IMG/VR virus record: IMGVR_UViG_3300032296_001149 | Location: 1-43,722 of that record | Length of the DNA: 43,722 nt | Origin: a virus | Strand: one strand, 5' to 3' | Part shown: positions 1 to 43,722 of the stretch, piece after piece | Layout: the number at the start of each line of letters is the position of its first letter | Position numbering within the stretch: the first letter of the stretch is position 1 | Program-made: the position numbers and the translations under genes | The notes under the pieces: model-generated | What the model saw: the letters and a program-made list of their open reading frames with translations, nothing else | Databases searched by the model: none | What the model was told of the DNA's origin: nothing

Positions 1-719
1 GCAGCAGCAGTTGTTGCTGTTGCAATAAGAGTTACAACACCAGATGCTGGCATTGTTACATCTACTACCTTTGTGCCAATTGTTGTAGTAGTTGTTGTTG
101 CTGTATCGGTTGTATACGCAGTAGTTGTTGTTCCTGAAGAAGTTACAACTTGTAGTGAAATAGATGCTCCACCCTTTGCATTACCAAAAATATCAGCAGC
201 AGAAAGAGTTACCTTTTGTACTGAACCAGCAGCAGCAGAGTCTGCACTAGTAAGAGCAATTGTATTAATTGCACCAGCAGTACCCTTGAAATAAAATGTA
301 GTTGTTGTTCCACCAACAGTTACTGCGACTGTTCCGTCAGCAACTCCTGTAGTGAAAACAAAAAAGTCTGCAGTATTACCAGAACCTGTGTTATAAGACA
401 CAGATGTTGATCCAGATGATGCAGCAACTGGAGCAGATGTTGTTCCAATTGTTGTCAAAATCTTACCATTAGTAGCAACAGCAGTTACAACTGTATTTGC
501 AGTAAGGCTATCAACCGCAATTTTTAGTGCGTTAGCAGCCAAAACATTATTGCTATCTGGAACTGGTAGTGAAACTGGTGCTGCAGCAGTTGTGCCACCA
601 GTAGCAGCAGAACCACCGACAGTTAGGGTTGTAGCAGCATTTGCTGGAACAACTGACACCATTGTGCTCATAGTCAAGGCTGCAGCCACAACTAAAGCGG
701 TCTTCTTAAATGAATTCAT
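1..719 (-). CDS. Exported Ala/Thr-rich surface protein, Ig-like (3' end beyond window)
   Basis: The frame is open from the ATG at 719 to the window's left edge: 239 residues are visible with no stop. The start is preceded by a good ribosome binding site (AAAGGAG, 5 nt spacing). The N-terminus is a textbook Sec signal peptide: charged MNSFKK, a hydrophobic stretch at residues 8-24, and a PANA cleavage box ending at residue 28. The mature part is rich in Thr, Ala, Val and Gly, with runs of Thr. One segment around residues 175-195 (an 'AADIFGNAKGG' pattern) resembles bacterial Ig-like adhesin repeats. Base use differs from the neighbours: GCT/GCA/ACA codons dominate and poly-A/T runs are few. 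Export and composition suggest a cell-surface or S-layer-like protein taken from a host, but the role is inferred. It follows terL by 19 nt on the same strand. Confidence 0.8.
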   Translation of the reverse strand, partial: MNSFKKTALVVAAALTMSTMVSVVPANAATTLTVGGSAATGGTTAAAPVSLPVPDSNNVLAANALKIAVDSLTANTVVTAVATNGKILTTIGTTSAPVAASSGSTSVSYNTGSGNTADFFVFTTGVADGTVAVTVGGTTTTFYFKGTAGAINTIALTSADSAAAGSVQKVTLSAADIFGNAKGGASISLQVVTSSGTTTTAYTTDTATTTTTTIGTKVVDVTMPASGVVTLIATATTAA

Positions 720-738
720 TTTTCTCCTTTATTTTCTT

Positions 739-2520
739 TTATATTAGTTTAAATCTATCTAGATAATCTTTTACATCATCAGGGATAGGCTTATATTGTA
801 TCACGTTCTCAGGTAGGTCGTCAACTCGCTTTGGCCTATCTTTAAATGTGTGAACCTCAATTTCTTGATTCATATTTTTTGGGGTAAAACTAATAGCCCC
901 AAATACTGCACCACAAACCGCATCTGCTAAGTCCTTAGATTTTTTGCGGGGATGGTCTACTTTTTTATCATTAATTATCTTAAGTTCACCCATCTCTTCT
1001 AGTAAAAGTGGGATCAGTGGCATTGCAACTCTTTCTTCATAAACCAGCATAGCAAAATCTTCATAGTGTTTTTTCGCAACAGAAACAGTATCAGTTCTAA
1101 TTCCGACAGCCTTTAGTTCTTGTTGAATATCAAATGATTGCCAACGGTCAAATGTAACCATTCCAATATTAAATCCTTGTCTTCTAAGATTAATAATCCA
1201 GTTTTTCACATCACTAAGATTAACTGGACCCTCAACTTTTGGTTCCCACCAAGCAACTGCATCAACAATAACAACTGGGGCAACCTGCTCATAATCTTTT
1301 AAAACCTGAACACTTACCCATTTATCAACATGTGCTATTGCTACGGCACACTTGTCGTGTTTTTGTGCAAGGTCGGCATGGATATAATAAGTTTTATCTG
1401 GGTCTGGTTTAAAAGAAGAATCAAACCTTTTATTGTTGTCTATTGGATTTCTTAAAGACATACATTTTTCTAGTTTATCTCTTTGTTTAAAAAATGCATC
1501 AGATGAATATGTTGGTTTACATGCAAAACGCATCATTGCATCGCCAAGGTCTGTAAAGAAAGATAGTTTAAAGTCTTCAATATTTCTTGTTGGGTTTACT
1601 TCCCATGTAGGTTTTTTAATTGCTAATACCCCTGGAAATTTATATGATTGGATATAATCCTCTTCCCAACTTATTTCAAAAGTATTGTCTGGATTATCTT
1701 CTGGTAAGGCTGGGTTAATTATAAAGGTGTGGTGTTTTTCAATAACTTCTTTTTCTGCAATGACATCATCATATCTTTTAGAAATAAAATCTCCAACGTA
1801 TCTTGGAAAAGATAGCAGTGCAACTTTACCTAAATCTGGGAAACGAGAATCCACAGAGCCACGAAATGCTTTATATATATTTTCTGCTGTTTTACCTTGT
1901 TCATTTCCAGTTCCAACTTCTGATGCAAAACCAGAAATCTCATCAAGTACTGCAAGTATTAAGTTTAAACCTTCATGTGATTCTCTTTCTGAATGTCCAG
2001 AGTAAACTGTTATTGATTTATTAAACTCTATGCTATCTGCTTTAGCATAAAATTTGCCAGCAAACCAAGGGGATGATTCTATTTTTGTTTTAAACCCCTT
2101 GAAAAAAACGTTCTTGGCTTGTTGAGCATTTATAGCAACGTTAATAATATCAATAGCGTCTCCAGTTGGTTTTCCAAAGTATCTGGATGGATCTTTTAGG
2201 CATAATAATTTATAAACTAAATAAGCACACCCAACCGTAGAAGTAAAATCTTTACCACTTCCCTTTCCAAGTTGCAAAATAATTTCATTCTTAGTATATT
2301 TATTATAGTGGGCACTTCCAGCATTGGTCCCCATTAAATTTTCTAAATCTTTTTTATAATAAATCTGACTCATTGCTTCAACAATGTTGTATTGAATTTC
2401 AGATAGTGGTGGTTGATTTAAAAATTTGTCTGACTCAACAAATGTTTTTACATCTACTGGATTTTCTTCAAATATATTATCTTTTAATACTTCAAGAAAA
2501 TCATTGAATGTCGTGGACAA
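739..2520 (-). CDS. terL: Terminase large subunit (ATPase and nuclease)
   Basis: This is the DNA-packaging motor, which pumps DNA into the prohead and cuts it. The 593-aa length is normal for the family. The ATPase half has Walker A GKGSGKDF near residue 85 and Walker B LAVLDE near residue 190. The nuclease half shows an RNase H-like acidic set: HADLAQKHDK near residue 383, VTFDRW near 460 and KSKDLADAV near 530. The start codon is TTG, chosen because GAGGTG sits 7 nt upstream inside the end of the small-subunit gene, which it overlaps by 20 nt. That overlap suggests translational coupling. The portal gene lies at the other end of the window, so terL and portal are separated unless the genome is circularly permuted. 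Confidence 0.95.
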   Translation of the reverse strand: MSTTFNDFLEVLKDNIFEENPVDVKTFVESDKFLNQPPLSEIQYNIVEAMSQIYYKKDLENLMGTNAGSAHYNKYTKNEIILQLGKGSGKDFTSTVGCAYLVYKLLCLKDPSRYFGKPTGDAIDIINVAINAQQAKNVFFKGFKTKIESSPWFAGKFYAKADSIEFNKSITVYSGHSERESHEGLNLILAVLDEISGFASEVGTGNEQGKTAENIYKAFRGSVDSRFPDLGKVALLSFPRYVGDFISKRYDDVIAEKEVIEKHHTFIINPALPEDNPDNTFEISWEEDYIQSYKFPGVLAIKKPTWEVNPTRNIEDFKLSFFTDLGDAMMRFACKPTYSSDAFFKQRDKLEKCMSLRNPIDNNKRFDSSFKPDPDKTYYIHADLAQKHDKCAVAIAHVDKWVSVQVLKDYEQVAPVVIVDAVAWWEPKVEGPVNLSDVKNWIINLRRQGFNIGMVTFDRWQSFDIQQELKAVGIRTDTVSVAKKHYEDFAMLVYEERVAMPLIPLLLEEMGELKIINDKKVDHPRKKSKDLADAVCGAVFGAISFTPKNMNQEIEVHTFKDRPKRVDDLPENVIQYKPIPDDVKDYLDRFKLI

Positions 2521-3037
2521 TCGTAATCACCTCATTTTCTTTGGCAATATCAGATAGCCTTCTCATTATTTTATCTCTAACTTCTGGATGTTCGGTTGCA
2601 ATATCTCTCAATATTTCAACAAGGACCTCCTGTCTTTTTTCTATCTCAACCATTTCTTCAGCCAACTCTTTATTTTCTAACAAACCTGCTTTTTGTAGCA
2701 TTTCAATTCTAGATTTTTCAATATCTACAACAAGTTTAATTGCCTGAGTTTTTGCTGAAAGGTTATTTGTTAAACTAGCCTCATCGATAACTTCATATGC
2801 CTTTGTAATCAATTTGCCATAATGAGCATCCATTGATGCCATTGCTTCTTTTGCACGAGCACGAATAGCATCGTTAGCAGAAGCCATGACTTTCCACTCA
2901 TTAATTAAAGCAACAACACGGGTTCTTGGAATATCTAATTCTTTAGATATTTTGGTTGGATCATTTCCTTTTAGATATTCCTCAACTACTTTATTTACTT
3001 GATCGAGATGCTCAACAATTTTTGATTCATCAGTCAT
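2501..3037 (-). CDS. terS: Terminase small subunit-like protein
   Basis: The 178-aa, almost wholly helical, highly charged protein starts with a helix-turn-helix segment (residues ~25-50, 'TKISKELDIPRTRVVALI'). Two long helical regions rich in Glu and Lys follow, suited to oligomerisation. That architecture, with the gene directly upstream of terL and overlapping it by 20 nt, fits the small terminase subunit that recognises packaging DNA. It also overlaps the preceding gene by 8 nt. The call rests on context and fold type rather than a sequence signature; a different HTH regulator is the alternative. Confidence 0.7.
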   Translation of the reverse strand: MTDESKIVEHLDQVNKVVEEYLKGNDPTKISKELDIPRTRVVALINEWKVMASANDAIRARAKEAMASMDAHYGKLITKAYEVIDEASLTNNLSAKTQAIKLVVDIEKSRIEMLQKAGLLENKELAEEMVEIEKRQEVLVEILRDIATEHPEVRDKIMRRLSDIAKENEVITIVHDIQ

Positions 3038-3362
3038 TTTTTTCTTTAGCCACCTTTAATAAAATTAAATATCCAATTAAATCATCAATATCATTATCTC
3101 CAACCATCTCTGTACCCTTCATCAAACGACTTAATTTATCGTCTATTCTTACATGAAGTTGTTCTATTGGATTGGCTTTGCTAAAAATTCTTACTGGATC
3201 TAAAGCAGAATCCCCATAAGATATATTTTTTTCAATTAACATTTGTGCAATTGCTAAACAATTATTTAAAATTTTAATGCCAGAAGGAGCAGAAAGAGAA
3301 TGCATATATAAATCATTATAAACAAAGTGATCAACGTCTTCGTACACTGGAACTGGCCTCAT
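3030..3362 (-). CDS. Nucleotide modification associated domain 1-like protein
   Basis: The 110-aa protein has a conserved-looking core, 'ISYGDSALDP' (from ~residue 47), then 'RIDDKLSRL' and 'DIDDLIGYLILL' at the C-terminal end. I recognise this pattern from phage proteins annotated as Nmad1 (DUF1599), a family linked by gene neighbourhood to modified nucleotides; its biochemical activity is not established. The ATG at 3362 overlaps the stop of the upstream HTH gene (ATGA). The 3' end overlaps terS, so all are probably co-translated. It could bind nucleotides or act in nucleotide metabolism. No catalytic claim is made. Confidence 0.5.
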   Translation of the reverse strand: MRPVPVYEDVDHFVYNDLYMHSLSAPSGIKILNNCLAIAQMLIEKNISYGDSALDPVRIFSKANPIEQLHVRIDDKLSRLMKGTEMVGDNDIDDLIGYLILLKVAKEKND

Positions 3363-3514
3363 CGTTTTGATTTCCTTAATTCAAATTTAGCAAGGTATAC
3401 GTAAATAGTTTCAACACTAGTTCCACACTCCTTGGCAATATCTTGTGGAGACTTTTTATCCATAACATATCGTTTACGAAGCCAAGTCTCGCTTGTATAT
3501 AGTTTAGCAGCCAT
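3359..3514 (-). CDS. Small HTH DNA-binding protein (51 aa)
   Basis: The short gene fills the gap between the RuvC-like gene and the Nmad1-like gene. It starts with ATG at 3514, four nucleotides after the upstream stop, and its TGA overlaps the next ATG. The product is almost entirely one helix-turn-helix: 'LRKRYVMDKKSPQDIAKECG' is helix plus turn and 'TSVETIYVYLAKF' is the likely recognition helix. Perfect gene packing on both sides and a protein-like composition support it. It probably binds DNA as a small regulator or accessory factor; the target is unknown. Confidence 0.75.
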   Translation of the reverse strand: MAAKLYTSETWLRKRYVMDKKSPQDIAKECGTSVETIYVYLAKFELRKSKR

Positions 3515-3517
3515 AGA

Positions 3518-4069
3518 TTATTTTGTCAACTTTCCCCAGTTATTAATAGCCCAATGACCTATCCCGCAGGCATCTGCAACATCGTTATCTGTTATTTTTT
3601 TATCATATTGAACATTAATAAACTTAATAGTCTTTTCTTTTCTAATTTCACGCTCTTGTGTTTTATACCAAGACTCTGATTTATTGGGATTTTTTTGTCT
3701 CATTAAGATTTTTTCTTCTTTACTAAACCTTTTATTGCCAATATAGTTTTGCCAAGTAATAGGCGAAACTGATCCCATATCCCGCACATTGCAAGACCAC
3801 ATTGCTGCAAGAACTCCTCCTTGTATTAATGCTAAATCTGAGACTGTTTTAGGACTGTTCATAAATACTGTGTGCTCAATTACTACCGCATCAATTTTAT
3901 ATAAGTCAAAAAGTGCTTTAGTTTTAGCATAAGCATCTCCTATTTTTTCATATATTGTATTGCCTTGAAAATTTATTTTTCCAATATACTTTATTTCTTT
4001 ATTATAAAAAATTGCAAAAGCAATATTATTAGTGCTAGCATCAATTGCACAAATCTTTTCAGGTGGCAT
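3518..4069 (-). CDS. RuvC-like Holliday junction resolvase
   Basis: This is a nuclease of the RNase H/RuvC fold, expected to cleave branched DNA during recombination or before packaging. The four acidic catalytic residues are readable: Asp in 'ICAIDAS' near the N-terminus, Glu in 'AVVIEHT', and two Asp in 'DNDVADACGI' near the C-terminus, as in E. coli RuvC. I chose the ATG at 4069 (183 aa) because it puts the first Asp at the usual distance from the start. An alternative TTG at 4105 would add 12 residues and overlap the upstream gene. There is no clear ribosome binding site; a weak -10-like TAATTT lies 7 nt upstream of the ATG. Confidence 0.85.
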   Translation of the reverse strand: MPPEKICAIDASTNNIAFAIFYNKEIKYIGKINFQGNTIYEKIGDAYAKTKALFDLYKIDAVVIEHTVFMNSPKTVSDLALIQGGVLAAMWSCNVRDMGSVSPITWQNYIGNKRFSKEEKILMRQKNPNKSESWYKTQEREIRKEKTIKFINVQYDKKITDNDVADACGIGHWAINNWGKLTK

Positions 4070-4079
4070 ATTGTTTAAA

Positions 4080-4373
4080 TTAATTATTTTTGCTATCACG
4101 GACAATACCTTTTATTTTTTTAAGAACTTTAAAAACGTCTTTATTGTTAATTTTGCAAGCATTACATAAACTATCATCATTATAAATTGATAAAGTTATG
4201 CCACATCCACCTTCACATTTTCTTATTTTGTTTCTTCTTTTTTGTCTTTTGGCAACTGAATATCTTGCTACAATTTTTTCTTTTGTTGCAGCATCCCTAC
4301 ATTTAGCACTGCAGTAAATTTGATATGTTACTGCAGGCCTAAAATCGTTATTACACCAACTACATTGTTTCAC
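4080..4373 (-). CDS. Double zinc-finger protein
   Basis: The 97-aa protein has two Cys4 clusters. The first is C4-x2-C7 with C21-x3-C25 (an FCS-type finger, 'YCSAKC'); the second is C53-x3-C57 with C70-x2-C73. A very basic linker (KRQKRRNKIRK, residues 42-52) joins them, so nucleic-acid binding is likely. The start is GTG at 4373, overlapping the end of the Cas4-like nuclease gene by 14 nt. It sits between two DNA-processing nucleases, suggesting a recombination or replication accessory role; the exact function is not known. Confidence 0.7.
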   Translation of the reverse strand: MKQCSWCNNDFRPAVTYQIYCSAKCRDAATKEKIVARYSVAKRQKRRNKIRKCEGGCGITLSIYNDDSLCNACKINNKDVFKVLKKIKGIVRDSKNN

Positions 4374-5181
4374 TTAATTCTTCTAGAGATGATATTTTAA
4401 TTACCCCATCTCCAGCCTCGTCGCATGCTTTTCTAACTGGGCAACTTTTACAAACCTTAGAATTGTTTCTATAATTTTTAATTGGTAACTGTTTATTTTT
4501 CCAAGCATCGTGAACGGTATTCATCCAATCAAAAGTATCATCGATCCATTTTCTATAATGATCATTTACTTCAATAGGAAATATTAATAAATCGTGATTA
4601 TTTTTATTTTCATAAATAATAATTCCCTTAGATCTTTTAAGAACCTTCATATATATTAAGGTTTGTTCTACGTGATCTAGTTTAGGCTTACCAACTTTTT
4701 TCCTATATTCAAATGCTTCCTGATTTGTTGTTTTTATTTCTCCAACAATTTCTTCATCATTCCAAACTATCATACAATCCCCATAGCCAAAAATTGGTGG
4801 TTGAGAATTTGATACAGTAAACTCTGTTGTATCATTATTTTCTTTATCTTTAAATACCCGAGCAATACCAGAGTCTAACATTGCTTTTTGAATTCTACTA
4901 TGCGATAAAACTCCGTTGCCCATATTGGCTATACTAGAAGCGGTATTGTTAGTTTCAAAAGTTGCCCCCTCAAAAGCAATATACCAATATCGTGGACAAA
5001 CTCCATTGCCATCACTATATGTTAATGATGATGGTGCAAAAGTTTTTTTCTTAGTAAATTTTGGATCTTGTCCCACTAAATATCCGCTATTAATTTTTTC
5101 AACTATTCCAGAGACATCAAAGGCTGGCTTTGGAACACTCTCTGCTTTTATCATAATCTGTTGTAATAAGTTTTTAGTCAT
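4360..5181 (-). CDS. Cas4/RecB-family PD-(D/E)XK nuclease with Fe-S cluster
   Basis: The 273-aa protein has the Cas4/AddB-like arrangement of four cysteines for a 4Fe-4S cluster: C62 in 'GVCPRYW', then C244-x2-C247-x5-C253 in 'CKSCPVRKAC'. The nuclease core has 'GYGDCMIVW' (metal-binding Asp), 'VGEIKTT' (the E-x-K motif) and 'HVEQTLIYM' (the downstream Gln/Tyr motif). Such enzymes resect DNA ends, usually 5'-3', to make single strands for recombination, which fits the RecA gene upstream. There is no CRISPR array here, so this is a phage recombination nuclease rather than an adaptation module. A promoter-like motif precedes it. Confidence 0.88.
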   Translation of the reverse strand: MTKNLLQQIMIKAESVPKPAFDVSGIVEKINSGYLVGQDPKFTKKKTFAPSSLTYSDGNGVCPRYWYIAFEGATFETNNTASSIANMGNGVLSHSRIQKAMLDSGIARVFKDKENNDTTEFTVSNSQPPIFGYGDCMIVWNDEEIVGEIKTTNQEAFEYRKKVGKPKLDHVEQTLIYMKVLKRSKGIIIYENKNNHDLLIFPIEVNDHYRKWIDDTFDWMNTVHDAWKNKQLPIKNYRNNSKVCKSCPVRKACDEAGDGVIKISSLEELSETM

Positions 5182-5203
5182 GGCTCTCTTTTCGTTAGTG
5201 TTA

Positions 5204-5212
5204 AGTATATCA
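5204..5212 (-). promoter_or_regulatory. Extended -10 promoter (TGATATACT)
   Basis: The minus strand reads TGATATACT in the 35-nt gap before the Cas4-like nuclease gene. Transcription would start about 15 nt before its ATG, leaving room for the purine-rich AAAAGAGAG ribosome binding site. The same TGATATAAT-type box recurs in other gaps. Confidence 0.5.
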
Positions 5213-5216
5213 GTTA

Positions 5217-5522
5217 TCAGCGTGTTATGTATTTGAGAGCAGATACTAAATTATTAACTGCTTCTGCTGCTGTGTAGTATATGTTTTTCTTTGCCCTGTT
5301 ATTTTTATCTACGTTAGCCATCCAAGTTGCTCTTAGAGATAATTTTGCAGCAATAGCCTGTAGTCTGACTATTTCAATAGTTGCTACAGTAATTGGAATA
5401 TCTGGCTTTATTATTAATTTAGCAATCATCTCTAAAGAAGTTTTAAGTTCGGCATCATCCATATACTCTGCAATTTCTGCCAAACCATTAATACTCTCAA
5501 GCGTTGTTTTCTCTTGCTCCAT
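5217..5522 (-). CDS. Hypothetical helical protein
   Basis: The 101-aa protein is Ala/Leu/Lys-rich and predicted helical by eye, with no recognised motif; its C-terminal half holds 'NIYYTAAEAVNNLVSAL'. The ATG at 5522 overlaps the preceding oxygenase gene by 26 nt, with a weak GAGAGA ribosome binding site. Position among recombination genes suggests an accessory role in DNA processing, but I do not recognise it. Confidence 0.6.
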   Translation of the reverse strand: MEQEKTTLESINGLAEIAEYMDDAELKTSLEMIAKLIIKPDIPITVATIEIVRLQAIAAKLSLRATWMANVDKNNRAKKNIYYTAAEAVNNLVSALKYITR

Positions 5523-6177
5523 TTGTCTCTCTTTTCAGTTTGTCTAGTTGTTCAAAAAATTGTTTTCTATATTTAATCATTCTAGGCATATTATTATGTT
5601 TTTCAATAATAGACTTTCTTTCTTCTTGCCCCATCTGTTGTTCTGCATACGGCTTATGGTCATATTTGTTAGAAAAATGAAATACGATTACTTCGCATCT
5701 ATCATTTTCTTTTAGTGTAATAGGAGATCTCCAATGTATTCTTTCTGCTGCTTCAAAGACTAATACTTCATTATCTTTTAGAAAAAATTCTTGACCCTCC
5801 ACAACAACAGCCCAATCTATATTACTTGACATTTGATAATCAATACTAACTTTTGTATAATAATTTTCTGTATCCAAATGTGGCGGAAGCATAGGAGAAT
5901 TTCCATTACCATATTTGCCATAATAATCTAAATATTGATAATGAGTTAACTCAAGATCTGGATCATCAACATATTCTAATGCTAAATCTTTTAACTTTTT
6001 AACTATATTTTCTGGAGCCTCAAACTCAATTTGTATTCTAGACATACTCTCTATTGTCATTGGTGCATATCTGCTACTACCAGGACTAAGTAATCTATTT
6101 GTTTCAACTAATTTCTTTAGTTGGTCTTCTTCTTCTTTAGTAAAAAAATTTTTTACAATTCCACAGTTAGTATCCAT
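5497..6177 (-). CDS. 2OG-Fe(II) oxygenase, third of a tandem set
   Basis: The 226-aa protein is predicted to use iron and 2-oxoglutarate to oxidise a substrate. The double-stranded beta-helix iron triad is H100-x-D102 ('PPHLDT') and H148 ('IHWRS'), 46 residues later. An Arg 12 residues after the distal His (R160, 'ENDRCEV') matches the usual 2-oxoglutarate-binding position. The 'HWR' motif and the following 'VIVFHFS' strand are shared with the two upstream paralogues. The family is common in phages and its substrates are mostly unknown. A TATAAT box lies 5 nt before the ATG and no ribosome binding site is seen, so the gene may be leaderless. Of the three copies it keeps the most canonical active site. 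Confidence 0.85.
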   Translation of the reverse strand: MDTNCGIVKNFFTKEEEDQLKKLVETNRLLSPGSSRYAPMTIESMSRIQIEFEAPENIVKKLKDLALEYVDDPDLELTHYQYLDYYGKYGNGNSPMLPPHLDTENYYTKVSIDYQMSSNIDWAVVVEGQEFFLKDNEVLVFEAAERIHWRSPITLKENDRCEVIVFHFSNKYDHKPYAEQQMGQEERKSIIEKHNNMPRMIKYRKQFFEQLDKLKRETNGARENNA

Positions 6178-6182
6178 AATTA

Positions 6183-6188
6183 ATTATA
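6183..6188 (-). promoter_or_regulatory. -10 box TATAAT for a probable leaderless transcript
   Basis: TATAAT lies 5 nt upstream of the ATG at 6177. It is formed partly by the stop codon of the upstream nuclease gene (GTA-TAA-T). No Shine-Dalgarno is present between box and start. Transcription would begin at or next to the start codon. Confidence 0.55.
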
Positions 6189-6474
6189 CCCCACCCACTA
6201 AATCTTCTATAACAGATAATTCAGCCACAATAAGTCTAGTCTTTTTTGGTCCATCACCAAGCACGACAACCAATGCAGGAGATTTATCAATTCCAGATTT
6301 TATAGCATCAGTTGTTATTTTTGCCCAAACTGATTCATTAAGAGTAAAAGATTTTTTAGCCTCTTTAATATCAATGACAAAAGATGACCACGTAGCATCT
6401 CCTTTTTTGTTTCCTCTGCCAGAATTTTTATGTGGGGTTGCATTCATTCTTTTTATTTCATTTTTTTCACTCAT
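6184..6474 (-). CDS. Small PD-(D/E)XK nuclease-like protein (resolvase-like)
   Basis: The 96-aa protein has a compact PD-(D/E)XK-type signature: 'NSGRGNKKGD' followed by 'SSFVIDIKEAKKSF', giving the metal-binding Asp and the D-x-K pair, then a hydrophobic strand 'ALVVVLGD'. Small single-domain proteins with this layout include Hjc-like Holliday junction resolvases and other phage recombination nucleases. The family call is by motif only. The gene overlaps the preceding oxygenase gene by 8 nt (ATGAGTGA), and its stop codon forms part of the -10 box of the next oxygenase gene. Confidence 0.65.
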   Translation of the reverse strand: MSEKNEIKRMNATPHKNSGRGNKKGDATWSSFVIDIKEAKKSFTLNESVWAKITTDAIKSGIDKSPALVVVLGDGPKKTRLIVAELSVIEDLVGGV

Positions 6475-7099
6475 GGCTATACCTTTTTATTGATTGCTTT
6501 AAGTTATTTATTATTTGTATTAAGTTCATAGAAAATCTATTAGAATAATAAACCATATTTTTTTCAATTTCTTCTTTATCTTCCAGTGTTATCAATTTTT
6601 TATCTTCTAAAGAAAAATGACAGAATAACATTTCAATAAAATCTGAATCATTAAACTCTTGATACTCTCTCCAGTGTATTTGATTTGTTCCAGAAAAAGT
6701 GATTGCCTCATTGTCTTTTAATGTAAATGATTTATCTTGTACAACAATAGGCCAATCTATATTACTTCTTAACTGGACGTCTATCGTTACTCTAGATTCT
6801 TTAAATGTATTATCATAATGTGGGGTTAGTGCTGGAAAATCTCCATACTCTTTTGAATATCTTGCAAAGCATATCTCTTCTAATTTAACTCCTTGACCAT
6901 ATATTGTGTTTGCTAAATCTATTACTTTATTTTTTATACTATCTGGAAGATTTATAAACCAAGCCTTTTGAGCATAAATACTAACTATAGAAGTATTTTC
7001 TGTTTGATCCAAATCAATAACAGAATAAAGAGAGTCTAGTTCTTCTTTTGTAAAAACATCCTTGTAAATTTGATTATGAAAAATAAATGGTTTATTCAT
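6467..7099 (-). CDS. 2OG-Fe(II) oxygenase, second of a tandem set
   Basis: This paralogue of both flanking oxygenases keeps the iron triad H94-x-D96 ('TPHYDN') and H142 ('QIHWRE'), 46 residues later as in the third copy. The position equivalent to the 2-oxoglutarate Arg of the third copy is Phe, although the HWR Arg is kept, so cofactor binding may differ. I chose the ATG at 7099 (210 aa), which overlaps the previous stop by 8 nt and has GAGGAG 13 nt upstream. A GTG at 7120 would add seven residues but has no ribosome binding site. An internal TGATATAAT at 7168-7176 could drive it separately. Confidence 0.8.
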   Translation of the reverse strand: MNKPFIFHNQIYKDVFTKEELDSLYSVIDLDQTENTSIVSIYAQKAWFINLPDSIKNKVIDLANTIYGQGVKLEEICFARYSKEYGDFPALTPHYDNTFKESRVTIDVQLRSNIDWPIVVQDKSFTLKDNEAITFSGTNQIHWREYQEFNDSDFIEMLFCHFSLEDKKLITLEDKEEIEKNMVYYSNRFSMNLIQIINNLKQSIKRYSHE

Positions 7100-7760
7100 A
7101 TGAAACTGCACGCTCCTCACTATTTATATTAGTTTCCTGCATTAATATAGATTCTCTTTCTTTCATTATTATATCATGCTGATTGTTTAATTTTTTTTCT
7201 GCTTTATGCTTTAACCAACAAAACATCATGTATATTTCAGAATTTTTGGATAATTTTTTTCTTTCTCTCCAATGCATTTGTTGAGTTCCAGAAAACAAAA
7301 GTGCATCATTATCATTTATATTATATTGCTCACCTTCTACAATAATACCCCAGTCTTCATTGGTTTTTAATTGTATGTCTAAGACAAACATCTCTGTTGG
7401 TCTTGTGTCATAATGTGGAAATAGTTTCACTTCATACCCGTACTCTGGAGAGTATCTTGCAATTGAAAAATTTTCAAGTATCATTTCTTCGCCGATATGT
7501 TTAGTTACTACGTTTTCAATTTTATCTTTAATTTCATTAGTTATTTTTATGTCATCCAGGATTCCTTGGCCTCCCCATTTTTGTACTCTAATTTTGTCCA
7601 ATGGAAAAGATTTAATAGAATTTGCTATATATTCAATTTCTTGATTGTTAAAAATGTTATTTATTATGATTGGTACAAAATCTTGATTAACTACATGATC
7701 TTGAGACTCTCTTAAGTTTTTATATTTTGGAAATTTGTCTAGGGGTGGAAAAGTATGCAT
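7092..7760 (-). CDS. 2OG-Fe(II) oxygenase, first of a tandem set
   Basis: The 222-aa protein has the iron triad H116-x-D118 ('FPHYDT') and H163 ('QMHWRE'). It shares 'FSIARYSPEYG', 'DIQLKTNEDW' and 'LLFSGTQQMHWRE' patterns with the second copy, so the two diverged more recently from each other than from the third. Glu replaces the usual Arg 12 residues after the distal His. It has about 20 extra N-terminal residues compared with the others. A TATAAT box exactly 6 nt before the ATG, with no ribosome binding site, points to a leaderless mRNA. The substrate is unknown; host protein, virion protein or nucleic acid are all possible. Confidence 0.83.
   Translation of the reverse strand: MHTFPPLDKFPKYKNLRESQDHVVNQDFVPIIINNIFNNQEIEYIANSIKSFPLDKIRVQKWGGQGILDDIKITNEIKDKIENVVTKHIGEEMILENFSIARYSPEYGYEVKLFPHYDTRPTEMFVLDIQLKTNEDWGIIVEGEQYNINDNDALLFSGTQQMHWRERKKLSKNSEIYMMFCWLKHKAEKKLNNQHDIIMKERESILMQETNINSEERAVSYE
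7168..7176 (-). promoter_or_regulatory. Possible internal extended -10 (TGATATAAT)
   Basis: The same 9-mer found in intergenic gaps occurs inside the first oxygenase gene, about 70 nt upstream of the second one's start. It encodes the codons of 'HDII', so chance is possible. Confidence 0.3.
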
Positions 7761-7766
7761 AATAAT

Positions 7767-7772
7767 ATTATA
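7767..7772 (-). promoter_or_regulatory. -10 box TATAAT for a probable leaderless transcript
   Basis: TATAAT lies exactly 6 nt before the ATG at 7760, so the predicted +1 is the A of the start codon. As before the third oxygenase gene, the box is built on the upstream gene's final GTA-TAA and is preceded by GGG. No Shine-Dalgarno is present. Confidence 0.6.
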
Positions 7773-7947
7773 CCCTACCCCTTCTTGTATAACTTGTTTG
7801 TTTAACTAATATTACTTTTGATAAATGTTTTTTACTGCACATCCAAGTACACTCTGTAGTTTCTAGCCAAACCCTCATAGAAGTTACTTCTTCTTTGCAA
7901 GTCTGGCATAAAAATTTACCAGGATATACGGAATACTTTTTATCCAA
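7768..7947 (-). CDS. Small zinc-ribbon protein (59 aa)
   Basis: The gene fills the 180-nt gap between recA and the first oxygenase gene. It begins with TTG at 7947, overlapping the recA stop by 8 nt, and ends with TAA at 7768. The product has a Cys4 zinc ribbon, C14-x2-C17 and C33-x3-C37 ('CQTC' and 'CTWMC'), and a basic tail ending RRGRV. The start codon is unusual and the ribosome binding site weak (AAGGTTAAAGAG), but the cysteine pattern and the tight fit between neighbours support a real gene. It may be a small nucleic-acid-binding or transcription accessory factor. Confidence 0.65.
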   Translation of the reverse strand: MDKKYSVYPGKFLCQTCKEEVTSMRVWLETTECTWMCSKKHLSKVILVKQTSYTRRGRV

Positions 7948-8977
7948 ACTCTTTAACCTTGCTTAATATATCTGAGAATAGTTCTTTGTCTTCTCTAACT
8001 TTAGTAATGAAACCATCTCTACCCTGTACTTTAGTTCCATCTGGGAGTATGTACCATGCGCCAGTTCTATTGACTATCCCCATTAACTCTGCTGTATCTA
8101 CTAGATCGGCAACAGTATCAATTCCTACTTTATCCCCTCTAAAATAAAAATCATATTCTCCAGACTGGAAGCCTGGAGATGTTTTTGAAAATTGTAATTC
8201 CCATCTTACTTTACGGCCAAGTTTTTCTTCTATTAATTTATCCCCAACACTTATTTTTCCTTTTATAGCCTGATTGTCAGACTCTGAAGAAAATAATTTA
8301 ATTACAGTGGAAGAATAAAATTTTGTAGCCTGACCACCAGATGGTTGCTGGCTAGTGTACATAGCATTAATATTATTTCTAGACTGAGAAATTAAAATAA
8401 ACAATGTTGGCTTAACTTTATTGTTTGCATAGTTAATCATTTTCCATGCATTGCTAAAATCACGAGACTCTGCTCCAATTTGTTTTGTGTTCTCTAATTG
8501 CTTTAGTTCGCTTGAATCTTTTTCAAAATAGATTGCTGGAAGAAGAGATGTTATAGAATCCACAACAACTAAGTCAACACCCGCATTAATTAAATTTGTT
8601 CCAACATCAACCATTTCATTGATAGTTCTGGCAGAAGAATAGATTAATTTTGAAGTATCTACGCCTAAACTTTTTGCCCAATCTTCAGAATAAGACATTT
8701 CTGCATCAATCCAGGCACAGACCTTACCTTCTTGTTGTGCAAGAGCAATTGTCTGTAGGCATAGGGACGACTTAGCGCTTGATTTACTGCCCCAGATTAA
8801 AACTTGACGACCGTATGGTAAGCCACCATTTAGTGCCTTGTTAAGTCCATGACTTGGTGTTGGTTGATACTCTACACGAATACCTTCTCCATTTGTTAAA
8901 TTTTTTCTAATTCTTGGATCAAGTTGTGCTAATACATCCTCTGTTGTCATTGTCATTTTTATTATTTCCTTTTCCAT
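7940..8977 (-). CDS. recA: RecA-like recombinase
   Basis: The 345-aa strand-exchange ATPase forms filaments on single-stranded DNA. Its ATP site is 'GSKSSAKSS' (residues 63-71), where the second Gly of the usual Walker A is Ala68. Walker B is 'VDLVVVDSITSLL', the L2 DNA-binding loop region is 'QQPSGGQATKFYSS', and the family motif 'CAWIDAEMSYSEDWAKSLGV' follows the P-loop. A second in-frame ATG at 8956 has a better-placed GGAAA element, so the first seven residues are uncertain. The gene starts 3 nt after dnaE. It probably works with the Cas4-like nuclease and resolvases in recombination-dependent replication. Confidence 0.92.
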   Translation of the reverse strand: MEKEIIKMTMTTEDVLAQLDPRIRKNLTNGEGIRVEYQPTPSHGLNKALNGGLPYGRQVLIWGSKSSAKSSLCLQTIALAQQEGKVCAWIDAEMSYSEDWAKSLGVDTSKLIYSSARTINEMVDVGTNLINAGVDLVVVDSITSLLPAIYFEKDSSELKQLENTKQIGAESRDFSNAWKMINYANNKVKPTLFILISQSRNNINAMYTSQQPSGGQATKFYSSTVIKLFSSESDNQAIKGKISVGDKLIEEKLGRKVRWELQFSKTSPGFQSGEYDFYFRGDKVGIDTVADLVDTAELMGIVNRTGAWYILPDGTKVQGRDGFITKVREDKELFSDILSKVKEFG

Positions 8978-8980
8978 ATT

Positions 8981-11900
8981 TTAAATAAGTACATCGTCTA
9001 GTATAACAGTTCCATCTTTTGTCTTTCCAAAAACAAACTTATACGCATTGCCCTCTTTAATATTCATATATGCTTTGGCAAATGCTGTAGGAAATACAAG
9101 CACAGACTTTAATTCCCTAGATGTATTGGCTAAAGTCATTGAAGCCATTTTTTTGCCTTCTTTAGTTGTTCTTGGTTTAAAGGCAACAACAAACATTTCT
9201 TCATCTTTAAAAGGTAACTGCCTATAACTTAAAAATTTAACGAGAGCACTAGAAGATTTTTTTATTTCATCAACAGGAACTGAAGATATAATCCTGTTGT
9301 CATTAGCAAGAACCAAGTAAGTACGACCCGTCTCAATAGTCGTTCCTTCTTCATCAAATATACCAACACTCCCAGTTTTGTCCAAAATTTCAACTCGTGA
9401 CCAACCCTTTCCTCTTTTTATTGACTTTACCATACCCATTAAAATAAAAGAACCTTTTTCTTCAAACTCATCAACCTGTTGAACAAAAGCATGATAATGA
9501 GAAGGAATATTAATATTAAATTCTGGCAGGTTTAAATATTCATATAAATTTTCTTTTATCTGATTATCATTACGAGGATTATCTGGAAAAGTTAATGATC
9601 CAACCGCATTCATTGCTGATAAAGCACGACTATTAACTCCATTGCCTTTTGTAAAAGTAAAATCCTCTACTTCTTTATAAGACTTAAATGGTCTTGCAGC
9701 AATATACTTGTCTGCTATTTTATCTGATATATATTTAATTGCAGTTAAACCAAACCTAATACCCTTGCCCTCAATTTGAAAATCTTTGCCAGAATCATTA
9801 ATGTGTGGCAGTTTAACAGGAATACCAATTCTTTTTGCTTCAATAAGATACTCTGTTCTATTGTCTGGATTTTTTTCATTTTTTAATAAAGCAAACATAA
9901 ACTCTAATGGATAGTAGTACTTTAACCACGCCGTCCAATAAGAGAGCGTAGAATAAGCAACCGCATGACTTTTGTTGAACGAGTATCCCGCATGCGCCTC
10001 AAAGTCATGCCATAAATCACGAGCCTGATTAGGAGTAATATAGGCAGAAGCACCAGCAATAAAACGTTCTTTATAAATATCGAACTCTTTGGCGTCTTTC
10101 TTTTTTCCAATGATTTTTCTAACTTTATCTGCTTCAGACATGGACATTTGTCCAAGGTGTACGCATGCTTGCATAACTTGCTCTTGGTAAAGAATGCAGC
10201 CATATGTATCCTCCGTATAAGGTTTTAATATCTGATGTAAATATGATACAGCCTGTTTTCCATGTTTTCTAGCAACGTAATCTTTACCAATAGTATTCAT
10301 TGCTCCTGGCCTAACAAGAGCATTTGATGCTGCTAATTCATTAAGATTTTTTACTCCCATTTTAACAAGCAGATTTGTGTATGGTGTTGCTTCACATTGA
10401 AAGATTCCTTTTGTAAACCCATCTGAAATCATTTGATAAACATTTGCATCTTCCATGTCTATTTCAAGTGGATTAATTTTAATAAAATGATTTTTTTCAA
10501 TCATTTTGATAGTATCATCTAAAACACTTAAAGTCTTTAATCCAAGCGCATCAATTTTAATTAAACCAATTTTTTCTGCTTCTTCCATATCTACACCGAC
10601 AACTGGAATGCGATTCTCTGATCCTGGAGAAGATCTTGTTTCTAATGGAGCGTATCTAAAAATTGGCTCTTTACTGGTAACAATTCCAGCAGCATGAATT
10701 CCAGTACCTCTAATACGACCACGTAATTGTTCCCCATAAATTTCTACCTCTGGATATTTTTGTCTAAAATCTAAGGTTGATTTAGAACTACAAAAATCGT
10801 CCCAAGTATCTACTGTTTTTAAAATCTTGTTAACATCTGATAATGGAATATTTAAAACTCGTGCAACATCACGTACAATACCTTTTCCAGTAAATTCTAA
10901 AAATGTTGCAATAGAGGCTACGTGTCTATATTGTCTAACAAGATAATCTTTAACTTCTTCTCTTCGAGAATCTTGAATGTCTGTGTCAATATCTGGAAAA
11001 TCATTACGTTCTGGATTAATAAATCGAAAGAACAAAAGCCCATGCTCTATTGGATCAATTTCTGTAATTCCAATCAAATAACAAAGCAATGAGCCAGCAG
11101 ATGATCCACGACCTGGGCCAACTCTAATGCCTTCTTTTTTTGCCCAATTAATCATATTGCTTACTACTAAAAAGTATGGAGCAAATTTTTTATCTCTAAT
11201 AATTGTTAATTCTTCATCTAATCTCTGTTCGTATATATCATTGCCAAGCCAATTACTGTTTAGTCTTTTTTCTTCAAGCCCCGCAAAGGCCAGATTTGCT
11301 AACTCTTGATCAGGATTTTGATATTGAACTGGCAATAAATTTAAATGCTCTTTAATGTCATAATCTTCTATCTTATTCATTACCTCAATGGTTGCATCAA
11401 ACATATCTGTTCTTGTAAATGACTGGTCTTGCATTTCTGATAACATTTCTTCACCACTTAATAAATGAATATTAAATTTATTAAAACTCATTTGTCTATC
11501 TTTTCCATACAAATAATCAAGTCTTGTCATCATATCGTTATACTTTTTAGACTTTTCGTATGTTGCAGTTCTTTCTAACTTTGCATGAGTATTTAAGATT
11601 AACATTAATTCTTGTATTTCTTTTTGACTTTTGTCTACGTGATGACAATCTGGAGTAACAACAATTTTTATATTAAACTCATCTGCCAAATCCATTAAAT
11701 GCATATTTACTTGTTGTGGGTTATGTGGCATGATCTCTATATAGTAATCATCCTTAAATGTATCTTTAAACCATTTAATATATTTTTTGGCTTTTGCAAA
11801 TTCTTCAAGTTCTACTGCTTTTGTAACGATGCCACTTAGGCATGCAGAGGTAACAATAATACCTTCTTTGTATTTTTCTAATGTTTCAAAATCAAACCTT

Positions 11901-12265
11901 GGTTTTCTAAAATATCCTTCGGTCCATGCAATCTCATTAATTTTATTAAGGTTTTCTAAGCCTTGTTTATTCTTGGCTAGAAGAACTATATGGTTATATA
12001 CATTGTCTAATGGATCTTTTCTTTCCGCTCTTTCTCTTTTATCAAAGCGGTCAGCACACATATAGCCTTCTATGCCAAGAATTGGTTTTATACCCTTTTC
12101 TTTTGCAATGCGATAGAACTCACGATGTCCAGATAGAGTGCCATGATCTGTGATTGCCAATGCTGGCATACCGAGACTCACGGCACGATCTAAATATTCT
12201 TCTGGTGTAGCAACACCATCCATTAACGAATAGTGTGTATGTACGTGTAGTCCTACGTAATTCAT
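8981..12265 (-). CDS. dnaE: DNA polymerase III alpha subunit (DnaE type)
   Basis: The 1094-aa protein is the replicative DNA polymerase, a family C enzyme close to the length of bacterial DnaE. It starts with an intact-looking PHP domain ('HVHTHYSLMDG', 'AITDHG', 'GIEGY', 'VVTPDCHH'), which in DnaE enzymes can supply metal-dependent proofreading. The palm has 'GPGRGSSAGSLLCYLIG', the catalytic 'PDIDTD' near residue 425 and the third acid in 'IKIDALG' near residue 573. The C-terminus has an OB-fold segment ('ILMGMVKSIKRGKGWSRVEI'). No clamp, clamp loader or epsilon gene is visible, so it likely uses host factors. The gene begins 1 nt after the single-strand binding protein gene. Confidence 0.96.
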   Translation of the reverse strand: MNYVGLHVHTHYSLMDGVATPEEYLDRAVSLGMPALAITDHGTLSGHREFYRIAKEKGIKPILGIEGYMCADRFDKRERAERKDPLDNVYNHIVLLAKNKQGLENLNKINEIAWTEGYFRKPRFDFETLEKYKEGIIVTSACLSGIVTKAVELEEFAKAKKYIKWFKDTFKDDYYIEIMPHNPQQVNMHLMDLADEFNIKIVVTPDCHHVDKSQKEIQELMLILNTHAKLERTATYEKSKKYNDMMTRLDYLYGKDRQMSFNKFNIHLLSGEEMLSEMQDQSFTRTDMFDATIEVMNKIEDYDIKEHLNLLPVQYQNPDQELANLAFAGLEEKRLNSNWLGNDIYEQRLDEELTIIRDKKFAPYFLVVSNMINWAKKEGIRVGPGRGSSAGSLLCYLIGITEIDPIEHGLLFFRFINPERNDFPDIDTDIQDSRREEVKDYLVRQYRHVASIATFLEFTGKGIVRDVARVLNIPLSDVNKILKTVDTWDDFCSSKSTLDFRQKYPEVEIYGEQLRGRIRGTGIHAAGIVTSKEPIFRYAPLETRSSPGSENRIPVVGVDMEEAEKIGLIKIDALGLKTLSVLDDTIKMIEKNHFIKINPLEIDMEDANVYQMISDGFTKGIFQCEATPYTNLLVKMGVKNLNELAASNALVRPGAMNTIGKDYVARKHGKQAVSYLHQILKPYTEDTYGCILYQEQVMQACVHLGQMSMSEADKVRKIIGKKKDAKEFDIYKERFIAGASAYITPNQARDLWHDFEAHAGYSFNKSHAVAYSTLSYWTAWLKYYYPLEFMFALLKNEKNPDNRTEYLIEAKRIGIPVKLPHINDSGKDFQIEGKGIRFGLTAIKYISDKIADKYIAARPFKSYKEVEDFTFTKGNGVNSRALSAMNAVGSLTFPDNPRNDNQIKENLYEYLNLPEFNINIPSHYHAFVQQVDEFEEKGSFILMGMVKSIKRGKGWSRVEILDKTGSVGIFDEEGTTIETGRTYLVLANDNRIISSVPVDEIKKSSSALVKFLSYRQLPFKDEEMFVVAFKPRTTKEGKKMASMTLANTSRELKSVLVFPTAFAKAYMNIKEGNAYKFVFGKTKDGTVILDDVLI

Positions 12266-12266
12266 A

Positions 12267-12917
12267 CTACCAATCAGTATTCGTTGCTGAAGTTACTGAT
12301 GGCGAATCAAAGCCAAGATAAAAATTCTCTTGCTCTGCATATGGAATACGACGTAAAGCCATTTCAAGTGGGTAAGGTGTTACGCCTTCCCAATTAAACG
12401 GTTCTTTATCTGGAGCAGACGGAATCATAGTATAACTAGTTTCTGTACTTTGTCCATTACGCTTAAGTTTCCAAGTTAGATTTGAGATGCTTCCTGTTTC
12501 TAAAGCAAACTCACGAATTGTATTAAATGATGATTGCTTGCTAACACCCATTGACCAAATTGCCACATATGGTGGTTCAATGCCATCATCTACTAAAACG
12601 TTGCAATAAAAACGAAGGCGTGCTCTCCAGCCAGCCTTTGGATCTTTTCTGTGCATTTCTTCTGCCCAGTCACGACCCTCTGAGTCCATTGTGTCTACTG
12701 CTTTACGCTTATAGTCTTTTGGATTAACATGTTCTTTTACAACAAGAGCAAGACCACGATCTGCATTGTAACTTGCAGAATCCTCATCTAGTTCTTCTAT
12801 AAAACGAATTTTAACTGATTGTCCGTCAGCCAACTTAAGCCAACGAACTTTTGGTGCATCTGATTTTGGTTTGTCGAGCAGGGCGTTGATGTTCTTTAAT
12901 CCCTTAATAACGCTCAT
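12267..12917 (-). CDS. Single-stranded DNA-binding protein-like (gp32-type)
   Basis: The 216-aa protein lies directly between primase and polymerase genes. It has a central part rich in aromatics and basic residues ('ARLRFYCNVLVDDG', 'NLTWKLKRNG') and an acidic/polar C-terminus ending TNTDW, the type of tail many single-strand binding proteins use for partner contacts. The family assignment is by context and general pattern. The ATG at 12917 has AAAGGAG 6 nt upstream, in a 26-nt gap that may also hold a weak -10 (TAAAAT). Confidence 0.65.
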   Translation of the reverse strand: MSVIKGLKNINALLDKPKSDAPKVRWLKLADGQSVKIRFIEELDEDSASYNADRGLALVVKEHVNPKDYKRKAVDTMDSEGRDWAEEMHRKDPKAGWRARLRFYCNVLVDDGIEPPYVAIWSMGVSKQSSFNTIREFALETGSISNLTWKLKRNGQSTETSYTMIPSAPDKEPFNWEGVTPYPLEMALRRIPYAEQENFYLGFDSPSVTSATNTDW

Positions 12918-12943
12918 AGTTTTCTCCTTTGTGTTTTGTATAT

Positions 12944-13876
12944 TTATTTTAGCATAAGTGATATAGATTTGTCAAACTGAAACTCTAAATTTCTGATTGC
13001 ACTATCATCCATATCACCTATGTCTTTATATTCTGTATTAAGTTGTATTACGGAAACACGAGATTTTAGTTTTTCAACTATTCTTTCTTTCATGTTTCCG
13101 CCTGCCTCATCATTATCCGCAATAACAATAATGTTATTGAAATATTTTTGAAGCAAATCTATTTGTGTATTTGATACATTGGCCCCCAGAGTAGCAACTG
13201 CTGAAAATCCAACTTGGTCTAATCTAATTGCATCAAAAGAAGATTCTACCACATAAACCTTTTCTGATGCTTTTACTCTATGAAGATTAAAAAGTGTTTT
13301 TGCTTTTGGAAGTTTTGGAGTATTTTTAAAATCTTTTCCTTCAATTGATCTTCCAACAAAACCAACGGCTAAACCATCTGGTGAATGAACTGGAATAGTG
13401 ACCATATCTTGTTTTTCTGAATATCCTAAATTAAACTTAACAACTGAGTCTTTTGTTATTCTTCTTCTTTCATAATAAGACATGGCCCTAGGGGAAATTA
13501 ATGCTTGATTGTTTAATCTTTTAATAATTAACTCATCAAAAGCCACATAGTCTGGAACATCTATAAGTGCCTTATTTACAAATTGTTCAATATCTGTATC
13601 TTTTCCTTTACTTGCAATAAATCTGACTGTTTCAAAATATGTTCTATTTGTACAATGCATAACTAACTCAACTAGATCTTTAGTTTCTTGACAGGAAAAA
13701 CAAAAGAATGTTCCTCTTGTCTTTGATACTTCTCCTGCTGGGGTTCTAAAATTATTATGATATGGGCAAAATATCATAAAGTCATTATCCATTTCTGACT
13801 CTATATCAATGCCAGAACCATTTAATACTCTTCTAACCTGATCTTCATTATATAAATCTATTTTATTAATTGCCAT
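12944..13876 (-). CDS. DNA primase (DnaG-like)
   Basis: The 310-aa protein makes RNA primers for replication. Its N-terminal CHC2 zinc ribbon is C37-x2-H40 and C59-x2-C62. The Toprim fold follows, with 'YVVESSFDAIRLDQ' (catalytic Glu) and 'VIADNDEAGG' (D-x-D). The helicase-binding domain of bacterial DnaG is missing, as is common in phage enzymes. I chose the ATG at 13876, which has GAGGA 6 nt upstream and overlaps the helicase stop by 11 nt. The longer frame from 13918 would need a 53-nt overlap. Confidence 0.93.
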   Translation of the reverse strand: MAINKIDLYNEDQVRRVLNGSGIDIESEMDNDFMIFCPYHNNFRTPAGEVSKTRGTFFCFSCQETKDLVELVMHCTNRTYFETVRFIASKGKDTDIEQFVNKALIDVPDYVAFDELIIKRLNNQALISPRAMSYYERRRITKDSVVKFNLGYSEKQDMVTIPVHSPDGLAVGFVGRSIEGKDFKNTPKLPKAKTLFNLHRVKASEKVYVVESSFDAIRLDQVGFSAVATLGANVSNTQIDLLQKYFNNIIVIADNDEAGGNMKERIVEKLKSRVSVIQLNTEYKDIGDMDDSAIRNLEFQFDKSISLMLK

Positions 13877-15095
13877 TTGAATCCTCAAAATCTTTGTATC
13901 TGTAATATCCTTTATCAAAATCTGCTTGAACTAAAAACTCTCCCATAAAACCATTTCTGTTTTTTCTAAAAGCACATTCAATAATATCACTATTTGCTGC
14001 ACGACCTAACGCCAAGACCCAATCTGCATCATAAGCAATTTGTCTAGACCAAGCGGTTTGACCTAGTGTTGGAACTGTATTAAGATTTGTAACATCGTCT
14101 GGGGTGGCTGATGAGATAGCAATAATTGGAACTTCTTCACCAATTGCCATTAGTTTAAGTTCTCTTGAAAGATTTTTCATTCTTACTGTCTCATTATCAG
14201 ATTTTTGATTTGGTGACATTAATTGTAAATAATCAACAATAACAAAGTCTGGTTTATACTGATCAATCTTTCCACGAACAACAGAAGGATTTACTTCTCC
14301 CCCGCTATCATTTGAAATAATATGAAACTCTGGTTTTCCAGCCAAGTTCTTTTCATGCCATGATTTTAGCATGTCCATTTCAATTTCACCATTGCTTATT
14401 TTTCTATGTGACCAAACACCTTGCCCCATAATTGTATATACACGATTTCTAACTTCTACTTCCGACATTTCTAAACTTATTATTAATGGAGACTTACCTT
14501 GCTTCCATGCTTGTACCGCAAAATAAAGCGCAAGCCAAGATTTGCCAATTCCTGGGTATGCAAGAAAAACACCAAGTTGTCCTGGCATAATTCCAGACGG
14601 GAGATAATTGTCAAATCCTGGCAAACCTGTTTTAATTCCAACTGCGCCCAACTCTTTCATTTTTTGAACATTAGTAAAGTATGCAATAGCAGAATCTAAA
14701 TCAGTAGCATCAATATCTCTAATTGCTGCAACATTCTTTTTTAACTCTGATGTTTTATTAATTAAATCTGTTAACGCTATATCTCCATTACCAACTTGAA
14801 CATCTGTTGCAGCAGATCTTAAAATATCTTTTAAACTATCATTTAAATATTCTGACTGTAATTCTTCTAAATGGTACTTAGTTGCACCAACATCTGGTAC
14901 TGTTTGAAAATCTCTAAACTTTTCAACAACTAATGATTCGGGTGGAATTGCATTGTTTGCCTCATAGTATTTTCTTATAAACAACCATAAATCTGTATGA
15001 GTTCTTAAAAGATTTTCAACATTGGCTTGTAAGAGAACATGCATTTGTTTATCTTTAAGAAGTGCTGTTATAAGTTTAGATTCTGTATTATTCAC
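13866..15095 (-). CDS. dnaB: Replicative DNA helicase (DnaB-like)
   Basis: The 409-aa hexameric helicase unwinds DNA at the fork. The RecA-type motor domain has Walker A 'YPGIGKSW' near residue 180, Walker B 'FVIVDYLQLMSP', and an arginine-rich C-terminal motif ('IIECAFRKNRNG'). The N-terminal ~130 residues are helical, as in DnaB. It overlaps the upstream gene by 8 nt and the primase by 11 nt, so helicase and primase are made in a coupled way. Confidence 0.93.
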   Translation of the reverse strand: MNNTESKLITALLKDKQMHVLLQANVENLLRTHTDLWLFIRKYYEANNAIPPESLVVEKFRDFQTVPDVGATKYHLEELQSEYLNDSLKDILRSAATDVQVGNGDIALTDLINKTSELKKNVAAIRDIDATDLDSAIAYFTNVQKMKELGAVGIKTGLPGFDNYLPSGIMPGQLGVFLAYPGIGKSWLALYFAVQAWKQGKSPLIISLEMSEVEVRNRVYTIMGQGVWSHRKISNGEIEMDMLKSWHEKNLAGKPEFHIISNDSGGEVNPSVVRGKIDQYKPDFVIVDYLQLMSPNQKSDNETVRMKNLSRELKLMAIGEEVPIIAISSATPDDVTNLNTVPTLGQTAWSRQIAYDADWVLALGRAANSDIIECAFRKNRNGFMGEFLVQADFDKGYYRYKDFEDSNGN

Positions 15096-15396
15096 TTAAC
15101 CATTCCTTTGCCTTTTTCCTACGCTCTGCCCGCTCTTCATCATCTTTAATTTTATCTAATCTTGCTTGAAGTATTTTCTCCGTATTGTACGCAAAGTAAT
15201 TCCAAGAAGGAGACTGAGAAACACTAAAATAATAATCGAGTAAGTCATAACATTTTCCTATTCCATATGATTCTATCAAAGCATCAGAAGCCCACTGCTC
15301 AACATTTAAATTTAACGATGGCTTCTCTTCGTACTTTATAGTGTGTAGTTTACTATATCTACTTAGCAAAGCCATTCGGTCTTTGCGTTCAGCCAT
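15088..15396 (-). CDS. Hypothetical protein, possible helicase accessory factor
   Basis: The 102-aa charged helical protein has a highly basic/acidic C-terminus ('KDDEERAERRKKAKEW'). It overlaps dnaB by 8 nt and is joined to the preceding gene by a one-base overlap. The position directly before a DnaB helicase is where phages often keep helicase loaders or replisome organisers, but no ATP-binding or other signature supports that, so it is only a suggestion. Confidence 0.6.
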   Translation of the reverse strand: MAERKDRMALLSRYSKLHTIKYEEKPSLNLNVEQWASDALIESYGIGKCYDLLDYYFSVSQSPSWNYFAYNTEKILQARLDKIKDDEERAERRKKAKEWLSE

Positions 15397-15602
15397 TATA
15401 CGTCTATTTCTACTTTGGCTTCGTTAACTTTTTCAGTAAGTTTATCTTCAACAAATTTATAAACTCTTTCAAAAGCATCATTAATATTTTCGCCTTCACG
15501 ACGACTATCAGTAACACCAAGATCTAGCCTTAATGATTGAAAATTACCAAGGTTTAATGTATACCCTAGTGTAATATTTACCTTTGTTTCTTCGTTATTC
15601 AT
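15396..15602 (-). CDS. Hypothetical small protein (68 aa)
   Basis: The short protein has an N-terminal beta-like half ('VNITLGYTLNLGNFQSLRLD') and a C-terminal helix ending in a charged stretch. Its ATG is preceded by a strong GGGAGGGG ribosome binding site and its stop overlaps the next start. I recall similar small proteins before replication genes in actinophages but cannot assign a function. Confidence 0.6.
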   Translation of the reverse strand: MNNEETKVNITLGYTLNLGNFQSLRLDLGVTDSRREGENINDAFERVYKFVEDKLTEKVNEAKVEIDV

Positions 15603-15620
15603 TTGCCCCTCCCAAGGGAA

Positions 15621-16166
15621 TTATCTTATTGATTCATTCCATACAGGAATAAATCTTCCATCTTCAGTTTTTGTATATGTAAGTATACCATCGCCCATTT
15701 TTCTTGTCAACTCTTGTTTTGTAGGCGTCATATTGTTTGTAATTAATCCATCCTTTCTAGGTTGGCCAATATGTATACTTGCAAGTATATCACGTATCTC
15801 TTTTACTTGCGACTCAGAATAATATGCTCTGATTTGATATCCACGTTTTCCATTTTCAGAACAACCAAGTGGTGGCGGAATGACTCCTCGTTTTATTAAA
15901 CTTGGCATATATTTTCTATGCCTATTGACAAGTTTAGCAGTTTCTGCTATAGTATATGCCTTCTCTCTATTTTTTTTAAAATCTAAAATAAAACAAAGTT
16001 CAAGTTTATTTTTAATAATATTATAAAGAGCAACAGTTCCATCTGATCTATTATAGTGATGAATTCTAACCAAATCTTTATTTAAAAACCAAACAGCACC
16101 GCTACCTTTTATTACAGAGGACTGATTGTATTCTTGGCCCTCAATGTTTCCTTTTGCAGTAGCCAT
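15621..16166 (-). CDS. Putative MerR-like HTH DNA-binding protein
   Basis: The 181-aa protein has a helix-turn-helix with a wing-like follow-up: 'YTIAETAKLVNRHRKYMPSL', then 'IKRGVIPPP' and 'YYSESQVKEIRDIL'. This is the order seen in MerR/excisionase-type domains (helix, turn, recognition helix, loop, C-terminal helix). The gene overlaps the upstream zinc-ribbon gene by 55 nt in another frame. It lies at the junction between tail and replication blocks, a natural place for a transcriptional switch, though that role is inferred. Confidence 0.6.
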   Translation of the reverse strand: MATAKGNIEGQEYNQSSVIKGSGAVWFLNKDLVRIHHYNRSDGTVALYNIIKNKLELCFILDFKKNREKAYTIAETAKLVNRHRKYMPSLIKRGVIPPPLGCSENGKRGYQIRAYYSESQVKEIRDILASIHIGQPRKDGLITNNMTPTKQELTRKMGDGILTYTKTEDGRFIPVWNESIR

Positions 16167-16303
16167 AGCCCCTCACTTGATGTTGATGGTGGATTATAAA
16201 ATTTTCTAGTCCCACATTTTAAACAAAATGTTTCTAGATGTTCAGGCCTTGTGTACTGCCTATCAATAAACATTCTAGTTTTACATTTTAAACATTTGAT
16301 CAT
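16112..16303 (-). CDS. Small zinc-ribbon protein (63 aa)
   Basis: The protein has two CLKC knuckles, C4-x2-C7 and C27-x2-C30, forming a Cys4 zinc ribbon, followed by a polar tail. I chose the ATG at 16303, which overlaps the tail-fibre gene's stop as TAATG. A start at 16339 would lie inside that gene without a ribosome binding site. It probably binds nucleic acid or protein; the function is unknown. Confidence 0.6.
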   Translation of the reverse strand: MIKCLKCKTRMFIDRQYTRPEHLETFCLKCGTRKFYNPPSTSSEGLWLLQKETLRAKNTISPL

Positions 16304-16746
16304 TAATTTGGAATACCTACAATAATAAGATTTACCCATACAGATAAATCTCCAGAGGCTCCAAATTTAACGCTACCTTCTACACGGGAAGTTGTAATAT
16401 TTTTTAAAATTACAGACACATTTTTACCCGCTGGTGTATTTCCTACGTTAACTGGAGTCGCCGTAACAATTGGTGCATATTTAAAGTTAGTCGTAAAATT
16501 ATAAAAGAAATCTTTTTCTGTTGTTGGAGTTACAGTTGTATTATTAAAAATTTCAACACGGCCAGCAACAACTCTTAATTCTGAAGTTTTTACATTGGCT
16601 TTATCTGAACCAGTAGTATCTACAGTTGCATAATTAGAAGTAGTTGAAGAAACCTCTGTTGCAACATCATTTATAGCCTCGGCTAACTGATAGATATATG
16701 TTACATCTAAAGGTTGCCCTCTTTCTGGTAATGGTATTTTTGACAT
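16303..16746 (-). CDS. Putative tail tip/fibre protein
   Basis: The 147-aa protein has a helical N-terminus ('LDVTYIYQLAEAINDVATEV') and a beta-rich, Thr/Val-rich C-terminus ending 'VWVNLIIVGIPN'. That helix-then-beta layout is typical of trimeric phage fibre ends. It closes the tail block and has a strong AGAGGAG ribosome binding site 4 nt before the ATG. Receptor binding is plausible but not shown. Confidence 0.55.
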   Translation of the reverse strand: MSKIPLPERGQPLDVTYIYQLAEAINDVATEVSSTTSNYATVDTTGSDKANVKTSELRVVAGRVEIFNNTTVTPTTEKDFFYNFTTNFKYAPIVTATPVNVGNTPAGKNVSVILKNITTSRVEGSVKFGASGDLSVWVNLIIVGIPN

Positions 16747-16761
16747 TTTTCTCCTCTTATT

Positions 16762-16770
16762 ATTATATCA
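16762..16770 (-). promoter_or_regulatory. Extended -10 promoter (TGATATAAT)
   Basis: The motif starts with the TGA stop codon of the upstream gene and lies 15 nt before the next ATG. Transcription would leave a very short leader that only partly holds the AGAGGAG site, so the assignment is tentative. It is identical to three other intergenic copies. Confidence 0.4.
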
Positions 16771-17322
16771 GTTTAAGTTCTCGGAAGCACTAATTAAATA
16801 TGTTGCTGCATCAAATGGGCCTTTTACTATAGTTACCTTTTGAATTCTAACTTTAATATGGTCTGGTGCCCCCGATCCATGCGGATAAGAAAGAGAATAA
16901 CTAGTGCTTGGAGATTTTCCAACCCAGATCCAATCACCTAATACATTATCTGTTTCCCATTGAACATAAACATCAAACTCTGTAATTGCAGCCTGTTGTG
17001 CTTGCAATAATTTCTCTTCTTCCGTAGGATTAACAATTAATAAGGCAGGCATTGTCCATGAAATATGAACTATATGCGATTGATTATCAACGTCAATATT
17101 GTAAGGAATGCTTGTAGTTGTTGGATTATTTGGATCAAATCCAGTTTCATCAAATGTATTATTTATTGTTATTTGTTTTATTGGAGACCAGTGTGAGAAT
17201 CTATTTTTATCTTCTGATAATATGCGATATCTTAACGTATAAGTCAAGGTTTCATTATCTCCCAGTGTTGGAGGAAGGTCTGATGATTTTATTATAGTTT
17301 GTTTAATTCCAGCGTCTGCCAT
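16768..17322 (-). CDS. Fibronectin-III-like tail protein
   Basis: The 184-aa protein is beta-rich. It carries 'LTYTLRYRILSEDKNRFSHW' then 'SHIVHISWTMP' and 'EFDVYVQWETD', which look like the strand pattern of fibronectin type III modules (Trp in strand B, Tyr in strand C). Such modules decorate tail-tip proteins. Its start overlaps the previous stop as TAATG. Structural role inferred from fold and position. Confidence 0.55.
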   Translation of the reverse strand: MADAGIKQTIIKSSDLPPTLGDNETLTYTLRYRILSEDKNRFSHWSPIKQITINNTFDETGFDPNNPTTTSIPYNIDVDNQSHIVHISWTMPALLIVNPTEEEKLLQAQQAAITEFDVYVQWETDNVLGDWIWVGKSPSTSYSLSYPHGSGAPDHIKVRIQKVTIVKGPFDAATYLISASENLN

Positions 17323-18446
17323 TATCCAACACCGATAGCAAATTTAAACTCTACATAATTACTTGTATTTGGAGATTTAATAATTGTTGAAGCAGTATCA
17401 TTTTGAACTACTGAATATCCTACTAGCCCATAAAGTGGATTAGGTGTGTTTAAGTTTTCAAATCTTAATGCATCTAAAACAACATAGAAATCATCTGACT
17501 CAGTTCCACCATCTACGACTGAGGCATAAATATTAATAGTATCAGCAGATGTCCAAGTAAAGTTTGATGTGGTATATAGTTCTTGTCTTTCTTTTGTTAT
17601 AACGCAATATCTATTAGTTGAAAAATCATGTTGTCCAGAGCCAGTACCATTTGCTATAGTTGTTTCAAACCTAGAAAATTTAGTTGCGTCAGTACTACTG
17701 GTAAACTCAATAATAATTTTTACTGTATCTGGAACAGATAAAGAATCTCCATCTTTGTTAATTACAGAAAAGGCAAGTCTTAGTTCATCTGATGGAGCAT
17801 TTTTAGAAAAATCTAAAGATATTCCAGTTGCTCTAATATATTCTGGATCAGCCCCTACAACCAAATGTCCGCCAGAGGTTGTCATAATAGAGGAGTCTCC
17901 TCGTAAAGCAATAATGTTATTATAATACCTACAGCGTTCATACCTTTCTGCTCTATTTGTATTATAAAATATTTTATTGTCTGCATTAGTTTCAAAAATT
18001 TTTGATGTAGTTTCAATGACATTATCAGAGAGTGTTGCGTCTAATGGTTGTGTAATTCTCTCAATGTCTATAGTTGCACTTGGAGATACGTGTTGCCAAT
18101 TTTCTCCCTGAGTAAAAGTTAAGATAGTTCTACTATCGTATGACGCAGCATAGGGATTTGATCCAGCAGAATATATTCCAACTTCAGAAATTTCATATCT
18201 TTCTTCTGTTGGCAATTCTGCAGTTAAGACTAATTTTGATTGACCATCTTCTACAATATATCCTCTAGAACTTATTGGTATACGAAACATTTCAAAATCT
18301 AGGTTTTGCTTTGCAGAGTAGTCTAATGGTGTATCTGATGTATCTAAGGGCTTAACGCCACAGCCAAGGGCCATATAAGAGGCATATGCTGGGGTCTGTC
18401 CCAGCAAATATTTTGCAATAATATATTTTCCAGTATTAGTTATCAT
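17322..18446 (-). CDS. Putative tail fibre/minor tail protein
   Basis: The 374-aa protein has an N-terminus like that of many phage tail appendage proteins ('MITNTGKYIIAKYLLGQTP', then 'YEISEVGIYSAG'), which resembles fibre attachment domains. The remainder is beta-rich with many Ser/Thr and ends in a short beta region. It overlaps both neighbours by a few bases in a translational chain of tail-tip genes. It is probably part of the receptor-binding apparatus. Confidence 0.6.
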   Translation of the reverse strand: MITNTGKYIIAKYLLGQTPAYASYMALGCGVKPLDTSDTPLDYSAKQNLDFEMFRIPISSRGYIVEDGQSKLVLTAELPTEERYEISEVGIYSAGSNPYAASYDSRTILTFTQGENWQHVSPSATIDIERITQPLDATLSDNVIETTSKIFETNADNKIFYNTNRAERYERCRYYNNIIALRGDSSIMTTSGGHLVVGADPEYIRATGISLDFSKNAPSDELRLAFSVINKDGDSLSVPDTVKIIIEFTSSTDATKFSRFETTIANGTGSGQHDFSTNRYCVITKERQELYTTSNFTWTSADTINIYASVVDGGTESDDFYVVLDALRFENLNTPNPLYGLVGYSVVQNDTASTIIKSPNTSNYVEFKFAIGVG

Positions 18447-19234
18447 GATTCTACCGCTCCAAGAACTATAGTATATATTGTACCACCTATGCTTAGTTGA
18501 ACCTCTACCTGTTCATCTACTTCTAAGTTAACCAATTCAATAATAATATTTTGAGATTCATCTAAGTATACATTTTCTCCATTTACCCCATTGCCAACAA
18601 AAGGTATTTTGTTTTCTAGTTTAATGCCAAAATTAGAGAAATACTTGTCTGAGGTGTTTTGTAAACTTAACAAACGTTTTGAAGAGAATTCTTGATTTAA
18701 AGATGTTAAATTTGTAATTAATTGATTTGGAACGTAATCTCCGCTAATTATGTCATGTCTAGACATAGATAAAAGTTCTTGACCACCTATATCCTCAAAC
18801 AAGATGTCTGTTAATGTTTCTATAGGCAAAGTTTCATCATCAAATAAAATTATTTCTGGAGTAGCAACTTTTACCTTATAAGTAGTGGGTGGTGGTGGCG
18901 GTGGCGGTGGCAAAGTTATTGGAATTGCTGTAACAGATGGAATAATAACCGTGCCAGAAAATGGTACTATTTCTATTTTATCTGCTGGCTTATATGGTGC
19001 TGGATCTCCTCTTTCTTCAGCCCTGTAGGATGTCCAATCTTTACTATTTGTTTGTGGATTAGAGACTACCTTTTTTGGTGTTGGTGGAACATAGTTAGAG
19101 GTATACGAAACTCTATCTTCACGAACATTTGCAGAACTTGCAGATAATTTATTTCCAGCAGAAGTTGTAACAGTTGCTGATGCACTAGGAGTTTTCCTAG
19201 TAGTATTCATATTGCCCGAATTTTCTCCTGGCAT
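18443..19234 (-). CDS. Tail protein with polyproline linker
   Basis: The 263-aa protein has a low-complexity Ser/Thr/Pro-rich N-terminal third, then a run of eight prolines ('LPPPPPPPPTTYK', ~residues 108-120) leading to a folded C-terminal part. It directly follows the large 1376-aa tail gene with GGAGGTG as ribosome binding site. The flexible, proline-rich start suggests a tether between tail tip and an outer domain. No specific family recognised. Confidence 0.55.
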   Translation of the reverse strand: MPGENSGNMNTTRKTPSASATVTTSAGNKLSASSANVREDRVSYTSNYVPPTPKKVVSNPQTNSKDWTSYRAEERGDPAPYKPADKIEIVPFSGTVIIPSVTAIPITLPPPPPPPPTTYKVKVATPEIILFDDETLPIETLTDILFEDIGGQELLSMSRHDIISGDYVPNQLITNLTSLNQEFSSKRLLSLQNTSDKYFSNFGIKLENKIPFVGNGVNGENVYLDESQNIIIELVNLEVDEQVEVQLSIGGTIYTIVLGAVES

Positions 19235-19235
19235 T

Positions 19236-22200
19236 TTACACCTCCGCCAAATATACTGTCATGCTTGGGCCATTTGAATTTCTTTGATAGTTCATATTAT
19301 ATATGACAAACTGTTTTTCTGGACTAGCAACTAAATCTACTCCGTCTTTATTATAATCAATTTGAACGATATCACCCAATTGAAGTATTGGTAATGAAAA
19401 TATTTCTGCACCAACAAGTTTTTTAGGTCTCATTGATTTTTTAACAATCCAGCCTAAAATATTTTCAGCATCAGAGAGTGTTTGAACATATGGAGTCTCT
19501 AAAGTAAAACTACTAATGCCATGGTTTAATCTACTTTGTTTTATGTAATTATAGTCTTGAATATTAACTAATTCTGATCTAACTGTATTATTATCTAGAT
19601 TATCTAATTCGGCAAAGTTTGATTTTTTATTAAAATAATCATCTACAGATACGGTATATGTTGTATCCTGTGTAAATGTTATTCCCTGAATTTTTAAGTA
19701 GTTTCCTCCAGTTTCATCTAAATTAAGTGCAGAATCTGTTGCATTAAATACTAAAAATTCTGCGCCATAGGAGTCTGCCTGGAATCCAGAAACAACATAT
19801 CCTTTTGTTGTATTTGGAGTAGGAGATATTTTTGCATATAATGCTGGATATGCTTTATCATATTTAATATTGAAGTATGCAACTTCTCTAAAAATAGAAC
19901 CAAACTCATCATAATACATATTGTATTTTGGTGGCTGTAAACTAGATATGCCACCTAAATATGTGGACTGAACTATTCCACTCATTGCATATTTTCTTAA
20001 TGCCGAATTAGCATTAATTTGATCTGCACCAAATACAGAAGATATAGAATCAGCAACATTAAATACTGTATTTTGAGAATAGTTTTCATTTAAAGCATAA
20101 ATATTTTCAAACATACATTTTGAAGATCCTCTAACAAAAAGAGATGCATTGTTGTATACTGGCAATGGGTCTGTGTCATCAACTATACCAATTAATTTAT
20201 TATTAACATATAAATAAAATTTTCTTGTTGTTCCAACATTAGAATATTCAATTGCCAAATCATATACTGTTGGATTTTCTTCTCCAGACATCCTGTACTG
20301 TCCAGTAAATCTACCATCATCTACTAAAATATTAGTTAGTCCTGACCAAAGTTTTATTGGAATAGCATTGCCAGAACTATCTTTTTTAATTTTATAAAAA
20401 ACAATATTTGAAATATTATTTTCAGATGACCCATCTGATTTAATTTTTAAGTATGATTCAATATTTTTTTCTGTTAATGCAACTATTTCAAAATAATATC
20501 CATTGTTTGTTTCTGGATTTATCATGATTCCTAATCCACCTGAACCACCACCAATATTTGAACTTTGGTTTGGTTGTGTTGTTGGAACTTGATAATATGT
20601 TACGCTACCAATAGGAGTCTGAAGCCTATCTTCACTTGTATCTACGCTACCAATAATTCTCATTCTAGTTCCAAAGTGTTTGTAAGAACTATCTAAAGGT
20701 TTATAAACATAAGATATAAAATCTATTGGAGTATCTGTAGAACTAAAAGATGGTCCAGACATAACTAGTGCAGATGATTGAATTGTTCCACTTTGTGTTG
20801 ATTGTAAATTATTTAATTCTGTTTCGGTTAAATAATTGCTTGCCATAAAATTTTTAATTATTCCAGTTCTTGAAGATTTTTTAGCCAATGTATTATTAAC
20901 TCCAGCAGCACCTTCTGTAAGATTTAGAGGGTATTCAATTTCTGAACTAGTTGTAAATAGATAATTAGACTTCATATTACATCCACGAAGATACGTATCT
21001 TGTGTCCAATGATTTGATATACCAGCAGTATGTTCGGCAACTAAAGTCCCAAATTGTCCTCTACCATGCTCAAATACTGGACCATTTTTTATTTTTGTTT
21101 CGCCATCAATTGTCTCATAGTATGGGTTTGCTAAAATTCTAATTAATCCTGTTGGATATATTTTGCCATTAAATGGAAGTGATGCCATATACTCTTGATA
21201 TTCTTGATTGTTTGATATCCAGACATTTCCAGTTCCTGTTATATTAAATTGAACAGCGTCATATCTTATAACCTCTCCATTAGAATAAAAGTATCCTTTA
21301 TATTTGGTTAGCCAATAAACATGTTCTCCAAGGTCTACTGTATTATTAATAATAGATCCATTAGACACTGATGGCAAAGATGATGATAAATTAGAGTTAA
21401 TTGGAACTGCTCCAAGAACAAAACTAGATTGTTTATCTACTTGAGAGTTTATTGTTTTTAATACGTCTTCTCCAGATGCTTCCCACAATAGTGCTGGTTT
21501 ATAGATCCAGGTTTTTTCTTTATCAACTAAGGTGCTTTGTTTGATAGATCCGTAAGATCTTTGTATATATCTAGAAGTGTAATTTATTTTTCCATCATTA
21601 TATATTTTTTTGTCTTGTGAAGATATAGAAATAATATTAGGCAATTCTGAAGACATTTGTTTATTTTTAATTGCACCAAATTTTTCTTGATTATTTGTGC
21701 CAACTAAGGTGAATGATGATTCTCTTTCTCCTGCTTCTGGCATTATATAATTTTTACTCATAATAGTAAAATTATTATATTCGTCAAAAAACATTGCAGT
21801 TTGAGTAGACACTGCTAATTCGTTTAAAACTTGAGCCAAACTTTGATCTGGAGCAATAAAAAAATATGGAATAATTGGATCTTTTTCTAAACCAATTCTT
21901 TTAAATGTGTAGTTTGAAAATCCTACTGAATCCAATAAGGTAGATATTGCAAAACTTAAAGAGACATCAGTTAAAAGCATTCTTGGCGCTATCTGAGATT
22001 CAAAATAAAAATAAAAATCACGCAGTTCAATTGATATTATAGATCCGTCATCAGTTGCCTGTGGGAAATTATCTGAATATAATGTTTTTATTGGCACAAA
22101 ATAATTTATGGTTAAATCATCATTATAAACATTTTCATAAAAAACAAATTTAATATTTTTGTTTAAATAGTTTTTTATAATGCTATTTTCATTGTTTTCA

Positions 22201-23366
22201 TTAAAAGCCAACTCTTCATCAAAAATAGTAACGGTGCCATTAGAGGCAAGTAACTGACCCACTGGAATGGCGCCCTGAGACATGTCCGACATTGTCTTTG
22301 TTATTTGAAAATCTAAAACATTGTTTGAAATGTTTACGGCAAGTCTTGGAGACATCTCAATTAAATCAAAAACTGAGTCAAATTTATTCATTGATAAAAT
22401 TACTACTCTTATCCCATCAATATAGTCAAATTCGTTATAAAAAAATGTGTTATCAATTTTGGTAGTTTTTATTGGGTCAGAAATTTTTGTAACAAACGGA
22501 GTATCATAATCAACTGATTCAGATTTTAAAAACCACTCATTATTTAAATATGATAACTCTAAATATCCGTCTGGACCAATAATTTCTGAGTCATCTGATC
22601 TTTTGCTGTTTTGATCAATATTTAAAATATCTATCCAATTATTATTTTTTAAAACCTGTATTTTAAATCTATTTGGAATAGTTTTATTTGCATTGCCATA
22701 AAATGGACTAGAGTTTGTTCCAACAATATCTTGAAAATTTCCAGGATCATCTTGTCCTACGTTGGTTTGTATTTTTACAACAATTCTGTTGCACGGAACA
22801 CTTTCTTTGTATACTACAAAGGGGCATGAGTCTTCTATATAGTTTATGCCATTTATTGCTTTGTTTGCAATACCTCTTTCAATACCGCTTTCTTTTCTAT
22901 AAGATGTCCAATATTTAAAAATATCATTTCTAGATGACATATAATATCTCGGGGCATTATTTCCAAACATTACGTTTGTTGGTATGTATTTTTTATCAAA
23001 AAACGATATTTTATTTATGCCAGATCTAGGTCTAAAAGGTTTAAGACAATCTTCTAAAGAATAGTACAATGACTTTTTTTGATCTAAAGACTGAAATAGT
23101 TGTAATGTATTGTCAGTATTATATGTGTTTTGTATTTGCTCATAAGATAGTTCAGCGTTTGTATAATAGTCTCCGCTATCTTCTGGATCAAAAGTGTTTG
23201 GAATATTTTTATATATACTGGAAATATCATTTGGCCTATATCTATAATTTCCTACTTTCTTAATATTGCCAGGGACATTCATATTCCATTCAGCAATAAC
23301 AACTGATTGTAAAGAAATATCGTTAGATGTTTTTAAATATTCTACAAGATTATTATTGCTAAACAT
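19236..23366 (-). CDS. Large minor tail protein with LamG-like domain
   Basis: The 1376-aa protein lies two genes after the tape measure, the place of the tail hub/tip protein in siphoviruses. The C-terminal ~100 residues contain 'LPILQLGDIVQIDYN' and 'YNMNYQRNSNGPSMTVYL', a pattern found at the end of tail-tip proteins of Gram-positive phages. A concanavalin A/LamG-like region spans about residues 905-1090 ('GYYFEIVAL', 'FYLYVNNKLIGIVDD'), so binding to a surface glycan is plausible. No peptidase motif is evident. The ATG overlaps the previous gene's end, with AGAGG upstream. Confidence 0.7.
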   Translation of the reverse strand: MFSNNNLVEYLKTSNDISLQSVVIAEWNMNVPGNIKKVGNYRYRPNDISSIYKNIPNTFDPEDSGDYYTNAELSYEQIQNTYNTDNTLQLFQSLDQKKSLYYSLEDCLKPFRPRSGINKISFFDKKYIPTNVMFGNNAPRYYMSSRNDIFKYWTSYRKESGIERGIANKAINGINYIEDSCPFVVYKESVPCNRIVVKIQTNVGQDDPGNFQDIVGTNSSPFYGNANKTIPNRFKIQVLKNNNWIDILNIDQNSKRSDDSEIIGPDGYLELSYLNNEWFLKSESVDYDTPFVTKISDPIKTTKIDNTFFYNEFDYIDGIRVVILSMNKFDSVFDLIEMSPRLAVNISNNVLDFQITKTMSDMSQGAIPVGQLLASNGTVTIFDEELAFNENNENSIIKNYLNKNIKFVFYENVYNDDLTINYFVPIKTLYSDNFPQATDDGSIISIELRDFYFYFESQIAPRMLLTDVSLSFAISTLLDSVGFSNYTFKRIGLEKDPIIPYFFIAPDQSLAQVLNELAVSTQTAMFFDEYNNFTIMSKNYIMPEAGERESSFTLVGTNNQEKFGAIKNKQMSSELPNIISISSQDKKIYNDGKINYTSRYIQRSYGSIKQSTLVDKEKTWIYKPALLWEASGEDVLKTINSQVDKQSSFVLGAVPINSNLSSSLPSVSNGSIINNTVDLGEHVYWLTKYKGYFYSNGEVIRYDAVQFNITGTGNVWISNNQEYQEYMASLPFNGKIYPTGLIRILANPYYETIDGETKIKNGPVFEHGRGQFGTLVAEHTAGISNHWTQDTYLRGCNMKSNYLFTTSSEIEYPLNLTEGAAGVNNTLAKKSSRTGIIKNFMASNYLTETELNNLQSTQSGTIQSSALVMSGPSFSSTDTPIDFISYVYKPLDSSYKHFGTRMRIIGSVDTSEDRLQTPIGSVTYYQVPTTQPNQSSNIGGGSGGLGIMINPETNNGYYFEIVALTEKNIESYLKIKSDGSSENNISNIVFYKIKKDSSGNAIPIKLWSGLTNILVDDGRFTGQYRMSGEENPTVYDLAIEYSNVGTTRKFYLYVNNKLIGIVDDTDPLPVYNNASLFVRGSSKCMFENIYALNENYSQNTVFNVADSISSVFGADQINANSALRKYAMSGIVQSTYLGGISSLQPPKYNMYYDEFGSIFREVAYFNIKYDKAYPALYAKISPTPNTTKGYVVSGFQADSYGAEFLVFNATDSALNLDETGGNYLKIQGITFTQDTTYTVSVDDYFNKKSNFAELDNLDNNTVRSELVNIQDYNYIKQSRLNHGISSFTLETPYVQTLSDAENILGWIVKKSMRPKKLVGAEIFSLPILQLGDIVQIDYNKDGVDLVASPEKQFVIYNMNYQRNSNGPSMTVYLAEV

Positions 23367-23367
23367 T

Positions 23368-23970
23368 TTAAACCTCTTCTAGCGTTATATTAATATTCCA
23401 TAAATCGTGTCTTGACGATCCTCTTTTTATTACAGAATAAGAAAAATCTCTAAAATACATTTGAACAATTTGATTGTATTTTGTGTTATCATCATATCTG
23501 TCATATGCTAGATATACCCAGAATGGTCCTTTATGATTGTCGTACCACTCTAATATTTCTAATCCACCAGCACCGCCATCGACAGTAAATTCATCTGTAG
23601 TTCCACGAAATTCTGTTAAACCGCTGGAATCAAAAGATGGATTGTCTGCATATGCTGTTGATGGCAACATTTGCCAGGAGGTTGATAAACTAATTTTATC
23701 GGCTATATTGTATGCTCTCATATTTCCATTAATCATTCTTTCTCTTTTTTGAATTCTTTCTTGGCTAAAAGATAATTCGTCTCTATTGTGGTCTGATAAA
23801 ATTAAAAATGTATTTTGTTCATTTGCGGGTACGCCAGTTAAATCTGATCCAATTTCATATCCATTAGGATAGTAATATCCATCGATTAAGGTTCCTGAAT
23901 TTTCAGACCAAAGCATTCCTTGTGGAAGTGCATATTTACGTCTACCTGTTAGGTATGCTGCATTGGCCAT
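23368..23970 (-). CDS. Distal tail-like protein
   Basis: The 200-aa protein lies immediately after the tape measure gene, sharing TAATG with its stop. It is rich in aromatics and beta structure ('FWVYLAYDRY', 'IVQMYFRDFSYSVI'). Its order (tape measure, ~200-aa protein, giant tip protein) matches the distal tail protein that links tube to tip in siphoviruses. The assignment depends mainly on position. Confidence 0.55.
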   Translation of the reverse strand: MANAAYLTGRRKYALPQGMLWSENSGTLIDGYYYPNGYEIGSDLTGVPANEQNTFLILSDHNRDELSFSQERIQKRERMINGNMRAYNIADKISLSTSWQMLPSTAYADNPSFDSSGLTEFRGTTDEFTVDGGAGGLEILEWYDNHKGPFWVYLAYDRYDDNTKYNQIVQMYFRDFSYSVIKRGSSRHDLWNINITLEEV

Positions 23971-26900
23971 TAGTATCTATTCCCCCTCAATCTTTGAGCA
24001 TCCATACTTCTAATTTGTGTAATTACTGTTCTAGCAATGTCGTCTGGACTTGCAGAAGTTCCATTTACATCTATGTTTAGACTATAATTATACACTGAGG
24101 TGCTGTTGTTATTTATTGAATTATTATTGATACCAGTTACTGTAGGGGTACCGCCAAAAGATAAATCTCCAGGGTATTTAGATTCATTTATTCTTTCTAA
24201 CAGTGGTCCAAATTTTTGTGCAGCAGCCCTATTAACAACAAATTCTCCTGGAGTAAGCATTGCACGAACACTATCTGTCATTCCAGATCCAGCAACCAAT
24301 CCACCAGATGCGTAGCCATAAGCCTTTGCCATTGCTGCATATCTTGCTGAAGCAGCATTATCTGGATCACTTAAGTCTAACATTTCGTGTCCAGTTTTTG
24401 GATCAATATAAGTTGAATTTATTCCATCAATTTCTGAGTTATTGCCTGTTCCGCCACCGACTATATCTGTAATAGTTTCCAAAGATGCGGATGTTTTACT
24501 TCCCATAGATGCCCATAGGGCTGCCATTCTTTTTAGAACTTCTTCTGATCTCTTTAAGGCTTCTGTATAGTCATCTGTTGAAACCTCTGCACTTCTAAGA
24601 GCAAGTTCTGCCTCTTCCCACTTTACTCTTTGTTGCTCAATAAGTTTCATTTCATTATCAAGCAATGCCTGTGCTTTTGCTAATTCATTAACTTTTAAGT
24701 TATAATTTTTATCTTGAAGTACTAAAATCTCTGCTGCAACTACTGCTTGTTTTTGTTCTAGGGAATATATTTCTTCTCCTAAAGTATAAATTTTTTCTTC
24801 AATTTGAAGTTTTGTTAAACCGCCTTCAGACCTTAAAGCATTTATTTCTTTGTTTTGTGCAATCTCTAAAGCATTTAAACTTTGTTCTCTTGCGTAACTT
24901 TGTTCTTGACTTCTAATATCTTGTGCTATTTGTGCTGCTTGAGAAATATCACCACTTGTTAATGCATCAGCAAGAGAAATTTTAGCCTTTTGTTGATCAG
25001 CAATTCTTGAATTAATTGAATAAACTTGCTCTAAGGCCTCTCTTTGTTTATCATATTTTTCAGTTATTTTTGAGGCTGTTTTTTCTATTAAAGAAAGATC
25101 GTGGTTTAGTTTTGCAATTTCGCTTTGACGTTGTTGAATTGGTCTTTCATACTCAATTTCTACATAACGTTGTTTTGTTTCTATTGCTTTTTCATTTGCC
25201 TCGATTAAACCATTTACTCTATCAATTTCTGGTTGATATTTAGCCCTAGCCTGCTGTTCTTGAACATCTAGCATTTCATTAATTTTATCCATGTCATTTC
25301 GGAATGCTGTAATTGGGTCATTTTGTCTTGCTGTTTTATCAATTAAATCTTTTGCAGTTTTATATGTTTTTATCCACTTTTCTAATTCCGTAATATCTTC
25401 TATGCGTGAAATAGCCATTGCCATGTTTGCATCAGCAACTAATTCTAAGGCCTGTGCTTGACTTACTCCTGCTGCAGTTAATCTTACAAATGCAGTTCTT
25501 TGTGCCTGCGCTCCTTTAATTGCATTTATTTGTTCAGCATTAAATACACCAAGTGCTTTTTCATCAAATGCTTTTTTAGCAGCATTTCCTAAAGCAGTCA
25601 TTGCAACTGTACCATCTTTTGCTACCTTAATTAATTTATTTTGAATTGCTTTTTCTGCTCCACCAACCCAATTAAGAAAATCTGTATTTGCACCAAGGTT
25701 TGCCAATTGTTGATCAATACCATTAAATATCTTAATATCTTTATTTCCACCAAGAACTCTATTAAGTTCTTGTGCACCTTTAGTAACGTCAATTGTTGCA
25801 TCTCTTGTTCTTTTCAGATTAATTAAAATATCGTCAAATGTGGTATCTCGTTGTCCAGTTCCCTGTGATTCCGTAGGTCCAGTTGGAATTGTGTTTGCTA
25901 CGCCTAATGCAACAAGTTGATTGGCATTCCATTGAGCATACTCTCTAAGTTGAGTTCCTGGTGGTGAATTTTTATATGCTGTTCCTGCATCTGTTGTTAA
26001 CCATGATTGAAGTGCTGGATCATCTGGAGAAACTGTAGATATAGTCTGAACTAAGGTTTGTAAATAAATCTTTTTCATGTCATCAGTTTTAATTGCGTTA
26101 AATTTATCTATATCTTCAGTTAAGGCACTAATTTGTTCAGCATTAAGAATTTTACTTGCAACTTCAAAATTAATTTTTCCTTTAAGATTATTTATATTAT
26201 TAAAAGTATCCATTAATTTATTAGCAATATCAGGATTTTTCATTAAAAAATCTACCTGAACAGAGGTGTTTAATACTTCTCCAGTCTTAGATACTTGAGC
26301 ATAAAAATCTCTTATTTTTTCTGCCTCTTTAATATTTCCTGCGGATTCAATTTTTGCAATAAATTTTGTTTGAAGATCTTTAATTGGTTTGCCATCTTTA
26401 TCTACAAACGAAGATATAATAGATGTAACATCATTTGCCATAGTGCCACCAAACTTAGTTATAATATTCATAACTTTGGTAAGGGCTTGTTTATCTTGTC
26501 CAAAAGTTTCTAATAAATTAACTATTTGTATAGGATCCATTTGTCCAGATGCTAGTTGCATATTAATTGTAAATTGAGACTCTTTAGAAAGTTGACTATC
26601 TTTAAGTAGGTCTGTTGCTAAAGGAGCAATATCTGCCATAGCAGTATCTTTATATTTTGCAGTAATTTGTTTATCTAATCCAGTTTCAAGTGCTCCTCTA
26701 ACTGCTCCAGATGAATTTTTATATGTATTCTGTATGTCTGTAACTAATTTGCTATTTTGTTCAACCAATGTAGTATTTGCTCGTTGGTACTCGTTTTGTA
26801 ACTGAATTGCTTTTGCAGTATCTCCAGCAGCCTTAGCGTTAGCAATTCTTTGTTCATACTCAAGCCTTAAAGAATCTTGCATTTGTTGGCTTTGTTCTAA

Positions 26901-29900
26901 AGCCATTTTTTGCATAGCAACATTTGCTCCAGATGCCCTACCAAGTTTTTCTTGTGATCCCTTTTGAGCAAAGTATGCTACCCCACCAGCAACTACTGCG
27001 CCAACGGCAGCGCCGATAGCAGTGCCAACAACTGGAACTGCAGAACCAATAAGTCCGCCAACATATGCTCCTCCAGCAACTGATGCTCCTGCTGCAACCT
27101 TTCCTTGTGTTTGTGTTAAGGCGCCTGCTCCAGCAGATGATAGAAGTTTTGATTGTTTTGCTAAACCTTGACGTGACTCTTCCATTAATGTTACTCTTAA
27201 TTTTAACGGATCTTTCATTAAATTTTCTCCATTAACACCAAATAAATCTATAAGTTTTGCATTAACACTAATGCCAAATGAATAGTCGCCTATTTCTGAT
27301 GCTATGTTGGCAGCAATACTTCTGGCTTGTGCTGGATTAATTGCTCCTGCAGCAATTCCAGTTGCTAATTGATTTAATAATTGTCCCTGTGCAGATTGAG
27401 TACCACCAGTTTTAATAGATTCAGAAATATTAGATATCATAGATTTGCCTGTTTCAGATTTAACAAAGTTTGCGCCAAATGTTGTTTTGCCAGTCTCTAC
27501 TGCAAAAGGATTTATAAGATTTTTTCTTCTTCTATCCATAATTTCTCCAGCACTTACTCTATTTGAAAATATTGCAAGATCCTGTATTGCTTTATCTCCG
27601 CTTCCCATTGCTTCAGACATTTTCATAGCACTATCTTGTGCTTTATCAAATGCCCTTCTAATAAGAACAACAGATGCTGCTAATGCTGTTAATCCTGCTG
27701 CTGCTGCACCTAATGGGTTTGCAAGCATTGGAGCAATCATTGCTAATCCAGAAACTCCCATTGCAACATTTCCTAAACCAGTATTTCCTGTAGCATAACC
27801 AGCCATTGCAGCAGTTCCTGCAACCATAGACAACGGACCTGCCATGCTAGTCATACGGTTCATTCTTTGGGCTTTCATTTCTCTTTTTGACTGTTTGTCA
27901 TTTTTTGTATTATCTTCAGATGCTTCAGTATTTTTTTCTAATGCATTAACAAGAGCATTTTGTGGCACTAAAAGTCCACTGGCTGTTTGACTAAAAGATT
28001 TTCCTTCAGCAACTTGTGGATATCCGTCTTGGGCCCCTAATGCCATTCCTCGGAATCTAGGAATAACTCTACGAACTGTTGTTAGTGGTAATGATCTTTT
28101 ATCTGATATACCTCCACCAAAAACATTAGAACGGGAAGCCTTTGGTTTTCCAGTTGTGCTTGTAACCATTTGCATTCTGCCATCTTTAGTTTGAACTACT
28201 TCTCCTCTGCCAACCAACAACTGTGTTGCCATTTCCATAGCGCCACGACTTGGAGTTATTTTTCTTCCACCACCACGACTTAATCTTGCAGTTGTAAATC
28301 TATTTCCCTGAAGAGCGCCAATTACTTTTGTGTTGCTAATCTTACCAGTTCGCTTACTGATTTCTGGTCTTTCAAATGCAACAATGTTTCCTGCAGAGTC
28401 TAATTTAACTGGCATTCTATAGTTTGGATCTAATTCCTGAACGTTGCGTAAAGCACTTATTGCACTCTGCGAAGTTCTTGTTTTCTTTACTGCTTCAATA
28501 ACCTGTGAAACAGGAACGCTAGAGTTCATTTTAATTGTTGAAAGACCTCTTGGGCTATATGCTGTTGGAGAGTACAAAGATCTAATTGCCTGACCAAATA
28601 GCCCACCTTTTGACTTTTTTACTAAACCTCCCAATACCCCTGTCTTAAGATTTCCCATTCTAGAATAAATATCTGAGTCACCAATCATTGTTCCTGAAGG
28701 AATTCCTACCAAAGAATTGGCAAGGTTTGATCTTATTTGAGATGTAACCCTAACTGCATCTTTTGGATCTACCCCAAGATCTATCAATCTTGCAGTCATT
28801 GTTCTTGTTGATCCAGATTTATTTATTTCATTTAAATAATCTTGAACTGGAACATTTCTATTTATTAATCTAGAGTTAGTTTCTGGACTTAAGTCAAAAC
28901 CTATTGCAGTAAATGCATTTGCACTATTGAATCCTAATGATTTAATACTTTCTGGAACTCCCGCCCCACTAAGAACTTTTTTATCTACTGCGTGTGCAAA
29001 TACTGTTCCATCTCCATATTGTGCTATTTTTCCAGTCACAAGAGCCTCTACCAATGGTTTAAATCTTTCATCTTGCGCTATAGCCTCTGGAATAACTGCC
29101 TCACCTGGCATCAATAATGAAGGAACTGAGTCTTTACCTGGTGTACCGCCAACAACTCCAGTGGTTCCTGAAGCAAATTTCTTTGGACCAAAACCTCTAA
29201 ACCCTGGAGTCATCATTCCTGGATTTGTTCTAGCAAAGTTTGCTGCTGCTACTGTTGCGTCAATATATGCTTTTCTTAATGCTTGGACTGCTACTGTTTC
29301 TACTGTAAATGATTGAGTAAGTCTGTTGTGTGCTTGATTTAATGAAGTTGCAACTGTTGCTGCCTCCAATTGTTCTGAATTTAAATAATTTGTTTGATCA
29401 GCCAGAACCTTGGTACTAGCCCCAGATTTTAAAAATCCAGCCCTCATTGTTCCGAACAATTTAATTATATTTGCTGTAGCATTTAAAACTAAACCAAATG
29501 TCATTAATAATACAGGGCCAATAACTCCAACTAAGGTTCCTGCTACAACAACAAACTTTTTAGTTCCATCACTTAAATTATCAAATTTATCCAATAACGA
29601 TCCTAAAACCTTTACCATCGGAGTTATGGCTTGCAAGAATGTTTTTCCTATTGGTGCAATGGCAACCTTTAATTTTTCAATAGATTCTCTAAAATCAGTT
29701 CCTATAGCATTTTCTACAGTTTTCATTTCTCGTTCAGACAGAATTGCAAGTTCTTCGATTGACGCCGAAGCAAGGCCTAATACTCTAGAAGCCTGAGTTC
29801 CTTCTTTTGTTATATTCTGGAATAGTGTTGATAAACGTGAAAATTGAAACTTACCAAATAATTGTTCAATTGCACGGGATCGATTTAGTGGATCTAGTGT

Positions 29901-31181
29901 ATCTAATGCTTGAGCAAAATCTACAACTGTTTCTCTAATATTGCCTTGGTTCCCCTCAACAATTGCTTTAATATTAACTCCAAATTTTGCAAGCATTTCA
30001 GTTGCTTTTGTGCTTGGATTAATTAACGATGCCAAACCTGATTTTAGGGCGTTAGCGCCTTCTGATGCATTAATACCGCCCTCTTTCATGGCGGTTAAGA
30101 AAAATGCTAAATCCTCTACTGATCCACCAAGTTGTTTAATAACTGGACCCGCTTTTGGAATTGCTTCTGTTAAATCTTCAATAGATACAACAGTCTGGTT
30201 TTCAACTGCGTTAAGGAAATTAATTTTATTTTTTAAATCATCTGCTGCTACACCAAAAGCATTTGTAACAGAAATAGTTGTTTCTAATGCTTGTGTTTGT
30301 TCTACTCCACCAAGAATTGCTAACCTTGTTGCCTCTGATACTTGTGCAGTAAGGTCTGCTCCAGTTTTACCCATTGCTGCTGCTTGAGCAGCCATCTCCA
30401 TAGTTTTAGTAACTGCAACACCATATTTAGTAAAACCTTCAGCAAGAAGTTGTATTTCTTTTAATGCTTTATTAGTTTCATCTGCAGTTGTAAAAATATC
30501 TCCATAAACACGTTTAAATTTAATAGCCTGTGCTTCAAGATCCATGAATGTCTTTGATGCTGCTGTTCCAAAGTACGCAAGTGGTATTGTAAAACCTACC
30601 ATTAATTGACGTCCAGCCCACTGAGTATTCTTACCAAAATTTAAAAGGTTTGTAGATCCCTGCTTTAATAGTTGATTGAATAGTGCTTGTTTCTGTGCTG
30701 CTAATGCTGTCTTAGTTGCATAGTCATTCATATCCAATGTTCTTGGAGTAATAGACATTGCTTTGATAGCACCAGATGCGTCACGACCCATTTTAATATA
30801 TTGGGTTTGCATCTTCTTAACACGTTCTTCAGCAACTTTGCCAATAGTGTTAAATTCTTGTTTAAATAATTTTCCAAAAGTTTTAGTAGATCCGCCTGCG
30901 TAACGGAAATACTCACGCATTGAAAGTTTATTCTTTTCAAGCGAATGAGTAAATGATTCTGTAGAACTTCTTACTAATCCCATTTGGGCAGTAAATTTGC
31001 CCGTAGCATTAATTGAATTTAAAAGATTAGTGGATAGATTTTTTTGTGCTGCAACAGATGCTGCACTACCTTTTGCTAAGGATGAATGAAAGGCTGATAA
31101 TTGCCTCTGTAAACTTTTGAGTTCTGCTAGAGCGGCGGATGCATCAATGCTTACGCCAATCTTAGCGTTTACATCAGCCAT
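23970..31181 (-). CDS. Tail tape measure protein
   Basis: The 2403-aa protein sets tail length; at roughly 0.15 nm per residue it predicts a tail near 360 nm, long for a siphovirus. The N-terminus is helical and alanine-rich, as in TP901-type tape measures. Three hydrophobic, glycine-rich segments lie at about residues 535-570, 1110-1175 and 1358-1405. A long coiled coil covers about 1975-2200. Two copies of a 'DSV..LL/MLxPGE' motif occur, near residues 680 and 2300 ('DSVPSLLMPGEAVIPEA', 'DSVRAMLTPGEFVVNRAA'). Between the first copy and the second hydrophobic segment lies an unrecognised basic region. It follows the short tail chaperone by 22 nt with a GGGGTG ribosome binding site. Confidence 0.93.
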   Translation of the reverse strand: MADVNAKIGVSIDASAALAELKSLQRQLSAFHSSLAKGSAASVAAQKNLSTNLLNSINATGKFTAQMGLVRSSTESFTHSLEKNKLSMREYFRYAGGSTKTFGKLFKQEFNTIGKVAEERVKKMQTQYIKMGRDASGAIKAMSITPRTLDMNDYATKTALAAQKQALFNQLLKQGSTNLLNFGKNTQWAGRQLMVGFTIPLAYFGTAASKTFMDLEAQAIKFKRVYGDIFTTADETNKALKEIQLLAEGFTKYGVAVTKTMEMAAQAAAMGKTGADLTAQVSEATRLAILGGVEQTQALETTISVTNAFGVAADDLKNKINFLNAVENQTVVSIEDLTEAIPKAGPVIKQLGGSVEDLAFFLTAMKEGGINASEGANALKSGLASLINPSTKATEMLAKFGVNIKAIVEGNQGNIRETVVDFAQALDTLDPLNRSRAIEQLFGKFQFSRLSTLFQNITKEGTQASRVLGLASASIEELAILSEREMKTVENAIGTDFRESIEKLKVAIAPIGKTFLQAITPMVKVLGSLLDKFDNLSDGTKKFVVVAGTLVGVIGPVLLMTFGLVLNATANIIKLFGTMRAGFLKSGASTKVLADQTNYLNSEQLEAATVATSLNQAHNRLTQSFTVETVAVQALRKAYIDATVAAANFARTNPGMMTPGFRGFGPKKFASGTTGVVGGTPGKDSVPSLLMPGEAVIPEAIAQDERFKPLVEALVTGKIAQYGDGTVFAHAVDKKVLSGAGVPESIKSLGFNSANAFTAIGFDLSPETNSRLINRNVPVQDYLNEINKSGSTRTMTARLIDLGVDPKDAVRVTSQIRSNLANSLVGIPSGTMIGDSDIYSRMGNLKTGVLGGLVKKSKGGLFGQAIRSLYSPTAYSPRGLSTIKMNSSVPVSQVIEAVKKTRTSQSAISALRNVQELDPNYRMPVKLDSAGNIVAFERPEISKRTGKISNTKVIGALQGNRFTTARLSRGGGRKITPSRGAMEMATQLLVGRGEVVQTKDGRMQMVTSTTGKPKASRSNVFGGGISDKRSLPLTTVRRVIPRFRGMALGAQDGYPQVAEGKSFSQTASGLLVPQNALVNALEKNTEASEDNTKNDKQSKREMKAQRMNRMTSMAGPLSMVAGTAAMAGYATGNTGLGNVAMGVSGLAMIAPMLANPLGAAAAGLTALAASVVLIRRAFDKAQDSAMKMSEAMGSGDKAIQDLAIFSNRVSAGEIMDRRRKNLINPFAVETGKTTFGANFVKSETGKSMISNISESIKTGGTQSAQGQLLNQLATGIAAGAINPAQARSIAANIASEIGDYSFGISVNAKLIDLFGVNGENLMKDPLKLRVTLMEESRQGLAKQSKLLSSAGAGALTQTQGKVAAGASVAGGAYVGGLIGSAVPVVGTAIGAAVGAVVAGGVAYFAQKGSQEKLGRASGANVAMQKMALEQSQQMQDSLRLEYEQRIANAKAAGDTAKAIQLQNEYQRANTTLVEQNSKLVTDIQNTYKNSSGAVRGALETGLDKQITAKYKDTAMADIAPLATDLLKDSQLSKESQFTINMQLASGQMDPIQIVNLLETFGQDKQALTKVMNIITKFGGTMANDVTSIISSFVDKDGKPIKDLQTKFIAKIESAGNIKEAEKIRDFYAQVSKTGEVLNTSVQVDFLMKNPDIANKLMDTFNNINNLKGKINFEVASKILNAEQISALTEDIDKFNAIKTDDMKKIYLQTLVQTISTVSPDDPALQSWLTTDAGTAYKNSPPGTQLREYAQWNANQLVALGVANTIPTGPTESQGTGQRDTTFDDILINLKRTRDATIDVTKGAQELNRVLGGNKDIKIFNGIDQQLANLGANTDFLNWVGGAEKAIQNKLIKVAKDGTVAMTALGNAAKKAFDEKALGVFNAEQINAIKGAQAQRTAFVRLTAAGVSQAQALELVADANMAMAISRIEDITELEKWIKTYKTAKDLIDKTARQNDPITAFRNDMDKINEMLDVQEQQARAKYQPEIDRVNGLIEANEKAIETKQRYVEIEYERPIQQRQSEIAKLNHDLSLIEKTASKITEKYDKQREALEQVYSINSRIADQQKAKISLADALTSGDISQAAQIAQDIRSQEQSYAREQSLNALEIAQNKEINALRSEGGLTKLQIEEKIYTLGEEIYSLEQKQAVVAAEILVLQDKNYNLKVNELAKAQALLDNEMKLIEQQRVKWEEAELALRSAEVSTDDYTEALKRSEEVLKRMAALWASMGSKTSASLETITDIVGGGTGNNSEIDGINSTYIDPKTGHEMLDLSDPDNAASARYAAMAKAYGYASGGLVAGSGMTDSVRAMLTPGEFVVNRAAAQKFGPLLERINESKYPGDLSFGGTPTVTGINNNSINNNSTSVYNYSLNIDVNGTSASPDDIARTVITQIRSMDAQRLRGNRY

Positions 31182-31203
31182 TCATTTACACCCCGTTTAT
31201 TTA

Positions 31204-31536
31204 TTAGTTATTTGCAAGAACTGTATTTAAAAGAGCATTTGCGTCTGCTAATTTAATTCCAGATGCTGCTTCAATAATTTTGTAAGTTGTTGGAAGATCT
31301 AAGATCTCTTCTAACTTATCAATGTCCTTAGATAATTCAGGACTAAATTGCTCCATTGCAATCTGAGCACATTCTAGAAGTAGTGTCATAGACTTATCAT
31401 TGTCTTCTGCTACTGCTGCTACCTGCTCAAATTTTTTCATGAACGGTCTTAATAGTGAAAGTTTTAGTGGTCTAACACTAATCTTAGTTCCATCCATTAA
31501 TACAAGTTCGGTTCCATCTGATTTTGCTGTTGGCAT
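31204..31536 (-). CDS. Tail assembly chaperone, short form
   Basis: The 110-aa protein is clearly homologous to the N-terminal part of the next upstream gene: 'RPLKLSLLRPFM' against 'SPLKIKYLREFM', 'LLECAQIAMEQFSP' against 'LVECIRICMKQFHP', and 'DLPTTYKIIEAASGIK' against 'DLPTIFEILDVAAGIK'. Such proteins bind the tape measure before tube assembly. It lies directly before the tape measure gene and has its own extended -10 and a GGAAGGGAAG ribosome binding site. It lacks the C-terminal extension of the long form. Confidence 0.8.
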   Translation of the reverse strand: MPTAKSDGTELVLMDGTKISVRPLKLSLLRPFMKKFEQVAAVAEDNDKSMTLLLECAQIAMEQFSPELSKDIDKLEEILDLPTTYKIIEAASGIKLADANALLNTVLANN

Positions 31537-31566
31537 ATACTTCCCTTCCTGTTTAGGTTGAACTTA

Positions 31567-31575
31567 ATTATATCA
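31567..31575 (-). promoter_or_regulatory. Extended -10 promoter (TGATATAAT)
   Basis: It lies in the 62-nt gap before the short tail chaperone gene. Transcription would begin about 25 nt before the ATG, leaving the GGAAGGGAAG ribosome binding site in the leader. A U-rich GGTTTTTG stretch precedes it. Confidence 0.55.
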
Positions 31576-31598
31576 CAAAAACCATTTTTTTTTAGAGG

Positions 31599-32279
31599 TT
31601 AATTTAGATTTTCGTAGTCTAATCCCATACCAATACCGAAGCCTGCTCTTCTGGCTTTATCACCTTTATAGGAAAGAATATCGTTATCTTGTCTACCGCC
31701 ATTAAACACTTTATTTTTTAACTTGGTCCATGCGTCTTCTTCTTTTGGCTTATTTTTATCTAAGTCAATTCCCTGGATAGCAGCGAGAAATTTCCTTTCT
31801 TCATTGTCCACTTCTCTTTTTGACTGAATAATAGCCATTAACTCTGGCATGGATATTGAGGTTTCTAATTCATTATAATCTTTCCAGATTCCTAATAAAA
31901 ATGCCTCTGACTCTAACTTAACTAAATCAAGATCTGCCCAAACTGATTTATCCTCTGTAACGTTTTTTGCTACAGATTCTTTTGAATCTTTGTTAACCTT
32001 AATGCCTGCTGCAACATCTAATATTTCAAATATTGTAGGTAGATCAAAATTGTCTTCTACATCTTTTTTGTTTTTAGACCAATCAGGATGAAACTGTTTC
32101 ATGCATATTCTAATACATTCAACAAGAACTTCTGTAGCATCTTCATCACTACTGGTATTTTTAATTGATTGAAATATGTCCATAAACTCCCTTAAATATT
32201 TTATTTTTAAAGGGCTAATTTCTATTTCAAAATTATTAACAGTATATACATTTTTAATGTCATAAACGGTGTTTGCCAT
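31599..32279 (-). CDS. Tail assembly chaperone, long form
   Basis: The 226-aa protein has an N-terminal ~110 residues homologous to the short chaperone gene that follows, plus a C-terminal extension with a charged linker and 'WTKLKNKVFNGG'...'GFGIGMGLDYENLN'. In most siphoviruses the long (G-T) form comes from a programmed frameshift; here it is one continuous frame. A TATAAT box lies exactly 6 nt before the ATG and there is no Shine-Dalgarno, so the mRNA is probably leaderless. It begins just after the tail-tube terminator. Confidence 0.8.
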   Translation of the reverse strand: MANTVYDIKNVYTVNNFEIEISPLKIKYLREFMDIFQSIKNTSSDEDATEVLVECIRICMKQFHPDWSKNKKDVEDNFDLPTIFEILDVAAGIKVNKDSKESVAKNVTEDKSVWADLDLVKLESEAFLLGIWKDYNELETSISMPELMAIIQSKREVDNEERKFLAAIQGIDLDKNKPKEEDAWTKLKNKVFNGGRQDNDILSYKGDKARRAGFGIGMGLDYENLN

Positions 32280-32285
32280 TATTCC

Positions 32286-32294
32286 ATTATATCA
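32286..32294 (-). promoter_or_regulatory. Extended -10 (TGATATAAT) for a leaderless transcript
   Basis: The TATAAT hexamer ends 6 nt before the ATG at 32279, placing +1 on the start codon. The T of its TG element is the last T of the preceding terminator's U-tract, so terminator and promoter are fused. Confidence 0.6.
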
Positions 32295-32324
32295 AAAAAG
32301 ACCCACCAGTTTAACCAGTGGGCC
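32294..32324 (-). terminator. Rho-independent terminator after the tail tube gene
   Basis: On the minus strand an 11-bp stem (GGCCCACTGGT / ACTGGTGGGTC, with three G-U pairs) closes a TAA loop and is followed by six T. It sits 22 nt after the tail tube stop and would end that abundant transcript. Confidence 0.85.
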
Positions 32325-32346
32325 TTTATTTTCTTTATTAAGTTTT

Positions 32347-32991
32347 TTATGAAGCCTGAACTGTACGGTCAATAATCTTTCCGTAAGATCCAGATGTGTC
32401 TTCTGGTAGAAGACGGAATGTAACATCGAACATTGTTGCTGTGTCACGCTTTGCTGATACTGTAACATTTTCAATAGAAAGTGCACGGTATGCAACATAA
32501 ACACGCTCAACACTAGATGAATCTTCGCAGTCACCAGTTCCTGGACCTACTGCGATCAATGCACGCTCTACTGGACATTCACCGATATCTCCAGAAGAGA
32601 GATCTAATGTACGACCTGCTGATTGTGTTTTGTTTCCTGAAAGATCATCACTCTGTCCTGCGATTGAGAACAATAGATTTTCTAGAGTTGCTTCTGCAAA
32701 AGAAGTAGCAAGAGTTACCTGCATACCTTGTTTGTACAGTTTAGCAACGTCAAGAATCTGATCTACTTGTACCTCACCGAAATCAGGTTGGAATGTGATT
32801 TCAATACCATTACTTGTATAACCAACGTTCTCAATACCAGCAGCAATATTTGCTGTGTTAGACAAAGTCTCTTTATAAGACTGTGTTGATACGAACGCAG
32901 GAACAGTACCTGGTGTCAATGTACTATCTGCTGTAAACAGTGCAGCAGCGCCAACGATAATATCGCTAGATGTACCTCTTGTATATGCCAT
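32347..32991 (-). CDS. Major tail tube protein
   Basis: The 214-aa protein lies between the tail-terminator-like gene and the tail chaperones, the fixed position of the tail tube protein. It is Thr/Ser/Val-rich with few charged clusters ('NGIEITFQPDFGEVQVDQIL', 'MFDVTFRLLPEDTSG'). Codon choice is distinctive: Arg is mostly CGT, Asp often GAC and Lys AAG, unlike the AGA-rich tail tip genes, as expected for a highly expressed protein. The leader holds GAGGTG 6 nt before the ATG. A strong terminator follows. With no sheath gene present, this indicates a non-contractile tail. Confidence 0.8.
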   Translation of the reverse strand: MAYTRGTSSDIIVGAAALFTADSTLTPGTVPAFVSTQSYKETLSNTANIAAGIENVGYTSNGIEITFQPDFGEVQVDQILDVAKLYKQGMQVTLATSFAEATLENLLFSIAGQSDDLSGNKTQSAGRTLDLSSGDIGECPVERALIAVGPGTGDCEDSSSVERVYVAYRALSIENVTVSAKRDTATMFDVTFRLLPEDTSGSYGKIIDRTVQAS

Positions 32992-32997
32992 TTATTT

Positions 32998-33003
32998 CAC
33001 CTC
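32998..33003 (-). promoter_or_regulatory. Ribosome binding site of the tail tube gene
   Basis: GAGGTG lies 6 nt before the ATG at 32991 in an otherwise AT-rich leader. It decides the start of the major tail tube gene. Confidence 0.65.
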
Positions 33004-33013
33004 TTTGTTGGTT

Positions 33014-33049
33014 AGTATATGGACGATTTGTTTCCTCGCCATAATTATA
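33014..33049 (-). promoter_or_regulatory. Promoter region of the tail tube gene
   Basis: Two -10-like boxes lie in the 77-nt gap: TATAAT at 33044-33049 and TATACT at 33014-33019. The first would give a leader of about 45 nt and the second about 15 nt, both including the GAGGTG site. A dedicated promoter fits a highly expressed gene. Confidence 0.5.
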
Positions 33050-33068
33050 CAGCCTTTTATTGTGATTA

Positions 33069-33668
33069 TTACTGTGGCCACTGTGGATGTAGTGGCCTAT
33101 CAAACTCAAGAAATTCGGGGTTATCCTTAAGGTGGTAGTCATATTCAACTATATACTTATGAACACTACCTCTTCTGTACTCATCTAACTCGACCAAGTC
33201 TTGTGATTCGTCTGCCTGAAATACCTTCATACTTCTAAAAAAAGATTTAACTGGGTAACCCTTAGCAAGCAGGTTTGTTTTATTTTCAGTTACCCATTTA
33301 TTTAGATCTTGAGCAGAATAATCTTCTCTATCTAATGTTTGAAAAATAACACTTCCAATATTTGTACAATTTTCTATATCTCCATAGACTGTATATAAAA
33401 CTTGTTCTCTTTTTCCAATAGGAAAAGAATTATTTCTTAGCCTAATCATTCGATCATAAAATATAACTGCTGGTAATTTTTGTACTGATGATAATTGTAG
33501 TTGATCATATATTTCAGAAACATTTACCGCTTGTGCTGCAGGGAAAAATGGGATAATGCCATTATCAGATTGTGCCATATTTATATCTTCATATTTACTT
33601 AACTGCTCATATAAATATTCATTAATATATGATGCCGGAAAATCAAACACGTCTCTAGCCTTTACCAT
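33069..33668 (-). CDS. Tail terminator-like protein
   Basis: The 199-aa protein lies just before the tail tube gene, where siphoviruses keep the protein that caps the tube at the head end. It combines an N-terminal acidic/aromatic part with beta strands ('QKLPAVIFYDRMIRL', 'VLYTVYGDI'), in keeping with the mixed fold of that family. Identification relies on gene order. Confidence 0.5.
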   Translation of the reverse strand: MVKARDVFDFPASYINEYLYEQLSKYEDINMAQSDNGIIPFFPAAQAVNVSEIYDQLQLSSVQKLPAVIFYDRMIRLRNNSFPIGKREQVLYTVYGDIENCTNIGSVIFQTLDREDYSAQDLNKWVTENKTNLLAKGYPVKSFFRSMKVFQADESQDLVELDEYRRGSVHKYIVEYDYHLKDNPEFLEFDRPLHPQWPQ

Positions 33669-33672
33669 GTAT

Positions 33673-34350
33673 CTATTCTACCTCAACTTTTGCATCGACC
33701 ATCCATTTAAACCCTGTTGCCTTTCCTACTGCCCTACCACCTTTAATTCCTGCTGCAAAATTTTTCTTATATATTTTAGGGTTGTCTAAATATTGATAAA
33801 GACCTGTTGCTGTTAAAAATGATTGGGCAAAATATGTGTTCATAAAGCCATCAAATACTTTTTCATAAGATCCTTTAACGTCTCTACCTCCAGGAAAATT
33901 ATTTACTATAGTTTTTTTAGTAAACACGGTAGTTCCGTTATCATTAAATACAAGAGCATTATTTCCTTTTGGTTTTATAATAACTGGGACGCCCTCTTCC
34001 ATAATTTTTGCTTTATTATAAAATGGTTCATAAGATCCAGACTGAACAGATTGTGACTGTCTAAAATTAGAGGTAATTGATATTCCTAAACTTGTTACTC
34101 TATACTCAATATCAAATAAACGCTGCCCTCTGTTTCCTGCTTGGTACCATTCGTATACATGATGTAATGCCTGTGGATTGCTTCTTGCCATAGCATCTAT
34201 ATATAATTTTAATGCTTCAACAGTTCCTCTTGCAAGATTATCTAAAAATATTTTTTTACCAGATTCAGCACCCTCTAAAAATCCAAATGAATAATCAATC
34301 ATGTTGTCCAACTGTTTTTGAAAAAGTTTTGTGTTTAATTTAACTAACAT
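33673..34350 (-). CDS. Neck/tail completion protein (HK97 gp10-like)
   Basis: The 225-aa protein begins with a long amphipathic helix, then 'YEWYQAGNRGQRLFDIEYRV' and 'SNFRQSQSV', a layout seen in head-tail joining proteins of the HK97 gp10 group. It shares TAATG with the upstream gene and is followed by the tail-terminator-like gene, as expected for the neck module. The family call is tentative. Confidence 0.5.
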   Translation of the reverse strand: MLVKLNTKLFQKQLDNMIDYSFGFLEGAESGKKIFLDNLARGTVEALKLYIDAMARSNPQALHHVYEWYQAGNRGQRLFDIEYRVTSLGISITSNFRQSQSVQSGSYEPFYNKAKIMEEGVPVIIKPKGNNALVFNDNGTTVFTKKTIVNNFPGGRDVKGSYEKVFDGFMNTYFAQSFLTATGLYQYLDNPKIYKKNFAAGIKGGRAVGKATGFKWMVDAKVEVE

Positions 34351-34796
34351 TATTCTACCGAGGCTTGGCTATCAGTGCGTCTCCAAACCATTTGATATGA
34401 CTCTACATTTCCAAATGGTCCAACAAATGGCTGAATTGTTGCAATTTCATATATTGTTCCTTTGCCAGAACGAATACCAGCAGTTTCTTTATATATCATA
34501 TTGCCATGCTTATCCCTTATGTTAGTAATTAAAATATCAGTTATGGCATAATTTTTATCTAAAGATGAAGTTCTTAAATCTGTCAATGACCTTGCATTTA
34601 GTTTGTTGCTAAGTTGAGAAATCATTTTTGGATCTAACTCTTCAATATTTTTCCTAGCAGATGGTGCAGCGTTACATGCAATTGTTCTATCTAATAACCA
34701 TTCTTTTTTTATTTCTCCAAAACTACCTTGACTTGGTATTGCATAATAGATGTCTGCACACATCGGATGTATAAAATCGTTTGGTTCGCATATCAT
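34350..34796 (-). CDS. Head closure-like protein
   Basis: The 148-aa protein opens with 'ADIYYAIPSQGSFGEIKKEW', a pattern I associate with head closure (stopper) proteins, followed by a helical middle and a beta-rich end. It lies between the connector-like and neck-like genes and is linked to both by TAATG overlaps. The role, sealing the portal channel, is inferred from order and pattern. Confidence 0.5.
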   Translation of the reverse strand: MICEPNDFIHPMCADIYYAIPSQGSFGEIKKEWLLDRTIACNAAPSARKNIEELDPKMISQLSNKLNARSLTDLRTSSLDKNYAITDILITNIRDKHGNMIYKETAGIRSGKGTIYEIATIQPFVGPFGNVESYQMVWRRTDSQASVE

Positions 34797-35704
34797 TAAA
34801 TCACACCTGGCCTAATAATATTTTTTAAGTATTTGTCCAAAATTTTATCGACTATCATATTTCCAGTTCCTTCTAAAACCCTTTTATCAAATTCAATTTT
34901 ATATTGATCTGTGTTATATGACGTTACATATCTTTTATAGTAATCTAATTTTCCACATTTTAAATCTTCTATTAATAAGGTAGTTGCATATTCTACATCT
35001 GCTGGTACTGTTTTATATCCAGCATCTAAAATAAATATATAGTCATATCCTCTTGGAAAATCAACAACTCTTCCTGTTCCAACAGATCCTAAATCTCCAT
35101 ATGCTGGTGGTAAAACTATTGCGCCTTGCTCAACTCTATTATATTCATCTGCAACATATCTTTTAATTCCAGAATTATCTGCTGTAGAATTCCAAATATA
35201 TTCATTATCATCTGGTGTTTCAAAATCATAGACTAATATATTATTTTCGTAAACCTTTAATACCTTGTTAAAATCTTTCCAAATACTAAAGTAGTCAGAT
35301 CCTTGTCCTACGCCCTCTACAACTTGTTTTGAGTTATAAAAACCATCAGCAACAATAGTGTCAATTATTGATCTTGCGACCATTTCTAGTTGTTTATATT
35401 CTGCTACTTCTGATGCTGTTGAACCAAGAGAGTTTGGATTTACATATGGTCTTATTATATCAACATTATCCTCTACAACAATATTTTCATCTTCATCTAA
35501 AATTTGAAATAAAAACTTTCTGTCTAAAAGTAGTTCAGACTGAGCAAAACTATAGGTAACCTGAGAACTTGAATTTGATACTACGTTAGAACTTACAATT
35601 GCGTGATCAACCAAATCTTCAACGTAAATAGTATAGTTAGTGCTTGCTTCTGGTACATCCCAGGTAGTTACCTTTGGGTATGTAGGTACTCTTAATATAT
35701 CCAT
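34796..35704 (-). CDS. Head-tail connector (adaptor) protein
   Basis: The 302-aa protein has an extra N-terminal beta domain of about 95 residues. The adaptor-like part follows: 'EYKQLEMVARSIIDTIVADG', then 'VPADVEYATTLLIEDLKCGK' and a C-terminal 'EGTGNMIVDKILDKYL' helix. This helical core matches portal-ring adaptors (HK97 gp6/SPP1 gp15 type). The N-terminal extension ('NYTIYVEDLVDHAIVSSN') is unusual and may bind the head surface. It begins directly after the stop of the upstream gene. Confidence 0.6.
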   Translation of the reverse strand: MDILRVPTYPKVTTWDVPEASTNYTIYVEDLVDHAIVSSNVVSNSSSQVTYSFAQSELLLDRKFLFQILDEDENIVVEDNVDIIRPYVNPNSLGSTASEVAEYKQLEMVARSIIDTIVADGFYNSKQVVEGVGQGSDYFSIWKDFNKVLKVYENNILVYDFETPDDNEYIWNSTADNSGIKRYVADEYNRVEQGAIVLPPAYGDLGSVGTGRVVDFPRGYDYIFILDAGYKTVPADVEYATTLLIEDLKCGKLDYYKRYVTSYNTDQYKIEFDKRVLEGTGNMIVDKILDKYLKNIIRPGVI

Positions 35705-35995
35705 TTATAAACCATATTCCTTCGCTACCTCTTCTGGGTCAGCAATTCTCATTCCTGGCTTTGTTAGCCATTTTTCAGCATTGTGCTTTTCTACTATATT
35801 ATATCCTTTTAATACTTTTCCAACGCCTGACCAATATATATTTTTAGGAGAATATACTGCTACAGTCTCTTTTATAACTTTTTCTTTTTTTTCTGTTGTT
35901 TCTGAGAACGACTCTGAAGATACAGTAACAGTGCCAAATATGCCGTTACCAACTGATCCAAGGGCTTGTTTATTATTTTGTTTAACATCAGACAT
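35705..35995 (-). CDS. Hypothetical protein following the capsid gene
   Basis: The 96-aa protein has a Ser/Thr/Lys-rich first half and a C-terminal segment 'KWLTKPGMRIADPEEVAKEY' preceded by 'NIYWSGVGKVLKGYNIV'. Small genes of this kind often sit between capsid and connector genes in actinophages. It has its own promoter region and an AAGGAGG ribosome binding site 5 nt upstream. A head accessory role is possible. Confidence 0.6.
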   Translation of the reverse strand: MSDVKQNNKQALGSVGNGIFGTVTVSSESFSETTEKKEKVIKETVAVYSPKNIYWSGVGKVLKGYNIVEKHNAEKWLTKPGMRIADPEEVAKEYGL

Positions 35996-36012
35996 AGTAT
36001 CCTCCTTGTTGT

Positions 36013-36026
36013 ATTATATCATTATA
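36013..36026 (-). promoter_or_regulatory. Promoter (TATAATGATATAAT, tandem -10 boxes)
   Basis: Two overlapping -10 boxes follow the capsid terminator on the minus strand, the second part of a TGATATAAT motif (36013-36021). The transcript would carry the AAGGAGG site before the ATG at 35995 and serve the connector genes. Confidence 0.6.
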
Positions 36027-36035
36027 AATTGGAAA

Positions 36036-36065
36036 GGGGGACAAGAGAATTAACTCTTATCCCCC
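36036..36065 (-). terminator. Rho-independent terminator after the major capsid gene
   Basis: A perfect 12-bp stem (GGGGGATAAGAG / CTCTTGTCCCCC, one G-U pair) with a TTAATT loop lies 17 nt after the capsid stop. The following T-tract is short (TTT), so termination may be partial, letting some transcription continue. Confidence 0.75.
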
Positions 36066-36082
36066 AAAAAACTGTTTACAGA

Positions 36083-37228
36083 TTAGGAATCTGAAGCAGC
36101 ATCAGCGAATGCAATTGCATCCTGCTCTTCCCATTGAATACCAAAACGAACGAATACTGTATATTCTACAGTGTCCTTCTTTGGTTGGTACTCACGGTTT
36201 ACTGTGATGTCTCTTTGGAAACCCCATACACGGTTAGCAGGGAATGTCAAATCAACATATCCTGCTGGGTAGTAAGGAACTTCTTGAACGTCAACACCTA
36301 GAACACGAGTTGTACGTGCTCCACCGAATGTTTGACCCATACCATCTAAGTAATTTTGACGATTTGCTTGTGTGCTTCCTGGTACTTGACCAGCAAAAGC
36401 CTCAGCAACAGCATCTGCAAGAGTACCATTGTTCTTAACGATACCTTGGAAAGCATCTGTACCAGCATAGAACTTTAAGTTCTGCTTGATAGCACGATAC
36501 TTACGTGGCATTGCTAGAATGATGTCTTGCATAACTGGAGTTGTCCACGCATTATCAGTAACTGTTACTTCTGCTTCGTGAGCATCTCCATCGTTTTGTA
36601 CTTTGTGAACGAAACCTTCCATGATTGAAAGGAATGATCCTGTTGATCCGTCACCGTTAATGGCTAGATCTTCAATATCGTTACCAAATGCATTTGTCAT
36701 TAAGCGAACGATATGATCTTCAAGTGCAGCACCTTCGATGTTATCTTCTAGTGCTTCTGCAGAAACTTCCCAATCTAGACGAATCTTCTTGGTTGTAAGT
36801 TCTACCTTGCTGAATGTTGCTCCAGCGTTGGTGTAGTCACCAACTGCTTGTGAAGCAGCACGAATTACACGCTCACCAACGTTAACTTTTTCAAGTTCCA
36901 TTGTGTTAGCACGCATTGTTACACGACGGCCATCCTGTGCAAGTACTGTTGCGTCCCAAACATAGTCGATAAACCGACGTGCTTGTTCTGGACGAAGAAT
37001 ACCGCTACCAGCATCACCTGAAGGGTTAACTGCGTTTGGACCTGTTGTCACTCCTGACAGTGCAGTTGGAATATTTCCAATTACACCACCATCGGAGTAA
37101 TTGCCTGGCACGTTTGCTGCAGCATCTGAACCTGATGCGAATGCACCTTGACCTTGGTAAAGGCCTGGAGCAGTTCCACCAATGTTGCCACTAGTACCTG
37201 GCTGATTTTTCTTGATTTCTTCCGACAT
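36083..37228 (-). CDS. Major capsid protein (HK97 fold)
   Basis: The 381-aa protein follows the protease-scaffold gene and is followed by a terminator, as for the abundant shell protein. An HK97-fold shell is supported by the length, the position, a helical stretch ('LEDNIEGAALEDHIVRLMTN') and 'IIYxxP'-like segments ('QDIILAMPRKYRAI'), then 'YTVFVRFGIQWEEQDAIAFA' near the end. I chose the ATG at 37228 because AGGAGGTG lies 5 nt upstream; the frame is also open further upstream, but that part overlaps the scaffold gene. Codons are the most host-like here (CGT for Arg). The N-terminus is Gly/Ala/Pro-rich. Confidence 0.92.
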   Translation of the reverse strand: MSEEIKKNQPGTSGNIGGTAPGLYQGQGAFASGSDAAANVPGNYSDGGVIGNIPTALSGVTTGPNAVNPSGDAGSGILRPEQARRFIDYVWDATVLAQDGRRVTMRANTMELEKVNVGERVIRAASQAVGDYTNAGATFSKVELTTKKIRLDWEVSAEALEDNIEGAALEDHIVRLMTNAFGNDIEDLAINGDGSTGSFLSIMEGFVHKVQNDGDAHEAEVTVTDNAWTTPVMQDIILAMPRKYRAIKQNLKFYAGTDAFQGIVKNNGTLADAVAEAFAGQVPGSTQANRQNYLDGMGQTFGGARTTRVLGVDVQEVPYYPAGYVDLTFPANRVWGFQRDITVNREYQPKKDTVEYTVFVRFGIQWEEQDAIAFADAASDS

Positions 37229-37253
37229 TATTACACCTCCTAGTGATTTAAAC

Positions 37254-37835
37254 TTATCGAAATAAGTCGGCTGTTTTGAGGAAACGACCGCCCCATAGGG
37301 ATTTCTCAACCATTTCTGGTTGCTCTTGAACAATCTCACCGAGATCGCCAGATTTTCGGAATGCTGTGTCTGCTTCAACAGCGTCAACACGCTTTCCAAA
37401 CTCACTAAATTCGTCTTTTGCTGCAGCAACATCTTGTGATACTGCATCAACTGACTTTGTAATTGCATTAACCTGCTCTTGTAGAGACTTAACGGTTGCA
37501 ACTAGATCGCTAAAGGCTGATGTGAGAGTATTTTTGATTTCTGTAACTGCTTCTGCAATTACTTCATCCGACTTAGATACCTCTTCAGTCTTAACTTCAG
37601 CAACTACCTCTTCAGACTTAGCAACTTCTGCAACCACTGGCTCTTCTGCCTTAGTTACTTCTGCTACTACAGCCTGCTCGGTTGTTGAAATTACTTCTGC
37701 TGCAATATCTTCTGATTTTGCAACTTCAGCAGTTTCGACTAAGGCATCTGCCTGCGGAGCGACCTGAACATCTTCAACAATAGCATCAGATTTCTCAACG
37801 ATCTCTGTTACTTCTTTCTTTGTTGTTTTTGCCAT
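37254..37835 (-). CDS. Nested scaffold protein (internal start within protease gene)
   Basis: Inside the protease-scaffold frame the ATG at 37835 (Met252, 'MAKTTKKEV') has AAGGAGG 8 nt upstream, one of the best ribosome binding sites in the window. The Shine-Dalgarno is encoded by Lys-Glu-Glu codons just before. The 193-aa product would contain only the acidic coiled-coil scaffold, free of the protease. Phage lambda makes its scaffold (Nu3) from its protease gene (C) in the same way, so a high scaffold-to-protease ratio is expected. Translation from this site is inferred. Confidence 0.75.
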   Translation of the reverse strand: MAKTTKKEVTEIVEKSDAIVEDVQVAPQADALVETAEVAKSEDIAAEVISTTEQAVVAEVTKAEEPVVAEVAKSEEVVAEVKTEEVSKSDEVIAEAVTEIKNTLTSAFSDLVATVKSLQEQVNAITKSVDAVSQDVAAAKDEFSEFGKRVDAVEADTAFRKSGDLGEIVQEQPEMVEKSLWGGRFLKTADLFR

Positions 37836-38588
37836 AGGATTTTCCTCCTTGTCTATCTTAGAAATACTTGTGCCTTTAGCACTTTCGACTAAGAATTTTA
37901 TCATGCTTGTTTTCTCGTTGTCTGTTTTTTCAACGAAACCTATATTTTGCATTTGGATTCCAGATGTAGGGCTTACCTCTGATTCATTTTCTGAAATCAT
38001 AACAATCCCAGATTCTTTATCCCAGAAAACATTTTCAATTGCTGTTTCCATACCTTTTACAATATCTACACCGTCTACCTTTTCTACAGATACAATATTT
38101 GCAAATTGGTTGGCTGGACTATCTACTAATGATAGTTCTACTAAATCATAATCTTTAATAACTCTAATTTGTTTTTGTACTTGATCATCATATGCTTGGT
38201 CCCACTTATTCATTCTTCCACCAATTGAAAAACCTGTATATGTTCCGTCTAAAACCTTTTCCCATGCATCTTGTGCACCTTTTGATATATATGCAGAAAC
38301 TAAAACTCCGCTATACATTGTTTCTGAATCTGCATCATAATATTTATCCTCTTTAAATGAAACCATTTTTCCTACAGCGGATGGCTGATGCATTTCACGA
38401 ATATTTCCACGAAACTTTTTAAATGCTTTTAAACTTGCCTCTGTTGTAACAATATCATCTTGCTTATCAACGTTATCTAGTGTGGCAAATCCTGAGACGG
38501 TGCGTCTCTCTTTATCTACCTTGCTAAAAGGCATTGAAAGGCGAAGTTGTTCGCCCTCAGTATTCCATTGGGCTTTAGATATAGTCAT
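37254..38588 (-). CDS. Prohead protease-scaffold fusion (XkdF-like)
   Basis: The 444-aa protein joins an N-terminal XkdF-like serine protease domain (~residues 1-175) to an acidic, Ala/Val/Glu-rich scaffold. Protease features are 'REMHQPSAVGKMVSF' (likely catalytic His), 'GTYTGFSIGGRM' (likely Ser) and 'LVELSLVDSPANQFA'. The rest is highly repetitive ('VAEVAKSEEVVAEVKTEEV') and coiled-coil-like, ending in 'LFR'. The protease trims scaffold and capsid during maturation. An internal start at 37835 can give the scaffold alone. A TATAAT box lies 10 nt upstream of the ATG. Confidence 0.85.
   Translation of the reverse strand: MTISKAQWNTEGEQLRLSMPFSKVDKERRTVSGFATLDNVDKQDDIVTTEASLKAFKKFRGNIREMHQPSAVGKMVSFKEDKYYDADSETMYSGVLVSAYISKGAQDAWEKVLDGTYTGFSIGGRMNKWDQAYDDQVQKQIRVIKDYDLVELSLVDSPANQFANIVSVEKVDGVDIVKGMETAIENVFWDKESGIVMISENESEVSPTSGIQMQNIGFVEKTDNEKTSMIKFLVESAKGTSISKIDKEENPMAKTTKKEVTEIVEKSDAIVEDVQVAPQADALVETAEVAKSEDIAAEVISTTEQAVVAEVTKAEEPVVAEVAKSEEVVAEVKTEEVSKSDEVIAEAVTEIKNTLTSAFSDLVATVKSLQEQVNAITKSVDAVSQDVAAAKDEFSEFGKRVDAVEADTAFRKSGDLGEIVQEQPEMVEKSLWGGRFLKTADLFR
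37560..37740 (-). repeat. Degenerate acidic repeat in scaffold coding region
   Basis: The scaffold segment repeats a short unit of the form VAEVxKxEE several times, seen in DNA as recurring ACTTCTGC/TCTTCAGAC blocks on the plus strand. It encodes coiled-coil-like heptads and is not a mobile element. Confidence 0.6.
37844..37850 (-). promoter_or_regulatory. Internal ribosome binding site for the nested scaffold
   Basis: AAGGAGG on the minus strand lies 8 nt before the in-frame ATG at 37835 in the middle of the protease-scaffold gene. It decides the nested start. Confidence 0.75.
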
Positions 38589-38598
38589 ACTAGTATAT

Positions 38599-38604
38599 AT
38601 TATA
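38599..38604 (-). promoter_or_regulatory. -10 box TATAAT upstream of the protease gene
   Basis: TATAAT lies 10 nt before the ATG at 38588 in the 40-nt gap after the portal gene, and a TATACT sits 3 nt before the ATG. The leader would be only a few bases; no clear ribosome binding site is seen. Confidence 0.45.
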
Positions 38605-38628
38605 GGGCACTTTTTTACGATATCTCAG

Positions 38629-40218
38629 TTATTGAGACGATCTGCCTTCACCCTTTGGATTTCTTCCTGACACTGTTGCTGCCCCGTCAGATTGACTATT
38701 TGTTCTTTCAGAATCCCTTTGTCTATTAGCAGTTTCATTTGCTGCGTCTTGTGGTTTTAGTTGAAAAGGCTCATCTCCATGTGGAGCCTGTGGCAATCCT
38801 AATTGCTGTCTGGCTTCATTAGGAAGCATAACTTGAGTCTTTACGTATCTCTCAAGAATTTGTGATTGAGCAATTTCATCTGTGAGAGTTAATTCGTTAA
38901 ATTTAAATTCTAGAATATCTGTCTTTTCACGAATAACTTTGTTAATCATTTTTTCTAATTGACGCTGTGCTGGTCTTGCAACCTGCTCTTTGAATGTACG
39001 ATCTTGTGCCAAGGCTGCTGCGATTGCTGATGAGTCAGAGCCACCTAATTTAGACAGTGGCACTTGATGTGCAACTAAAATATCATCACGATTTTGTTTT
39101 CTGTATTCTTTAAAAGAACCATCCTGGATGCCATTTTCAATTGGCTCCATATTAAATTCAACTTTATTTGTATCGCTATCTCCAGGAAGTGGTATGTACA
39201 ATGTTCTATGAGATTGGCCTTTTAGACTTGTTTGTAAAAATCTAAACATTTTGTCTTCAGCATCTGCAGAAAGTTTTGCGCCCTTTAATGTAACTGCGTA
39301 TCGTGGAACAGCCTTATTAGAAAAGTAATCAATATTATATTGAGATGCTAATTGGTCCCCATGTAATGAAGATATAGCAGAAATAATATCTGGTACTCCA
39401 TAAAATGTATTTAGTGGTGAGTATTGTTTAAAATGAATGATTTCATTTGGACGATTATCTGCTGTAACTGGATTAGGATTCTTAGCCCCAAAATTTCTAA
39501 AATAGACCACTTTGTTTGCAATAATTTGAACAAATCCATCACGCATGCGACGCACACGCATAGTCGTTGCTGGGATATGCCCAACATATCCAATTTCTCC
39601 TCTTATAGTTCTTCCAATTTCTAAATAACCGTTTCCAGTTGCTTGAACATCTGTATAAACTTTTTCCATGGTTGTTGTAAATGAATCATCTGTGTTTAAA
39701 CTTTCTAACCAGTCAGTTAGTTCAATTTTTGATCTTTCAATTCTTTTACGAGCACGATCAGTTGCTGAACTGTCAATAGAAGATTCTAACTTTAACATTG
39801 TTCTAGGGGATATTTCAAACCTATATCCTAAGCCAACTATATTTTCTACTTTTGCATCAATTGCAGCGTGGTTAGCAAATGATGTATCATAATAGTTTGC
39901 TAACTCATAAACATTCCATGGCGGTGTAATAACATCAAACAAACCATATGCATTTCTATATAGTGTTCCTGGATTAATTTCTTTTGACTGAGCACCATTA
40001 ATACCAGAACTAACAGCATTAGCACTATCCATGTATGCAGGAGATGCTTCTACCTTTGACATTCTTGATGCACGACGTTTAAAGTTATTATCTAGGCCAG
40101 ATAAGTTTTTTAACTCATCCCAAGTTTTATTAAAAGGATCGCTTTTTTTAAATTGAGCCTCTGCATCAATTGGCTCATCAATTCTTGCTGATACTCTATA
40201 TTCTTTTTCTTCACTCAT
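38629..40218 (-). CDS. Portal protein (PBSX/XkdE-like)
   Basis: The 529-aa protein forms the dodecameric vertex ring through which DNA enters and leaves the head. It carries portal-like segments 'DVITPPWNVYELANYYDTS' (N-terminal), 'NGYLEIGRTIRGEIGYVGHI', 'FGVPD'-like 'TFYGVPDIISAI', and 'ILVAHQVPLSKLGG' before a helical C-terminus. The 'QLGLPQAPHGDEPF' end and a disordered polar tail are usual. The pairing with an XkdF-like protease matches the PBSX group. The start shares TAATG with the upstream gene. Confidence 0.92.
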   Translation of the reverse strand: MSEEKEYRVSARIDEPIDAEAQFKKSDPFNKTWDELKNLSGLDNNFKRRASRMSKVEASPAYMDSANAVSSGINGAQSKEINPGTLYRNAYGLFDVITPPWNVYELANYYDTSFANHAAIDAKVENIVGLGYRFEISPRTMLKLESSIDSSATDRARKRIERSKIELTDWLESLNTDDSFTTTMEKVYTDVQATGNGYLEIGRTIRGEIGYVGHIPATTMRVRRMRDGFVQIIANKVVYFRNFGAKNPNPVTADNRPNEIIHFKQYSPLNTFYGVPDIISAISSLHGDQLASQYNIDYFSNKAVPRYAVTLKGAKLSADAEDKMFRFLQTSLKGQSHRTLYIPLPGDSDTNKVEFNMEPIENGIQDGSFKEYRKQNRDDILVAHQVPLSKLGGSDSSAIAAALAQDRTFKEQVARPAQRQLEKMINKVIREKTDILEFKFNELTLTDEIAQSQILERYVKTQVMLPNEARQQLGLPQAPHGDEPFQLKPQDAANETANRQRDSERTNSQSDGAATVSGRNPKGEGRSSQ

Positions 40219-40622
40219 TAGTCGTCAGATCCCCATTTCTTTACAGTTTGTTGTGCTGCATGAACTGCACCCAAATCATTCATGTTTGGAATTAAACCTT
40301 GTGACATTCTATCTTTTTGTTCTGAATACTCTTCTTCAGTAACCCTATTTAAACCAGGAACAAAAACACATTGTCCATCACCAGGATCTCCGTAATATTT
40401 TGCTGCCTGAGTTAACTCTGAGATTTTAGATATGTCACCTTTCATGGATGGAACATTAAGAACTGACCCAGTCCCGTCAGTAAACCATTTTCCGTTTGCT
40501 TTTTTATAAACATAAAGCCCCCAGTTATAGTTTTTTTCAATTACCTTTATACGAGATTCTCCAACCTGACCTTTCATTTTAGGTCTAGGTTTGCTATTTT
40601 TTTTGTTTGGTCGCTGATTCAT
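40218..40622 (-). CDS. Hypothetical protein upstream of portal
   Basis: The 134-aa protein begins with a strongly basic tail ('NQRPNKKNSKPRPKMKG'), then a folded part with 'NWGLYVYKKANGKWFTDGTG' and a polar end. I chose the second ATG (40622) because the TATACT box lies 7 nt upstream of it; an ATG at 40628 would lie inside the expected promoter-to-start space. No ribosome binding site is present. The basic N-terminus suggests nucleic-acid or prohead contacts. Function unknown. Confidence 0.6.
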   Translation of the reverse strand: MNQRPNKKNSKPRPKMKGQVGESRIKVIEKNYNWGLYVYKKANGKWFTDGTGSVLNVPSMKGDISKISELTQAAKYYGDPGDGQCVFVPGLNRVTEEEYSEQKDRMSQGLIPNMNDLGAVHAAQQTVKKWGSDD

Positions 40623-40629
40623 AACCATC

Positions 40630-40635
40630 AGTATA
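40630..40635 (-). promoter_or_regulatory. Extended -10 box (TGGTATACT) before the head genes
   Basis: TATACT with a TG element one base upstream (TGG-TATACT) lies 7 nt before the ATG at 40622 and just after the stop of the adhesin gene. It probably starts the head-gene transcript as a near-leaderless mRNA. Confidence 0.55.
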
Positions 40636-40640
40636 CCATA

Positions 40641-43600
40641 TTAGACTGGTATGACGGTCTGTGTTTGCCAAGATGTGTCTGAATATATTTTTACAGAGTC
40701 TGCTGTAAAATTAAGACTTTCTTGTGTATTGCTATCAATTATAAACTTATTTCTACCAATGTAGGTCTCGTATACGGTTGCTGGATTTACTCCGTATAAT
40801 TCTGAAGAAGATAGAACTAAAACCCCGTCCCAATTATAAGATGTATACCAGTATGTCCAATATAAATCTGATACCCCACTATTTTTTACTCTAAGCCAAG
40901 GTCGATAAACTTTGCTCTGAATGTCCTGTAAAGCAGTAGATTGATAATTAGTAATATTGTTAAAAACAAAAGGACCATTTAAATTTATATACCCTAAGAA
41001 ATTGTCCATATTAATACTATTTGCAAAAGAAACTCCAACAACAGACCACTCTTTTGCCTCCAAGACTGGATCTTTTACTAAGCCTCCGTTAATATAAAAT
41101 GCAAGACCATTTACCTGTTGTCCAGTTGATTTATTAACAGCAAACAATTTACCCCTATCGCCTTTTTCGCTGACCGCAGAAACAAAAAATTGAATTGTGT
41201 CGTTTTTGTGCTCTAATTCAAAAACTTGTGTTGCCCCATAAGTAAACTTGTCAAAGTCGTACCTTAGCCACATCTGCAAAGCAGTTACTCTATAACTATT
41301 TGAAAGGCTTCTATTTATTGGAATTCCGATACCTCTATTTACATATGGGTGAAACGATCCTCTTATTTCTATTCCGCTTTTTCTTGTTGAGTATAAATAG
41401 GGAACACTTTCTTTAAAAATACTAATAGGATTTTTTGCCTTATAATCATAATATATTCCAGATTTTTTATATGGGTATATTGGGGTTCCAAACCTTGTTC
41501 CAATTTTTGTTGCACTATTATGATCAAATGCCTGTGAAGCAATTTCTAATTTTTTTAACCCTATGTTTTTATTTTGAGTTCCCTTTAAATTAAAAACCAA
41601 ATGCACAACAACTGCTAATAAATTAAAATCTACTCCTGTTGGGGGATAGATAATTGTATTGTCTGCAACTTCAAAAACTGTATTTTGCCAATTTGAATAG
41701 TTTGATATGTTTAATATTTTGTCATTTCTTAGTGGCTCAATAATAGAAAAATCATTTAAGTTTTTATTGGCACCATTTGCAATATACTGAATGCTTATAT
41801 AACTTTTAACTGCAGAGTTGTCTGTATTATAAAAATATGACTTAACAGATTTTTGTTCAATATCTTCATAGTTTTCCCAGCCAGAAAATAAAGCATTGTC
41901 TAATTGATTATATGATCTTTGGACGGTATGATCATAAGTAAGTTCCAAATCATTGTACTCCCAGTCTGCTTCTTGTTCTGTGGAATAAATAACTGTAGGG
42001 GAAGGATAGTCTATGTTAAATTGTAATAAATCAAGATCGTAGTATTTTTCACCATTAAGGTCATTAATATATGATCCAAAATACGATAAAGGAATGTAAT
42101 CTTCCCAATATCCAGCAGATGCTGTGTCTAAATAAAACTTATCATATCTCAATTCAGAAATCAAGGTATATGTAGATGTGTGAGACATAAAACTATTTCC
42201 TGTAGTTATATCTGCTAAACCATTTGAGGTAAATAGATCAGTAACCAAACTAGAGTTGTAATTACTAAAAATATGAAATTTATAAAATTTACCCCTAAAG
42301 TTTTCAAGACCATTGCTGTTTGCACCCAAATAAATCCTTAATCTATTTCTACTTCCAAAAAATGCTGACAGATTAGAACCAAAATGCTCGATCATTTTTG
42401 TTAACTTAAATCCAACTGGTAAATATGTATCTGGCAATATTGACGCACTTTCACTTAGCGTTGTTACATTATTGTTATATGAAAAATAATACTTTATTAC
42501 ATCATCTTCTAATGTTGTTTTAAAATAGTTTCCATTGTCAATGTTATAAATTTGAAATATTGTCTGAATATCTTCTGATGCTTCGTCAAATTTTATAACG
42601 CTAACAAGTCCGTGAATATCTTCTTTAATTATAGAAAAATTATCAAAATATGCATATGTTTTTTTATTGTCCCAATCTTCATTTGGCCTAAATGTAAAAT
42701 AATTAACAGGTTCATCTTGTATTAAATAATTGTCATTTATAAATTTTTCATTTGTATAATCATCTAAAAAAATTGTTGGCAAGTTGTATTTTGCAAGCGA
42801 CATTGTTTTTTCTGTAATAAAAAGATTATCTGTTGTTGCCTGAGCCCATTTTCCCATATTTGGATATGTATAATTTGCTGAATATTCTGCAAAAGGATAA
42901 TCTATATATGCTGATGTTGCCCCATAGGCTGAATTGATTGTTTCAGGAGAGACGACGGCTTGTCCATATACCCATCTTTTTTTTGCTACAAGATCTGCTA
43001 CTAAATATGAATAAATAGCAATACAGTCTATTTCGTATGGACTAGTATTATCATAGGAATAAAATCCTAGCCAGTCTAACTCTTTATCAGACTCATCAAA
43101 CTCTAATGGCAAATCTATACTTGACATATCAAGATTTAATGAAATAACTTGCTCACCATTAATTAATAAAGAAGCGTTGTTAGTAGAAAGTTTTATTTGA
43201 ACTAGCATTGGCCTATACCACTCTCCCACATAATGAGAAGCAAAATATTTTCCAACAACAAGCGTTATAAATCCATCTTCTACATATATTCCGTCTGTTG
43301 ACCCAATTGGACCAAAAATTCTTAATGCGGTATTTGAATCACAATTAATTCTCATCCACATTTCTACTGTATATTCTTTATATCTTCCTGTTTCGTTTAA
43401 AAAGCCAAATCCCGGAATTATTAAAGATGGATTATTAGTATTCGGAATAATTTTTGTAATGCTGTCTGATCCATACACCATGGGAATACTTGAATTTTTA
43501 GCAGTTAGGCTATTATTGTTTACTAAATAATACCCACTCTGTATTCCCAGAGCGTAAGAGTTTAAATTTACAACACCATCTACTCCAGTCAATGCAATGT

Positions 43601-43722
43601 TAGATGGAAATGGTGAAACTGTTTGTCCCAAGGAGGTTGTATTAAAATTTTCAGAACATTGTGCAACAGTTATACCGTTAGTAAAAATTTGATAATTGTC
43701 TGTAGAAGGAGCCCCGCCTTCA
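40641..43722 (-). CDS. Large LamG-like adhesin/tail appendage protein (5' end beyond window)
   Basis: The frame is open through the right edge, so at least 1026 residues are coded and the start lies outside; the TTG at 43631 is not needed as a start because upstream codons are open ('CSENFNTTS'). Three concanavalin A/LamG-like stretches are visible: 'YTVEMWMRINCDSNTALRIF' near the visible N-terminus, one in the middle ('FDNFSIIKEDIHGLVSVIKF') and one near the end ('LQMWLRYDF', 'WSVVGVSFAN'). Such domains bind carbohydrates, so this is probably a receptor-binding or surface protein. Its location upstream of the portal, away from the tail tip, is unusual. Confidence 0.7.
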   Translation of the reverse strand, partial: EGGAPSTDNYQIFTNGITVAQCSENFNTTSLGQTVSPFPSNIALTGVDGVVNLNSYALGIQSGYYLVNNNSLTAKNSSIPMVYGSDSITKIIPNTNNPSLIIPGFGFLNETGRYKEYTVEMWMRINCDSNTALRIFGPIGSTDGIYVEDGFITLVVGKYFASHYVGEWYRPMLVQIKLSTNNASLLINGEQVISLNLDMSSIDLPLEFDESDKELDWLGFYSYDNTSPYEIDCIAIYSYLVADLVAKKRWVYGQAVVSPETINSAYGATSAYIDYPFAEYSANYTYPNMGKWAQATTDNLFITEKTMSLAKYNLPTIFLDDYTNEKFINDNYLIQDEPVNYFTFRPNEDWDNKKTYAYFDNFSIIKEDIHGLVSVIKFDEASEDIQTIFQIYNIDNGNYFKTTLEDDVIKYYFSYNNNVTTLSESASILPDTYLPVGFKLTKMIEHFGSNLSAFFGSRNRLRIYLGANSNGLENFRGKFYKFHIFSNYNSSLVTDLFTSNGLADITTGNSFMSHTSTYTLISELRYDKFYLDTASAGYWEDYIPLSYFGSYINDLNGEKYYDLDLLQFNIDYPSPTVIYSTEQEADWEYNDLELTYDHTVQRSYNQLDNALFSGWENYEDIEQKSVKSYFYNTDNSAVKSYISIQYIANGANKNLNDFSIIEPLRNDKILNISNYSNWQNTVFEVADNTIIYPPTGVDFNLLAVVVHLVFNLKGTQNKNIGLKKLEIASQAFDHNSATKIGTRFGTPIYPYKKSGIYYDYKAKNPISIFKESVPYLYSTRKSGIEIRGSFHPYVNRGIGIPINRSLSNSYRVTALQMWLRYDFDKFTYGATQVFELEHKNDTIQFFVSAVSEKGDRGKLFAVNKSTGQQVNGLAFYINGGLVKDPVLEAKEWSVVGVSFANSINMDNFLGYINLNGPFVFNNITNYQSTALQDIQSKVYRPWLRVKNSGVSDLYWTYWYTSYNWDGVLVLSSSELYGVNPATVYETYIGRNKFIIDSNTQESLNFTADSVKIYSDTSWQTQTVIPV

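Follow-up and report, generated by a model that had tools for sequence, protein, structure and literature searches.

A variable array of putative Fe(II)/2-oxoglutarate oxygenases in a conserved recombination operon of phages

Introduction

What would a phage gain from three related oxygenase-like genes placed within its recombination operon? The question is raised by a viral record, IMGVR_UViG_3300032296_001149, of which the whole stretch of 43,722 nt was analyzed (here referred to as the window). An original prediction, made from the DNA alone, proposed that three paralogous 2-oxoglutarate (2OG)-Fe(II) oxygenases, here named A, B and C, are encoded in this stretch with a nuclease gene between B and C, and this arrangement was borne out.

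In eukaryotic viruses, prolyl and lysyl hydroxylases are found in chlorella virus PBCV-1 and Mimivirus, which would be the analogy to work from should virion proteins turn out to be acted on. Among phages, cyanomyoviruses carry several 2OG-Fe(II) oxygenase genes per genome (PMC3037559). The window array differs from these sets in that it occupies a fixed slot in an actinophage-type recombination operon, where the copy number of relatives ranges from 0 to 5.

Results

Gene layout and operon

The coordinates of A, B, C and the nuclease gene were confirmed by the list of open reading frames (ORFs) of the window. The genes oxA (7092..7760, 222 aa), oxB (6467..7120, 217 aa, identified also by tblastn with A) and oxC (5497..6177, 226 aa) are all found on the minus strand, as are the other operon genes given below. 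The array is bordered upstream by a RecA/UvsX-like recombinase (7940..8977; tblastn 47% to a Streptomyces phage RecA), next to a DnaE-like DNA polymerase III alpha (8981..12265; an ORF with a profile match to Karimac DnaE), and is adjoined on the other side by g101 (5217..5522), a small conserved protein (PHROG 9818; Karimac orthologue E 2.9e-23). The flanking backbone comprises a Cas4-like exonuclease (4360..5181; PHROG 1706 E 8.6e-44 and PHROG 1990 "Cas4-domain exonuclease" E 4e-13) and a RuvC-like resolvase (3518..4105; PHROG 159 E 5.5e-22), and the conserved block ends downstream at the large terminase, TerL (739..2520; in tblastn it matches Streptomyces phage proteins annotated as terminase at 53% over 593 aa). 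Overlaps of 29 bases between A and B, 8 between B and the nuclease gene and 26 between C and g101, together with a gap of 6 bases between the nuclease gene and C, are as expected of one operon. The similarity of TerL and RecA suggests actinobacterial kinship of the phage.

The nuclease located between B and C (6184..6474, 96 aa) matches the Holliday junction resolvase family PHROG 2002 (E 2e-19) and is referred to as HJR; its orthologue in Karimac was found at E 1.5e-26. An alignment of 15 sequences revealed an invariant D26 ... D35-x-K37-E38 pattern, in agreement with a PD-(D/E)XK motif and with the predicted small nuclease of that class. A sequence search of the PDB with HJR yielded one unrelated, non-significant match (E 0.15).

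A gene of 110 aa nearby (3030-3362) had been described as Nmad1-like, and this name found no support: at E<=1 the gene matches no family of Pfam or NCBIfam, and at E<=10 a scan of the window with PF07659 (DUF1599, or Nmad1) gave 0 matches, with a control that was positive in just 3/14 genomes.

Iron site and predicted fold

Comparison of A with B (32% identity, E 5.1e-26) and with C (26%, E 8.9e-16), using tblastn with A inside the window, excludes a chance resemblance. As predicted, the HxD...HWR iron site is present in all three copies, i.e., H116, D118, H163 and R165 in A, H101, D103, H149 and R151 in B, and H100, D102, H148 and R150 in C. The predicted spacings, with 44 (A) and 45 (B) residues separating Asp from the distal His, were confirmed, whereas that of C is 45, rather than 46 as first counted. 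Our family set contained 173 distinct domains, of which 172 are complete (the remaining row ends at a contig end), and in its alignment the H, D, W, H and R(+2) residues are kept in 172/172 complete domains. An invariant Tyr is seen in the 46-row alignment A1 (46 of 48 distinct domains). Alignments A6 (12 of 14 distinct marine domains and two from S-SM1) and A7 (19 hand-chosen ORFs from a 26-ORF cluster) were also made.

In 2OG oxygenases, the C5 carboxylate of 2OG is anchored by a basic residue, usually found ~10 residues after the distal His. At +12 from this His the window proteins have E (A), F (B) and R (C, R160), as the original prediction stated, and from the missing Arg it suggested relaxed cofactor use. 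This reading was rejected because the position varies family-wide, with R in just 18/173 rows and K in 11/173, while the iron ligands and Arg+2 are kept in 172/172 and the copies that lack the +12 Arg are under purifying selection (low dN/dS, see below). In the marine rows a two-residue gap precedes the +12 column. The invariant Arg+2 is a candidate for the 2OG anchor.

The predicted double-stranded beta-helix was recovered in the AlphaFold models of A (pLDDT 91.2) and C (pLDDT 90.5), and for both models VIA placed 2OG-Fe(II) oxygenases first. The C model superposes on 6n1f over 157 residues with Z 14.7 and an rmsd of 2.4, and the A model on SnoN over 168 residues with Z 14.4 and an rmsd of 3.6, and on 6n1f with Z 13.6. 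With Foldseek, ALKBH5 ranked high for C, and ALKBH6, ABH8, ABH2 and AlkB for A, among whose fold neighbors ALKBH5 is also found. Close structural matches also include SnoN, HalB, BesD and HygX, which are free-amino-acid and natural-product enzymes, and AlkB fits the fold no better than prolyl hydroxylases do. Against Pfam and NCBIfam, the matches of A and HJR are below cut-off and B and C have none; PF13640 gave no match to A, B or C at E<=1; a PDB sequence search with A1 produced only non-significant matches to prolyl-4-hydroxylases (E 0.13-0.14) and one with A3 produced none; and a genome scan with A2 identified no relative.

Duplication history and selection

The common origin of A, B and C by duplication, as originally proposed, is borne out by their mutual matches and by trees of 48 and 173 domains, both of which carried long-branch warnings and the second of which is a quick tree with SH-aLRT support only. 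A recent local duplication was considered and rejected, as the trees place each copy in a separate multi-phage clade; as far as these trees tell, the duplications behind A, B and C are old, and each clade is common to several phages. Later duplications occurred within the A clade, i.e., a copy A' in loci L009/L011 and two A-type copies in L060, L063 and L067, and copies 2 and 3 of L099 also reflect a later event. Comparison of the window with a relative, L004, gave dN/dS of 0.118 (A), 0.073 (B) and 0.033 (C, the most conserved copy), i.e., each copy is under purifying selection.

A slot with variable content

The conserved operon RecA-HJR-g101-Cas4-RuvC-TerL is common to the window phage and Streptomyces phages of the Stanwilliamsviridae. 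Karimac and Daubenski display the same order, DnaE-RecA-HJR-g101-Cas4-ZnF-RuvC-TerL, with orthologues, but these stretches harbor neither an oxygenase of the window's family nor an orthologue of the 110-aa "Nmad1-like" gene. Around HJR, the slot holds 0 to 5 domains of the window's oxygenase family, sometimes fused. Among 73 complete RecA-g101 intervals on 84 contigs, we counted one domain in 12, two in 17, three in 25, four in 17 and five in 2. Fused proteins were found in 9/73 complete arrays, several of them on near-identical contigs, and 8 of the 9 combine an A-type with a B-type domain, so A and B may work as a pair; for the heteromers envisaged in the original prediction, these fusions provide a hint of A-B association.

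A less biased census was obtained from RecA scans, of which the best 80 of 592 (window RecA) and the best 80 of 584 (Karimac RecA) loci were kept. Of the 80 loci nearest the window RecA, 73 were complete, 17 with and 56 without the window's family. The best 80 on the Karimac side included 78 complete loci, 20 of which carry a PF13640-type or window-family oxygenase between RecA and Cas4, and in this set the slot is occupied by PF13640 oxygenases more often than by the window's family; one further locus has a PHROG 24927 gene alone. Family PF13640 (2OG-FeII_Oxy_3, prolyl-4-hydroxylase-like) belongs to the same fold class as A, B and C. Its phage members share HxD...H with the window family, occupy this slot in loci of the Karimac-side set and are found in tandem elsewhere, but in hhalign only 38 N-terminal columns were aligned (probability 55.8), and this short alignment marks PF13640 as a separate family as far as can be judged from sequence. 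Other cargo found in the slot comprises a Na/H exchanger, a methyltransferase, a DUF6065 protein and, as identified by eye, an SSB-like protein.

The "ferrochelatase" label of PHROG 2954

The window genes match PHROG 2954 (A 5.6e-10, B 2.6e-7, C 3.5e-4), the closest family that bears a name, and alignment of this family with that of the window using hhalign gave a probability of 98.7 (E 3.6e-16); the 151 aligned columns cover both HxD and HWR. The proteins named "ferrochelatase" in PHROG 2954 / 3531 of cyanophages and pelagiphages (SSM1_060 and SSM1_061 of S-SM1; T4-like GC 615) are thus homologous to A, B and C. The BFVD model of the S-SM1 "ferrochelatase" matches C with a Foldseek probability of 1.00 (E 1.2e-9), and this protein sits within a cluster of 2OG oxygenases. 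Members of PHROG 2954 differ from the window genes in that they are shorter and are found in other phages, in other surroundings and mostly at one place per record (160 places/156 records).

Five members (SSM1_060, SSM1_061 and three marine relatives) had no match to Pfam ferrochelatase at E<=1, and PF00762 gave 0/7 in phage records at E<=10, with a control positive in 10/14 genomes. Because the family is homologous to the window genes and the members tested have no Pfam ferrochelatase match, the name "ferrochelatase" on PHROG 2954 is very probably wrong. In ocean virome work, phrog2954 is treated as viral ferrochelatase in the part of PMC11561400 considered here, and the viral ferrochelatase in the corresponding part of PMC9599517 is probably the same family. 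Titles and abstract openings of the papers listed by literature searches contained no description of such arrays or of a relabelling of viral ferrochelatase. GenBank calls relatives dioxygenases in 3 of 60 rows listed, which makes the relabelling only partly new. What is new lies in the variable array, the slot and the relabelling; the fold itself had been described before.

A hemH match of a bacterial relative, L301, is at chance level (E 0.093, 12.1 bits vs a cut-off of 124.6) and was counted as a weak result against our reading; the same relative has a weak PqqD-like C-terminus, below cut-off, which was placed on the supporting side. The neighborhoods of two other bacterial relatives, L310 and L318, gave no function; a SapC gene is found beside one of them.

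Discussion

We infer that A, B and C are catalysts that use 2OG as cofactor. They would constitute an accessory array, carried as cargo in the slot around HJR of the conserved recombination operon, where each enzyme would bind iron via HxD...H and, with 2OG and O2, hydroxylate a target of its own. A, B and C split into separate clades long ago, with A and B possibly acting as a pair, and between phages the array grows, shrinks and is exchanged for oxygenases of another family, the kind of turnover to be expected when selection on enzymes changes. The most likely substrates would be proteins, i.e., a virion tail or fibre protein or a host protein, rather than DNA. For this explanation taken as a whole, i.e., active Fe(II)/2OG oxygenases forming an accessory array and acting most likely on proteins, we see about an even chance, and, with low confidence, protein substrates are favored ahead of nucleic acid and of small molecules.

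Hints of protein substrates are found in gene neighbors. In a set of 20 records, picked mainly for length and hence non-random (12 from loci whose slot contains the window's family and 8 from the RecA sets), tandem PF13640 genes adjoin a gene with FFPP repeats in three phages, the three richest in PF13640 matches among the 20; in two of these a collagen-like gene is adjacent as well, one above and one below the Pfam cut-off. The FFPP cases concern PF13640 enzymes, which are distinct from the window's family, and each of the three belongs to the Karimac-side set. An FFPP-rich record, G024, had no collagen match, and the linkage of oxygenase and collagen-like genes in the 20 records is not significant (6/16 within 3.5 kb against a block-rotation null mean of 3.21, with 1321/20000 rotations as high). 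In the window there is no collagen-like run and one proline stretch.

The neighbors RecA, HJR, Cas4 and RuvC place the array among DNA-metabolism genes, a position that would be explained if nucleic acids were hydroxylated or demethylated, either at phage DNA bases or in AlkB-like alkylation repair. This alternative, which we regard as possible but on the unlikely side, also draws on the high Foldseek ranks of the ALKBH and AlkB proteins and on DNA repair as proposed for cyanophage 2OG oxygenases in the part of PMC3037559 considered. The acidic pI of A, B and C (5.2-5.5) is no obstacle to it and says little, since the DNA-binding RecA (6.1) and DnaE (6.3) are acidic as well. However, the mixed cargo of the slot makes position weak evidence for a nucleic-acid substrate, and prolyl hydroxylases match the fold equally to AlkB. 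AlkB-type demethylases have a second C-terminal Arg motif. Moreover, matches of the thymidylate-synthase and C5-methyltransferase types (PF00303, PF00145) were 0/20 at E<=0.001 in the chosen long records, which may be incomplete and do not include the window (the PF00145 and PF00303 controls were positive in 10 and 9 of 14 genomes), and this absence weakens the reading as a TET-like or hydroxymethyl-pyrimidine pathway of DNA modification.

Action on a small molecule, be it a sugar, a lipid or a free amino acid, or a tuning of host 2OG/succinate as metabolic cargo, appears unlikely to us. It would fit the resemblance to SnoN, HalB, BesD and HygX, the presence of other metabolic-type cargo in the slot and the 2OG-related roles proposed in cyanophages in the same part of PMC3037559, but the array has no biosynthetic partner gene, and divergent paralogues placed side by side would presumably fit several targets better than one 2OG pool. 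That the copies are metal-binding, non-enzymatic proteins or inactive relics of duplication would account for the absence of the usual basic residue near +12 in 2/3 copies, yet it is highly improbable given the retention of the iron ligands and Arg+2 in 172/172 complete domains, the purifying selection on each copy and the persistence of the copies as clades across phages.

Returning to hydroxylation of proteins by an accessory array, three odd genes become part of a system-level pattern, i.e., a slot in a conserved operon that holds 0 to 5 oxygenase domains, with a second family elsewhere. The PHROG 2954 family, taken for viral ferrochelatase in ocean virome work, is indicated to consist of oxygenases, which would remove the supposed link to haem. 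The real question then becomes what these small proteins hydroxylate, and it becomes testable. A broader view, which we put forward tentatively and hold to be rather doubtful, is that phages possess a system for hydroxylation of virion or host proteins, composed of interchangeable oxygenase paralogues that each recognize a separate target motif, in a slot filled by different families and including the misfiled viral ferrochelatases. If true, such a system would be the post-translational counterpart of phage DNA hypermodification. A large investment in these genes is seen in records G006 and G008 (about 100-116 kb), with 13 oxygenase matches each, composed of 5 PF13640 and 8 window-family matches.

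The oxygenase operon

The genes for the three predicted Fe(II)/2OG oxygenases, A, B and C, are found on the minus strand of the window, a 43.7 kb virus record with a GC content of 33.7%. In transcription order, recA (8977-7940) is followed by oxA (7760-7092), oxB (7120-6467), a small nuclease-like gene resembling Holliday-junction resolvases (HJR, 6474-6184), oxC (6177-5497) and g101 (5522-5217). Downstream of g101, on the same strand, are a Cas4-like exonuclease, a zinc-finger-like gene (called by eye and from a weak, below-cut-off NinG match), RuvC, genes encoding 110 and 178 amino acids, and the large terminase. The oxygenase genes overlap or almost abut their neighbors, i.e., they are arranged as in one operon. 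A search within the window record gave 32% identity between A and B (E 5.1e-26) and 26% between A and C (E 8.9e-16). The 110-amino-acid gene (3030-3362), taken in the original prediction to be Nmad1-like, is without a DUF1599 match; it is found close to the terminase in many relatives and belongs to PHROG 1485, listed as unknown.

The replication-recombination-terminase block (742-15396) is colinear with that of Streptomyces phages of the Stanwilliamsviridae, and the window is therefore probably derived from a low-GC uncultivated actinophage. Identities to phages of this type are 53% for TerL and 47% for RecA. Two of them, Karimac and Daubenski, harbor the same operon, but the stretches read contain no member of the A/B/C family.

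Fold and active site

AlphaFold2, run on family alignments for two of the three proteins, yielded confident models of A (pLDDT 91.2) and C (pLDDT 90.5). These models place both proteins among 2OG-Fe(II) oxygenases: in VIA-align, C matched 6n1f (Z 14.7, rmsd 2.4, 157 aligned), while A matched SnoN (Z 14.4, rmsd 3.6, 168 aligned) and 6n1f (13.6). Because PHD2 and ALKBH5 (for C) as well as ALKBH6 and further AlkB homologues (for A) all rank high, the fold gives no answer on the substrate.

Among 173 distinct domains from the window and its relatives, the iron ligands H, D and distal H, an invariant W, and an Arg two residues after the distal His (Arg+2) are kept in all 172 that are complete at the site; the remaining row ends at a contig end. 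The predicted Asp-to-His spacings of 44 and 45 were recovered, while the third is 45 rather than 46. The residues assigned to position +12, including an Arg only in C, were also correct. Over the 173 rows this position varies, with F (66) and Y (29) most frequent and R and K in 18 and 11, respectively, and so it cannot be a family-wide 2OG anchor. Candidates for this role are Arg+2 and Tyr Y86, the latter invariant in a 46-row family alignment (A1); this Tyr and the HxD motif align with prolyl-4-hydroxylase in a non-significant match (E 0.13). Judged from fold and motif, Fe(II) would be bound by HxD...H, and 2OG and O2 would be converted to succinate, CO2 and a hydroxylated product.

In comparison with L004, a close relative of the window, dN/dS is 0.118 for A, 0.073 for B and 0.033 for C; the value for RecA is 0.021. 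These low values, together with the invariant iron ligands, argue against the three copies being relics.

Variation of the array

To collect related contigs, A, B and C were searched for, and an A/B alignment served as a further query (best 80 of 334 taken from this last search). The resulting set comprises 84 contigs including the window, with one locus each, chosen for carrying the family. As far as each contig extends, the backbone is RecA-HJR-g101-Cas4-ZnF-RuvC-TerL with oxygenases around HJR; an extra oxygenase is located between DnaE and RecA in L074, L075 and L093. The 73 contigs with a complete RecA-g101 interval hold one (12 contigs), two (17), three (25), four (17) or five (2) domains, and the RecA-HJR gap contains oxygenases in 25 of them. 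Fused two-domain proteins are found in 9/73, eight of which combine an A-type and a B-type domain and one (L073) another type and a B-like domain. The composition ranges from one C-type copy alone (L026 and, within its contig's reach, L025) through B and C (L019, L020, L022, L023) and A, B and C (the window and L004) to A, a fused A'-B and C (L005, L009). In trees, A, B and C form separate clades, each with many phages, which indicates that these duplications are older than the phages; more recent duplications are also seen.

A general cargo slot

In a second census, loci were picked by RecA alone, taking the best 80 nearest the window RecA and the best 80 nearest the Karimac RecA. In the former set, RecA and Cas4 are both present in 73 loci; family domains, numbering one to four, occur in 17 of these and are missing from 56. 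Three of the seven partial loci carry some. In the Karimac set, 57 of the 78 complete loci gave no hit within the interval with any of the three profiles. A second family is found in 17/78, this family together with a PHROG 24927 gene in 2/78, PHROG 24927 alone in 1/78 and the window's family in 1/78; in two further loci a match to the A/B/C family, weak in one case, lies beyond the terminase. The second family scored over the PF13640 cut-off in all three members tested and is not recognizably part of the A/B/C family (hhalign 55.8% across only 38 N-terminal columns).

Loci without the A/B/C family carry a Na/H exchanger (L158:2148-3329) or a methyltransferase (L186:9162-9761) at this position, where a DUF6065 protein and, by eye, an SSB-like protein are also found. 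Given this range of contents, the stretch around HJR is a slot for cargo in general, with oxygenases as common occupants. In record G022 the slot (L154) lacks the family, yet two copies are found elsewhere; a genome can carry the family even if its slot does not.

The "ferrochelatase" label

The only family matched by all of A, B and C in the libraries scanned was PHROG 2954, "ferrochelatase". Two genes so labelled in Synechococcus phage S-SM1 (L291:5160-6276) are homologues of the window oxygenases. The S-SM1 members of PHROG 2954 sit within a series of 2OG oxygenases and have no match to Pfam ferrochelatase; PF00762 found nothing in S-SM1 and six other records, while 10 of the 14 genomes used as controls gave hits. 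When the A/B/C profile was aligned to that of the marine family, the probability was 98.7 (E 3.6e-16) over a region spanning HxD and HWR (RecA control, 0.15), and H, D, H and Arg+2 are kept in 14/14 marine rows. A bacterial relative (L301) matched hemH at chance level (E 0.093).

Relatives of one marine member occur in 156 phage records, and among the 60 listed, 52 are named ferrochelatase, three 2OG/oxoglutarate dioxygenase and five hypothetical only. In PMC9599517, certain genes of pelagiphages are interpreted as ferrochelatases that have 2OG oxygenases as partners; these likely belong to this family, given that the "putative ferrochelatase" of pelagiphage HTVC033P does. PMC11561400 reports seasonal viruses enriched in phrog2954 "ferrochelatase". 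Both findings should probably be re-read as oxygenase pairs. SSM1_053 of S-SM1 (L291:1248-1772), labelled DNA endonuclease (PHROG 2297), scores over the cut-off for PF13640 2OG-Fe(II) oxygenase, and this label may likewise spread via PHROGs.

Possible substrates

A protein substrate has at best about an even chance, and the hints are indirect. In three Karimac-side phages (G018, G019, G024), genes for FFPP repeats, presumably tail genes, adjoin tandem PF13640 genes; with 7, 12 and 8 PF13640 matches, respectively, these phages are the top three of 20 records chosen mainly for length. Their proteins bearing the long FFPP-type repeats (L296:1247-2080, L297:8892-9794, L298:8203-9246) are candidate hydroxylation substrates. 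The FFPP-adjacent enzymes, however, belong to PF13640, a family different from A/B/C. L296 and L297 additionally have genes that resemble DUF6065, as well as a collagen-like one. This adjacent collagen-like gene scores over the cut-off in G018 and under it in G019, and none was found in G024; oxygenase linkage to such genes is not significant across all 20 records. A second hint is a bacterial family member in Candidatus Angelobacter (L301:4839-5690) with a weak PqqD-like C-terminus (Pfam E 0.0069, below cut-off); PqqD domains are of a peptide-binding type.

Action on nucleic acid would fit the location in a recombination operon and the AlkB-like folds of the models, but a 5mC or hydroxymethyl-dUMP pathway gene was found in none of the 20 records, and we consider this reading rather unlikely. 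The pI values of A, B and C (5.2-5.5, compared to 9.5 for HJR and 9.3 for RuvC) weigh little here, because RecA (6.1) and DnaE (6.3) are acidic too. A small-molecule substrate appears slightly less likely still.

Novelty and other loci

Phages with several 2OG oxygenase genes have been described before (PMC3037559), and the literature searched yielded no description of this oxygenase array or slot. Of the bacterial relatives, one has a frame whose start is overlapped by a SapC gene (L318:4054-5375, PF07277 over cut-off). An accessory region of another phage record (L292, G006:C1:1-20000) holds four PF13640 matches and two family oxygenases, together with a trypsin-like protease, a JmjC/cupin-type protein, an NTP transferase and Methyltransf_24 proteins, one of these just under cut-off.
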